DNA of 64,000 bases. Source: Gigantopelta aegis (lineage: Eukaryota > Mollusca > Gastropoda > Neomphalida > Peltospiridae). The notes under the pieces were generated by a model. It did no database searches. It was given only the letters and a program-made list of their open reading frames with translations, and was not told the DNA's origin. A program made the position numbers and the translations under genes. The stretch lies in NCBI RefSeq assembly GCF_016097555.1, contig NC_054710.1, forward strand, positions 186,001 through 250,000, written 5' to 3'. How positions within the stretch are numbered: the first letter of the stretch is position 1; each line of letters starts with the position of its first letter. This document shows positions 1-64,000 of the stretch, in pieces.

Positions 1-87
1 ACATATGCATCATTAGGGAAGATGGAGCATTTTAAGGACAGAATTTAAAAAATACTTCGAATTAATATATATGTGTTGTACTGTAAT

Positions 88-250
88 AGTGCTAAACTTA
101 AACTTTATAATACGGATTGTATATTTATTTTTACAAGTGCATTACTTAGAATTAGTTAATTGGTAATTGCACGTCTGCTATGCTATCCGCTTAGTGACTT
201 GCTAATCAAACCAATTAGTGTCAATACCTAATTAAACATGTAACGAGCAA
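88..250 (+). repeat. Direct repeat, left copy (about 163 bp)
   Basis: This segment and 956-1118 share long blocks, including AGTGCTAAACTTAAACTTTA, TTTTTACAAGTGCATTACTT and AATTAAACATGTAAC, in the same orientation about 870 bp apart. The ends of the similarity are fairly sharp. Two direct repeats around a short non-coding interior could be the ends of a small terminal-repeat element, or simply two copies of a dispersed repeat. I see no target duplication that decides it. Confidence 0.6.
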
Positions 251-955
251 TCTGATACAATGCAACGTATATGTCAACAATCAACCAGTTATTACCATAA
301 GCTTGTTCAACAAAAGACTGAGTTAGAAAATCTTAGACGGGAAAATTATGAACTAGTTCAAAGACTAAATCCATTGAGTAATATAACTTATTAACAACAG
401 TACACAAGACGAGACAAATATCGCAGAAGGTAAATAACGACACATTTGTTTATTAAATGTTTTTCGGAATAAATATTATAAACACTGAAAGTATTAATTT
501 TCAATAAATTGATAATCCTGAGATACCTAAACTGATATTAGAAAGTAAGTTTGACATTCACGTATCCAAAACCTTGTATACGTTATACAGACAGCAAGAG
601 TGCCTGGATGCGAACTCGTGATAAACTGCCTGTCATCTACAACTGCGTCAGACGAAGTCACTGCTAATCACTGTTTCTACACATCTACGAACTATGGTAA
701 CAGCCAACGACCTGTCTGATGGGAGAAATGTCTTGCAGTGAGCATTGCCTGAGACAACGTGTGGACACTAACCAAATGACTCGACGAGATTACGATACAA
801 GCGAAAAACGTGTCTAATAGATGAAACAGTTTATTTGTGATACCACATTTCGGACGCGGGACAACTATTTCAACCATTGTATACAAACTACTTTAACAAG
901 TTTATTCACTAGACACGAAGACGTGTCATTTCTTCTGGCGGTCGATAACTGTTGC
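251..955. other. Interior between the direct repeats; no gene recognised
   Basis: No long open frame. A short plus-strand reading at about 302-394 gives a charged, coiled-coil-like peptide (QQKTELENLRRENYELVQRL) that ends in a stop. It may be the tail of an old element protein, but it is too short to assign. The rest is AT-rich with no recognisable feature. Confidence 0.3.
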
Positions 956-1118
956 AGTGCTAAACTTAAACTTTATAATAATACGGATTATATATTTATT
1001 TTTACAAGTGCATTACTTAGAATTAGTTAATTGGTAACTGGACTATCCACTATCCACTTAGTGACTTGCCAGCCAAACCAATTGGTGTCAAGAACTAATT
1101 AAACATGTAACAAGCAAG
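956..1118 (+). repeat. Direct repeat, right copy
   Basis: Partner of the repeat at 88-250, with scattered substitutions and small indels, so the pair is not recent. The LINE endonuclease sequence begins immediately downstream. Confidence 0.6.
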
Positions 1119-1349
1119 CTATCCAGAAGGATAACCATACAATAATGAAGATACGTTTCAAACAATAAACTCAGAAATAAGTGAACACTTACTATTGAAT
1201 ATCCCGTTACTTCTTCTTGGTGACGTTAATGCCAGAACTAACTTGTTATCTGATTATGTAAATATTGACAATGATATAGTGTGTTTTAATAACATTAATA
1301 ATATTATGTTCCACTGCATGGATGATAGTAATATTTTACAATCCTTACA

Positions 1350-1820
1350 CCCCTGCGTGTGCTGTAAGTGCTGACAGAGTTACGGTTCTTGCAGGTCAGA
1401 CCGACCCAGACGTGCGACCGTGTTGAATTATTTTGCTGATGGTGTTCTGTCCAACACTGATGATGAGCAGCTGAAAGGTATCATCATTCCAAAGGTACGT
1501 CTAGTCTTCTTTCTAATGTCCCCTGCGCGTGCTGTAACCTCAACGTGGTGCAGGGGTGTAACATTCTTTTTGAGAATGGCCAATACAGCACAAAATTGAA
1601 GTTTTGAGTAAAATTCAGTATCTGTAAAATTCTGTGATATTTGTGTTTTTGCACATTTTTTACACTGTTTTTGTTTGTCTTGAATTTTTATATTGATGTT
1701 GATCATCACTTTATTTATTTGCATTACCATAGTTTGACACCTAATAGCCGATGTATTTTTCGTGCTGGGGTGTCGTTAAACATTCATTCATTCATTCATT
1801 CATTCATTCAATCCTTCATT
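1350..1820 (+). mobile_element. SINE-like element (family B) inserted in the LINE
   Basis: It is bounded by an 11-bp target duplication, CAATCCTTACA, at 1339-1349 and 1821-1831, which fixes the insertion in the LINE endonuclease. The body carries the family-B core GCGTGCTGTAACCTCA near 1525, a middle section around 1560-1720, and the tail AATAGCCGATGTATTTTTCG plus GTGTCGTTAAACATTCATTC repeats. About 150 bp of unrelated sequence precedes the core. Other copies lie at 2173-2480, 25397-25681 (minus) and, as tails, at 59626-59700 and about 46020-46095. Confidence 0.85.
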
Positions 1821-2172
1821 CAATCCTTACATGTACCAACTGAAAGACATAACCAAGATAACGGGAAACCAAATAATAATGGCTACAAACTTATTGAAAT
1901 GTGTAAAATGAACAATCTTTATATTTTAAATGGTAGGATTGGCTATGATAAGTATGTCGGGAAAGTAACATGTAAAGGTGTAAGTACTGTAGACTACGCC
2001 ATTTAGTTTTGTATATAATTTTAAGGTGTGCGATTTCAACCCACTATATTCGGATATTCACTGTGCAATTGAACTGAAAGTGAACTGCAATACTCAAGAC
2101 ACCCCAATATCGTTCACGTGTCATCAATATAAAACAAAGCGACTCTACAAAATAACTTCAAAGACGCCGCAC

Positions 2173-2480
2173 CTACGCGTGCTGTAACCTCACCGTGGTG
2201 TAGGGGTGTAACATTCTCTTTGAGAATGGCCAATACAGCACAAATTGAAGTTTAGAGTAAAATTCGGTGTCCGTAAAATTCTGTGATATTTGTATTTGTA
2301 TTTTTGCACAGTTCTTTACACTGTTTTTGTTTAAACCTTGAATTTTTATATTGATGTTGATCATCACTTTATTTATTTGCATTACCATAGTTTGACACCC
2401 AATAGCCGATGTATTTTTCGTGCTGGGGTCACAACCCAAAGGGTGTCGCAGTTTAAACATAACAAGCTTCATTCATTGGT
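2173..2480 (+). mobile_element. SINE-like element (family B)
   Basis: A second family-B copy about 350 bp downstream of the first. It has the same core (ACGCGTGCTGTAACCTCACC), the same middle and the same AATAGCCGATG tail. It interrupts the LINE between the endonuclease and the linker. The target duplication is not clear. An open frame on the opposite strand here is a property of the SINE and not a gene. Confidence 0.8.
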
Positions 2481-2672
2481 GTTGTCATAACACCACAGTG
2501 TCAACGCGTTCCTATTCACAAGCCGTGGTTTAAGAAAGACTGTAAAGGCAAGAAATAAGTTTCATGTAGCCAAACCAAATCACCGTCAAAAAAAACAGTA
2601 CAGATAGTCTGCAAGCCCTAAAATCATCGAGTAAACAATACAAAACTATAATACGAAAATACAGCAACGCAC

Positions 2673-3068
2673 CGGCCTCGGTGGCGTCGTGGCAGGCCAT
2701 CGTTCTACAGGCTGGTAGGTACTGGGTTCGGATCCCAGTCGAGGCATGGGATTTTTAATCCAGATACCGACTCCAAACCCTGAGTGAGTGCTCCGCAAGG
2801 CTCAATGGGTAGGTGTAAACCACTTGCACCGACCAGTGATCCATAACTGGTTCAACAAAGGCCATGGTTTGTGCTATCCTGCCTGTGGGAAGCGCAAATA
2901 AAAGATCCCTTGCTGCCAATCGGAAGAGTAGCCCATGTAGTGGCGACAGCGGGTTTCCTCTCAAAATCTGTGTGGTCCTGAACCATATGTCTGACGCCAT
3001 ATAACCGTAAATAAAATGTGTTGAGTGCGTCGTTAAATAAAACACTTCTTTGTTTCTTTGTTTGTTTT
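2673..3068 (+). mobile_element. tRNA-derived SINE (family A) inserted in the LINE
   Basis: Flanked by a 12-bp target duplication ACAGCAACGCAC at 2661-2672 and 3069-3080. The head has a B-box-like GGGTTCGGATCCCAGTCG. The body includes TGCTATCCTGCCTGTGGGA, and the tail ends AAATAAAATGTGTTGAGTGC, GTCGTTAAATAAAACA and TTTGTTTG. The LINE reading resumes right after it. A closely similar copy sits at 52577-52975 inside the large LINE. Confidence 0.92.
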
Positions 3069-4161
3069 ACAGCAACGCACGTCAGAAGAAACTAGAGAAT
3101 GATCTCTCTAGAACTTTACAAACTGACCCCATGAGTATCTTTAAACTGATGAAACAAAAACAAGACATGCCAACCAATAGTCCTTCGTTACAAGAGTTTT
3201 ATTGTTATTTTAAAGATAATAATTACATGTATGAAAATGATGATAGTGATAATTTATGTGATGTAAATAAGATTGCTGAATCAGCTGATGCAAACAATGT
3301 TTTAAATTTGCCTATATCTACTGTTGACGTGCTGAAAGCTGTGAAACAGCTTTAAAATAATAAATCATCAGGTCACGATGGCATTATAAATGAGTATATC
3401 AAAACTACAGTTGACAAATTCCTCTTGGTTTATGTAACATTATTTAATTTAATTATGGACAGTGGAATTTTCCCAGAAGAATGGCCGATTGGTATTATTA
3501 CAAATTTTTATAAAAAAACATGGAGACACGAGAAGTGTTGAGAACTATAGACCTATAACTTTACTGTCGTGTTTTAGTAAGCTGTTCACGAACATACTTA
3601 ACAACAGATTAACTGAATATGTTGAGAGCAATAATATTTTATCGGAATCCCAAGCTGGTTTCAGAAAAGGTTATTCCACTAATGATAACGTCTTCTTACT
3701 TTATGCAATAACTGAATTGTTAAAAAGAAAAAAAGAAAAATTATATTGTGCTTTTGTTGACCTAAAAAAAGCTTTTGATACTATATGGAGAGTAGGACTT
3801 TGGTCCAAACTATTGAAATATAACATTGATGGAAAAAAATTCAGAATAGTTCGTAGTATGTATAGTGGAATTAAATCATGTGTTAGAAAGAACGGTGAAC
3901 TTTCTAAATATTTCACTTGTGACATTGGCGTGAGGCAAGAAGAAAATTTATCACCTCTTTTATTCTCCTTGTTTTTAAATGATTTGGAGGACTATTTGAA
4001 GTCTCAACAGTGCAAAGGAATTACAATTAGTGCTTTTGATTTTGATATATACTACTCAAAAGAATTTAAGGGTCATACGATATTTTCGACATTATTTTCT
4101 GAATGTCAATTATATTAGTTAGACCATAATGTCACGCATGGTACTGTTCCATTTTGACGAA

Positions 4162-4361
4162 NNNNNNNNNNNNNNNNNNNNNNNNNNNNNNNNNNNNNNN
4201 NNNNNNNNNNNNNNNNNNNNNNNNNNNNNNNNNNNNNNNNNNNNNNNNNNNNNNNNNNNNNNNNNNNNNNNNNNNNNNNNNNNNNNNNNNNNNNNNNNNN
4301 NNNNNNNNNNNNNNNNNNNNNNNNNNNNNNNNNNNNNNNNNNNNNNNNNNNNNNNNNNNNN
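4162..4361. other. Assembly gap (200 N)
   Basis: Exactly 200 undetermined bases, so a gap of unknown true size. It cuts off the 3' part of the LINE reverse transcriptase. Confidence 1.
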
Positions 4362-4440
4362 ATATCAAACTATATGATCATGATGATACAAGACCTGGGG
4401 TTCTTCGGGAATATTTAAACAATCATACATATATATATAT

Positions 4441-5639
4441 CAGGGGTGGGAAAAAGCCCTTTTTTCCCGGTCTGGGACCGATTCTCGATCTCTGAGACCG
4501 AAATTATTTTTCAAAAACGTGCGTTTGCCGGTCCCACTTTTGTCATTCTTGTCGGTCCGAAGCACCTGTCCATTTCTATTATAGGAACAAATTCCTATCC
4601 GCCAATTGGATCGGCTTGCCCAGACATTGGCATCTTGTGCATGATTTAAAATAATAATAAATAAATAAATAGTGGTCAAAATTGACTGGTGTTTCTGACG
4701 TCTGTGATTTTAAAGTCTGCCATAAGTCGGAGCTACAATCAATCTACTGCCACTAGGCTAGACATTTGTCAAAGCCGCTGTGCTGGTCACGAGATAAAAC
4801 AGACGTTAACAATAGCATCATTCTTGGTGAGAAAGCTACCAAGGTATTACACTCCAATTAAAACAAAGGACCCAGAGTTTGCAACTGGTCACAATCAACA
4901 CATGTTAATGCCTGTGTACGGAGCTCTGTCGGGTCGAGTGTCAGAGTCCGAGGCAAGAGGCTTTTGTGAAATACAAACTGCTTGAAATAGCATAAAATAT
5001 ACTGAAATAATCTATAAATGTGTTTCTTGTTGACTGTTCAATGTAGTGTATCAAATAATTATAAAGGACTTTAAAATTTTAAAAAAAGGTTTACACCTTT
5101 TTTAAAAAAAAAAGTGGGAGTGAGTTGGAATAGCTAAACCGGCTATCTTTAGAGCCAGGAGAGGTCAAATGTCATCCAATCGGCGACAACGTTATTAATT
5201 GCTTTGTCTAAACGTGTGCCAGCTCAAGTTGTCAAACGCTCCAACGGTGTTATTGTTTATTAATTTTCAGGACTACTGAATACTGGTACTTTTTATACAT
5301 ATATATGGGAGTTAAAATGCATAACTTTTATTCCTTTTTTATATTATTTATTCCATTATGTAAAATAAATATAATAAAAAAAAAATCGCTGATGTGATCA
5401 AACATTTTGTTTTTCTTTCATGTTTTGATGTTTATCGTTTCGCGTTCATGATTCAAGATAAAAATATACAAATGCCACTATGATTTTGTTTTTAGAACAC
5501 TATTTGGCAAATATCACCTTTTAAATGATTTTATAATTTGTATTTGTATTCCTTTCTTCTTATCCCTCTACCTCCCTTCCCCCGGTAGTGATGACATCAA
5601 CGTGGGACCGATTGACAATTTTATTTTTCCCCACCCCTG
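4441..5639. mobile_element. hAT-type non-autonomous element (1.2 kb)
   Basis: The left end CAGGGGTGGGAAAAA is matched in inverted orientation by the right end (TTTTTCCCCACCCCTG). Both are flanked by ATATATAT, as expected of an 8-bp hAT target duplication, although the site lies in an AT run and this is therefore weak. CAG...CTG ends of this form are typical of hAT elements. The interior holds only short open frames with no transposase motif, so it is probably mobilised in trans. Confidence 0.75.
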
Positions 5640-5652
5640 ATATATATATATA

Positions 5653-5767
5653 TTTATTTTTATTTTTATAAACAGTATTAGGCATTTTGTCCTGGCACCC
5701 GGATGAGTAGCTACCTTTAGAACTTGATTTAGCAAAATGCTCTCATCTGGGGGTCAGGGCACCCGCC
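5653..5767 (+). repeat. 115-bp repeat, copy 1
   Basis: Nearly identical to 7315-7429 (contains GGCATTTTGTCCTGGCACCC and CTCATCTGGGGGTCAGGGCA). Both copies follow an AT run, and the mariner element sits between them. The simplest reading is a pre-existing tandem pair, with the transposon inserted in the AT run between units. Confidence 0.85.
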
Positions 5768-5828
5768 CCCTTCTTATTGTAGCTAACTGTATGTAGTTAG
5801 GAAAACAATCTAATAATATATATATATA

Positions 5829-7304
5829 CTCTTCAAAAGAAGAAACGCAAAACCACATTGTCGTAACATTTGGAGAATTGATTTAATTATTGAATGGTGA
5901 GTCCGATAATTACCAAATGTTGCAGGATTGTTCACAATTCACTCTAGTCCATTGTGAGTAAGTGATAGGACACACCACCAAGGTCAAGGTCATCTGGAGT
6001 CAATACCAGGTGTGGCCTCCGCGTGTGTTGACAACTGCCTGGCACCGCCTGCCCATTGAAGCAACCAGAGTACGGATGACGTCCCGGGGGATGGTGGCCC
6101 ACTCGGTCTGCAAGGCTGCTGCCAGCTCGGGCAGGGTCTGGGGCTGTGGTTGTCGCTGTCGGAGGCGTCGGTCCAACTCGTCCCATAGATGCTCAATTGG
6201 GTTCAAATACGGTGATATCGATGGCCAAGGAAGGACATTAATGTTGTTGTTCTGTAGGAAAGCCGTTGTGAGACGTGCTGTGCGAGGCCTGGCATTGTCA
6301 TGTTGGAACACTGCGTTGGCGTTGGCCATAACTGGAACGATGTGTGGCCGGAGGATCTGGTCAATGTAGCCCTGTGCATTCAGGTTGCCCTGCACGTGGA
6401 CCAGGTCAGTTCTGCCAGTGTGTGAGATGGCTGCCCACACCATGACACTACCCCCGCCGAATCTGTCCACTTCCTGCACGCAGTTTGCCGCATAACGTTC
6501 ACCACGACGCCTATAAACGCGACATCTTCCATCATGACTCGTCACTGAACCACACCTGTCTCCATCGCAGTTGAGGCCATTGTCGATGAATCTGGCACCA
6601 CTGCAGTCGGAGTCGACGGTGTTGTGGTGTTAAGATGACACCTCGAACTGGACGTTCTGGCACGAATTCCTACCTCACGTAGGGGGTTCCGTACGGTCTG
6701 GTCGGATATCCTGCACAAACCTGGTATTGCTGCGGCTGTGGAGGTGGCAGTAGTCAATCGTTCCCGAAGGTGGCGTACCCGGATGTAGCGGTCCTGCCCG
6801 GGGGTAGTGACCCGTGGTCGACCGGATCTAGGGAGGTCACGTGTTGATCCATGTTGCTGGTAACGGTCCCACAGTCTGGAGATGGTGCTTGGGGACACAT
6901 GGAATGCCCTGGCAACGGCCGTTCTGGATTCGCCTGCGTCTAGTCGGCCGATGGCATTGTTTCTCTGCGGTTCACTGAGACGTGGCATGTCCTGGATTGT
7001 CAACTGTCGGCCAGATACAGAGGCCAGGCAAGCGAACACCCTGCACTTTTATACTGTCGGTGTTCATGTTGCACATGCAAGACAACGCACGTGCAGTGGT
7101 GACATGGTTTGCACGTGGCTGCGTTTTTGCGAATATTCACATTTTGGAACTTTATTGTACAGTAGCTGCGTTTTATCGAATGTAACCGTGGGAATGTGTT
7201 TGGGACATGCAATGACCTTATATTCACAAAGCATGAACCGGTAGGAAACATAAAATCGGAGTTATAACCCATTTGTACCCTTTTGCTTTTCTTTTTTTGA
7301 AGAG
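5829..7304 (-). mobile_element. Tc1/mariner-family DNA transposon (1,476 bp)
   Basis: The terminal inverted repeats begin CTCTTCAAAAGAAGAAACGC on the left and, read inward from the right, CTCTTCAAAAAAAGAAAAGC. Both ends abut TA dinucleotides, the Tc1/mariner target. A single transposase lies on the minus strand between them. Length, ends and gene layout fit a full-length but inactive Tc1-like element. Confidence 0.93.
6000..6988 (-). pseudogene. Tc1-like transposase, DD34E, frameshifted
   Basis: It encodes the cut-and-paste transposase of the surrounding element, which acts in the nucleus on the terminal repeats. From the start MPRLSEPQRNNAIGRLDAGE the N-terminal half has paired helix-turn-helix segments (VARAFHVSPSTISRLWDRY; DLPRSGRPRVTT). 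The catalytic core is split over three frames. WRQVWFSDES with the first Asp is near 6545-6575, FQHDNARPRTA with the second Asp is near 6260, and SPYLNPIEHLWDEL with the Glu is near 6180. There are 34 residues between the second Asp and the Glu. One frame change lies near 6650. A second, with a short loss just after the first catalytic motif, lies near 6543. The C-terminus ends normally in RGGHTWY, so two lesions account for inactivity. Confidence 0.93.
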
Positions 7305-7314
7305 TATATATATA

Positions 7315-7429
7315 TTTATTTTTATTTTTATAAACAGTATTAGGCATTTTGTCCTGGCACCCGGATGAGTAGCTACCTTTAGAACTTGATTTAGCAAAAT
7401 GCTCTCATCTGGGGGTCAGGGCACCCGCC
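7315..7429 (+). repeat. 115-bp repeat, copy 2
   Basis: Second copy of the repeat at 5653-5767, directly after the mariner right end and its AT run. Downstream to about 8039 I see no gene, only AT-rich sequence with short frames. Confidence 0.85.
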
Positions 7430-8266
7430 AGGTAGGTAGAGTGGTTGTGTGAATGTGTAATGTATGTATTGTCTCGGCGGGTTACTGGCGTTGAGGTCAT
7501 CTGGCAGTGTCTTCTTCGCCCAACCGACGTCACAGAGCAGTATGTTTTTACTATTTTAGTATTTATTCTTTCTACTACACATTATTCTAAGTTACTACGT
7601 AGATTGGAAGAGAGGAAGGTCAGGACTTTAGCCCTGACCATTGTACTTTCTAACTGTAAATATTAGTACTCTTCCACTATATTTGAACTATTTATTATAT
7701 GCTTTAAATGCCCCTTTTAACGTTTCTTTTATTATTATTAAAATTACATATTAATTATATTTAATTACTCTTAGCATTTTACCTTAAACATTGTAGTGGG
7801 CATGCCTGAACCTCTGAACCGTGATAAAGTTTGTTTATTTCGGTAAAAAAATAATTAAAATTATTAATTAGATAATAACTTAAACTATGAATTAACAGAA
7901 AACTGCACCAAAAGGCTCTGTGTTGAATTAACTACCATCCCTGAAAGTTTCAGTAGAATCTATCTAAAATTAAAAAAGTTATGACACTTTCTGTATTAAA
8001 AGTTACCGGTAATTAATCGAAAAGGTCACAACGGCAAAAGTACCGAATTTTCCCCCCTCTGTATTTTAACATCAACAAACAAGAAAACATTTATATACAA
8101 TATCATCCATTATTTATACCATCCATTACCCTTTCCACATTTTCAGAACGACACACATTTTATGTTTATGTACAATTTGGAGAATTTAAAATACAGTACA
8201 CGGCACATATAATCCAGTAACATCCGCCATTTTGAACTCATGATACTATTCACTATTTCACTGACC

Positions 8267-9427
8267 TTAACACGGATATAGCCGGCTGATGTCGTGCAAA
8301 AACGTTTCCAAGTCGAGTTTTGGTCGCAGTATTCCGTCATATGGAGATCAAATGATGTCTTTCTGGTATGTGTAGCCGGTAATTGACGTTTTATGCACCA
8401 CCATGTGTTCTCTATTAGGTTAGTACACGCACCAGTCACAGGATCTGGAAATATAATATATTCACAATTGTATTTTATGCATTAATGTAACTATAGCAGT
8501 GTAGGCTTTAGGCTTTAATTTTAGGTTTTAGGGTTAAGGGTTTAGGGTTAGGGTTTAGGGTTTAGGGTTTAGGGTTAGGTTTTAGGGTTAGGGTTAGGGT
8601 ACATACCAAAAAAAATTTGTGAATGATTCACAGTTGAATGGGTGTAATCGTTTTTGCTTTCTTTGATGCCGTTGTATCCCTTCCATAAATCTGTCATGAT
8701 GTGCCACATACTCTTCTATGATTGGTAGTAGAGTGTCTGCGTCTCTCTTATCAACCGGCACTAAAAACACTTGTCTTGTTTCACGGCAGATCCCACCCAA
8801 TACCCATTGTCCTTCCACCACTCTCCCACGTTGATATTTCCTTTTTCCAAATTTTGCCTCATCTATTTCTACAACTTTTCCAGGCCCCCCGATCTGTTTC
8901 GTGCCTTCAGTTTCTACAATGTAGGAACAGACTTCTCGACAGTAGTTGTAATAGTCGTTAACAGTTTCTCGTGATGTTTCTAAGACACGTTGTTCGTCTC
9001 CACTGTCGTCTGTAGTTGATAGGGATGTTTCTTCTATGGCTTGATGATAGTCAATTTTTTTTACAAAACAGTAGGTTAGAAAAATACTCTTACGGTAAGA
9101 GATTTTAGCTCCAGCAAACCAGCTACCCGTTCGTAGTTGCACTTGATTTTTTCCAGTTTTCGTACACATTTTTTTGTTGCATTGGTAACGACAATCAATG
9201 GTTTTTGTAGCTTTGCGTTTTATCTCGTATAACTTTGTGAGGTCCTCTTGACAAGTAGGACATTTTACACTCTTTGGGAGTAAATTATAATGTTGGCAAA
9301 ACTTTATAGTATTGTCCAAAGTATCTAATTTTGTGTACAGTCTGCACAGATTTAAACTTTTTACTTTTCCTCTCTTTTTTCTCTTAAACTCACTATCCTC
9401 CTCCTCTGGTTTCCTTTTTTCCGACAT
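8267..9427 (-). pseudogene. Merlin transposase (ISXO2/IS1595-like), two exons
   Basis: DDE transposase of the surrounding element. Exon 1 (8607-9427) starts MSEKRKPEEEDSEFKRKKRG, a basic leader. It has a zinc-ribbon-like region (CPTCQED ... CRYQCNKKMC), then VVEIDEAKFGKRKYQRGR with the first catalytic Asp, EGQWVLGGICRETRQVFLVP and, after a one-base frame change near 8700, TDLWKGYNGI and HSTVNHSQIF with the second Asp. The donor GTATGT is at 8606-8601 and the acceptor AG at 8446-8445, giving a phase-1 intron of 162 bp. Exon 2 reads DPVTGACTNLIENTWWCIKR with the probable catalytic Glu. A further frame change near the C-terminus (about 8345) leads to a stop at 8267-8269. The same intron position is used in the copy at 62799-64000, which supports the splice model. 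Confidence 0.88.
8520..8600 (+). repeat. Telomere-like TTAGGG/TTTAGGG array inside the Merlin intron
   Basis: About 80 bp of irregular GGGTTAG, GGGTTTAG and GGTTTTAG units on the plus strand. On the transposase strand this reads CCCTAA and begins immediately after the splice donor. It fills nearly half of the 162-bp intron. The homologous intron in the second Merlin copy (62993-63098) has no such array. Confidence 0.9.
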
Positions 9428-9696
9428 ATCGATGTTTGAATGGTATTATATTTCATAAAATCAATGCTTTTATAGGGATGGTTTGCCATGCAACAATACG
9501 CCTACATAGTTGCGTGATGCATTTGAAAATCATGCTGCACGTACATCACACGGGGTTCGGATTTTATATTGTTCATATGTGTTTAGATTATATTACTTAC
9601 CTTTCGAGAGACTTCGTATAATTCCGGAATCATTCGTATAATTCCGCCATTTATTTACTGCAGTAATGACTTGAAATTATTGATCGTTTTAAGCAA

Positions 9697-9780
9697 CTTC
9701 CTCGTTAGCTCAGTCAGATAAGCGACAGACTCACAAGCCGGATTTCATCGATCGCTTGGGTTCAAGCCTCCATAAAGGTA
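9697..9780 (+). other. tRNA-like sequence (probable pseudo-tRNA or SINE head)
   Basis: It contains an A-box-like GTTAGCTCAGTCAG and a B-box-like GGGTTCAAGCC about 45 bp apart. The acceptor, anticodon and T stems do not pair, so I do not call a functional tRNA. It lies between the Merlin gene and its right inverted repeat. Confidence 0.3.
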
Positions 9781-10259
9781 AGTGGTTTATAGTATAAAAA
9801 TTAGTTGCAGTCATTGTTGTGTTATATGATGAGATGTGTGTGATAATAGAAGAAAGGAAGGTAAGGAATAGAAGAAAGGAATATTACGACCCATAATTAT
9901 TTATTTATAAAAAAAATATATATATATTTACTTCTTTATTACTTTCCCCCAAAAGACCATGCCCCTCTTTTCTATATAAGCCCCATCAAAAAAAAACCTC
10001 TTTAGATTGATAGATAGGGGGGAAAATTCGGTACTCTTTCCGTCACAACTTTTCTTTTGTTTTAGTAGTAAAACAAAGCCAAAAAATGGGCGTGGCGCCA
10101 CATCTTGAAAATTTCATAACTTTTTTAATATTGAACCTAGAACAAAAATTAAAACTGCATTTTAAAGCATTTCCTGGGCTCTGTAGAATGATAATTGATT
10201 TCTCTCTATCTTTGTTGGTTAAATTTTTTTGTCACGTACCTAAACATAGTGATTGCAGA

Positions 10260-10833
10260 ATAAATAGGTTATTACTACAATGCTACTCCAGCAGCAGGGT
10301 GTGCGTACAGACTGGAACTGCTCACAATAGCCGCTTCGATCGAAAATATATCAAATTATCTGCCCACTGGATGCAAGAAACGCCCGAATAACTCAAATAA
10401 ATCACCCAGGATAGAATGAGAAGACGATAAATGATTTTTACATTGGGTTTATAAGGTCGTTGAAAGACTTTAAAGATCCGAAAATCGTCTTGGATTATGA
10501 CCATTCGAGAGCAACAGATCGTCAAAGCCGGCTTACCAGACAATTTCGATCGTCGTTTATTATTTTGATCGTAAAATCACCTTTTTTGGCAATATTTTCA
10601 CATAGTTTTTAATCTAATGATTCCTACATTTGTTATTTCTTTGATAATAGTCTTGACTTGTGTTTATATCGAGTACTTACCACTTATTTTGAAATTTTCA
10701 ACAAACGTTGTCCGCACTGCCGTTCCTCATGTTTGCTTCTCAGTCGACACTCGGAGCTAGCCTCGGAAAACGGCCTGCGCATGCGCGCCCTATTCGTATT
10801 CGAGTTACAAATATGTTTAATCTGAAGAAGGTA
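10260..10833 (+). repeat. Dispersed repeat R1, copy 1
   Basis: 10260-10410 (GAATAAATAGGTTATTACTA ... GTGTGCGTACAGACTGGAAC) recurs at 20375-20540 and, inverted, at 12541-12610. 10450-10830 (for example CCGAAAATCGTCTTGGATTA and TTTTGATCGTAAAATCACCT) recurs at about 25800-26186. No coding frame is conserved. It is non-coding repeat sequence that flanks several of the array-bearing elements. Confidence 0.8.
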
Positions 10834-11230
10834 CGGTTATAGAATATGTCCGCCACCTAAATACAACCATTTACTATACACTAAATAACGGTTTAGTTTG
10901 TTTTAGGAAAATAGGGTCGATTGATTTTCTGTTTTACTTTATTTTAATTTAGGAACTTTGTCGGTCGATTGTTACAGAGGAGTGTTGATAGCCTACACGG
11001 CTACAGTGATTAGGGTTAGCAAGGGGGGCTAGGGGGGCTGGCCCCCCCAATAAGTCTTAATGTCCATATTTTTTTTTTTTTTTTTTTTATTATTATTTTT
11101 TTCTAAATAAATTATTTAATTTTATTTCTTTTTCCTCCGCAAAAAACCCATGCCCCACTTTTTTTAAGAATCCCCACCAAAAAATCCCTCTTTTTACAAA
11201 AGGATTAGTGGCGGACAGATTCTATAACCG
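10834..11230. mobile_element. Short inverted-repeat element (397 bp) inside R1
   Basis: The left end CGGTTATAGAATATGTCCGC is matched inverted at the right end (GGCGGACAGATTCTATAACCG, with one or two differences). The R1 copy at 26186 runs on without it. Its right part (CCCATGCCCC ... CCCCACCAAAAAATCCCTC) resembles sequence near the right end of the Merlin element at about 9950-10010, so it may be a Merlin-related miniature. A 24-base T-run lies inside. No clear target duplication. Confidence 0.6.
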
Positions 11231-11317
11231 CTCCAAATCTTGTCGTTTATGAAGGAATTTATTATATTTTGAGGTCGGAAAGTATGGATTGTTTTATATG
11301 TATAGACGCTTTCCAGA

Positions 11318-11400
11318 CGGTTCGTCCACTGGACAATTCGTCCACCGGACGGTTCGTCCACGGACGATTCGTCCACTCACCTTGGACAATTCGTCCACTC
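11318..11400 (+). repeat. TTCGTCCAC array
   Basis: Five spaced copies of TTCGTCCAC, each joined by GGAC-type linkers (for example CGGTTCGTCCACTGGACAAT). It follows the R1 tail GAGGTCGGAAAGTATGG. Inverted copies (GTGGACGAA) occur at 59930-60190, and another forward array lies at 48475-48610. The interior next to the array (TTTTTTTCAAACATATTAAT) is also shared, inverted, at about 60070-60110. Confidence 0.85.
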
Positions 11401-11674
11401 GATGAGTGCATTTTTTTCAAACATATTAATAGTTATTTCTTTGACATTGTAATCGTTTCTTAACATTATTTTGTGGTATACTATAACCAAAAAAGTAAAA
11501 TAGAGTTAGAATTCAACATTAATATCCAGTTTTTATTAACTGTTTGTACAATTTAATTAAAATTAGCTCCACTATTGCATGTTTCGTGTGAATTACGAAT
11601 GCCTTAAAACAAGTTTTATTTGATAAAAATGAAGACTGATAACCCATCCCGTACGTATTGGTATGGTTCGCTGG

Positions 11675-12537
11675 GTATCAGGTCGTTTCGTAACCATACC
11701 GTTTCGTACCATACCGGTTCGTACCCAAAAGCATACCAGTTCGTACCCAAAGGCATACCAGTTCGTACCCAAAGGCATACCAAACAAACAAAGGCATAAA
11801 TTAAAACAAAAAGTTGTATTCTTCTATCAAAAATGTATTATATCGGACAATGTAGGCATTATTAGACCTAAAAAAAAGTCCACATTCCAAAAACATGGGA
11901 TATCAGATCTTATTATATTTTTGTTATATGTGTGTGCGCACGTAAGTACGTGTGCGTGTATGAATGTTTTTGTTTTGAGTATATATATGTACGAAGAGAG
12001 GATCGGTGTTGCGAAATATTCCGATCGATATCTCGGAACGGTTATGCATAACAATAAACACCATCGCTGCACTGTGGAATCGACACCAAATTACAAGACA
12101 AAAGAATTGCTCTTTGGCTACGAAAAGGTATGCTTTTTGGCTACGAAAAGGTATGCTTTTTGGTTACGAAAAGGTATGCTCTTTGGTTACGAAAAAGTAT
12201 GCTCTTTGGCTACGAAAAGGTATGCTTTTTGGCTACGAAAAGGTATGCTTTTTGGTTACGAAAAGGTATGCTTTTTGGTTACGAAACTGCATGCTTCAGT
12301 GATGCACAGCACATAATTGCTCATTTAATGCTTATAAAAGATACTGAGTAATTGTTACAACATTTTTTTTGCTAAATGTTACAATATGTTTGTAATATAA
12401 CATTATAATTGTGTATTTAAAAAATATATTAATGTTAGGTGTAATGTATGACATTATTTAATTGGTTACGAACTGGTATGCTAGTGGTTACGAAACGGTA
12501 TGGTACGAACGTGTTTGGGTACGAAACGTCTAGAAAC
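11675..12537. mobile_element. Element Z: short transposon with inverted 22/23-bp arrays
   Basis: The left end GTATCAGGTCGTTTCGTAAC is followed by units of AGTTCGTACCCAAAGGCATA (22-bp period, 11716-11780). The right end, read inward, is GTTTCTAGACGTTTCGTACC. Before it lie eight 23-bp units of GGTTACGAAAAGGTATGC at 12116-12299. The right units are the inverted counterpart of the left ones. About 330 bp of the right part is shared with element Y (22783-25722). No protein is encoded; the long open frames through the array arise because the 23-bp unit has few stops. I do not see matching target duplications here. Confidence 0.8.
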
Positions 12538-12540
12538 CTT

Positions 12541-12967
12541 CCAGTCTGTACGCACACCCTCGCTGCTGGAGTAGCATTGTAGTAATAACCTCTATTTATT
12601 CTGCAATCACTATGTTCATTGTCACGGGTTGATGATTTAACTAATTTCTGTATTTTTGGTCACCAACAAAATATATAGGTCATCTGACTCAATTCGTGAA
12701 TTTCAGACTATATTTTTAATAACATATTTTGACCTATTTTTTCTTCAAAATATTATTTTGTAACTTGGTGACTTATGAGTGGATTAAAATACTGTTTTGG
12801 GGAAAATATTGCATGTTTTTATTGTTGAAGAAACGAAGCAGGCCTATGGTAGCCCCACTCCAATGGCTAGTGATATTCAAAGTTGGGCTAGTAAATAACT
12901 ACTATTGCCATGCCTGACGGCTAGTGAAATCAAATGTTGCAGTAAAGTTAATTGTTGCATACTGCAG
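12541..12967 (+). repeat. Dispersed repeat R2, copy 1
   Basis: This copy contains the R2 head (GTCACCAACAAAATATATAG, TTTCAGACTATATTTTTAAT) and one 87-bp-type monomer (GGTAGCCCCACTCCAATGGC ... GGGCTAGTAAATAACTACTA). The inverted copy at 19901-20540 has the same parts plus the tail. Ten tandem monomers plus the tail are found at 34630-35760. R2 is thus head + monomer(s) + tail with variable monomer number. Confidence 0.8.
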
Positions 12968-13523
12968 GTTGGCTGATGGAACCTTCGAACACCGTAACAT
13001 TTGTGTAGTGAGTGACACTAGGGAGCACTCAACTGTAACTGTGTATGCTTTCTTGAGTGTTGTTATTCCATACCTTCAGACTGAGTTTCCTCATGTGAAA
13101 AAGATCCATTATTTCACTGACGGCTGTGCTGGACAGTATAAAAATAAGAACAATTTTGTTAACCTGTGCCATCATGAAGAGGACTTTGGGTTGGAAGGTG
13201 AATGGAACTTTTTTGCGACAAGCCACGGCAAAAGTGCCTGTGATGGAATGGGGGGACGGTGAAGAGGTTGCTGACAAAGGCCAGTTTGCAGCGTCCCTAC
13301 ACAGACCCAATGTGTCCCAGAGAACCCTCCCATTGAAGCCAAGAAGCAAAACTATGTTTGTTGTCTGTATGACAATGAGGCATGGGTTGGGCTAGTTGAG
13401 GACATTTCAGACGAGCATGGAGATGATACACCTTCTATTGCATCTTCTCGACGGATGTACTCTCTGAGTAAAAAGGATAATACTAGAAATACAAGACTAT
13501 GGGGGAAGTGGGTGACCGAATGA
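12968..13523 (+). pseudogene. Fragment of an uncharacterised transposase-like protein
   Basis: A probable exon starts after an AG at 12966-12967 and reads RLADGTFEHRNICVVSDTRE, then IHYFTDGCAGQYKNKNNFVN, EGEWNFFATSHGKSACDG and, after a one-base frame change near 13257, GTVKRLLTKASLQRP. A second frame change follows, then YVCCLYDNEAWVGLVEDISD. From memory, the pair 'F(T/S)DGC.GQYKN' and 'ATSHGK..CDG.GG.VKR' marks a widespread animal family annotated only as uncharacterised or cc8L18.2-like. The Asp in the first motif could be catalytic, but that is inference. The reading ends at a stop at 13521-13523. It is dead, with at least two frame changes, and upstream exons are not visible. Confidence 0.65.
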
Positions 13524-14329
13524 TTCTGTGACTGCTGAACTGGTGAGAAGGCAATGAAGGAAGTAGTTTGATATCATATGATCATAGCATGTATTACTCG
13601 GTGTTCAAGAGAGATGGTGATTCCTAGCATCAGGAATTGGTCATTCGGGTTTACTTCAGTATAGCTAATCAGACGTTAATGGCAGAAAAGGTGTTATTTT
13701 CATGGACATGCAATTTTTGAATGTGTATTGCTGCTCAACAAAGAATATTACACCTCTGAAACTTTTATATGTTTTAGTTAACATGTGGGAGATTAAATTA
13801 CAAGAAAGGTAATTTCAAGGTCACGTGATCCACACGGTCAATTTCAAGGTCATAACAAAGGTCAAACGGTCAGTGTACCCCCAACATTCTCCAATCTGAA
13901 CAATAATGCAGATTTGGAATCCTTGTCAAATTGCCTTTCCAACAATACCAATTGTATGAAGATTGGCCCAGTAGTTCATGAGATATGAGGGTTCAAAGGT
14001 TGGCGGCCACGCCCATTTTGGCCGAAAATCTCAAAATTTGGGGGGCCATATCTCCCACACCACTGGTCTGATTGGCCTAAAATTTGGATCCCAATCAATA
14101 AGTATACCAAGTTTCATAAAAATCTGAGACGGTCGGGGTTTAAAATATCTGTTTTTTGGGGTGATTTGACACGGAATGACCTGCCTATGTAATGTCCACT
14201 TCACTTGAAAATTGTGTGTAATCTCTGATATTTTCAGTTAAACATAATACATGTGCCTGAAATTTTCAATAAAACATAATACCTGAAATATAGTCAATTA
14301 TATACATATTCTCAGTTTCATATATCAGT
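13524..14329. other. No gene recognised
   Basis: No open frame of interest. 13800-14190 has a different composition from its surroundings (several AAGGTCA and GGTCA words, GGCGGCCACGCCCATTTTGG) and reads like a degraded dispersed repeat, but I found no second copy in the window. Confidence 0.4.
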
Positions 14330-14590
14330 GTACTGAGGTTGCCCACTGGTAAACCTGATGCATGGTCAATCTTGGATTGATCCATTTCAGTGGGCCATTG
14401 TGCTATTTCTTTTTTCAGGGTGTGGTATGTACTATCCTGTCTGTGGGATACTGCATATAATAGATCCCTTACTGCCAATAAGACTATTGTGTAGGTTTCT
14501 TCTCTTATCTCCTCTTATCTTATGGTCCTCACACATTATAACCGTAGTTAAAAATATGAATGCGTAATGCAATACAACATTCCTTCTTTC
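14330..14590 (+). mobile_element. Degraded SINE (family A)
   Basis: It contains diverged family-A blocks in order: GGTATGTACTATCCTGTCTG, AATAGATCCCTTACTGCCAA and ATAACCGTAGTTAAAAATAT. The head is missing or unrecognisable. Confidence 0.65.
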
Positions 14591-14761
14591 TCTCGTTGTA
14601 ATTGAATTCTCTCATCTTATTAGGAACCTGAATGCAACTTCTTCCTTAAAAGTTACAATGTGTAATTAAGAAATAGGAATGTGTTAGGACACTCACAAAA
14701 CTAAAGCTAACATCCAGGGCAGATGTAAGAACATTGATTTTTTGTTTGTTTATCTGCTACT

Positions 14762-14931
14762 CAGTGGCGTAGGCAGGATTTTGTATTGGGGGCGGGGGAG
14801 ACCTGTGTAGTGGGATATCACACCGGAACCTTTTTAATGTTATTAATAAGCGAAAAGGTAAACATTTCCCAGGATTGGGGGGGGGGGGGGCCATGGCCCC
14901 CCTGCCCCCCCCCCCCCCAGCTACGCCACTG
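14762..14931. mobile_element. hAT miniature element (170 bp) with 8-bp TSD
   Basis: Ends CAGTGGCGTAG and CTACGCCACTG are perfect inverted repeats. Both sides carry the 8-bp duplication CTGCTACT (14754-14761 and 14932-14939). The interior is non-coding with a 12-base G-run and a 14-base C-run that could fold together. Confidence 0.92.
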
Positions 14932-14939
14932 CTGCTACT

Positions 14940-15740
14940 AATAACTGTTATAAAAGTAAGTATCTCATAAAGAAATACAAGTCCATTTAGAAGTAAAGAT
15001 AAGTATACCTAGGCTTGTGTTTTTATAGAATCTAGGAACAAAATCACAGGTAAAAAAAAAAAGTCCGAAAAAAACCCAGGAAAAAAGTCAAAACGTTTAA
15101 TTAAAAATATATTAGGCAATGAAAGAGTTTTTGTCAAAGTTCTTTGTTTTCAATGTTTGTGGTTTAAGCAGATGTTCCACCCAATGCCACAGAGAAATTC
15201 TGCCAGTTTTGCGGTCATTGAAGCCATAAATCATTTACAATAGGAAGCCATTGTTTTTAATCTACCCTAATCAGTAAGCTGGACCCATGCCTAATTAACC
15301 CTAATCAAGAGGTGTCCCTAATCACGGCCCCTGCAAGATATGAAGCCTCTTTCTTTAATCTAACCTATAATTGACCCAGGTACAAGAAGCCACTCTACGA
15401 ACACACCCTAATCAATTTCTTTTAATTTAGCCATATTCAATACTCTGCAAACTCACATTTTGTTATATAAAAATTGTGACTTTTTTCCCTTTGATTTTTT
15501 TCTGGGACTTTTTTCCAGCCACCGTTTTGCTACTTCTATAGACCTATAGTTGGGTAAACAGAGATTATTTGTGATCTGAATTTAATAAAAGCTTACAGCA
15601 GCATAGCTCTCACACACTCAGTCCAGCAAGAAATCACAGCTGATGTCATTCCAAACTTTCAAGCCAAAACAAGAACTCTTGTTGAACATTATAATAATAA
15701 TAGTTTATTGCATTCACAAAATATATAAATTTCACGGATA
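14940..15740. other. No gene recognised
   Basis: AT-rich sequence with A-runs. 15230-15420 has short similar phrases (CCTAATCA, TAATCTA) but no clear repeat unit. The longest frames are short and unsupported. Confidence 0.4.
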
Positions 15741-16881
15741 CAGGGGACAATATTTCGAAATCTGAGGGAACCGGAAGTCGGTTCACGTGGTTTTTACCAA
15801 GGTAACCAATTGTTCGGTTACGTGAATTATATTTGCGTAACCCGTGGGTTACCTGATCGGTTACCTAAAACATTACGTAGAAATTATATTTTAAATACAT
15901 GTACATAGTTTTTAGCTGAAACATAAAGTTAAAACAAATACAAAAGAAAAAATTTAAAAAAAAAGAAAAAAGTCTTTAATTCTTGCTAAAGTTAACAATA
16001 TTATAAAAGAACTGAATATCAGCCCTAAGTACTGAAACAAAATACAGGGGAGTAGCCAGAAATTTTCTTAACATTACGCACGCCAAAGGCGTGCCGAGCG
16101 GGGATATTCGGAGGGCCTCCCCCTGTAGATGCAATCTGAGCCTTTTCGGAGGCATTTGTTTGGGGGGTTTAAAAATATTTTTTCGAGTCAATTTTAAGAG
16201 GATTTTTGTAGACCAATTACAGACAGTCTCAACCTATTCCCGGATTTTGTTTTTGCATTACGCACATGCGTACTGTGCGTAATGCCTTTGATATGTATAC
16301 ATAATCATTTGGAGGGATACCTTTTTGCGTTTTGTGGTGGCTATGCTACTTTCACTTTATCGATGGTACTTCTATACTACAGTGACGTTCCAAATGTATG
16401 TTTTTTTTAAAGATGTTAGTATTTTAAAAAATTTGTGACACTTTTGGATTCCTGTTTACGTTAAAACTGTTTTTAACATATGTAAAATTATAGGCAATCC
16501 AATATTATGTCTACATATATTCCGTTAGAGATAAAATAGCAGCAGATAATTTAGCCGTCCCCAACGGTCTAAGCACATTTCTTTAAAACTTTTGGCTCGA
16601 CTCTATACTGAACATTTCCTTTGCACTGGTTGAAAATTACAACTGTTGAAATATAATGTTGTTTACTGATTTGCTACGCATCAAGTATCTAAAATTCAGC
16701 CTAAAACATTTGTTGAAATACTAGTAGTATGTCTGCGTGAATAAACGTCCTGTAATCATGAAGTTTGCAAGTTTTAATTTCTGAACGTTTACAGGTTATG
16801 ACGTAACCAGTTTGCGTAAATTTAATTTTGCGTAACAGACACGCGAACAGAACAGCGGTTCGCGTGAAATATTGTGCCCTG
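15741..16881. mobile_element. hAT-type non-autonomous element (1.14 kb)
   Basis: The left end CAGGGGACAATATTTCG and the inverted right end CAGGGCACAATATTTCA match. Subterminal regions on both sides are rich in GGTTACC, GCGTAAC and GTTCGCG words in opposite orientations, a typical transposase-binding arrangement. Flanks share GGATA but not a clean 8-bp duplication. No transposase is encoded. Confidence 0.7.
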
Positions 16882-17409
16882 GGATAGCTCTGGGTGAGTA
16901 GAAAATGTCACTAAATTGTCTATTAAACTTCTAATTTTTTTAACAAGTTCATTTATTTTGTAACAAAATATCAATTATTACATTAAATTATTATGCCAAA
17001 TGAAAATTGCCAATTGTTTTTAAAATTTGTATTTGACAAGTGCCAGAGCTAGTCCTAAATTTAAATAAAATGCAGTGGTATATGAATACAAAAACTGTAC
17101 AAAAATTATCATGCATAAAATACATGTACTGAAAAGTTTGTTTGACTGGACATAATGGATAAAAAAAAATTATATACTTAAAAATATAGAAAAATCTATT
17201 TACATGTATTAGTATGGTTAAACAATGGTTTTGAGCATACTAGGATATTGTAAAAAAAACTAAACCAGTGGAATATATGTATTTATCTCGTTTTATCATA
17301 TAAGAATAGATATTGATATTCATGTTCTGTTGTTACATGTATATTTAACCTATTTTTATCACTGCCACAGAGCTTTAGTTTGATTATTTTTGAGTCCACT
17401 CATGACATT

Positions 17410-18558
17410 CAGTGTTCTCACTGCTCCATTTAAACGGGGCGCCCCGCCCCGCTATTCCATTTTGCTTCCCTCCTTTCACGTTCCCCGCCCTCCTTTATTT
17501 TTGAGCGCCCCTCTTTATTTTCCAGCACCTATCTCCGCTATTTCCAAATGCACTTTTTTTACCCACAAAAAACAACGATCAGTCTGCACACTGGACATCA
17601 AAGGAAACCAGCCGCGTTGTGTACGAAAAAGCAACTGACGAAACATTTACGACAGATACCGTAACGTTATTTAACAGTATTTTTAACAGCCTCTATTTTG
17701 TCCAATATCTGTATCCATTTGTATGTTTGATAAACACAATAAAAGTTATATTTTATGTAAGCAATGAAAACATTAAATTTTTTACGGATTCGGCAATCTC
17801 CGATTGAAAAAAAAACCCTCTTATTTGGCGCCAAATTAGTCACGTGATCAGAAAGATCATTCTGTCTTTTGTTTCCACTAACTATCGTTTCATATTTTGT
17901 CCTCAGTTGCAGATATAATTGGTTGAAACTGATGATTTTTACTTTCTGTTTTTCTGTTTATTCAGCAGTTCTTTATAAAATATTGTAAACTTTTTATTTT
18001 GAGGGGATATGAACGCTTATAAAAACAACGGCAGTGGTAGTGTTTATCATTAAAATAATTTATCTTGAGTGCCAAATAATATATACACCGCCTTTACAAA
18101 AACGAAACTACTTTTTATCAGCTGGCGATATTTTATCACAGCGATCGATTCATTCAATGAAGATGGAAATAACAAAAATGTATCTGACATTAGGAGATCA
18201 CTTTACAAACATCTTTATTGTTTTCCGTATATCTTGAAATCTTTATTAAAAATAATAATATTAAAACTTTGATCGGTCCAGCAAAACCGGAATTGCCCGT
18301 GAATGTCAGACCGATATTATCTTCGGTTCAATTAAAAGACGATTTTTTTTATAAACACCTTTGCACTTTTTTGTAGGCAAAATAAGGAGTATGTCTTTTC
18401 TCAAAGTCTACCAACACACAACAATATGATAACCAAACTACTCTTCTTTCTTTTTTTTCTCTTTTCTTTTCGTTTATTGGTGTGGGTTTTTTTTTTTTTT
18501 TGAAGGGTGTGGTGCCGACCGGCCGCCCTCCTTTAATTTTCACCCAACGAGAACACTG
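17410..18558. mobile_element. hAT-type non-autonomous element (1.15 kb)
   Basis: The left end CAGTGTTCTCACTG is matched inverted by the right end (CAACGAGAACACTG). Flanks ATGACATT and ATGACCTA are a plausible decayed 8-bp duplication. GCCCTCCTTTA-like words lie inside both ends in opposite orientation (17485-17500 and 18525-18540). The interior has no transposase. Confidence 0.72.
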
Positions 18559-19234
18559 ATGACCTATTTTTATCTCGTCTCACATGTGATAAACCATAAT
18601 GGTATGTCTCATAATAAAGGGTGACTATTGCTCACTGCAGAATTGTCAAGGCATTCGGTCAGATATGGCAAATAAGCACAAATTTCTTTCATTTGTATCA
18701 GTGTTTGAATTACAAATTGAATGGGACCATGGGGGTTATACACATTAAGATCCATAAACAGTTTAGTGTTGGTTGTACTATTTGTAGATGTAGTTTGTTA
18801 AAGTTAGTTTGTTTTTTATTTATTTAATTCATCCAAACTGGATGTCGTAATTGTGACATATAGTCAGAGAAATCAGATTCAATACACACTACCAAGCCAC
18901 TGTGCATACAGTTGCTACATCCATTCTTATAATCAACATAATTATTACCACAGAAATTAATACATGTACACTCATATTTCACCAATGGCAGACAGCAGAA
19001 TTCATGATACGCCCATCAAGAATTTGATGGAAAACCATATCTATATTAATGAATGTTATGGGTATGATTCAGTTCTAATTATGTGAAATATTTGCAAAGG
19101 GATGGATGAACAGTTTTGGACCAACCACCATCCCACGTGATTCCTACATGTGATTTGATGGTCCTGTATGCATCTGTATGCAAGATACGATGTGGATAAG
19201 GACTTACTGTTATGTGCAGTAGACCATGAAAAGT

Positions 19235-19249
19235 AGGTCACAGTGACCT
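19235..19249. promoter_or_regulatory. Perfect AGGTCAnnnTGACCT palindrome
   Basis: AGGTCA CAG TGACCT is identical to the consensus steroid-receptor (estrogen-response type) inverted repeat with a 3-bp spacer. Sequence identity is seen; function is not implied, as it lies in a non-coding repeat. Confidence 0.4.
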
Positions 19250-19413
19250 AGTAATAGTATGCCACACACCACCATCCCAAGATATTCCTACATTTTTATA
19301 TATTAGTATGAAACTTCAATAAATTTAATAAGTATGTCATATACTAGTGTTGTCCACGACTTATAATATGGTCTGGACAAGGATTTACTATTATGTGCAG
19401 TACACTGAAAAGT

Positions 19414-19428
19414 AGGTCACAGTGACCT
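19414..19428. promoter_or_regulatory. Perfect AGGTCAnnnTGACCT palindrome, second copy
   Basis: Same 15-bp palindrome in the next repeat unit, 179 bp after the first. Confidence 0.4.
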
Positions 19429-19670
19429 AGTAATAGTATGCAACATACTGCCATCCCAAGTTGTTCCTATGTGTGAGGTTTGATGGTCCTGTATGCAAGA
19501 TATGGTCCGGACAATAAAAGGTTAACAGATGGACAGACAACGCCATACCATAATACTCATCATCGTAGGTGGGTGTATAAAAATGAACTTGTGAAATTAA
19601 CACATATGAATATAAACAAGGGCATAATTCAACACTAAAACATGAGCATATTGGGCTATTTTTCACTTCA

Positions 19671-19900
19671 GCCAGTGCACCATGACTGGTACATCAAACG
19701 CTGTGGTATGTGCTATCCTGTCTATGGGATGGTGCATATGAAAGATCCCTTGCTGCTAATCTGAAAGTGTAGCCCATATGAAGTGGTGACAGTGCGTTTC
19801 CTCCCTAAATATCTGTGGTCCTTAACCATATGTCTGACGTCATATAACCGTAAATAAAATGTGTTGAGTGCATTGCTAAATGAACCATTTCCTTCCTTCA
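19671..19900 (+). mobile_element. 5'-truncated SINE (family A)
   Basis: Contains CCAGTGCACCATGACTGG, TGCTATCCTGTCTATGGGA, AAAGATCCCTTGCTGCTAAT and the tail ATAAAATGTGTTGAGTGC. The tRNA-like head is absent. Confidence 0.82.
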
Positions 19901-20540
19901 GGACCTGTAGGATTTTTATAAAATCCACTAGCCATTAGATCAGTGATTTAAAAAATTACTAGCCACGATTAAAAATTCACTTGCCCTACTTTACTAAATT
20001 TTACTAAATAACAGTAATAATCAGATATGTCACCTAAAGAGGGAGATATAGCTTAAAAACACAAACATTGAGGGGTTGGGGTAGGTGCAGGATATTCATA
20101 TTTACAATTTACTTTACTGCAACATTTGACTTCACTAGCCGTCAGGCATGGCAATAGTAGTTATTTACTTTCCCCAAAACAGTATTTTAACCCACTCGTA
20201 AGTCAACCCACCAAGTTACAAAATAATATTTTGATGAAAAAAATAGGTCAAAATATGTTACTAAAAATATAGTCTGAAATTCACGAATTGAGTCAGATGA
20301 CCTATATATTTTGTTGGTGACCAAAAATACAGAAATTAATCTAGTCATCTACCCGCGACAATGAACACAGTGATTGCAGAATAAATAGAGGTTATTACTA
20401 CAATGCTACTCCAGCAGCGGGGGTGTGCGTACAGACTGGAACTGCTCACAATATATAGCCGCTTCGATCGAAAAAATTTCAAAAGGATTGTTTTATCAGC
20501 TCAATGAATGCAAGAAACGCCCGAATAACTCAAATAAATC
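19901..20540 (-). repeat. Dispersed repeat R2, copy 2 (inverted), with R1-type end
   Basis: Inverted relative to 12541-12967. In plus-strand order: tail (19901-20130), one short monomer remnant with GTCAGGCATGGCAATAGTAG, head (20190-20340) and the shared GCTACTCCAGCAGCGGGGGT segment to about 20540. This copy shows the complete R2 order best. Confidence 0.78.
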
Positions 20541-20559
20541 CATAAGGAGCCAAAATCTT

Positions 20560-20806
20560 ACCGGCTGTGCACAGGGCGGTCTTCCACAGGACTGTCTATA
20601 GTATACGCTGCAGTGATCGGTTACCAGTCGTTTGTCTACACGTGTACTGAGATATGAGGGGGTTGGGGGGAGTCAGTAATAATCAATAAAATATATGTAT
20701 AATCAATAAAATATACATATATATATAGCGATAACGGCTCTACACAGGTCGTTCCCACACAGGTCGTTTCTACAAAGGAAATATATGTATATTTCGGATA
20801 ACACTC

Positions 20807-20869
<63 letters not shown>

Positions 20870-21430
20870 GTGTGTTAAAAAAAAATATATAGTGATGACG
20901 GCTCTGTACAGGACGTTCCTACACGTGTACCAAGATGTGTGGGGAGGGAGTCAGTAATAATAAATAAAATATATGTATATTGTGGATATTAATAAATAAA
21001 ATGTGGATATGTGCGTATGTATAACGTGTGCGTGTGTGAGTATTAAAAAATATATATAGTGTTGGCGGCTCTGTACAGGACATTCCTACACAGGGTTGTC
21101 TAGTATTTTATATACTTCGATACGGTGGAAACAAACCATTAACAGTAAAGGGAATAAATATATATTTTGTATATAAAGAAAATATATGTATATTTTGGAT
21201 AATACAAAAAAAAAAATAGTATATATAGTGACGGCGGCTCTGTACAGGACGTTCCTACACAGCACGGTTCTGCACAGGACGGTCTATAGTATACACTGCC
21301 GTGAATGGTTACAAGTAATTGTTTGTCTACACGTGTACTGAGTTATGGGGGGGGGGGGGGGGGGGGAGAGAGTCAGTAATAATAAAGAAAACATATGTAT
21401 ATTGTGGATAATACTCAATAAAATATATAT
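20560..21430 (+). repeat. Array of 'GGCTCTGTACAGGACGTTCC' units among AT-rich spacers
   Basis: The phrase GGCTCT-ACAGG(A/T)CGTTCC-ACACA recurs at about 20724, 20898, 21065 and 21237, with variants near 20570 and 21265. It alternates with TCAGTAATAATAAATAAAATATATG and TATA runs. The spacing (about 165-175 bp) suggests decayed tandem amplification. A 19-base G-run lies at about 21348-21366. No gene. Confidence 0.7.
20809..20866. repeat. (AT)n microsatellite
   Basis: Uninterrupted AT dinucleotides. Confidence 0.97.
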
Positions 21431-21435
21431 GTGTA

Positions 21436-22464
21436 TGTCACGGGGATCTTATAATACCCGTAACTGAATAAAACATGATTATTCAAATATCTCTCCTAAT
21501 TGTATATCTATTAGATTTCTCTGTATCGGGCAGGCTACTACCCGAGTGGCTCGACTCTAGGTGTATCCAGAGATAAGATCTCATATAATATATGTAACAT
21601 GTTTAGTTGACTAGAAAACACAATACACTTTTAGAATCTGTATTAACACTACCGCTGAGAAATGTACTTGTTGCAGTAGTTAATTAACAACAACGATGTA
21701 ATAACAACCCAGACTAATCACTTAATTAGTTAATCACTAGGTGTCTAGTTTACACAATATTCTAATCACTTCACCTTGATACAACACACACACGTGTGAT
21801 AATTGAGAATGTGGCCAGGGGAACTTAATTAATCAAGGAATTACAACTCTATTCCTTACTGGTTAATTGTTAATTAACCCTTAAATACTCATTCAGTAAC
21901 CTTGTAATACAGAATTAATACTGGTACATATCACAATAAAGACAATAACCTACAGTTTACCTAGGTCCTCTAGGATGACCGGCTAAGCTTTATCTTACCA
22001 AATACTCGTTATAAATATATTAGAACAGTGCAGCCTACAATTTACTTCGTCAGATTATCGGAGACACTTTCTAAAGAATATTAGTATAATACAGTATTAA
22101 AATATTTAAAGTCACATCAATCACATCAAGGTTATACAACAGAGCAGAAATATATATTTACCAAGTCCGGTCTGAACTGACATAGTTCGTTCAGTTGGAC
22201 AAACGTTCCCCTGGAGCCGTTCCACGGTTTCTCCCTGATATCTCTAAAATCCTAGCTATTTATGTACGTAAATAAATTGATATTGATTTCCATGGCTGTT
22301 CACGGTTTTCTTCATTTAATTAACAGTTATCATCAATAAAGTAGCATTATCTTCAATAAAGTAGCCCAGGTGCTCCCAGAGGGGTGGGTGGGTGGTTGTA
22401 GGTCACTACCTGAATTGATTACACAAAAGCAGAGTTTTAACTAGAAGGTGGGGGCTGCAGAACT

Positions 22465-22466
<2 letters not shown>
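21436..22466 (+). mobile_element. Possible LTR-type fossil segment
   Basis: It begins TGTCACGGGGATC, much like the TGTAACGGGG start of the LTR-type fossil at 26477, and has an LTR-like base composition. There is no internal coding region or matching second copy in the window, and the right end is uncertain. It could be a solo terminal repeat or another repeat. Confidence 0.3.

Positions 22467-22527
<61 letters not shown>
22467..22527. repeat. (CT)n microsatellite
   Basis: About 30 uninterrupted CT units. Confidence 0.97.
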
Positions 22528-22535
<8 letters not shown>

Positions 22536-24300
22536 CCAATACACCCGACATTGATGGTACACAGTATTTTACGCAGATATCACTTCTCTATTAGTAATTG
22601 TGAATTAAATTTGATCTACAAAAACGACGTGTCTATATACGGTAGACAAACATTTAAATTGTCTAAAGTTAACAATGTCCATTACTAACATAAACTGACA
22701 GAACACAATCAGTCGCAAACATAACGAACGTACTGAGTAGCGCCGTCCCTTGTAGTGCTGACTGCAATGACCCATACACGTGGTATCAGGTCGTTTCGTA
22801 ACCATACCGGTTCGTACCCAAAAGCATACCAGTTCGTACCCAAAGGCATACCAGTTCGTACCCACATTTGTACATGTTATTTAATGAAACACAAAACAAC
22901 AAAAATCCAAGCCAACTGCATTTTAATAATTAGCGATTAGAAATTGTCACGAAGAACCATAAAGACAAACATTAATGGCACTTGTTTTGTGTTCCTCTCG
23001 TGCTGTTTTCAAATATTTATGGGCACAATATCCGTAAAATTCGGTTTTCATAAACATGTTGTCAAATGGATAGAGCATCACACATGTAGCCCAGCCGCTA
23101 GTTATTAGTGAGACGCATTCATTTGTTATCATTATATTCAAACATTTGCTAAGTCTGGTGATTTTTGTCTTACTTTTGCATTACAATACATTTACAAACT
23201 AAAAAGATGAAGTATAGATATAACTTTTTCGTTGCTGCGGAATCAACATTTGCATTTAGCTCAACATTGATTGTACAAATGTAGCTACATTTCTCATAAA
23301 TCACATGTTCTGCATCAGTAAAGCTTCATTTATAGTTCTATCTATGAATGTCCACCTCGATGCACGTCAAAATTTGTTTTTCAACTTTATTATTTTAAAT
23401 TTTAAGTTAATTTTTCGAAGTTTAATTTTTTTTAATGTTTTAAAAACATTTTTAACATGCACTGAGATAGGTATCTTCAGATGCACTCTCAATAACACTG
23501 AATAAGTTCAAGACATTTAATTCTGTAGAATTCTTGTTTGCACTTTACCATATATTTTAGAATTAATATATTATTATACTTTGTCTTTTGTTGGTATTTT
23601 TATGATCATCTGATTTAATTGGAATTCAAAATAGGAACCCCAGTCAGTACAGAAATTAGTCTTTGGACAGTTTCTTCTTTCTGTTCATCATTATCTGATA
23701 GGCCAAACTATCAACAATGTATATTAATATAAACTGTTGATGGATGACAATAGCAAGGATTTCAATGACACAACTGATTTGAATTTCCCCAACCCAAGTT
23801 TTATCTTCCACTTACAACATGTATATCTTTATCAGTTACATCCTTCACTGGAGCAATGTTAGTTTATATATTCCAATTCATGTTTGGATACCTGTATCTG
23901 CCAAGGAATAAACTTAAGTTTCTAGCAGCAAATTGTATTTGAACAATTCTTTGATACAATATTTATTGTGTGTGTACACCAGTTTGGATTCACAGAATGG
24001 AACATTTGGTATAAATACAATATTCTTTAAATTGGTGGATTATCAATAATTCACTATTTGGGTAAAACATAGACGCATAGAATTAGTTGATAACAGTATT
24101 TTTGTATCTACATAAATCCATGTTAAATATTTGAACATGCTCCCCCAAACGTCCAGATTCTTGATGGTGAGAGCAAAAATACTGAAAATAAAAGTAATTT
24201 CTTTTAGGTACATGTGAATTATCTAGTCAGTTTTGTCAGTTTTTCTATATAGAGAGATTGAATACATTTTTAATCTTTACTCAGTTTAACTTGCCATCTT

Positions 24301-24671
24301 GAATGTCACGTCCTGGCTGAATGTCACGTCCTGGCTCAAAGTTTGAGGTGGTTATTTTAATCATTTAATACAATCAGTCATCATTATACCTTTTATTTAT
24401 ACTTGGAACATTGAGAAGAAGGAGAATTAAAAAGGATTTTTATTTCTGAAAAATAGTTTTTAAATTAAACTAACTTTTGTATGTCAAATCAGCCAGGACG
24501 TGACATTATATATTTTGAAAAATAATTTAAAATATTAATTATGATATGAACGAAGGGAAAGTAGTATTTTCATATGCAGTATATTTTAGATATGATGTCC
24601 TGATACATAATTTTTAAATTTGACATAACAGTAATTAAATATTACCAAAAAACAAATGTCACGTCCTGGCT
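24301..24671. repeat. Four copies of AATGTCACGTCCTGGCT, one inverted
   Basis: Two tandem 18-bp copies (24301-24318, 24319-24336), an inverted copy at 24491-24507 and a forward copy at 24655-24671, separated by AT-rich DNA within element Y. The exact identity over 17 bases in otherwise diverged sequence marks them as a unit. They may be the subterminal array of another small nested element. Confidence 0.85.
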
Positions 24672-25396
24672 TACAAATTGTTTTTTTTTCTCCAAATAAA
24701 ACTGTCATTAAAACCCATAAAACATAAGTAAATTGGCAATAAAAGTATATTTGTATGTGCTTAAGGGTGTTAACTTTAAGCTATAATAAAAATTTAGTTT
24801 AACAGATCATTTTGAAATCTTCACACCCATGGACCAAATACCACGGAATGGCCCATAAACAGATTGACTGCTAAATTGGTACACGGTGAAAATCTTGATA
24901 GATCATAGATGCATTCATGGTTGCACCTGTTGGTGTTTTAACTAACGTTAACAACAAAGTTTGGTGTTCACAATGCGATTATACAAGGGCTTCCCTTAAT
25001 TAGTTTTTAATCCATGTCATTGTTTAAAAATTATTTCTTATTATAATGCGTGGATTTTATTTCACATTACCAAACAGAGATGCCATGCATAAAATGTGGT
25101 TGCGAAAAGGTATGCTTTTTGGTAACGAAATGATATGCTTTTTGGTTACGAAAAGTATGCTTTTTGGTTACGAAACGGCATGCTTCAGTGATGCACAGCA
25201 CATAATTGCTCATTTAATGCTTATAAAAGATACTGAGTGATTATTACAACAATTTTTTTGCTAAATGTTACAATATGTTTGTAATATAACATTATAATTG
25301 TGTATTTAAAAAATATATTAATGTTAGGTGTAATGTATGACATTATTTAATTGGTTACGAACTGGTATGCTAGTGGTTACAAAACGGTATGGTACG

Positions 25397-25681
25397 TGAA
25401 TGAATGAATGAATGGATGTTTAACGACACCCCAGCACGAAAGATACATCGGCTGTTGGGTGTCAAACTATGGTAATGCAAATAAATAAAGTGATGATCAA
25501 CATCAATATAAAAATTCAAGGTTTAAAAAAAAACAGTGTAAAGAACTGTGCAAAAACACAAATATCACAGAATTTTACGGATACTGAATTTTACTCAAAC
25601 TTCAATTTTGTGCTGTATTGGCCATTCTCAAAGAGAATGTTACACCCCTGCACCACGGTGAGGTTACAGCACGCGCAGGGG
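25397..25681 (-). mobile_element. SINE-like element (family B) inserted in element Y
   Basis: Flanked by the 11-bp duplication GGTATGGTACG (25386-25396 and 25682-25692). It starts TGAATGAATG with GTTTAACGACACCCCAGCAC and ends ACGCGCAGGGG on the plus strand, so it lies inverted relative to the copies near 1350 and 2173. Its removal restores the right array of element Y. Confidence 0.92.
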
Positions 25682-25759
25682 GGTATGGTACGAACAGGTT
25701 TGGGTGCGAAACGTCTAGAAACCATACACGTCACGTGACCATCCTGTGTCGAACCGTCC

Positions 25760-26216
25760 TGTGCAGAGCCGGCTCTGCACACAGGGTGGTAAGCTTTTGG
25801 ATACGTATAAGGTCATTGAAAGATTTTAAAGCTCCGAAAATCGTCTTGGGTTATGACCATTCGAGAACAACAGATCGTCAAAGCCGGCTACCAGACAATT
25901 TCGATCGTAGAGTTTATTATTTTGATCGTAAAATCACCTTTTTTGGCAACATTTTCACATAGTTTTTAATCTAATGATTCCTACATTTGTTATTTCTTTG
26001 ATAATAGTCTTGACTTGTGTTTATATCGAGTACTTCCTTACCACGTATTTTGAAATTTCCAACGAAGGTTGTCTACACTGGCGTTCCTCGTGTTTGCTTC
26101 TCAGTCGACACTCAGAGCTAGCCTCGGAAAACGGCATGCACGCCCTATTCGTATTCGAGTTAAAAATATGTTTAATCTGAAGAACATTAAATTCTCTAAA
26201 TTATGGTGCCCAATAT

Positions 26217-26247
<31 letters not shown>

Positions 26248-26389
26248 GGGGGGTTGAGCTGATTTTATGGTAGAAAATTGCGTTTGAAAGTCAAAATTGT
26301 GAAATCTTGTCGTTTATGAAGGAATGTATTATATTTTGAGGTCGGAAAGTATGGATTGTTTTATACGTATAGAAAGCTTGGAATCTCCT
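25760..26389 (+). repeat. Dispersed repeat R1, copy 2
   Basis: 25800-26186 matches 10450-10830 closely. 26300-26389 (GAAATCTTGTCGTTTATGAA, GAGGTCGGAAAGTATGG) matches 11236-11300 and, inverted, about 60350-60415. It lacks the 397-bp element found in copy 1. A poly-G run of about 23 bases lies near 26231-26253. Confidence 0.8.
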
Positions 26390-29300
26390 CTACATCGTGG
26401 TATCAGGTCGTTTCGCCCTTATTCCCGATTGCCCCGTGTCGTTTCGCCCCAATACCGGGTCGTGTCGCCCTCTTTATGTAACGGGGTAAAAATATATGAC
26501 ACTGTATGTATGTATGTTTTATTTTATTTGCTACTTATTTTATAATATTTTATTAATGGGTTATTTCGTTTGTTTTTAGGATATTCGTCGTAGAGAATAC
26601 CCTATTAGACAACGCCCTAACCTTTCTTTCCCGTCAAATTGGAGTTTAGCCAATGATATTTTATTCTGGTGTCATGTGACATTGGTCACGGCTAGTCCGT
26701 GCCACATTCACATTGAACAGCAACAGAGGTTTTGGATGTATATATTCTGATAACATATAACTGTTAAATAATCCAAGCCCGTAGCCAGGATTTTTGAAGG
26801 GGGGTTCTTTTTGGTATTAAAAGGGCACTTGCGAGCAACACTTGGCTGGGGGCTGCCTAGGGCCCCCGGTGGGGTCTAGGGCCAAAGCCCCTGGTGGGGG
26901 TTAATTGATTTCATAGGCCAATAAATATATAAAAAACAGGCAATTAGTTGAGAGTTTTTAATAACAATAGAGAAAAACCATGGGTCATGCACCAATAATC
27001 CTAGTATGATATAAACTCCAAAGGGATACAACCAACCATGAACAAAAATGGCTTGCATCACTTTGTATTTTGTACCATAGGGCCTACTGTAATTTTGTTA
27101 AGACAGAATCAGTAAAATAAAGAACTTTGAAACATATTTGTATGTCTTGTTATTAAGCATGGATAATGCTAGTAAACTGCATTCTTCTAGGTTGTTTCCT
27201 ACAAAAAATGTCAATTACACTACTGGTTGGAATTTCTGTGTCATAATGTATGTGCATCATTGCAAGGGAGGTTAGCCGATCCTGACCCATGCTTCACCGC
27301 ATGTAGTTATTGAGCCTTCTCATGGCACTGAAGCTACGTTCACAAATGCAGGATGTCACAGGAATGACACAGCCGATCTTGAGAAGAATAAAAAATATTT
27401 GGAAATTGCACTTCATTACACTGTTTAAGCCCATCTGCACAGTTGTTGGGAATTTGTGCAGAATCTGGTAACTTCTTAAATTTCATTTGCCAACCGATTA
27501 ATTCTTCTTCCAGAAGTTCTGGGCAAGACAAGTCATCGTCATACAACTCGGCACAAGCTATGATGTCCTCGTAGCCGATATCCTTGGTTAGAAACACACT
27601 TGGAACAAGTGCCAATAACTTTGAGGCCTTCTTACAAACATCGCAGAATTGGCTATCAAGTTCTGCAATGATATGATCGATAAATGGAATTGCAGTATTC
27701 CTTAGATAGTACTGCAAAGGGCTACTTGACACGGCATTGTCACGGTGCATCTGATTTTTCGCAACCCGTGGTACTGTTGGTTCAGTGCCAACTGAAGCAG
27801 CTACAGAAACAGCATGCTGGTACACTCCTTCAAAGTAGCTATCGAAATCATTTCTTATTTCCTTGTACTCTTCCTTTACTCATTCGATCACCGAAACAGC
27901 ACTTACAATATCACTTGCTTCTTTTTGTAGAAGAACAGTAATGCCATGCAATCGAGATAAGAGTTTGTAAACGGTCGTAAATGTAATGATGAATTGAAAA
28001 TCACACAGGGAATTGAGAAGAGATGATGCCCTGGCCTTGCTGTTTCTATCCCAGTTACCATTCCGAGCCAAATCTGCATCGAAACCTTCATCGTTATGCA
28101 GGCCATAAGCGATAACTTCCAAACATTTCACTATGTAGATATATGCCTGGTAGAAGTGCTGGTACGCTCGGTGTCGTTCTGCCCATCTCGTCTTGCAGAG
28201 GTCTAGCAGAGACTTCCTTCTTGATGTATCATGGGGATTGCAAGTCCGAATGATGCTCGATAGGAGGGCCTCGCGCTTAGGACTGCTGTTGAAGAATAAT
28301 GATGTCTCCTTTAACTTGTCCAACATGTTCCTTACTGGTGTTAATGCAGAGGCGTGTGCCAGGACTAGATTAAGGCAGTGACTGCTACAGTGTGTATAAA
28401 CTGCTAATGGGGCTTCTTCACGTATTCTTGCTTGAACGCCAACAGTGTTGCTAGACATCGATGCAGCACCATCATAACCTGGTCCTCTTAGGTTTTCGAC
28501 AGGTAGGCCTGCGTTTCTTAATGTTGTTAACAGTGTACATGCCAAGGCTTCTCCAGTAATTCTGATCACAGAGACAAATCCCAAAAATTCTTCACGGACA
28601 TTATTTTCATTGTCAACAAACCTGAGGCATACTGTTCTTTATTGTGCGTTGTTATCTAATCAGCCATAATGGAATAGAGTTTAGGTTGTCTAACTTCATC
28701 AATAAGTTTTGCTTGTAGGATGTCTTCACCAATTATGTTTATCAACTGATTCTGAATGTCGGGAGATATGTATTTACCATTCTTTTGCCTTGCATCCTTA
28801 AGATGATGGTTTAGAACTTCATTGTCTCTACTCATTAGCTTAAGTATTGCCAGAAAATTTCCCGGGTTTCCTGGCTGGTCAAAAGACAATTGCCTCAACA
28901 ATACATGACAATATTTCTCGGTTTTCACGTATCATCTCCATTTTCTTCTTCTCCAGAAGTACTGGTACCGCTCTATCTGTATGCAGTAAATTCTCTTGAA
29001 ATATTTCAGAATCAGTAATAGCACTAATGTGTGATTTTGAAGTCGCATGATCCTTGAAAATATGAGAACATCGTGTCCATTTGGTGAATGACAGATTTAC
29101 AAGGGAGCCTCTACTGCTACGGTCCTTTGTAAAGAGGGCACAGTAAATACAGAAGACACCATCAAGCCTTGCACTATAGACAATCCATGGGTACTTTTCA
29201 ATCCAAGAATACTTAAAAGAACGATTACAGCCATTCATGAAGACAGCTGGAAAAGCATACCTCGAGTCTGGTCGATAATGCTTTTGAAGCAAATGCAAAG

Positions 29301-29875
29301 TCTGAGCTTTCAGTTTAGCAGTTATTTCTGCAGCTGACATTGTCGCATCAGTGAACTGACCCAAGTCATCTGGAAGAGGAACATTATTATTATTGTTATT
29401 TTTATTTCATTACCCGAGCGGTCACTCATAAGAGGGAAAATATTTTCAATATTTTCTCAGTGAGAAATATTCTGCATTGGTCTAACGAACAATACTATTG
29501 GACAATTTGACACTTACAACCAACGGCTTTGTCGGTACTAAATATGACGTCATCACGATTTGACAAACACACACAATTACGTCATGTAGTTTAAGGAGTT
29601 TGCGTTTACGGCTCTCTGTGTTTGGTGTTAAATTTATAACAAAATGTCATTTTAATGCAATTCATTATAGATTTTAAAGCAGAATAGAGAGAACTTGTGT
29701 TTTTGAAAATTATCTATGAACGTGTTTAAATTAGAACGTTATAGTAATTCTCAGAACAGTGCATAAAGTGGTTTACATCGTTCCTATACAGGTCGGCCTT
29801 CGTGCATGTGCGTGGAAAATAAAGGTTTTTAGAGAAAAAATAGCTGAGGTAATAAATAGAATAACAAACTCGGTA

Positions 29876-29987
29876 CCAGTTATTATCAAATTTATGTCCC
29901 TCGTGAAATAATTTTCATTTGTCACTCGCTAAAGCTCATGACAACTGAAAATTATTTCACTTGGGACATAAATTTGATAATAACTGG
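29876..29987. mobile_element. Hairpin element with 40-bp arms in the hAT intron
   Basis: CCAGTTATTATCAAATTTAT and the following bases up to about 29918 recur inverted up to 29987 almost perfectly, with a short loop. AAACTCG occurs on both sides (29866-29872 and 29988-29994), a likely target duplication. It would fold into a strong stem in RNA or single-stranded DNA. Confidence 0.82.
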
Positions 29988-30416
29988 AAACTCGTTTATA
30001 TCCTTTATATAGTTACTGCAAGTATTGATTGAGGCAGAGTATATTTTAATGTCTGTCTGTTGACATCTTACAAATTTAACTCAAATTTAATATGCATACC
30101 ATAGAGTGTTTCAACTGATTGAAGATCATCATCATTGCTCTAAATCACTTCAATTTGGTCTGGATGGTCTCCACTGGATTCTAAAGTTGTGTCCACTAGA
30201 CTTTCTTGCAATTCATTGCCATGGTTTAGAAGATTAATTCCATCAGAGTTAGTAGCACTACCAGAAGCATCGGTAAGTGAATCAGATTGAGGCCCATTAG
30301 TAAGAAAATAAAACATAAGCATTGTAAGTTCTAAATTTTGTGAAGAATGACAAGCCATGAGCCGGCTGCCCATAAATTATAATTGATTTTAAATAAGTCC
30401 ATGATGATGATAGTTA

Positions 30417-30738
30417 AAAGTTTGTTTGTTTTGTTTAACGACACCACTAGAACGCATTGATTTACAAATCATTGGCTATTGGATGTCAAACATATGGTAA
30501 TTGTGACACGTAGTCAGAGGAAACCCACTACATCTTGTTTCATGTTGCAAGGGATCTTTTATATGCACTTTCCCACAGACAGGATAGCGCATACCACGGC
30601 CTTTGGTATACCAGTCGTGGTGCACTGGTTGGAACGGACGAAAGCCCAATCAGAGAATTGGTCCACCGAGGCGATTCGATCTTTCGACGACCAAAGGACC
30701 TCAAGCAAGCGCTCTACCGACTGAGCTAGATCCCGCCC
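30417..30738 (-). mobile_element. tRNA-derived SINE (family A) in the hAT first intron
   Basis: Flanked by an 18-bp duplication CCATGATGATGATAGTTA (30399-30416 and 30739-30756). On the minus strand the head reads GATCTAGCTCAGTCGGTAGA, a clear tRNA A-box region. Its tail ends in TTTGTTTG on the plus strand. It is one of the youngest-looking insertions in the nest. Confidence 0.95.
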
Positions 30739-31628
30739 CCATGATGATGATAGTTATTATTAAATTTGGTTTTCAAATTAAACATTTGCAGTGATTATTT
30801 CCATACCTTTTGTTGAAGAATTCCATGAGCTTCTTGCATTGTTTTGCCGAACCTTGTAGTTTCTGAAGCTCTTCCCTCACTTTCCTTTTCGTCGACGGCA
30901 TATTATTATAGGCCTAGGCCTATGCCAGCCAGGACACAATTCAATAAATTACTAGGTCAATTACTAAATTGTAGGTCTAATATTAGTCTACAATTTTGCT
31001 GTTAGTCAATATAACATGTGGGCATAATCATCCACTTCAACAATTCTATTCATGTGATTAGGGCAGGCCATCAAAATGTCATCCAATTAACCCTCTGAAG
31101 GCTGGTGTTGCAAATTTGCAACAATACATTAAGTAGGCTGCATTTATTATTTTGTTTAATGTTACATATAAAATTGAGTGTCAGTTGGCTAGAGTGTAAC
31201 ATTGTTTCAATATTGTAATAATTCGTTCTGATATATAACAAAAGGGGATGCTCTGGGTGTCACTGAAAAATTGTCGGTTTCAGCATGTTTCAGAGTGGCA
31301 GGACATGACTCGGGGGGGGGGGGGGGGGAGGGGCGGCTCCAGCGTAGTATGAAAGGTCACTTCAGAAAAAGGGGGGTTCGTTCGAACCCTACGAACCCCA
31401 CTGGCTATGGGCTTGTAAACTATAAATTGGTATCCTTGACGATGTGTATTTTGTCAAGTTGAGAGATGTATAACATTTTCATTGTATGATGATGACACGG
31501 TGTTTTACCAATTACATATTTTTATATACTATTTTCAGGACCTTTATTTGACGGTTGCCAAATAAACGGAATCCTACCCAGCATTGTTGTTGTCTTTCTG
31601 ATTAGAGGGATTTAACCCAAATGCTACA

Positions 31629-33460
31629 ATGGAGCCGACGTAGGGACTCGAGATGACGTCGTTTCCTGTGTTGAGACAATCCGTGAACGGACAGACGGAC
31701 AGTGTTGTGTTGGACATTGAACAGTACAAAAACTTGCTCAGTGAGCATTTTGTGTATTGTGTTCTGTGTATTCTCTATTCTCAACTGCAGTTCAATTTAA
31801 TGCGAGTAGAAGCTTGTTTTATTGACAGAGCTCTGGTATGTGTGTGTTTATGTATATATATATATTTTTGTAATAAGGTGAATGTAAATTTTTTATATAA
31901 CCACTCATCAAATGTTAAAATACTTTGAAATGTTGATAGTATCATTTGTTTATCACTTGTGAGATATTAGATATTTTTTCTGTTGTACATCTCACAATCT
32001 TTGATTTTTGTTAGGACTGTTAAATCTTGTTTGATGAACATGTCATGACTTTAGTGATATAATAGGAAGTTGTGATTTTATAGTTCATTTTTTTATTTTA
32101 TTGTTGTTGTTTTTAGTGTGTGCGTGTGTGTTTTTGTTTTTTTAAATATTTTTTTGCTTGGTTATATTTACGTTACACACTTGGTCAACATAGCTGTAGT
32201 TGTGCTTACCTGTTGAGTAGTTTGTATTTTGCAGTTTGAAAGCTAGTTTAATTTCGCTCATATTTGCGAATTAAATGTGTATTGTAGGTTAGTTTAATAT
32301 AAACTTATTAATTAAATTTCAATTAAATTAGAAATTTAAATTTAAATTTAAAATTTAAAATTGAATTATTATTTATTTATTTTTATTTTTTATTGCACGT
32401 GTTCAACTCACAACTAACATAAGCACGCACATGACAGTCCTTTTCTGACTTGATTTAGCCTTACCAGTTGTTTTCCTTTCAGCTTTCTTCATTCCTTATT
32501 CTGTGTAATAAAACACAGCTACTCGTTAATATATTATTGTGATTGACAATCAACATTTAAGGATGTCTTGATAATTAAGTGGTAGTGCTTACAATTATAA
32601 TCTGCAAGGATACTGAAACACTCCTGGTTATATAGTTCACTTAGTTGTTTTATGTCCCAAGTGGTACAGGGTGAAGTTTATTTTCTATCCTGTGGTCCTC
32701 TTGGTATTATATGTGACCCGCTCTGTCAAAACCAGGCACTTGGTGATATTTTTCAAAATTGAGTAATTTCAAGTATTAAGAAAATTATGGCGATTTAAAG
32801 ATACTGATGTACGGAACTCGAAAACGGAGAAAACAGGCTTAAAATTTGGACAAAGGGTAAGTTTAGATTCCATATCAAATTCCTTAGCAACCAGAGTTAT
32901 TTTTTTACCATTTAGGTTTATTTTGCTTATACATGAACACAGCAACTCTCCAAAGCAATTTTAATTTTAAAAAGATTGTTTTATTCAGTTAGGATAAAAA
33001 TCTTGAAAGTTTGTGTCGATTTGTTTTTCGAAATCCTGGGTTTTAGTACGGGCTAAGTGCAACCAGTTTACTTTGTCCTTGTTTACCTATTTCTGATGCC
33101 TGCTTAATTAAAATGGGTGGTGTTTTAACTACAAAATCATATTCAATAAAAATGTGTCAATTTAAACAATAATTTATTAGTATTAATGATCTGTGGGTAA
33201 TACAAAAAAAAATAATAATAAAAAAATAATAATAATACAAAAAATAAAAAAAATAAAAATAAAAATAAAAAACAACAACACCACCTATTTGATAGCTAAG
33301 ACACCGAAATGACGGAGATTGTCACACTGGAACACGAAAAGTGGTGCTTCACACCAGATGTATGTAATGCACAATAATCCAGATTGTCATTGTTTATGTG
33401 TGTGTAATAATTATTGCCAAAAAAAGAGCACTATTTACAATGAATGTGTCTGTTGTAATG
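31629..33460. other. Interior of the LTR-type fossil; no gene recognised
   Basis: 31629-31660 follows the left terminal repeat with TGGAGCCGACGTAGGG, a possible primer-binding region. A 91-codon frame at 31653-31928 has no recognisable domain. 31930-33390 is AT-rich with A-runs near 33205-33280. Confidence 0.35.
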
Positions 33461-34629
33461 TTATTTTCCTGTACGACGGCCACGCCCAGTACCACGAGCA
33501 ACTCGTCCTCGCTTGCTCGGTCTCTGTTTAGGAGCTGTCTCCATTGCCCTTTTCTCAGTTTGCTGATTAGTATGTACATCCTCTTCCGAATCAGACTCTG
33601 TGATGATTTCTAATGGCTTGGGGCACACGAGATCCTTTGTCTCATCTTTGCAAAAGTCCCTGATCTCCTTGAACAAGTATGCCCTTCTCGCCAAGTCCAT
33701 ACCCTTGGGGTTGATGACATGCGGCATACCAACAGGAACTGCATCCGTCTTCTTGAGGGTGAATGCTCTCCAGTCGTCATCTGATTTCGACTTATACTTT
33801 ATCACCCCTGGTTCTTTTGCTGAGAAAAAGAAGTGTTGGTGAGACTCGATTCCTGGAAACCGTCTGAAAAAGTCTGCTAGAAAAGGGGTCCAGTCATATA
33901 TCGGCACTAACACATTGGCTTCCTGATCACCAACTAACTGGGTGTGATTAATTCCCTTTTCTGTCCACTTGTTGACTACATCCTGAAGCTCGGCCAAGGA
34001 GGAAACAAATGTTCGTTTAAACAGTCGTTTGAATAGGCCAAAGCACCAATCTGGCGCAAATTTAGTGTGACCTGCTAACATGAAGTGCATGTGAATTGTA
34101 GTATGAAGTCCCACAAGAGTACGCCAGCAAAGGTACCACATTACACAATTGTTTTTGTTTTGGCCACAGCAGTTGTCTGCATTGAGATCAAGGTGCATTT
34201 CACCAATTCCATAGTTGCCCAGGAAATGGTGTAGGAGGCTGATGACGGCATTTGCCCCCTTGCCACTAAAAACAGCTTAGTCAATCAAATAATTTATCTG
34301 ACATGGTATTCCTTCTGCATGTGTACCGAACACCCGGCATTTCCTAGGGGTCTTAAAGTATATTGGACCAGGTTGCTGAGGATCGGCAGGATAGTGCACC
34401 TCTTGTGCATAATCGAAGGAGTAGTTAAAGTGTAAATCCCGTGTGTTGCAGCTGTTGTTTTGGTATCACTGCACTTAGCTTTGTAAAATGATCGTTCCAT
34501 CATAGCAAGATGAAGGTGCTGTTCTTGTTTTCTCAATACCTCTGACTTGGACTGCTCATCTACATTCACGTGAAAGACATGAAACAATAAAAACACTTAG
34601 AATTATGCACATCATTTCAATAATCAGAG

Positions 34630-35499
34630 CTTCTAGATTATGGTAACCCCACTCCCACGGTTAGTGATATTCAATGTTGGGCTAGTAAATAACTACTATT
34701 GCCATGCCCGACAGGACTTCTAGATTATGGTAGCCCCACTCCCATGGCTAGTGATATTCAATGTTGGGCTAGTAAATAACTACTATTGCCATGCCCGACA
34801 GGACTTCTACATTATGGTAACCCCACTCCCATGGTTAGTGATATTCAATGTTGTGCTAGTAAATAACTACTATTGCCATGCCCGACAGGACTTCTAGATT
34901 ATGGTAACCCCACTCCCATGGTTAGTGATATTCAATGTTGGGCTAGTAAATAACTAATATTGCCATACCAGACAGGGCTTCTAGATTATGGTAGCCCCAC
35001 TCCCATGGCTAGTGATATTCAATGTTGGGCTAGTAAATAACTAATATTGCCATGCTAGACAGGGCTTCTAGATTATGGTAACCCCACTCCCATGGCTAGT
35101 GATATTCAATGTTGGGCTAGTAAATAACTACTATTGCCATGCTAGACAGGGCTTCTAGATTATGGTAGCCCCACTCCCACGGTTAGTGATATTCAATGTT
35201 GGGCTAGTAAATAACTACTATTGGCATGCTAGACAGGGCTTCTAGATTATGATAGCCCCACTCCCATGGTTAGTGATATTCAATGTTGGGCTAGTAAATA
35301 ACTACTATTGCCATGCCCGACAGGACTTCTACATTATGGTAACCCCACTCCCATGGTTAGTGATATTCAATGTTGGGCTAGTAAATAACTACTATTGCCA
35401 TGCCCGACAGGACTTCTAGATTATGGTAACCCCACTCCCATGGTTAGTGATATTCAATGTTGGGCTAGTAAATAACTACTATTGCCATGCCCGACGGCT
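34630..35499 (+). repeat. Ten tandem 87-bp units in the DUF7869 intron
   Basis: Units start with CTTCTAGATTATGGTA at 34630, 34717, 34804, 34891, 34978, 35065, 35152, 35239, 35326 and 35413, exactly 87 bp apart and more than 90% alike. Each reads CCCCACTCCCATGGTTAGTG ... GGGCTAGTAAATAACTACTA. Single units occur in the R2 copies at 12838-12930 and 20130-20190, so the array is an expansion of the R2 monomer. Confidence 0.97.
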
Positions 35500-35760
35500 A
35501 GTGAAAAAAAAAGAGTCAAATGTGGTAAATATGAATATCCTGCCCCCACCCAACACCCTGATGTTAGTGTTGTTAAGCTCTATATCCCCCTTTAGGTGAC
35601 ATCTGATTATTACTATTATTTAGTAAAATTGTATTGACTTAAAAGTAAAGTAAGGCTAATGAATTTTTAATTGCGGCTTGTACATTTTTAAAAATCATTG
35701 ATCCCATGGCTAGTGGATTTTATAAAAATTATAGAATTCCTGATAATGTTGTAGCAGTTA
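35500..35760 (+). repeat. R2 tail following the 87-bp array
   Basis: CAAATGTGGTAAATATGAAT to ATTGATCCCATGGCTAGTGG matches, inverted, 19901-20130. Together with the array it forms an R2 element lacking its head. 35760-36028 is AT-rich intron with nothing further recognised. Confidence 0.75.
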
Positions 35761-36360
35761 TAAAAAAAAAGAATTATATTTTCCAATCCATCTGGCAGAC
35801 TGCATTGCATTATTTATTTTAAAATTAAAACCCCCAGTTGCGCTATAAAAAGGTGGTGTTATAACAGGACGTCATTATGCATTTGGAGTGCATTGAGATA
35901 CATCCGATTGCTAAACTGTGAACTGGGGCATTAATGAGGTATGTTGTCCATTATGCCAATATTCACTCTAATTATACTAATAATAATAGTCATATAAAAA
36001 TATTGTGTACATTTTCTATTACTCACACATTTCGCAATCACGTTATTGTTTTTTTGGCATGTCCAACAAAGATCAGATGCAGGCCTGGCTATTACAACGT
36101 AGGGAGTGAGGTGTGCCCAGAGTTTTCTGAATGTGGAACATCCAACGACTCGTTGGATCTGGTGTTGCAGCAGAACGGTAGAGGCGCCACACCTCTGTTT
36201 TGTTGAAATTGCTTGGGATCACTTTTATGTCATCCCTCTTGAATCATAGGATACGTCCTGGAAGGAGTATGGCATGATCTGCAGCGAAGTTTAATATATA
36301 CCTGGTCACGTTTCGAACATCATCCAACACCAGTGCATGTTTGCTATTGGACCGTCCAAC

Positions 36361-36946
36361 TAAAAAATTATAAAAGATAAAAAAAAGTTTTTTTTTAAAA
36401 ACAAAACAAAAAAACAAACAATAAGAGGTATCACTATGACCAATGAGAGGCACCTACAAGAAGAAAAATAACTGATTATTAGGAAGTGGTGTTCCGATGA
36501 TCGATTATAATCGAAAATTGATCGGTTGGGGCTCTAGCAATGTGATGATCGATTTTGAAATTGATAATCGATAGTCGCAGAAATTGTTAACCGCAGTAAA
36601 TATTTCCTTGCTCGTCAGAATTTGTATTAATAAAATCCAGTATTTGTGGTCTATTATTGTGTACGTTTCTTGATTTCTAACCTTTTGAGGCTATGCCGCT
36701 ATTTACCAGTAAAACTGTGTGTTCATTGACATTTATTTATTTTCGCATTTGCCATATAGAATAAAACAAACACTGAGATTTGTTTTGATTTTTTTTTTTT
36801 TAAATAAAATAAAATAATTTTATGTTACATTAAAAAAAATGCATCATTCATTCACAATTGGGACCAAGAAACTATAAATTATTACTAGGCCTATCTAAGT
36901 ACGAAACAAAAACTGATTGTATAATTGAAAGTCGATCGATTAGTGA
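36361..36946. other. No gene; degraded inverted-repeat sequence
   Basis: GATCGATTATAATCG near 36499 and TCGATCGATT near 36933 are loosely inverted, suggesting a small decayed element between the DUF7869 exon and the right terminal repeat. No open frame is supported. Confidence 0.35.
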
Positions 36947-38057
36947 TAATGGGTTATTTCGTTTGTTTTTAGGATATTCGTCGTAGAGAATACCCTATTA
37001 GACAACGCCCTAACCTTTCTTTCCCGTCAAATTAAAGTTTAGCCAATGATATTTTATTCTGGTGTCATGTGACATTGGTCACGGCTAGTCCGTGCCACAT
37101 TCACACTGAACAGCAAGCCATCAACACACGACATAATACTTTGCTATTCTCAACTATTTCTAGATTATTTTTTCATCTTTTCTGTGACGGTTAAACAGGT
37201 TTGACTAACATGAATTTATATATTTATATAATTATTGTCACATTATGTTCCATTATGATTTAAGTATTAACTATTGATAGATATAAAATCATAATCTGTA
37301 TTAAACTATTGATATATATAAAATCATAATCTGTAACTATGGATAGATATAAATTGATAATGTAGTTGACACTAGGGAAAGGTAGTGGTTATAAGTATTT
37401 AAAAGTATATTTAATGTAATTTTAATGTATTTTAAAATATATATTCTTAATTTACTAGACAATAATTATTAGGGTAATTATATTGTATACAATAACGATA
37501 AATATATACAGGTCTAACCATTATATATTTTCGCTTATATTATGATGTTTGTTTATACGATGAGGAATTGCCATCAATACTCAGCAACCAGTTCGGTTCA
37601 TAGCCCACAGCCAAGGTGTGTAACGTAACTATTTATAGGTGTTTGTGTGTACAGTTTCTAGTAACAACGCACACATTTTTCGTGTGTTGTTGGTTTCACA
37701 AGCGTGTGGCCAGCGTTTGTCATTTTGTAAGCTGGATCAATGAACCAGTAGTGTATTTATGTTGTATTGAATCAGTGGGTTATGTCCACGGATGAGGTTT
37801 TGGATGTATACACATGTTTATTCCGATAACGTATAACTGTTAAATAATCTATAAATTGGTATCCTTGACGATGTGTATTTTGTCAAGTTGAGAGATGTAT
37901 AACATTTTCATTGTATGATGATAACACGGTGTTTTACCAATTACATATTTTTATATACTATTTTCAGGACCTTTATTTGACGGTTGCCAAATAAACCGAA
38001 TCCTATCCAACATTGTTGTTGTCTTTCTGATTAGAGGGATTTAACCCAAATGCTACA
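36947..38057 (+). repeat. Right terminal repeat of the LTR-type fossil
   Basis: It matches 26554-26725 at its left (TAATGGGTTATTTCG ...) and 26725-26773 plus 31416-31628 at its right. It carries about 680 bp in the middle that the left repeat lacks. It ends AATGCTACA at the TTTA duplication. The uninterrupted stretch at 37840-37860 is the empty site of the hAT insertion. Confidence 0.7.
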
Positions 38058-38764
38058 TTTACAAGGTCGTTTCGCCCTTATGTTTATGTAGGGAATACCT
38101 ACATGTCGATTGTGAATGATGAATAAATTTGTTTACGTGACTCTAGTTGCAAATTAGATATATGTTATCAATTTGTAACCCTTTATCAACCATAAACACC
38201 ATTTATATGTATATGTTATTATGTGCAATATTTTAAAGAGCCCCTCCCCTCACACCATCTCAGTTTCTACGGGTCTGGTGTATTTTATATTAATAAGTAC
38301 AAAGACTAGCCTACATAATGACATAGTTATAAAGTGATTGTTAGTATGTGACAACATTATAATAGTTTCTAACATTTCTGTTTCTGTGCTCGACTGTGGA
38401 GTTTCGGCAGACTGGTAACACAATTGCTTAATAATTAAAAATACACGGTTTAACCAAACATTAAAATTTGGAGGATAACTAGTTAAGGTAACAAAGAGCA
38501 ATTTATTGTAGTTGTCAACATTTTGTTTCAGACTTCACGTTTAAGTCTACAACTTTGTTGCCTGTTAGGTGACTATTACGACAAAATTATGGGTAAAATT
38601 ATTTTGTATAGACCTAATTTTGCATACTAGTACCACCTCCAATACAATAGGGGTGAAATGACTCATTCTAAGGGCGAAATGACTCGGGGCGAACGGGAAT
38701 AAGGGCGAAACGACTCTGGGTTGAATAGGAATAAGGGCGAAACGACCCGGATTCCTACATCGTG

Positions 38765-39740
38765 ATAAAAATAGATTTTATGTGCGATGCCCACGAAATG
38801 AATAGCGAGGTTGCACAGGCCAGAGAATAAGTTTGGTGTTGTTGCTCAAATCGGCTGATACACTAAAACAAAGGATTAATTAGCAACATTTTCTCTAAAT
38901 CCTCTTCACCTATTTCGTTAATGCGGGCATGTTTATCCATTAAATTGAATGAAACTAACACATACTCCCTAGTATGTAAGTTGAAATCCTTCTCTTTATT
39001 TCAAAGTTTATTTGACAAAAATTGATCAAGAACAAGTATTACTTTGGGGGCTGTAAACATCGCCAATATTGACCCACTCTAGTACTTTCCCAGCGGAGTG
39101 CTGGTATCACTTGGCATACCTATTACTAGACTGAATTTCGGATTTGTCAATATCATATATTAGGAATATAATTTGTATTATGCGAGTATAATACATTTTT
39201 ATCCCTAATATATGATACTGAAGATATTGAAACACGAGGGTCATAATCTCTTTATCATATAATGCAACATATGTTTGTAAACCAGTTAGCCATTACTCGA
39301 TATTCAAATGATGTCATTTTGGATGTCCTTACATAAAAATAAACTAGTAGCACTAGTAGTGCTTAACATTTTTTGTTTTCTGAATACTGGACAGCTTTCA
39401 GTGTAAAGTTGCTATTGAAATATTTTTGTTTGACGACTATGAAGGAACACATCAATTATGGAGTGTTACAATTATGCATGTAGTGTCACCGTAGAACGTT
39501 TGCCATGACCTCAATTAATTTACATCTAGTTTGTAAAGTTATCAAATTCTGAAAGTATGTGATCTGAAAAATATCATATATTTTAATTAAACTAGATATG
39601 CTAGCTATTATATGATAAATATATGTATCAAATAAATAATTTTGTACATTTCTTACATAAATCTTCTAGTAATTGTGAATACATTCAAATTAAAACTTAA
39701 AATGACTATAGGAAAATAGCAATAAGAATTCAAAGTGCAA
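38765..39740. other. No gene recognised; one palindromic segment
   Basis: AT-rich DNA. 39148-39229 forms an imperfect palindrome (arms CAATATCATATATTAGG and its complement with a small insertion), probably a decayed miniature element. Confidence 0.4.
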
Positions 39741-39759
39741 ATTCAAGAAATGGAAATAT

Positions 39760-40011
39760 TTAGTTTTTGTAGTGCAATGGCGAACAAAGTCGACAATACG
39801 GGTGCTTGTCTGTTATTATTGTGCAAACAGAATGCTCACACATCAAACATCCATCACAACCCTTCCATTCCAAGCATTTTAGTTGTGGATGCAAACACAG
39901 TTTGGAGTCGCAGTTGTCTGTGTTCCTGGCAGCTAGCAGTGTCTTCATCACTCCCGATATGGAACGTGGTGCTTGCGCATGACTGTCGGGAAAACATCTT
40001 TCACAAGGCAT
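39760..40011 (-). CDS. Cys-rich open frame, possible exon
   Basis: 83 codons with a regular cysteine array in the second half: CDSKLCLHPQLKCLEWKGCD, GCLMCEHSVC and YCRLCS. A possible acceptor (ATTGACAG) lies upstream near 40020. The pattern looks like a zinc-binding segment, but I do not recognise the family. It lies on the same strand and downstream of the Ulp1-like exons (41157-43294), so it could be a terminal exon of that gene. That link is speculative. Confidence 0.3.
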   Translation of the reverse strand: MPCERCFPDSHAQAPRSISGVMKTLLAARNTDNCDSKLCLHPQLKCLEWKGCDGCLMCEHSVCTIITDKHPYCRLCSPLHYKN

Positions 40012-40516
40012 TCAGCATTCTGTCAATAAAAATGATAGATATACATGTCGACAACTTATTGGTTCCCTTACCGATCCAACCGGAGGGGACTATAGGTTTC
40101 ATCTCCCTACTTCTGTCTTTTCCACATATAGTTTTGTAGATGTTTTTTTATCACAATGTCTTGATATCTTGAGCTAGAGTTTTGTGTATAGCTTATTCTC
40201 TCATCCTCAGGTATATAGGACAGCGCTATCCCATGAAAGAAAGACATGTAAGAATTTTCTATCCTACATGGGATATCACGCGCAACATGATGGCGTTGGT
40301 AATATACGACGTCATATTAATGTGAGATGGTGACGTGAGGTCATAAGAGAAACCATCATTTTGAAAGATATCTTGTTAATTTGTAGTGTTAATTTTATTT
40401 AACACATGAAACAAACACGGCACATATGATAGTGTAGTTTTATTTATGATAAAATTGACAAATAAAAAAGTTACTTGTTCAGCCATCTGTTTGTGTAAAA
40501 TAATGGTTTATTTACT

Positions 40517-40624
40517 GAATGAATGATTATAAAACTCCGACCCAGGTCGAAATTTCCACCACCTCGGATGTACGTTTTCTATCCCACATAACCACATATG
40601 ATGGAGTTTTATAATCATTCATTT
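40517..40624. mobile_element. Miniature inverted-repeat element (about 108 bp)
   Basis: GAATGAATGATTATAAAACT at the left is matched inverted (AGTTTTATAATCATTCATT) at the right over about 21 bp, around a 65-bp interior. No duplication is clear. Confidence 0.7.
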
Positions 40625-41156
40625 TCATTTCAACTTATTAAGTGCATATATCCAATTAAGGTTCAAGCATTTTGTGCATAGCTTTATCATGTACTGTTAC
40701 ATATCAAGTTTGACTTTCATGGTGATTTTCCCATTTGACAGAGTTATGGCCCTTGAAGTTAGGACATACGACAATGTTTTGGGCCCAATAATGGACATGT
40801 ATTGCTTGCTTCATATTGTGGCTGTGGGGTTTTTATCATTAATAATGACTACATTACTACTAAGAAGCAAACCTTTTTACATCGGAGTATAATTTTAATT
40901 TAATTTTATGATAGTTGAAGAATGGTTGGGTTGGAGCAATTAGTTCTTAAGCTTATTTTTAATTCTTAATGTTAACATATATTCAGAATTTACAATTATA
41001 ATCACATCAGTAATGTAGACAATTAATGTGACATCACAAAATGTGTTACAAATTATCACTACTTATTGCTAATACATGTGAATGAATATCCAACAATAAT
41101 GCATTAAAGTTTGTTGCCTAGGGAAAATCAAATCCGGTGATGTTGAAATTACTGAC

Positions 41157-43640
41157 CATGCATGTGAATATACCGCAGCTTTTCCCATCTAACTGCTGGC
41201 TGCAGATATATTGCACACTGTTCCACTCAACAAGACCCTCAGGGACATGTTTCTCACGCTCTGCTATGTATTCTCAGCAATTACAGTTGGTACTTGTGTT
41301 CTAACCGGAATTTTGACAGGGCAAGGAACTAGTTTAATTGTAGGACATGCATAATACAAAGAGTCTATACTTATGTAACTGGAGGCACAAATCATAATTT
41401 TCATTCATGTTACTTTTTACAGACCATTTAACCTTTAAAAAAGGTTTCTGAAACAAAATGTATTAATCATGATTGACAAAAAAGTACTGTATATAAGAGT
41501 ATTGTATTAAGGCACTAAATATAAAAATAATTAGGCCATAATTAATAATTGCAGAAGTTTGGATCACAGTAACTTTCACACTTAATGATGACCCCAAGGA
41601 TATATTATCAAAAGTTGAAAACACAGTACACATTTTGAGAGGTAAACAAGTTATGAATTTATCTCTTGCGCTGCTCGACAGTGATAATCAGGGGCAGACT
41701 TATGGTTACATTCAGTAATTATAAAACATTTGTAAATGTATTGCAACATTTACTTATAAGAATACTGTTAGTTACTCACATCCAGTAGTTGTAAAATCGC
41801 AAGGCTCGTTCTGGTGATTTTAACGAGTCGAGACAAGTGACTGTACATTGTTTTGGCTCCACTGCCATCAGGAACCAGTGTGCAGCAGTACATACTGGCA
41901 GCAAAATTAGATCGTATGTTGCGAACCTCACCTGGAAACATTATGCATGCAGTCACGTTCATGTAATCATTTAAAATATCATTGAATATTTTACACATTT
42001 GAAATTCTCATACAAGTGATGACAAGAAATATACAAAGTGCAACATATGGTGTACTGAACAACTAGGCAATATGGCAACAGTTACCATCAAAATGTAATC
42101 TATGCTCATTAAACAGGATCTTAAAACTATGCTTCACGCAGCAAAACTACAATTTTCTCAAAAATGACAGTGGATATATCACATTTCGGAAAATAACCCA
42201 CATAATTGTGGATTTCCCACGTATCAAAGTAAACTTGTTCAATTCCAACGTGTAACTTTTAATACAACTAACTATAATCCGTCAATCCTATCCTCCAAAA
42301 ATGTGGGGGGTTTTTGGTAAATAATTTCAGTTGAAAAAAGTAAGTGTTTTTAAAACTAACTAAAAAAAATACTATTTTGTTTGCAATTTAGTAAACAATC
42401 AGCTCAGAAAGAAATAACTTGTAGTAAATTATATTTGTTCTCTCCTTAACCGGACCTCAAACAATGGCTTATTTCCCTAAAGATAGCAGTCTGGTCCGAA
42501 CATCCCAACAGCAAATAGGATGGCTAAAAATCTCCCAGTGAGTCCTCAACTGCCTGTTCCGGTCACTTCCTTCTTTCTCCTTTGGGGAATATGTCATTGT
42601 TTGAGGTCAGGTTAAATATTCATAAAAGAGAAAACACTCCAGAGTATGTAAAAATGCGTTCCGTGGGAAGGACTATAGATGTGAACAAAATTAAAGATAT
42701 TCTTATAAGCATTGACCATCATATCAGGACTATTCTGATAAAACATTTTTTCCTTTGTGGATGCATGATTGCAAAATCATATGATCGCACTTTCATGATA
42801 TTATAATTGTGCAATATTTATACATACCAATTTATAGATCCATTGACGTATGCCTTTACTCCCCTTCTCCCATTTGTCTGCCAAGAAGGATGACAAAACT
42901 AGAACCCTCTTTTTCCTGTCCCAGTTGGCCGATCTCTGGAGCTTAGCCAGGAAACTGTTGACGATCTGTTTGAAGAAATCCACATCAGTTATTTGCAACT
43001 ATCAGTATTTTTTGTGATTATATTCAAATGAACCAAATAAAACATTTGAGCTTAAGAAAAATTGTTACAGAAAACTAGAATTTTAATTTTTTTAAAAAGG
43101 ATTCTGAAAGTGCTCTAGTACTCCATCTGTTCCAGACGTTTTAGCAATGCCACAAGATACAGAGTTGAAACTTAATGTAAAGCTTTTTCACATAGAGTTA
43201 CAGATCAAGTTTGACTTCACGGGGATTTATTCATTGTTTGACCCTTAGGAGATATGAAAATTAGTTGGACCAGTAGAGGACAATAATGCAAACCTTATCT
43301 TGTAGCCAGGCATCACCCTCTAGACACTCGAGATCTGCTGATGTAAAGTTGTTTCCCAATGAACATATGTGATTCTTTGGGTGTAGTTACAGTAACCGGC
43401 TCTTCCAGGTGACTTGGGACAGGTTAAAAACTCTGCAAGAGGCTGTCCACATGCTGGTTTGTTCGCATTAGGGCATTTAGCAGCAGCTCAACCACCCTAC
43501 AACATCTATGCCCTGTGTGACGATACTTGCATTGGCAGCAGCGAAGTTTGCGAAAGTGTCCAAGAGAGGGCACTTCCATATTGTAACATAAAATGGTTCA
43601 CAATACAGTGCCCAATTGATGCCACTTCACCGATGTTCTT
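41157..43640 (-). pseudogene. Ulp1/C48-type cysteine protease exons with Cys-rich leader
   Basis: A run of minus-strand exons encodes a SUMO-protease-like fold. About 43640-43450 holds a Cys-rich leader in two frames (CCQCKYRHTGHRCC; KCPNANKPACGQPLAEFLTC). Then FTSADLECLEGDAWLQDK ends at a donor at 43293 (exon end 43294). Exon 42828-42998 reads VDFFKQIVNSFLAKLQRSAN to FLADKWEKGSKGIRQWIYKL, with TAG acceptor and GTATGT donor. Exon 41780-41931 continues in phase with VRFATYDLILLPVCTAAHWF and TCLDSLKSPERALRFYNYW, giving the catalytic His and Asp. Exon ~41245-41157 has QQLDGKSCGIFTCM with the oxyanion Gln and catalytic Cys. Two exon joins are phase-consistent. Some frames in the leader are disturbed. 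It could be part of a Ginger-type transposon (some Ginger1 elements carry Ulp1 proteases) or a domesticated gene. Confidence 0.72.
42008..42821. other. Intron-like spacer; no additional gene seen
   Basis: Lies between protease exons. A short frame at 42582-42806 has no recognisable features. The rest is AT-rich. Confidence 0.4.
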
Positions 43641-43799
43641 GGGAAACTGGATGTTAAAACTTTTCATGAAACCAAGCAATGTATCAACAGTTCCATTGTT
43701 AAGACTCTTGTGGAAAAAAATCTTTGGCTGGCTGGTCCTGGTGTACTGGCTTATCAGTTTCGCATTTCTGGGTTGAAGGAGGCTTCTCAGAGGAACTGT

Positions 43800-45210
43800 A
43801 AAGAATAGTTTCTATTTGTTTATCATTTATGTTTTTGAGAAACTAGCTTTAAATAAGTTGGTTTCGTTACAGTAGGCCTAAACGTACTACTGACCGTTGA
43901 AGCGTATTGTGCTGGAAACTGTACAAGGATGAGGATCTAGGCTATGGCAAGTGTCTTTTTTTTTTTTTTTTTGAGTTTGGGTTATGCTCCACCGAAAAAT
44001 ACATTGAACAAAAATCTGTTTGGTGCAGCAGACCTCGACGTGAAAACAAATGCGGGGAGTAATTAACTAGCTTTACGTAGACTTTGTTATTATGAATAAA
44101 TTCAACATATAAAACATGTCAAAATTATAAAATACAGGCAAACCTGTCCTAGTGGAGTTTTAATGTATATGCACTCATAATAAGTATCCATTCAGTCTGA
44201 CAACTCCACAGTGTATCAATTAAGAAACTCTGACTGTGAAATTGCATGCAATTGGTAATCAAAGCTTGACCGTGGTAGATTAATCTACTAGGACAATAGT
44301 CTGCATGGTGTAGGTATTAAATGAAAAGGGAAGACAAACTTGTAGGAGAATGAATTCCAAAATGTTAGATGAGTGCTTTTCAATTACATTTCATTATTTC
44401 TAAAAGCTGACATGTGGAAAGGTCATTTAAAAAAAACTATAGAGCACAATTAGCAGTACAGATATTTAGAAAAACAAAATACACATTACAAAAGTTGCAC
44501 CTGTATTAAAGGCATACTGTCACAGATTTAAGGACCTCATTTCTCTAAAAATTGATAAATTATAATTACATTAATGTTTGGAAACCAAATCTAGCTATCA
44601 CATCACCATAACTGAACCATGATTGAGTAAAATCCATATTAACCCTCTTGGCAATATTAGCTTTTGGATTATGGACCATTGTTATAATTCAATTATTTTT
44701 ACAAAATATCATTAGTAAATGGAGTATGGTGATTACATAGATGCAGGGCTCACCCTGTACATTGCCAAATTAGCCAATTGCTAATTTTTATTGAAAATGG
44801 CTACACAATTTAGATTTTGGCTAATACTATATTCCTCAAATTGACCACATTTTAATGATTTTCAAGGAAATACTCAACATTTCCGAAAAATTCGCTAAAA
44901 CAAAATTTGTTCCAGTGTGAGCCCTGCGATGGTTGAATAAAGTACATTTAGGGACACATCAAATGTAATACTTTGTAATCTTCTTTTTGCATATTTTATT
45001 TTTTTGGATTATAAATTCAAGTCATGTTAAAAACTTCACCCTCTCTAACAGTTTGAGAGAGAAGTGATTTCACTCTATGATTTTGACCTTGTGTGAGACC
45101 TGCAAAATCTGCTTTTCACTACTGGCATTATGTGCAACTATAAACCAAATGCAATCAACAACAAAATTACCACTCAGTAATGAGAATGTGAAGATTAATT
45201 AAGACACACC
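43800..45210. other. No coding feature; repeat-like DNA between integrase and protease exons
   Basis: Holds the 183-bp miniature element listed separately, a T-run near 43955, and sequence around 44515-44740 and 44935-45070 of dispersed-repeat character. No exon recognised. Confidence 0.4.
44744..44926. mobile_element. hAT-like miniature element (183 bp)
   Basis: Ends CAGGGCTCACCCTG and CAGTGTGAGCCCTG are inverted repeats with one or two differences. Flanks do not show a clean 8-bp duplication. The interior reads GCCAAATTAGCCAATTGCTA and is AT-rich. Confidence 0.72.
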
Positions 45211-45213
45211 TGC

Positions 45214-47280
45214 TCAGTCTTTTCTTATATGCTTTAACTGGCACATGTTGATCCGGCTTTTCAGATATTTCCCATCCTTAGAAAGGGTCACTGTGCCCTT
45301 TGGATGAATAGCTTCAACAGTATATGGCCCCAACCAGTCTGTTTCCAGGCGGCTACCCTTACGTCCTAGCTTGACCATATTTCTTCTTAACACATCACTT
45401 CCAACCTCAAACTCAAAAGATTTTACTCCCTTGCTCTTCTTAGCATCATACTCCTTTTTCTACTTATTTTGTGCCATCTGGATCATGGCTTTCACCTACA
45501 ACACAAACAAGACATAAAATTACAATAAACACTGCAACCATTACTCCGATTAATACTACATATACAAATACATTTATTCTTTGAGCAACCAAAAATATAA
45601 TACAAACAACTTGTTAAGCAAGGATACATAATGAAACAAAAACATTCAACAACAAATTTACACTGAAAGATGTCCAGTATTTTGAAAACAAAAAAACATT
45701 TCAATAGCAATTTTATGCTGAAAGATGCCCATTGTGCTGAAAACCTAAACATCATTCATTAATTTGTCATTATGTAGGGTTATAAAAAATTATGTTATTC
45801 CCATTCCAAAAAAACCTCAAGTCATATTTATACCTCTGTTGAATAGAGTAAATTAATAAAAGTTTACACAATCAAATGTACCCCATCATTATTTATATTG
45901 GTAAATTGGTATTAGGACCTCACCAATGTGAGTGTGCCTGTATCGGTTGTCACTATGTTTATTTAAAAATGTGATGTGCTGGATCACGCGGTTACACTAG
46001 AAGTACCTCGGTTACACTAGAACTTGGAATGAATTAATGAATTTTTAACACCAACCCAGCACAAAAATAAACATTGGTTATTGGGTATCAGAAAAGGTAA
46101 CAAGTACCTCTGTGTCCAGATCTTTGGTATCCTCCACTTGCTGGTCAATCTTGTCTTCGGTGATGCGGCAAACATTGGGTCTATCGTCTGCACCATACAC
46201 ACTACTGACAATGGAGTTTGGTTTCTTCCGGAATAGGACCTGACAACAACATGCAAATAATGAAACATTATCATTGTAATATAAATACACGTATATTATA
46301 ATTTCCTGTGTAGAGCCCACTATACAAGATATCCCAATATTAGATACAATTATGTTAGCTAGCCGAAAGACAATTGGCCACGTCACCACAAAATGCTGTT
46401 CACACACTTTTTTTTTCTTTTTTTTTGTGTTTTAAAACATATAGTCCCCAAAAAATATGCAGGACATAATGGTAGTGTTATTATTGGCATTATAATTATC
46501 ATTAAACAAATTATCAATATCATTATAAGTTTTTGAAGACAGGACGTGAAAAATGTATCAACACTTGCATGGTACGGCATGAACTTGATGGATTTCTGTG
46601 TTGAGGTGTTAATGGAGTAAACAATTCCTTTGACATGTTCATCCCAGTCTGTCTGCTCACTGAAAAAGAGTGCATAAAATTAAACATCAGAATGCCAGGA
46701 ATATTAAATACATTGGGTTGGTGCCAAAACAAAAAGAACTTTATGAACATAATAAAAATACATTTTTCCTGAGGGCCTCAGGTGCTAACACACGCACATA
46801 CATAAATCACAATAAATTACCTATTGCAGTACTTTATCAGTGCTCTTATTAACATCTGGTTTGTACGCTCATCCTGACCATTGCACTGTGGGTGATATGC
46901 ACTCGTGATGGCATGTTTTGTGTTGAATTTGTCAAGCATGAATGTGTTCAGCTGAAATAAAGTTATAATTCATGGTATAAATAGGTTGTTGAAGTGATTG
47001 GAAAGACATTTCAGGGCTTGTGATTCCATCAAAGTCGAAGCGATAAATACTGTGCCTAAAATATGCCCAAAATTATCATACCCAAATTGACTACAAACAA
47101 GCTGACCTCAAAATATTTCACCTCGAAACCACTGAAATGTTAAGTTTAATTAGATTAAAATGCACTCTTCAGTTACTGTTAATCATAGTATTGAACTAAA
47201 GTTACCTTCCTGCAGTCAGAAAAGACAACAGTCCCCGTTGTGCCCAAATTAGTGAGATCTAAAGCCATGCATTTTTCTCG
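45214..47280 (-). pseudogene. Ginger/KRBA2-like integrase exons
   Basis: Five short minus-strand exons encode an integrase. Exon I (about 47280-47206) has LGTTGTVVFSDC, ending at a GTAACT donor. Exon II (46951-46821) has NTKHAITSAYHPQCNGQDER with the catalytic Glu. Exon III (from 46659) has SEQTDWDEHVKGIVYSINTS. Exon IV (46239-46108) has VLFRKKPNSIVSSVYGADDR. Exon V (from 45495) has KSFEFEVGSDVLRRNMVKLG and LETDWLGPYTVEAIHPKGTV, a C-terminal SH3-like/chromodomain-like tail that ends near 45214. Splice signals and phases agree at I-II, II-III and IV-V. The zinc-binding N-terminus and first Asp are not in view. The Asp-Glu spacing is shorter than the usual 35. At least one break is present. I favour a Ginger-type DNA transposon; a relative of LTR integrases is the alternative. 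Confidence 0.75.
46020..46095 (-). mobile_element. SINE family B tail fragment
   Basis: TTTTTAACACCAACCCAGCA and TGGTTATTGGGTATCAG are a diverged version of the family-B tail (TTTAACGACACCCCAGCAC ... GGCTATTGGGTGTCA), between two integrase exons. Confidence 0.6.
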
Positions 47281-48229
47281 TGTCATCACCCCGTTTGGAA
47301 CATGATTACTATATTCATCATAATAATATTTATAAAATCAACATTAAACATGCATGCAATCTGATTAAAATTAGCTCTACTGGTCTACCAGTAGATCTAA
47401 CAGCACTGCGTGGTCTCCCATGTCTAGGTGACATTTCATCTATAAATAGCAATTTAAATATCGACCAATTACACTTCGCCTTTTATAGCATTATTCAAGA
47501 GCATACAAATTCTAAAAATATCGGGTGAGACCATTTATGCAATAGGCGAACTTGTTGGGTCTATTTTGACATTGAAAAAACAGGGGTAAAAGTGCAGTAT
47601 ACCGGGGGTAAACAGATTTTATGGCTATACCATCACGGTTTTGTTTTTTTCGTCTAGAAATGAATTTTATATAAACTTTTATATTGAAATTAGTTTCCGG
47701 CATACTTCGTAATTCACCCAAATAATTTAGTATACGAGTACCCTCGGCATAAAGCTGAATGTTTTCAAATAATTTTCAAATCACTGGCATGATTTTGCAA
47801 TTAAGGTTTTAATTGGTCGAATGAAAGGTCAACTGGACATTAGCTCCAACGGGCTGCTGTTAGATCCACATGTAACTGTAGCTTGCAAGTAAACTACCAA
47901 TGTATTACATTTTACAACAAAAAAACCCAACAAAACATGACTACTGCACATGTATTTACTTAATGAAGTAAACATTAAACTGCTTGTAACTTGAATATTG
48001 TTGAGTTCTAATGTACTGGCGACTTCGCTAAACAGACATGCAACACGGAAGTAAATATGGCGATCTCGCCACATCGTGTCCCAACACAAAAATAGTAGTA
48101 TAAGTGGTATAACCCTGTAGTTTTGGCACAAAAACATGCTGATAATGACAGTAGATACATACTATAATATATGTTGTAATATATGTCTTCTAGCAAGTCT
48201 AATATGTATGATAACTTCGCCTAACTATG
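47281..48229. other. No gene recognised
   Basis: Short open frames only. 48015-48075 contains GGCGACTTCGC and GGCGATCTCGCC words like those of the array that follows, so it may be part of the same element. Confidence 0.4.
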
Positions 48230-48910
48230 AAAATAAGTCCTGGCGAACTCGCCCTGGGCGACTTCACCAGGGCGAGATCGACACGGGGCGAGATCGACAT
48301 ACTTCCTTTAAAATATTGCACATAATAACATATACATATAAATGGTCTTTATGGTTGATAAAGGGTTACAAATTGATAACATATATCTAATTTGCAACTA
48401 GAGTCATGTAAACAAATTTATTCATCATTCACAATCGACATGTAGGTATTCCCTACATACACATAAGGGGATGCAGTCGATTCGTCCACTGGACGATTCG
48501 TCCACGGACGATTCGTCCACTGAAAATTCGTCCACTGAGGAACTCGAGACGATTCGTCCACTACAAAAAATCAGTACCGGACGATTCGTCCACTGGGTTT
48601 TTATTTCGTCCATTATTACCCCATATTTTTGAATTTTTATATTTGAATGGATATTTGAATGACATTTGTTGTTTTGTTGAATTTTTTTTTAATGTACATT
48701 TAATTAAATTGGAATTGAATACAACACGTTTTTATTTTATTTCGAGGTCATTAGGCATATGGGGATAACATGTGATTTACGCTATTGAAGGAGAACATGA
48801 CATGGGGTGTGTGTGTTGTGTGTGTGTGAGGGGGTTGATAAAGTCTTCCGACGCGGAGGCTTGAATCACCTATTTACCACATCGTGACATGTGAGCGAGT
48901 GTCGTAGGTT
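48230..48910. mobile_element. Composite array element: GGCGAGATCGAC words, X-type interior, TTCGTCCAC words
   Basis: 48237-48300 carries GCGAACTCGCC, GGGCGACTTC and two GGCGAGATCGACA words. 48300-48480 matches the X interior (38085-38230) inverted. 48478-48610 carries six TTCGTCCAC words. 48655-48895 (TTTAATGTACATTTAATTAA, AAAGTCTTCCGACGCGGAGG) matches 59700-59925 in the same orientation. The large LINE inserted at 48908 cut this element off. Confidence 0.75.
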
Positions 48911-51900
48911 GGTTGGTTGTAAATTTTTACATGCTTATATGCCACTAGAGCTTCAAGCATGTCTGCCCCGGGGCCGAGTCCTGGATAGCCAGGGGTCTGC
49001 TCCGGGCCAGAAATTTAACGGACAATTTAGATATTTACTCAAAATATAAAATAACTATGGGGACAACTTTACAAAAATATATAAATTTTATTTGGTGTAA
49101 TCCCAAATTTTTTATTTAATTACATATAATATAAAATTAAATACCTATAAATTGAACACCAAATTTTGAACGGGCAACAAAAACATTATCTCATAATCTA
49201 CTTAATATTAATTATTTAAGCCCTTGTCTGGGGAGGATTGGTGATTGGGTGGCCCGAAGAGCCACAGGAGGTACCAATTTTAAAAAATTATATTTCTAAA
49301 AAGGAGTACCGGAGATATTGGTAACTAAAGCGTGGCCGGATGGGGGGGGGGGGGGGGGGGGGAGGGAAGGATGACGGCACAAAAAAGGGGGAGAGGGGGC
49401 TAGCCCCCAGACAAACCTATCTCTCCCTACGGCCTAAACCGCCTACGCCTAGGCGCCTAACTCTATCCTCCGGTGGCACACCCCCCCCCCCCCCAACCCC
49501 CACCTAACAAGTCCCCCCCCCCCCCCGCCCCGCCCAGACGTCGTGCCCTCCAAAATCGGCATCCTCCATTTATCCGGTGGTTATTGCCAGATAACCATCC
49601 CTGTCCCATACAAACCCGAGGCTGATCCTATCACATATATTCACACAAACACCAACACCACATTAAAATAATATACATATATAAATATTAAAAATACCGG
49701 AAGAGGAAAAAATTATTATAAACAGTAAACTAGACGACCGAGCGCGAGAAATTCCAACGACGTAAGCGACTACCAGATTATCAATTTATATATGACTAAA
49801 AGCAACTAAAGAATTAATATGAACCATAATATCTATTAAACCTCTGGCTCGGGGGCCTCACCATGACCATAAAGGATGGGCCCCACCGCCACCACACTAA
49901 AATCATGCAGCAGCTGAGGGACCCAACCATGCACTAACCTCACATGGAGTGTCAAATGGAGACGCCCCCAAGACGAAAAACAACATATATAGGCCATAAA
50001 ATAAATATAGATTTGTGGAACAACCACAGCGAGATAAGTATATAGTCCAAAAATAAAAAGAACATCAAATAATAAAGGGCATGTTACAGCGGCCAATCCA
50101 CGGCCGCAGGGTCCCGCCAGCCGCCAAAGAAGGATAGTACACAACATATGGCTACTGGCGGGGCCCAGCACGAACTAACTTTACGCATGACTGGCCTATA
50201 TAATGGCCGCCAAAACAAACACCCAGCAAACCTCAGATATTAATTTTAGATTGGAGAACAAAGGCCAACAACAACATGTCTACAACTGATTTAAATTTAT
50301 CCATAGGATTCAATAAATTAAATGAATTAAATATAATATTACTGTCAGAGAAAACCACATATCTAGTAGGACTATATAAACTATGGTATTTATCAATCCA
50401 CATCATCGCATAAAGAATGGCCATTAATTCAGTAGTGTATACGGATATATGATCCGTGAGTCTAGCCCTAATGGCTATCGGATTATTCTGGTTATTTAAA
50501 TTTTTAACAACAAAGGCCATTCCTGTTCGACCAGTGGCCGGGTCCTTCGATCCATCGGTATACACCTGTATAACCCCCGGGTAGAAGTCCTCAACCACTG
50601 CTCGAAATAAAATATTTTGATTTATCGGATTATTATTTTTACTAATTTCATTGCGGATGTGGTAGTTGACAACTGGAGTGCCGATCAGCCATGGATACTC
50701 AAAATTAATATTGGCACGACTGATGGAAAGATCGGCAATACCGAAGTCAACCATAAACTTATTTAAATAAGATGCAATAGATGAGTGGATGTCTCTGACA
50801 GTTACTAGCTTAACAGGTACAATCAAATTAATAGGGGAGTCAGGCACCAAATTTTTTATTTTAGTTAAATACCTGATGCCCTGTCTGACTCTTCTAAGTG
50901 CTAAGGGAACAACACCTAATTCAGCCAGGACACTATCATATGGGGTACAGATAGTTCCCCCAACTATTATCTTGAGGGCCCTACCATATACCGCATCAAG
51001 TCTCCTAAGCTGAGCATCAGTGGCACATCCAAAGGCAAGGGCCCCATATTGGAGTCTAGACACAATGAAAGCTTCAAAGATCAGGAGTAAAGTTTTTCTG
51101 TCTGCTCCCCATGATGTGCCTGACAACACTCGGATTAAATTAATATAAAAAATACAGTTGTCAGTCACCTCAGTAATGTGCTCACCAAAACTAATGGAGT
51201 TGTCAAAGATCACACCCAGAAATTTGACTGATTGCACCTGACTAATTAGCATATTATTCAATCTTGATTGTAAATTAAATATACTTTTAAACTTTCTTGA
51301 TTTTTGAAATACAATAGCTTTAGTTTTTGCTCTACAGATGGTAAGTCCACATGATTCTGCCCATCTATATAAGTTATTTACGTCTTTCTGGAGGTCCTGT
51401 TGGATATCTTCATAGGTATCACCTATTCTCCAGAAAGCAGTATCGTCGGCAAAGAGCCCGATACTCAGATCAGTCTTATTATTATTTTTGTTTTCTAATA
51501 GCACCCTAGCCAAATCATTAATAAAAATAGAAAAAAGAGTGGGCGCTATTACAGAACCCTGTGGGATACCATTCTCAAGAACAAAAACAGGGGATAGATT
51601 ACCATTAAGGTTTACCGCAAATGTTCTATTATCCAAAAACTGTTTTATAAATTCGAACATTGCTCCTCTAATCCCCATTTGAAAATTTTTAATTAATAAT
51701 CCGATTCTCCAGACCATGTCATACGCATTTTCAATATCCACAAACACACCGGCCACCTTGCGTCCCTTCTTAAAAGCGGTTTTAATCTCGGATTGAAGAC
51801 GAACAAGGTGATCGGTGGTCGAGTGGTGTTTTCTAAAACCACTCTGGAAGATAGACAATTTGCTGTTTAGCTCCAGAAAATGGCTAAGGCGATGGTTTAC

Positions 51901-52576
51901 CATGTATTCGATGGTCTTGCAGACGCTGGATGTTAGAGATATTGGTCTATAGTTAGTAGGATCTGAAGGATCCTTGCCCACTTTATGGAGAGCAAACACT
52001 TCAGCATGCTTCCAACTGTGGGGAAGGACACCCTCTGACCAGATTAAATTAAAAAGTTCCAGGAAAAACGCAAGAGTTCTGGTAGGCATATTTAAAAAAA
52101 ATATATAACTAAATTTATCAGGGCCAGGAGCTGAGCCTTTTCTTTTACCAAAAGCATTGAGGAATTCCTGGATTTTAAAGGGTGCATTATATAACAAGTC
52201 ATTTCTCTGGGCTTTTGGTACATGTGGGATAGGGCTATTCTTTTCAATTTGGATTTTCCTAATCTGGAAACTTAAAGAATAATTAGAAGTGGCCGAATTG
52301 TTTTTAAATTTAGCTCCTAGAATGTTAACTTTATCAATATTTGTTTTATAAATCTTACTATTTTTTAAAATAGTATTAGTATTAACTGCTTTACCTTGTA
52401 CCCTTTTGATCCTTGACCAAACCATCTTAACCTTAGAGTTTTTATTTAGCGAGCCACAAAACTGAAACCATGAGGCGGACTTAGCCTTAATAATACTTAT
52501 TTTTAATTTATAGCGACTGTCTTTAAAATTATCAATGTTTTCTTTAGTTTTATTATTTTGTAGTAGTCTCCTACAT

Positions 52577-52975
52577 ACCGGCCTCGGTGGCGTCGTGGCA
52601 GGCCATCGGTCTACAGGCTGGTAGGTACTGGGTTCAGATCCCAGTCGAGGCATGGGATTTTTAATCGAGATACCGACTCCAAACCCTGAGTGAGTGCTCC
52701 GCAAGGCTCAATGGGTAGGTGTAAACCACTTGCACCGACCAGTGATCCATAACTGGTTCAACAAAGGCCATGGTTTGTGCTATCCTGCCTGTGGGAAGCG
52801 CAAATAAAAGATCCCTTGCTGCCTGTCGTAAAAAGAGTAGCCTATGTGGCGACAGCGGGTTTCCTCTAAAAACAGTGTCAGAATGACCATATGTTTGACG
52901 TCCAATAGCCGATGATAAGATAAAAAATCAATGTGCTCTAGTGGCGTCGTTAAATAAAACAAACTTTGTTTGTTT
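52577..52975 (+). mobile_element. tRNA-derived SINE (family A) inserted in LINE ORF2
   Basis: Flanked by AGTCTCCTACAT (52565-52576 and 52976-52987). The head CCGGCCTCGGTGGCGTCGTG and B-box-like GGGTTCAGATCCCAGTC match the copy at 2673. The tail is GTGGCGTCGTTAAATAAAAC then TTTGTTTG. It lies antisense to the LINE. Confidence 0.95.
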
Positions 52976-53312
52976 AGTCTCCTACATCTGTTCCTCTCTC
53001 TCTTGAGCCTGGTGTGTTCATCCGACCACCAAGGGACAGAACTCCTACCATCAGGCCCCGAAGATTTAGGAACAGTTTTATTAGCAATGTCGATGATGGC
53101 ACCTACTAGGTTATCATTAAACCGTCCGGTGTCATCATCTCGGATAGTCTCATGATCCAATTCACCACACAGATGTCTAAACTTTGGCCAGTTAGCTCTG
53201 TCAAAATTCCATTTATTTTTACATTTAACATTATAAGTTGTAGAAGCATCACGAGGGGTATATGGCTTTTTATGTACCCTGTGTGTTCTTTTACCCCAAG
53301 CCGAAGGCGAGA

Positions 53313-53957
53313 GGTAAAAGAGCACACAGAGGGTACATAACAAGCCATATACCCCGAGAGATGCTTCTACAACGAATTTATCTTGCCGACATGTTAAACC
53401 ATATAGCCAAATAATCAAAATAACGCCAGACAATAATTGTTAACAATTTATTAACGGAGCCGTACCACGCGGACGCGAACGAAACCACTTGCCAGTGACG
53501 AAAAATAGTTCCATCGATAAACGAGTTTTTAACTTCAAATGTTTGTAATACGAAATTGTCTGAAACAGATATTAATAAAAATAGAATAAAAAAAAAAACT
53601 TTTTTTTATCAGAAATGTATGTAGTAAAAAAAATTAAAAAAACAAAAACAAAAACAAAAACTGTTGCTAATCGCGCATTAATACAATAAAACCACGACCG
53701 TAATTAGGTGGCCGAGTTCAACATTGCAGCTTTTAAAAGTATTGAAATTGTGTATTTTATAGTAAAAATAAAATTAATTATGTATACTTGATTGATTATC
53801 AATGTTATTTACAATCTAATTATTGCTTTAGCATTAACTGGGGCGGCTGGAAACTTCGAAATTACAGACGGGGTACAAGAGAATTTGGCTCCGCCCACAG
53901 GGGGGATAAGGGATTTGTCCAACGGCAAACAACCAATGAGATCAAAGAATTTTACAT
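53313..53957. mobile_element. Unidentified 645-bp insertion with 10-bp TSD
   Basis: Bounded by GAAGGCGAGA (53303-53312 and 53958-53967). Removing it rejoins the LINE frame (ISP-S-AWGK). Its first 60 bp are an inverted copy of the adjacent LINE sequence 53240-53299, so the DNA can fold into a 131-bp hairpin (53240-53370). The rest is AT-rich, non-coding, with A-runs and CTCCGCCCAC near 53891. Ends are not clearly inverted repeats, so its class is unknown. Confidence 0.75.
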
Positions 53958-54818
53958 GAAGGCGAGATAATATTAGTTATAACATCGGAAATATTATATA
54001 AAGTTTTGACGGGGAGGTGGTCGCTTCCCAAGTCTTCAAGTACCTCCCACCCACACTTGGCAGCTATGTCAGTGGAGACCAGGGTGACATCAAGACATGA
54101 CTGAGTATTGTGGGAATCCGATAAATGTGTATACGACCCATTATTTAAACAAACTAAATTTAAACTGTCTATTAAATTACCTATAATACGTCCTATCATA
54201 TTGGTAACCTTTGACCCCCATATTATATTTTTACCATTTAAATCTCCTACTATAAATAAATTTGTAAAATGGTTACCAATAATATTCAAAAAATCATTTA
54301 CATTAATATCTTTTTTAACAAGAGTTTTACCATTAATATGTGGGTGTATATAAAAATTAAAAATATTAATATCACTATTCTTACTATGAATGGATACCCC
54401 CAATGATTCAATACATCGATGCCTACCCATAGCCGGAATCTGTGAGTGTGCAATACCATTTCTGACAAAGGTTGCTAGGCCTCCTTTAGAATTATCGCTA
54501 TCCGTCTGAAACAGTCCAGTATACCCTGGAATTTTAAATTCTATAAATACTTTACGTTTCTTATCTTTATCGGTTAGTTTTGGAAGCAAGGACTCTTGGA
54601 TAGCAACAATATCAATAGATTTATTTAAGTCTAAAAATTTCTTAAGTTCTGTGCCATTAGCCCTAAGTCCTCTGGCGTTCCACTGAAGGATGATAAGTCC
54701 CTTCTCTTTAGACAATATACCATTATTAATATTATTTTTATTATTATTTAAGCTATTATTACATACTACCATGGTGAAGGGTCGGAGCAACTCTAGTTAT
54801 AGACTTATAGCTAACAAT

Positions 54819-56579
54819 CTAGTCTACACTATCATTACTCCTAGACTCCACCACAATAAGATCATTGGCCCCATACCAAGAGACACTACGTTTCTCAATG
54901 GTATCGGGGTCAATTTTAAAAGCTATGTGTTCATTAAGAACCTCACAGGCATCCCTGGAAGCCATAATCACGTCGTCAAGAAAGAATTTTTTATGCGGGA
55001 CCTTTTCTAACGCTCTAGTCAAAAACAAACCAGATATTACCCTAACTAAATCTAGAGCTGTAATGTTCTGTTCAATATTCCTCAACTTGGTCCCTGAGGT
55101 AACGCCGGCATACGATTTTGACTGAAAAAATTCATTGCTACTGTCTTTGACTGATGACTCAGTCTTATTAGGATATTTTGCGCCAGCCGCCACAGCCGGG
55201 GGACGGGCAACACTTGTCTGAATCCCCTGGGGTCGACCAGTCTGTGGAGCTCGGTCCGCCATGACGCGGACCGCCCTCAGATAATCTGGGCAATCCCTAT
55301 GGTGAGTAACATGAGGCCCCCTGCAATTGGCGCAGGTTTCGTGCAAGGATTGTCTGGGGACCTCCTGGGATGTGCGGTACCGCACCTGAAACAGACCGGA
55401 TACTCCCTGGTCGACCTACACTTTTTAACTGTGTGGCCCCACCTCTGGCACCTGGCGCATTTAACCGGTTTTGGTATGAACTGGTGCAGGCCATATCTCT
55501 CCCCTCTTATCCTGATGAATTGGACCGGGGGGGGGGGGGGGGGGGGGGGATAAAAGGATGTCCAAAAAACCATTGGCCCACACCGTGATGTTTTTAATGG
55601 CTAGGTTGGGGTTGTCTCTTCTCGCCGCCTTCTAACCCCTTGTGTCCCTCTATAATCGGTTTTAACTATCCTGCGTAAAGAGGGGGGGGGGGGGGGGCAT
55701 GGCGAAAAACAGGCTCGGATCCTTCCTGACGGCTGGACCCTCCCCTTAAAACCTCCCTAAAGGGTTTTTCTACGCCTTCTACAATAGGGGGGGGACTGGG
55801 TCTGTCTTACCCCACCCCCCACTCTGGTTGCTTTTACTTGTTTGTAGAATTGCTGTGGCAACTGCGACCCCCCGGGGGGTACCTCCACCCTGGGTTCGAG
55901 GGGAGGGAAATGGTCTACCTCCATTTCTGATACATTTAACTTAACTGGTAAGCTCGTGTTTAATTTAGTAGATTTAAGCTGTACCCCCCGTTTAGCCCTT
56001 GTACGTTTTGCTGCTGGGGGGGGGGGGGGGGGCGCGGTGATATTTTTACTTTTCAAAAATTCTTCTTCTCCCGGTGAGTTACAGTTTGAACTGGGGGAGT
56101 TGGCGTACCGGCGTTTCCTCTTTTGGGTCACCACCGTAAAGTCGTCCCCGGGGGTCTCCTGTACATGAATGGTTGCTACCTTGTCATTCCAGAAACCCAC
56201 AGCGACCGGTGCTGTTTCAACTCCCTTACTAACTGGAATATCGATCTGCCGGCTTGCAGGTGCAGTAACACACACTGCCTCACCAACAGTCGATACGGAG
56301 TTCACCGAAGAGCGCTTCGTGGGTTCCAGGATACCGCCATCGATTCTAACGTCCATAGACTGTGTACGTGCCAAAACACCCATAAGCTCCCGAGAAGAAT
56401 TTAAATCTGGGCGGACGCAATCGTGCGCAATGCCACTGGCTGTACTGCCATTGGTTAATTCATCCCCCTACTCGATGATGATGATGATAACTTGTTTAAC
56501 GTGCCCATATACCACTAGGGTTTCGAACACGCCCATCCCGAGTCCGATCTCCAATAAGATCGGTGACCTGACTCGGGAT

Positions 56580-56618
<39 letters not shown>

Positions 56619-59112
56619 AGAGTTGAAAATGGGCAGAATTTTGAAAATAGCAATTAGTACAGAAAACAAAAACAAAAAAAACTTACAAGCCAAAAATAAA
56701 AAGAATTGACTGCTCGGCCGAATAATATTTATATAATTTGGAGCATTTTAGAAGGACGGTCCAAAATTAAATAAGAGAAAGAAGAGAGGATCGGACTATT
56801 TAATAATAATTAAAAAAAAGAGAGTAATTTCGACATAATCTTTTGAACGCAGATCTAAAAGTTTAAAGTCCGATCGATATGTCCACGTGAGTGGCCTCGT
56901 TAAGGCCGTTTGGGTGCACAGCTTATAGGGACGAGATGGGTTGCATCCCGTCAAGAAAACCCCTAGATTGACAGTCGATAGACGTTGAAGGTGTAGTGCT
57001 GTGCTGAAATACAGATCTTGAGAAGCCGGATCCGTCTGAACGAGAGAGAGAGTATCAGACTAGGGTATAGTCCAGTCGTCATGGGTTGGTATAGTGGTGC
57101 GGACGGGCCCGACTCCGGAGGATACGAGATGGTATCACTATAAAGCAAATAAAGTCTAGAAAAGAGTAGTAGGGGCCGACCCCGCTTCCTATTTCTTCTT
57201 AGAGTGGGGCGCTCAATCTTCCAGTGCTGCTAGGACAGGCTCGGACATGTAGAGACTAAACGCGAACAACCGTGGCGTTCTGCAGAATGGCTGTCATACG
57301 AGTCACGAAAAAACAAGTCAACATAATCAGACGAAGAAATGATGTGGAGGCGAGGAATCACGCTAAAAAAGAATCCAACCTGGTGGTGCACTGTCGAAAC
57401 GAGAAGCGTTCCAGCGTTCAATCAGTTCCAATGGCCGCATACATCCCAGTAGAAAACTTCATTTCGCTGACAAAAACAACAAAATGAAGGATCCCCAAGT
57501 TGAGCACACGAAAGCACGTGCAGTGTGCACCAGCGAAACAAACACGTCTTAACGCGTGGAGCTCCAGACTGGGAATCCCCCCAACTCGATCCTTATTTTT
57601 CTGCACTTTGCAGCGGAATCGGAATTAGCTTGTTGACTAGCAGGGCGGACGGAATCGTGCGCACTACCACTTACAGTGTTCTCATTGGCTAATACAGCCC
57701 TAATCTCGATTCCTTTTCTGCTGCACTTTGCCGCAGAATTGGAGTCAGTTTGTTTACTGAAGGGACGGACGCAATCGTGCGCACTACCACTATCACGACT
57801 CTCATTGGCTAAAACACCCCCAGTTTCGATTCCTTTTACGTTGCTCGTTACAACACTGGCCTCGCGATGGGGGCTAACAACACTACTAATCACTCCCTGA
57901 ATTTGGTCGGCCAAAGCCAAGTCCTGGCTAGGGCCGGGTCCAAACGTATCTATATAACTGTCGGACGACAGGGCACCACAGATATCGGTGTTGTCGCCCC
58001 CAGTTGGTTCATTATTGCATCTTTTAAAAACAACCGCAACCTCATCCGAGCACCCGGGGAAGGGCCTAATCTGTAAAACAGACCCCAGAGCTGAAAATGC
58101 TACGTCACAGCGGGCGTGCATATAAGTTTGTCCATTTGAAAGTTGTGAGTAAAAAAAGACTGCATTTCTAAAGGTGGGAGATTTAGAGGTTTTTTGTAGG
58201 GCAGAAACAGTATGTTGCAAAAACTGTAGGCCGTAGGGGGTGGGGTCTAGATCGCCAAAAAACACACGTCTCAAGCCTAAAATTTCTACGGGTTCACTTT
58301 TTGTTTGCTTAATTACTAGTTTTGGACGGCTTGGACTTGGAGAGACAGGCATCCCCCCGAGAACTGAGAATCGGTTGCTGTTTGGAACAGGAAAATTCAC
58401 ATTGTAATTGCTATCATTCACATTAACACTAGAATTCTTACCTTTGGGTGTCCCGACGGGTTGCACTTCCGGCCTAGGCGCTGGTTTCTTTCTTTTACGT
58501 AACTCACCTAACACCAATCCCGAGGGTGGGGAAGGTGATTTTGGCGAAACCAGCTCGGCCGAAAGTGTAGGTGACTCAGAGGCATGGGTGCTTACCTCAC
58601 CCGTATTAAAGACATCAAGACTTGTATTGAAAAGTTTATTATCAAGACTATCCCTAGGGTCAGAACTTCTTTCGTCTTCCTCCCCCTCGGAACGACCGGC
58701 TCTAACCGAAACGTTCGATTTATAATCCGAGGGGTAGTCGATATATTACTGAGCTCGGAATAGCTCAGTGCTCTGGCCAAGTCGCTACCGTCGTCGGAAA
58801 GAACCGATTCCTCCCCCCGGGGGGGGGGGGGGGGGGGGGGGGGGTTCCTCCTATGTATTTCTCTACATTGATAGAGAGACCACCATCCGGGAGTGGAGTA
58901 TCGCGTCTCGGTCGTTTAGACGGAGTAGAGGTAGGGGGTGGGCCAGCATGAACGTCCGCCCCATGGTCCCAGCTCATGCCGCCCAGCCCCCCAACAGAAA
59001 TTGAAATTTCAGAACGATCACATACCGACAAGCGCGACCGGTTGGTTATTTCACTATTTAACGAACTTAGACTACTGTCCAAGTCTGCGAAAACACTGTC
59101 TGTGCGAGACAT
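54819..59112 (-). pseudogene. LINE ORF1: RNA-binding protein with CCHC knuckles, poly-Pro tracts and internal repeats
   Basis: The start MSRTDSVFADLDSSLSSLNS follows the 5' UTR. The middle (about 58517-57575) is NRFSVLGGMPV, VVFFGDLDPTPYGL-like sequence and an RRM-like stretch (VEILGLRRVFFGDL, YMHARCDVAFSALGS). Imperfect 35-residue repeats follow (VLANESRDSGSAHDCVRP, VLANENTVSGSAHDSVRP, LTNGSTASGIAHDCVRP); the last two are separated by the LINE-tail insert. Near the C-terminus are three zinc knuckles (CARCQRWGHTVKKC, CFRCGTAH...C, CANCRGPHVTHHRDC). Runs of 16-26 C in the sense strand (near 58819-58844, 56016-56032, 55682-55697, 55527-55549) encode poly-Pro/Gly and disrupt the frame. These could be real expansions or assembly errors. 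ORF1 ends 28 bp before ORF2 starts. Confidence 0.85.
56477..57574 (-). mobile_element. 5'-truncated LINE tail inserted in ORF1
   Basis: Flanked by ATCCCCCTACTCGAT (56462-56476) and ATCCCCCCAACTCGAT (57575-57590). On the minus strand it ends ACGTTAAACAAGTTATCATC with ATC repeats. Its 3' portion (CCATATACCACTAGGGTTTC on the plus strand) resembles the 3' end of the host LINE at 48930-48990, so it is a relative. It contains a 35-base G-run at 56583-56617. No coding frame is recognised. Confidence 0.8.
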
Positions 59113-59625
59113 GATGTTATAAATTCAAAACATTTACGAAAAATCAATAATTTAAATTTAGTAATACGAGCACGTGCGAATTCGGTGCACAAGTATCTGG
59201 CAAATACTGAACTCCGCGTAGCACGTGTCAAAATTTCTAACGTGTAACCCGGTAGCTACACAACACAAAATTAATTAGACTTACAACCACACAATTCTTC
59301 TATACTTCAGCCTCGGGTTTGATTGGTTATAATTAACCAATAAATAATTATCAAAATATAAACAAATTAAATATGTGGGAGCAGAAACAAACACAACTTC
59401 ACCACTTGCCGGCTTGACCAGGGAGTGTCGTAGGATGTTTTCCCTTGTTTGGTTTCTGTTTGCTTTACCAATTAAGTGTACTGGTGTACTCTATTGTGAT
59501 ATCGTGAAGTAATTAGCAGTGCAGGCTCATTACTGCTTAAGCTTGTTTCACCAAGTTGGATCCAGTAGCGTCTAAAACAACAGGCCTTATTTCAAAGCTG
59601 CACCGCTAACTACCTGTATGGACGG

Positions 59626-59700
59626 AATGAATGAATGAATGAATGTTTAACGACACCCCGGCACGAAAAATACATCGGCTATTGGGTGTCAAACTATGGT
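59626..59700 (-). mobile_element. SINE family B tail fragment
   Basis: GAATGAATGAATGTTTAACG, ACACCCCGGCACGAAAAATA and CATCGGCTATTGGGTGTCAA match the family-B 3' tail. The body is absent. Confidence 0.85.
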
Positions 59701-60340
59701 TTGTTGAATTGTTTTTTAATGTACATTTAATTAAATTGGAATTGAAGACAACACGTTTTTATTTTATTTCGAGGTTATTAGGCATAACGTGACGAGGGAG
59801 GGTACAGTGGATAGAATTTACGCCATTGAAGGAGAACATGAAGGGGGAGGGGGGGGGAGGTAATAAAGTCTTCCGACGCGGAGGCTTGCATTACCTATTT
59901 ACCACATTGTGTACGAGCGAGTGGACGAATCTTCCGTGGACGAATCATCCGCATGATAATGAATACAAACAGTTCATAAAAACTGGATAGTAATGTTGAA
60001 TTCTAACTCTATTTTACTTTTTTGGTTATAGTATACACAAAATAATGTTAAGAAACGATTACAATGTCAAAGAAATAACTATTATTATGTTTGAAAAAAA
60101 TGCAGTCATCGAGTGGACGAATTGTCCGAGGTGAGTGGACGAATCGTCCGGTGGACGAATCGTCTGTGGATGAAGTGTCCAGTGGACGAATCGACTGGAA
60201 AGCCACATAAGGGCGAAACGACCTTGTAAAGAGGGCGAAACGACCTTGTAAAGAGGGCGACACGACCCGGTATGGGGGTGAAACGACATGGGGTGAAACG
60301 ACACGGGGCGATCGGGAATAAGGGCGAAACGACCTGATAC
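59701..60340. mobile_element. Array element with GTGGACGAA words followed by inverted X-type array
   Basis: 59701-59925 matches 48665-48895. 59928-59950 and 60110-60190 carry GTGGACGAA words (the inverse of TTCGTCCAC). 60205-60340 carries seven GGGCGAAACGAC-type words and ends CCTGATAC, the X terminus, next to CACAATGTAG (the inverse of the X target CTACATCGTG with one change). The flank to 60415 is R1. It preserves X without the large insertions and shows the single TTTA site. Confidence 0.8.
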
Positions 60341-60429
60341 CACAATGTAGAGGAGATTCCAAGCTTTCTATAAGTATAAAACAATCCATACTTTCCGACC
60401 TCAAAATATAATAATTCCAATCTCTAAAA

Positions 60430-62500
60430 ATCCCTTTATTATAAACCCTTGGATTGGTCAAATTCGTATCACGTGATGATAAAAACTGGCATTCATAGCA
60501 CCATGAATCTCAGTTTAGGCCAAGTAAAAAAAAATGTTTTGTTCCTGTTACATGCCCAAAACAAATAGGGTAGGTAGGTAGGGAACCCCCCCCCCCCCCC
60601 ATTTTCGAGCTAATATTTCCTGAATAGTATAGCAGATTAATATATTAAAAGCTCTTTCTTTGTGTTACAGTGCAACTGACAATACATACTCTAATGAGAA
60701 TCATTAATTATTTTCTATAAAAAAAACCCATGTCGTAACCTAGTCAAACCACAATCGGTATTAATGTAAACACCACCCAAGTCTAATACTACACGGTAAG
60801 GTTATAAACTACGATAACACTAAAATAACACTATAATTTGTTCATTGGAAAAAAGTTTTAATATCAAAGACCTGTCTGATCCACAACATGGTTACACCCC
60901 CTCACAACTACAGCAACAACACTGATCTTCCCGGCCTATTTCATTGCCAGTATTGCAGTAACAAAATGTACATCATGAACACAACGAAGATGTCAATAAA
61001 AATTAACAAAACAAGTTAACAAAAAGATCTCCATACTAACTATCCTCATAGCAGAGATATCAAAAGAAAACAACTATTTTCAGGAAAACAGTTTCCCTTT
61101 TGGTCGTCCATAAGGACACTGCACAGTATCTTTGCACTGTTGACAAAGAGGTAAAACAGGTTTGTATTTTTGCTTTTAAAGGTCTGGTCCACAACATGGT
61201 TACACCCCCTCACAACTACAGCACTGCAGACGCTATTAAATGTGAAAAGAGTAGTCATTTCTTAAGGTTTTGGGTACTACCAGTTCAATTCAAATGCCAT
61301 GGATATCATCATATTTAACAATAAATACAGGGGTTATTTGTCAAACAAATGCAAAATATTGATAGAGTTGATGTCTAAATATTTAATTTAAGTAATCTTT
61401 TCAGCATAATCGGCTATTTTCATGTTTACTCTTTATGTTTAACATTGAATCGTAACTCGGTATTTCTAGAAGTTCGATTACGTTTTAGGCAATTCCCCTA
61501 CCAAAATAGACTGGAAAGTTGTATCATTCTGCTTTTTAACAGTAAACTAGCGTAACATTTTGAAGATTGGATTCACAAGTTCCGAGTAGTTCCGAATGAG
61601 TACGAGAACACGTCCGAGAGCATGTGGTGTCAATGGCGTCTTCCATTTACAGAGTAGAATGTCAAAAATGTGCTCATTCAAATCAAATAATATTACACAC
61701 GTATTTAAATCAATTTCAAATGAAACGACATTCAAGGAATCGGAACACCTCGTCACATTCCGCTACGCTTATATTTCGTGGAAATGTACGAGGAGTTCCG
61801 AATGGCTCTCGGAAGCTTTTCATTTGGAACTCTTCGGAAGTAAAATTGCGCGAAGTGTTCCGGGTCTTCTGGTAACGAGATCTTAGACGGACATATCTCG
61901 TGGCATCTCTCTGCAGTTGTTGTTTTTAGAGTCGACGAAAATTAGGATTGATATTAATGGATTATTAAATAAAACAGGTGGGAAAAAAAAGGGTGGGGAA
62001 AAGGTTAAAAAAAGTTTAGGGTCGGCACCAAAAATTTAGGGACGGTCGGGTAACCGGAACCAAACACTTTTTTTTTACTACGCCTTATTTCATGGCAGAC
62101 AGCTATGAAGTGGCAACTGTTTGACTGAAGTGACAGGGGATAGCATGTAGTTTGTAAACATGTGTAACTTGTTGACATTGAAGACTTGTTTGTGGTAATT
62201 CCGGCCCATGCAAAAGTAGTGCTTTTTGTGTAAAATGGGTGTACTCCGGCCTGGTTTAGAGGGTGTTTCTGTTTAAACCAATATGCTGGGAGAAAGAACT
62301 GGACAACAGGGGTTGTTCTTTTCAGGGTATGTGTCCCCCATGCAGGCAAAGGTACATACAAAACTTCACGGGCCTTCTGATATTAATAAAAATGTTATAG
62401 CCACTAAGGCTATATAGAAACATATAGCGAAATTAATTGTGGTCTGAGGCCACACACCTGTTTCATCCATTTCCGGAAACATTGAAACTACTTTCTCCAT
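60430..62500. other. No gene recognised; short repeats
   Basis: A 38-bp phrase (CCACAACATGGTTACACCCC ... CACAACTACAGCA) occurs twice, near 60882 and 61191. 61570-61610 and 61790-61860 carry several TTCCGA words. A C-run lies at about 60588-60600. No open frame is supported. Confidence 0.4.
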
Positions 62501-62509
62501 GTCACATCT

Positions 62510-62575
62510 ATCAACACATGGAATTTTGGTAAAATATCCCCCCCCCCCCCCCCCCCCCCCCCTATTGAATATTTT
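62510..62575. repeat. Probable right-end region of Merlin copy 2 with poly-C run
   Basis: GGTAAAATATCCCCC followed by a C-run (about 62538-62562) resembles the copy-1 inverted repeat GTACCGAATTTTCCCCCCT. It may be the terminal repeat of this second element; the partner end lies outside the window. Confidence 0.45.
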
Positions 62576-62798
62576 TTTGAATTTAAATTAATGTACTTTA
62601 TTTCAAATGATTATTATTCACTCCCTGTACCTGTTATGTCACATTTTATACGGCGTAATAAGTTCATCAATTGAAGACAATATCAGTTGACATTTCATAT
62701 CCGCCATTTTTCTTTATATTAACATGTGATAATACTTTCTTTATATTACTAACATTTTCATGAAACTTTTTCACACGATATATTTAAAATTCTTACCT

Positions 62799-64000
62799 TT
62801 AAAAATTGTAGTCCTTTGCAATAGCTTTTACCAGTTCACCAAAAACATCTTCTTTTTCATATTGACTTCTCCACATGTATTCACACAGGTGTAAACCAAA
62901 CGATCCTCTGGTACTGTGTGTACTGGGCAACTGTCTTTTTATACACCACCATCTGTTCTCGATAAGGTTGGTGCAAGCTCCCGTAGTAGGATCTGAAATA
63001 TACATACATTATGTTTTTAATGTAAAAAATTATTATCTTAATAATATAATCTATATTTAATCAAATGTTTAACAGTATATTTTATTATCTATATTTACCA
63101 ACAAAATTCTCCGAATGGTTCACCGTCTCATGTATGTACTGTTGGGGTAATTCCTTTATTTTGCCCATCCGTCAGAAATGATTTTACTTTTAGGTTTGAT
63201 GTGTTTTTGGATTATGGGTAATAATGTTTTCGAGTCCCTTTTTGCGACTGGTACTAGAAAGAATTTTCTGGTTTCACGGCAAATACCACCAAAAACCCAT
63301 TGACCCTCCACACATCTTCCACGATTGTACTTTCGTTTACCGAATTTTGCCTCATCAATTTCAACAATGTTTCCTTCTCCACCAATCACATTTACTTCAT
63401 CTCTTTCTGTAGCCGATATGCATATTTCTCTACAATAACTATAATAATCGAGAATTGTTTCTGAAGATGTTTTTTGAATTTTCCCAACAATTTCCTCCTC
63501 TGGTATAGAAGTTTCTATTTTTGCGTCCTCGATGGAGAATTTTTTTGCAAAACAATATAGGATTAAAATACTTCTTCTGATAGACAGATTGGATCCTTGA
63601 AACCAAGTTCCTTTTCTGAACTGTATCTGATTTTTTAATTTATTTTTACATACTTTTTTGTTGCATTGAAATCTGAATGTAGGAAAATTATGATTTTTCT
63701 TTTTTATACTTAAAATGTTTGTTAATTCACTATTACAATTTTGACATTTACTTGTTTTTGGTAATAACTTGTATTTCTGGCAGAATTCTATGGCTTTAAA
63801 TTCACTTTGTAATTTAAGTGATAGAGTAAAGAAATTTATCCCGGATAAATCGTTTGTGTTATCAACAGCACTCGGCCCAGCTTGTGGACTGTTATCTTCT
63901 TCCTCGCTGCTATCTTTGTGAACAGTTTGACTACAAGGAATTTCTATGTCACTGTCGATTTCATTTTCTAGTACAGAAGGACTGTGGTCTTGTATTTGTT
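62799..64000 (-). CDS. Merlin transposase (ISXO2/IS1595-like), copy 2, two exons, incomplete at window end
   Basis: Exon 1 (63099 to beyond 64000) is open across the window edge. It shows an acidic leader (SDIEIPCSQTVHKDSSEEED), a zinc-ribbon-like part (CQNCNSEL, FRFQCNKKVCKNK), WFQGSNLSIRRSIL, VEIDEAKFGKRKYNRGRCVE with the first Asp, GQWVFGGICRETRKFFLVPV and IISDGWAK with the second Asp. One base is missing near 63155 before KELPQQYIHETVNHSENFV; this is a homopolymer region and could be a sequencing error. The GT donor is at 63098-63097 and the AG acceptor at 62994-62993 (106-bp intron, same phase-1 position as copy 1). Exon 2 (62799-62992) reads DPTTGACTNLIENRWWCIKR and ends normally. It is substantially diverged from copy 1, so it is a different subfamily and in better condition. 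Confidence 0.88.

What the first reader, a model, noticed from the sequence alone, without database searches (positions are those of the whole stretch)
22783..25722. Transposon family with shared ends but copy-specific array 'words' (element Y as type)
Seen: elements at 11675-12537, 22783-25722, 26400-38754 and about 60340 (inverted) share the terminus GTATCAGGTCGTTTCG. Y has a 9-of-10 target duplication (CATACACGTG/C), and X has a perfect 10-bp one (CTACATCGTG). Inside each end are tandem or spaced short units, inverted between the two ends, and the unit differs by copy: GTTCGTACCCAAAGGCATAC, GTCGTTTCGCCC, TTCGTCCAC, GGCGAGATCGAC. Known: Foldback elements of Drosophila have inverted tandem arrays and 9-bp duplications. 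Inference: this is a MULE/Foldback-like group in which the arrays turn over quickly while the outer 16 bp stay fixed, perhaps because the transposase reads only the tip.
Basis: partly seen in the sequence, partly recalled or inferred. Interest (0 to 1): 0.78.

Follow-up and report, generated by a model that had tools for sequence, protein, structure and literature searches.

The report
MULE transposons with repeated end boxes
These look like cut-and-paste jumping elements of the Mutator kind in a large eukaryote genome, whose ends carry several repeated copies of a short box also found at their tip; the general design is already known, but several families here share one identical tip while each repeats its own version of the box.

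Summary
The tip is real: four exact copies in the window (0.02 expected) and 534 matches in the 1.15-Gb genome. Sampled copies are true transposons. Of 45 tips read, 29 have a partner end of their family; leaving out one same-flank twin, 21 of 28 have an exact target duplication, always 8 or 9 bp (10 and 11 copies), 6 an inexact one and 1 none. The array word goes with the family, not the copy: the same tip heads X-type (GTCGTTTCGCCC), Y-type (GTTCGTACCC) and G-type (GTTTCGGCCC) elements. In five families the array is best matched by the family's own tip, so arrays look like repeats of the tip's inner box. The X-type has a decayed likely parent (L015, 5.9 kb) with Mutator-like transposase pieces; several short copies look like its deletion derivatives. 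No Y- or G-type transposase was found. The window's 26399-38754 element is a ~771-bp X-type copy split by an 11.6-kb insertion, and shares its flank with the 60341 copy. Closest known: Muta/Phantom MULEs and Tm1. A new member of a known kind.

The parts
22782..25723 (+). Y-type non-autonomous element (2942 bp), GGTATCAGG...CTAGAAACC
   Evidence: both tips of the Y family, exact 8-bp target duplication
22774..22781 (+). left target duplication ATACACGT of Y
25724..25731 (+). right target duplication ATACACGT of Y
22810..22863 (+). left array of Y, three units GTTCGTACCC about 22 bp apart
25101..25184 (-). right inner array of Y, inverted units (TACGAAA...GGTATGC), with further boxes up to 25396 and at 25682-25723
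25397..25681 (.). unrelated repeat inserted in Y, 94.8% to 1520-1802
26399..26476 (+). left part of the X-type element: tip with its box and two further boxes (GTCGTTTCGCCC, GTCGTGTCGCCC)
38062..38754 (+). right part of the same X-type element: next left box at 38066, interior, right inverted array 38647-38754
   Evidence: the two parts joined run colinear with X-type L012 and L032 at 88% over the first 340 letters
26477..38057 (.). 11.6-kb insertion inside the X-type left array (TG...CA, TTTA on both sides, near-identical direct repeats; LTR-like, not certain)
26390..26398 (+). left target duplication CTACATCGT of X
38755..38763 (+). right target duplication CTACATCGT of X
11674..12538 (+). 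Y-type element (865 bp), both tips, no target duplication; right array of 8 units with 23-bp period
60325..60341 (-). tip of an X-type copy (boxes 60204-60341), flank shared with the 26399 copy; other end not found in the window
11308..11408 (+). W-type end with word TTCGTCCAC, tip GCTTTCCAGACGGTTCG (3 mismatches to the Y right tip)
59908..60203 (-). W-type piece with TTCGTCCAC arrays, beside the 60341 copy
48470..48600 (+). third W-type array TTCGTCCAC

Best explanation
These are Mutator-like (MULE) cut-and-paste DNA transposons with Foldback-like ends, mostly short non-autonomous copies. Shown: fixed tips, inverted subterminal arrays, and exact 8- or 9-bp target duplications in most complete copies. 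Supported for the X-type family: a longer, decayed likely parent (L015) with MULE transposase pieces, from which several short copies look like internal-deletion derivatives. Inferred: the transposase cuts at the tip and binds the tip's inner box (GTCGTTTCG plus a family suffix) together with its subterminal repeats, so that array units are extra binding sites copied from the tip; within a family box and array stay alike by repeated copying, and new families arise when the box version changes. Inferred and untested: that the Y- and G-type copies, which share the outer 17 bp but have no known transposase, are moved by the X-type enzyme or an unseen relative of it.
For: Tips: 534 genome matches at up to 1 mismatch, 3 for the reversed pattern; Y-type 26-mer 118, control 0. 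Duplications: 29 of 45 tips read have a partner end of their family (up to 2 mismatches); without L036 (same flank as L018) 28, of which 21 are exact at fixed boundaries (11 of 9 bp, 10 of 8 bp, no other length), 6 inexact (L009, L011, L019, L031, L035, L045) and 1 without (11674-12538). Swapped flanks gave 2 perfect matches of 702 pairings. Boxes: 59 in 204 bp inside 23 X-type tips against 2.85 in shuffles, 0 in outside flank (209 bp for 20 loci and the window copies, only 100 bp for L029-L048). Arrays are best matched by their own tip in 5 of 5 families, with the tip taken as bp 5-30 or 5-22. Transposase: L015 has a MULE fragment (PF10551 E 6e-4, 20.6 bits, under the 27.6 cut-off; two pieces joined by me); L012, L020, L026 and L032 match L015 up to 1239 and again from 5369 to about 5897, and L018, L036 and L025 keep L015 1239-1539 at 97% plus 5747-5897; none of the X, Y or P words occurs in L015 1240-5368. 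The tip at C4:95876624 has a piece 84% identical to the L015 exon 3.0 kb inside and an X-like right end about 4.6 kb away. Frames 43% identical to the L015 exon pass the PF10551 cut-off within the same 478-aa open frame (e.g. C1:7924224).
Against: L015's own MULE match is below Pfam's cut-off. The best MULE match (L019, 38.1 bits) lies in a different element (word GACAACTCGGCCC) nested in an X-type copy. At the two closest other relatives of the L015 exon (97% and 95%), 1.7-kb stretches at the tip position I forecast held no tip and no L015 match (L060, L061). None of the PF10551 matches listed lies within 49 kb of the 95 listed tips on contigs C1-C6 (61 of the 150 matches are on these contigs). 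The one transposase hit I could place near a Y tip lies outside that 933-bp element (L059). 16 of 45 tips have no partner end in the stretch read, all 5 G-type among them. Binding to the boxes is not shown.
Confidence: 0.83

Rival explanations
1. Merlin/IS1595-type transposons: 8-9-bp duplications and G-rich tips (recalled) would fit, and two Merlin-like transposase frames lie in the window.
For: Frames 8594-9445 and 63156-63998 share an IDEAKFGKRKY stretch; the family label is recalled, and Pfam gave 0 families for the first.
Against: I saw no such frame by eye in the 20 ten-kb stretches (frames of 130 aa or more, first 160 letters), while L015 has MULE pieces. The genome search with the 8597-9445 protein did not complete, and the ends of the Merlin-like elements were not found.
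Confidence: 0.05
2. The arrays are ordinary minisatellites that grew inside old insertions and have nothing to do with transposition.
For: Unit number varies from copy to copy; short units slip easily.
Against: Units sit at both ends, inverted, with at least 2 left boxes in each X- and Y-type copy counted; the unit repeats the tip's own box with its family suffix. Spacings in X and Y cluster at 21-23 and 30-32, but copies of a family share ancestry and P, G and W differ.
Confidence: 0.15
3. The shared tip is a convergent or exchanged 17-bp cap: three unrelated elements acquired it by recombination.
For: Y-type copies had no blastn match to the X-type copy L019 except through the nested P element in L009 and a stretch outside the element in L044.
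Against: The match runs in register into the inner box in all three families; the X-type right tip (GAATCCGGGTCGTTTCG) and the Y-type right tip (GGTTTCTAGACGTTTCG) look like diverged versions of the same design.
Confidence: 0.15

Closest known systems
Muta1-Muta14 MULEs of Aedes aegypti (placed with the Phantom clade)
   Same: 8- or 9-bp target duplications; Muta1 has a 10-bp terminal motif followed by 12-bp subterminal tandem repeats, and 10 of 12 long-TIR families have such repeats of 9-15 bp; over 300 non-autonomous Muta1 derivatives with varying unit number (PMC5225508, passages; placement PMC6446971, passages).
   Different: Muta1 has 9 units in a 145-bp inverted repeat; here 2-7 boxes on the left and 1-11 on the right, looser spacing and unequal left and right tips. 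The passages read say nothing of families sharing one tip over different repeats.
Tm1, Mutator/Foldback family of root-knot nematodes
   Same: Composite ends with varying numbers of a ~14-bp motif; asymmetric 7-bp terminal motifs; 8-10-bp, mostly 9-bp, duplications in 45 of 53; MITE-like and transposase-bearing groups (PMC3169594, passages).
   Different: The passages describe one repeat motif; several box versions lie under one tip here.
Rehavkus (MULE-related, animals)
   Same: 9-bp duplication, PHD finger, minisatellite before the 3' end (PMC6446971, section 8 and table passages); the nested P element has a PHD-like piece (19.6 bits, under the cut-off of 24), and L015 a stretch 65% identical to it over 29 aa.
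   Different: Arrays at both ends here, and 8-bp duplications about as common as 9; no Rehavkus sequence was at hand to compare.
Drosophila Foldback (FB/NOF) and Galileo
   Same: Inverted arrays of short units at the ends; for Galileo, transposase (THAP domain) binding sites were shown in the repeats (PMC3688188, abstract and passages).
   Different: Galileo ends exceed 1 kb and it belongs to the P superfamily; FB long ends are recalled. No FB or P transposase was seen here.

Membership tests
MULE superfamily | 8-11-bp target duplication | tested here: met
   21 of 28 complete copies exact, 8 or 9 bp; 6 inexact, 1 none
MULE superfamily | terminal inverted repeats | tested here: met
   X-type tips agree at 15 of 20 positions by eye; arrays inverted at the other end. 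G-type other end not found
MULE superfamily | DDE transposase with MULE domain in the element | tested here: inconclusive
   X-type L015: fragment E 6e-4, under cut-off, 43% to frames that pass it; Y and G types: none found
Phantom/Muta | subterminal tandem repeats of 9-15 bp behind a short terminal motif | tested here: met
   short repeated boxes behind the tip; spaced rather than strictly tandem in X
Phantom/Muta | FLYWCH zinc finger | tested here: inconclusive
   L015 piece 21.9 bits, cut-off 23.6
Phantom/Muta | transposase groups with Phantom in a tree | not testable with these tools
   no reference transposases at hand
Rehavkus | PHD finger in the transposase | tested here: inconclusive
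   19.6 bits in the nested P element, cut-off 24
Foldback (FB/NOF) | long inverted repeats of hundreds of bp made of many tandem units | tested here: not met
   2-7 boxes on the left and 1-11 on the right per copy, in the 300 and 450 bp searched
Merlin | IS1595-like transposase inside the element | tested here: inconclusive
   none seen by eye among frames of 130 aa or more in 20 ten-kb stretches; protein search not answered

The most novel reading that the evidence does not exclude
A two-part recognition system: one outer 17-bp tip is kept identical across families because a shared cutting step needs it, while the inner box and its subterminal repeats form a replaceable address that changes in concert within a family, letting families split off or share an enzyme.
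Probability: 0.22. Interest if true: 0.6.

Novelty: new member of a known kind. Interest (0 to 1): 0.38.

Why it matters
What the arrays at the ends of Foldback-like transposons do is only partly known; for FB and Phantom a 2013 paper called it untested whether they are binding sites (PMC3688188, passages). A genome in which several families share one tip but repeat different boxes offers natural swaps: one can ask whether tip or array decides which transposase moves a copy. It also suggests that 'array words' in such elements are repeats of the tip box and not random satellite.

Tried and rejected
Rejected: 10-bp duplications (the extra base belongs to the element). Rejected: the transposase of L019 as the X-type's own; it lies in a nested element with another word, also nested in Y-type L009. 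Rejected: L059 as a Y-type parent. Weakened: helical spacing as a general rule; X and Y cluster at 21-23 and 30-32 (X also 15), but P has 14, 17, 20, 23 and 31, G 14-17, and W mostly 15-16 with values from 12 to 32. Weakened: the 78-bp copy L039 as proof of minimal ends; its junction occurs once in the genome, so it may be a deletion after insertion. Not obtained: genome counts of X- and G-type tips and the list of Y-type right ends.

The 40 genome copies are the first 40 of the 100 places listed, not a random draw. L021-L024 have near-identical flanks and lie within 71 kb of one contig, so they count as one insertion at best; L018 and L036 share a flank.

One search asks for the partner end alone and adds the 11674-12538 element, which has none.

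Full report
What was checked. The tip GTATCAGGTCGTTTCG occurs four times in the window, all exact, against 0.02 expected. The window is part of a 1.15-Gb genome of 5216 contigs, so I take the host to be a eukaryote; repeats containing GTTTAACGACACC look molluscan to me, which is recall and untested. Genome-wide there are 282 + 252 matches with at most one mismatch, against 3 for the reversed pattern. I read 45 tips: 40 from the first places listed, 4 in the window, and L059.

Boundaries and duplications. The base before GTATC is G in 43 of 45. Two kinds of right end were found: GGGCGAAACGACCCGGATTC for X-type and GGGTACGAAACGTCTAGAAACC for Y-type. Of 45 tips, 29 have such a partner end at up to 2 mismatches, 16 do not; the 16 are 7 X-type (one of them the 60341 copy), 4 Y-type and all 5 G-type. 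Leaving out L036, a same-flank twin of L018, 28 remain: 21 duplications are exact at fixed boundaries, 11 of 9 bp and 10 of 8 bp; six are inexact (L009, L011, L019, L031, L035, L045) and the 11674-12538 element has none. Swapped flanks gave 2 of 702, the number that the L018/L036 twins would give by themselves. L028 has an exact 9-bp repeat at a right end that lacks about 10 bp, and L014 a degraded right end with a repeat a few bases off; neither is counted.

Families, not copies. By the letters after the tip, the first 44 tips are 23 X-type, 16 Y-type and 5 G-type. In X-type arrays 59 boxes (TCGTTTCG, up to one mismatch) lie within 204 bp inside the tip against 2.85 in shuffles, and 48 of 59 are followed by CCC as at the tip. 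The 9 such boxes in Y-type arrays are all followed by TAC, and of 4 in G-type arrays 3 are followed by GCC; Y-type units further in read GTTCGTACCC. Some X-type copies (L029, L034, L040) have more diverged arrays. Two more kinds of element have the same layout with other tips: P (word GACAACTCGGCCC, nested in L019 and L009) and W (TTCGTCCAC, in the window). Comparing tips with arrays 31-120 bp inside, each array is best matched by its own family's tip in 5 of 5 families: 12.0, 10.6, 10.2, 12.0 and 11.8 of 12 letters with the tip taken as bp 5-30 (own shuffled arrays 7.9-8.5), and 12.0, 9.8, 10.2, 12.0 and 11.8 with bp 5-22. Up to 8 copies per family were used; P and W have only 2 and 3, and 4 of the 5 G copies are near-identical. 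Read the other way the pattern is weaker: the Y tip (10.6) and the G tip (10.6) match the X array as well as or better than their own, because the three tips share their core. Hence arrays look like copies of the tip's inner box, drifting by family.

Transposase. Pfam finds a MULE domain at 38.1 bits (cut-off 27.6) in spliced pieces from L019, but comparison with other copies shows that these lie in a nested P element. The X-type's own gene is probably that of L015, 5897 bp with an exact 8-bp duplication: L012, L020, L026 and L032 match it up to 1239 and again from 5369 on (apart from a stretch near 120-825 that only L015 has, and small gaps), and L018, L036 and L025 keep another part of its interior at 97%. 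A second insertion between 1540 and 5368 is not excluded, but none of the X, Y or P words occurs there. L015 holds PHD-like, FLYWCH-like (21.9 bits, cut-off 23.6) and MULE-like (20.6 bits) pieces in several open stretches, so it is decayed or intron-split. Its exon is 43% identical to the P enzyme and about 43% to open frames elsewhere that pass the MULE cut-off. The tip at C4:95876624 has an 84% piece 3.0 kb inside and an X-like right end; its left end was not read. Against this, L060 and L061 showed no tip where I expected one for two closer relatives, and no Y- or G-type gene was found.

The window's elements. Y is 22782-25723, with an unrelated repeat inserted at 25397-25681. X is a ~771-bp X-type copy, 26399-26476 plus 38062-38754, split by an insertion of 11,581 bp with TG...CA ends, TTTA on both sides and direct repeats of 97.7-98.2%; the first ~80 bp of the left repeat have no partner, so 'LTR-type' is probable, not certain. 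Joined without the insert (773 letters as cut in the script) it runs along L012 and L032 at 88% over the first 340 letters. The copy at 60341 shares its outside flank with X. The 11674-12538 element has two Y tips but no duplication; it may be a recombinant.

Mechanism. Shown: insertion with 8/9-bp duplications, fixed tips, inverted arrays. Supported: deletion derivatives of a MULE-bearing parent for X-type. Inferred: cutting at the tip and binding to the boxes, as binding was shown for array units of Galileo (PMC3688188, abstract and passages) and as the Muta1 layout suggests (PMC5225508, passages). Unknown: what moves the Y- and G-type copies.

Known or new. The layout, the duplication lengths and the many non-autonomous copies agree with Muta/Phantom MULEs and Tm1. 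One tip over several box versions is not mentioned in the passages I read; the listings of searches with 'MULE', 'subterminal', 'foldback' and related terms and with three end sequences (one unrelated bacterial paper) showed nothing on it in titles and abstract starts, but most listed papers were not opened, and subscription papers and Repbase were not searched. I file it as a new member of a known kind.

Noticed in passing
window 26477-38057: LTR-like insertion in the X-type array: TG...CA ends, TTTA repeats, direct repeats 97.7-98.2%; it holds frames at 27340-29406 that look hAT-like to me (DUF4371 at 27.1 bits, under its cut-off of 32.1) and a DUF7869 frame (33461-34276, E 3e-15).
   Followed up: partly
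window 8594-9445 and 63156-63998 (minus strand): Two diverged Merlin-like (recalled label) transposase frames sharing an IDEAKFGKRKY stretch; Pfam gave no family for the first.
   Followed up: partly
window 10243-11306, 25806-26399, 60341-60418: Parts of one host repeat occur three times; in two an X-type element and in one a W-type end sits at or within about 30 bp of the same point.
   Followed up: no
window 50233-58745 (minus strand): A LINE-like stretch with a reverse-transcriptase-like frame (by eye) and an endonuclease frame (PF14529, E 5.7e-18), interrupted by long G runs.
   Followed up: no
window 34630-35495: Tandem array of an 87-bp unit, about ten copies, with single relatives at 12845 and 20141.
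   Followed up: no
L018 and L036: X-type copies on different contigs with the same outside flank and duplication: perhaps a segmental or haplotype duplicate.
   Followed up: no
L009 (about 290-1450) and L019 (466-3275), element coordinates: Nested P-type MULE with word GACAACTCGGCCC; transposase pieces 93% identical between the two.
   Followed up: partly
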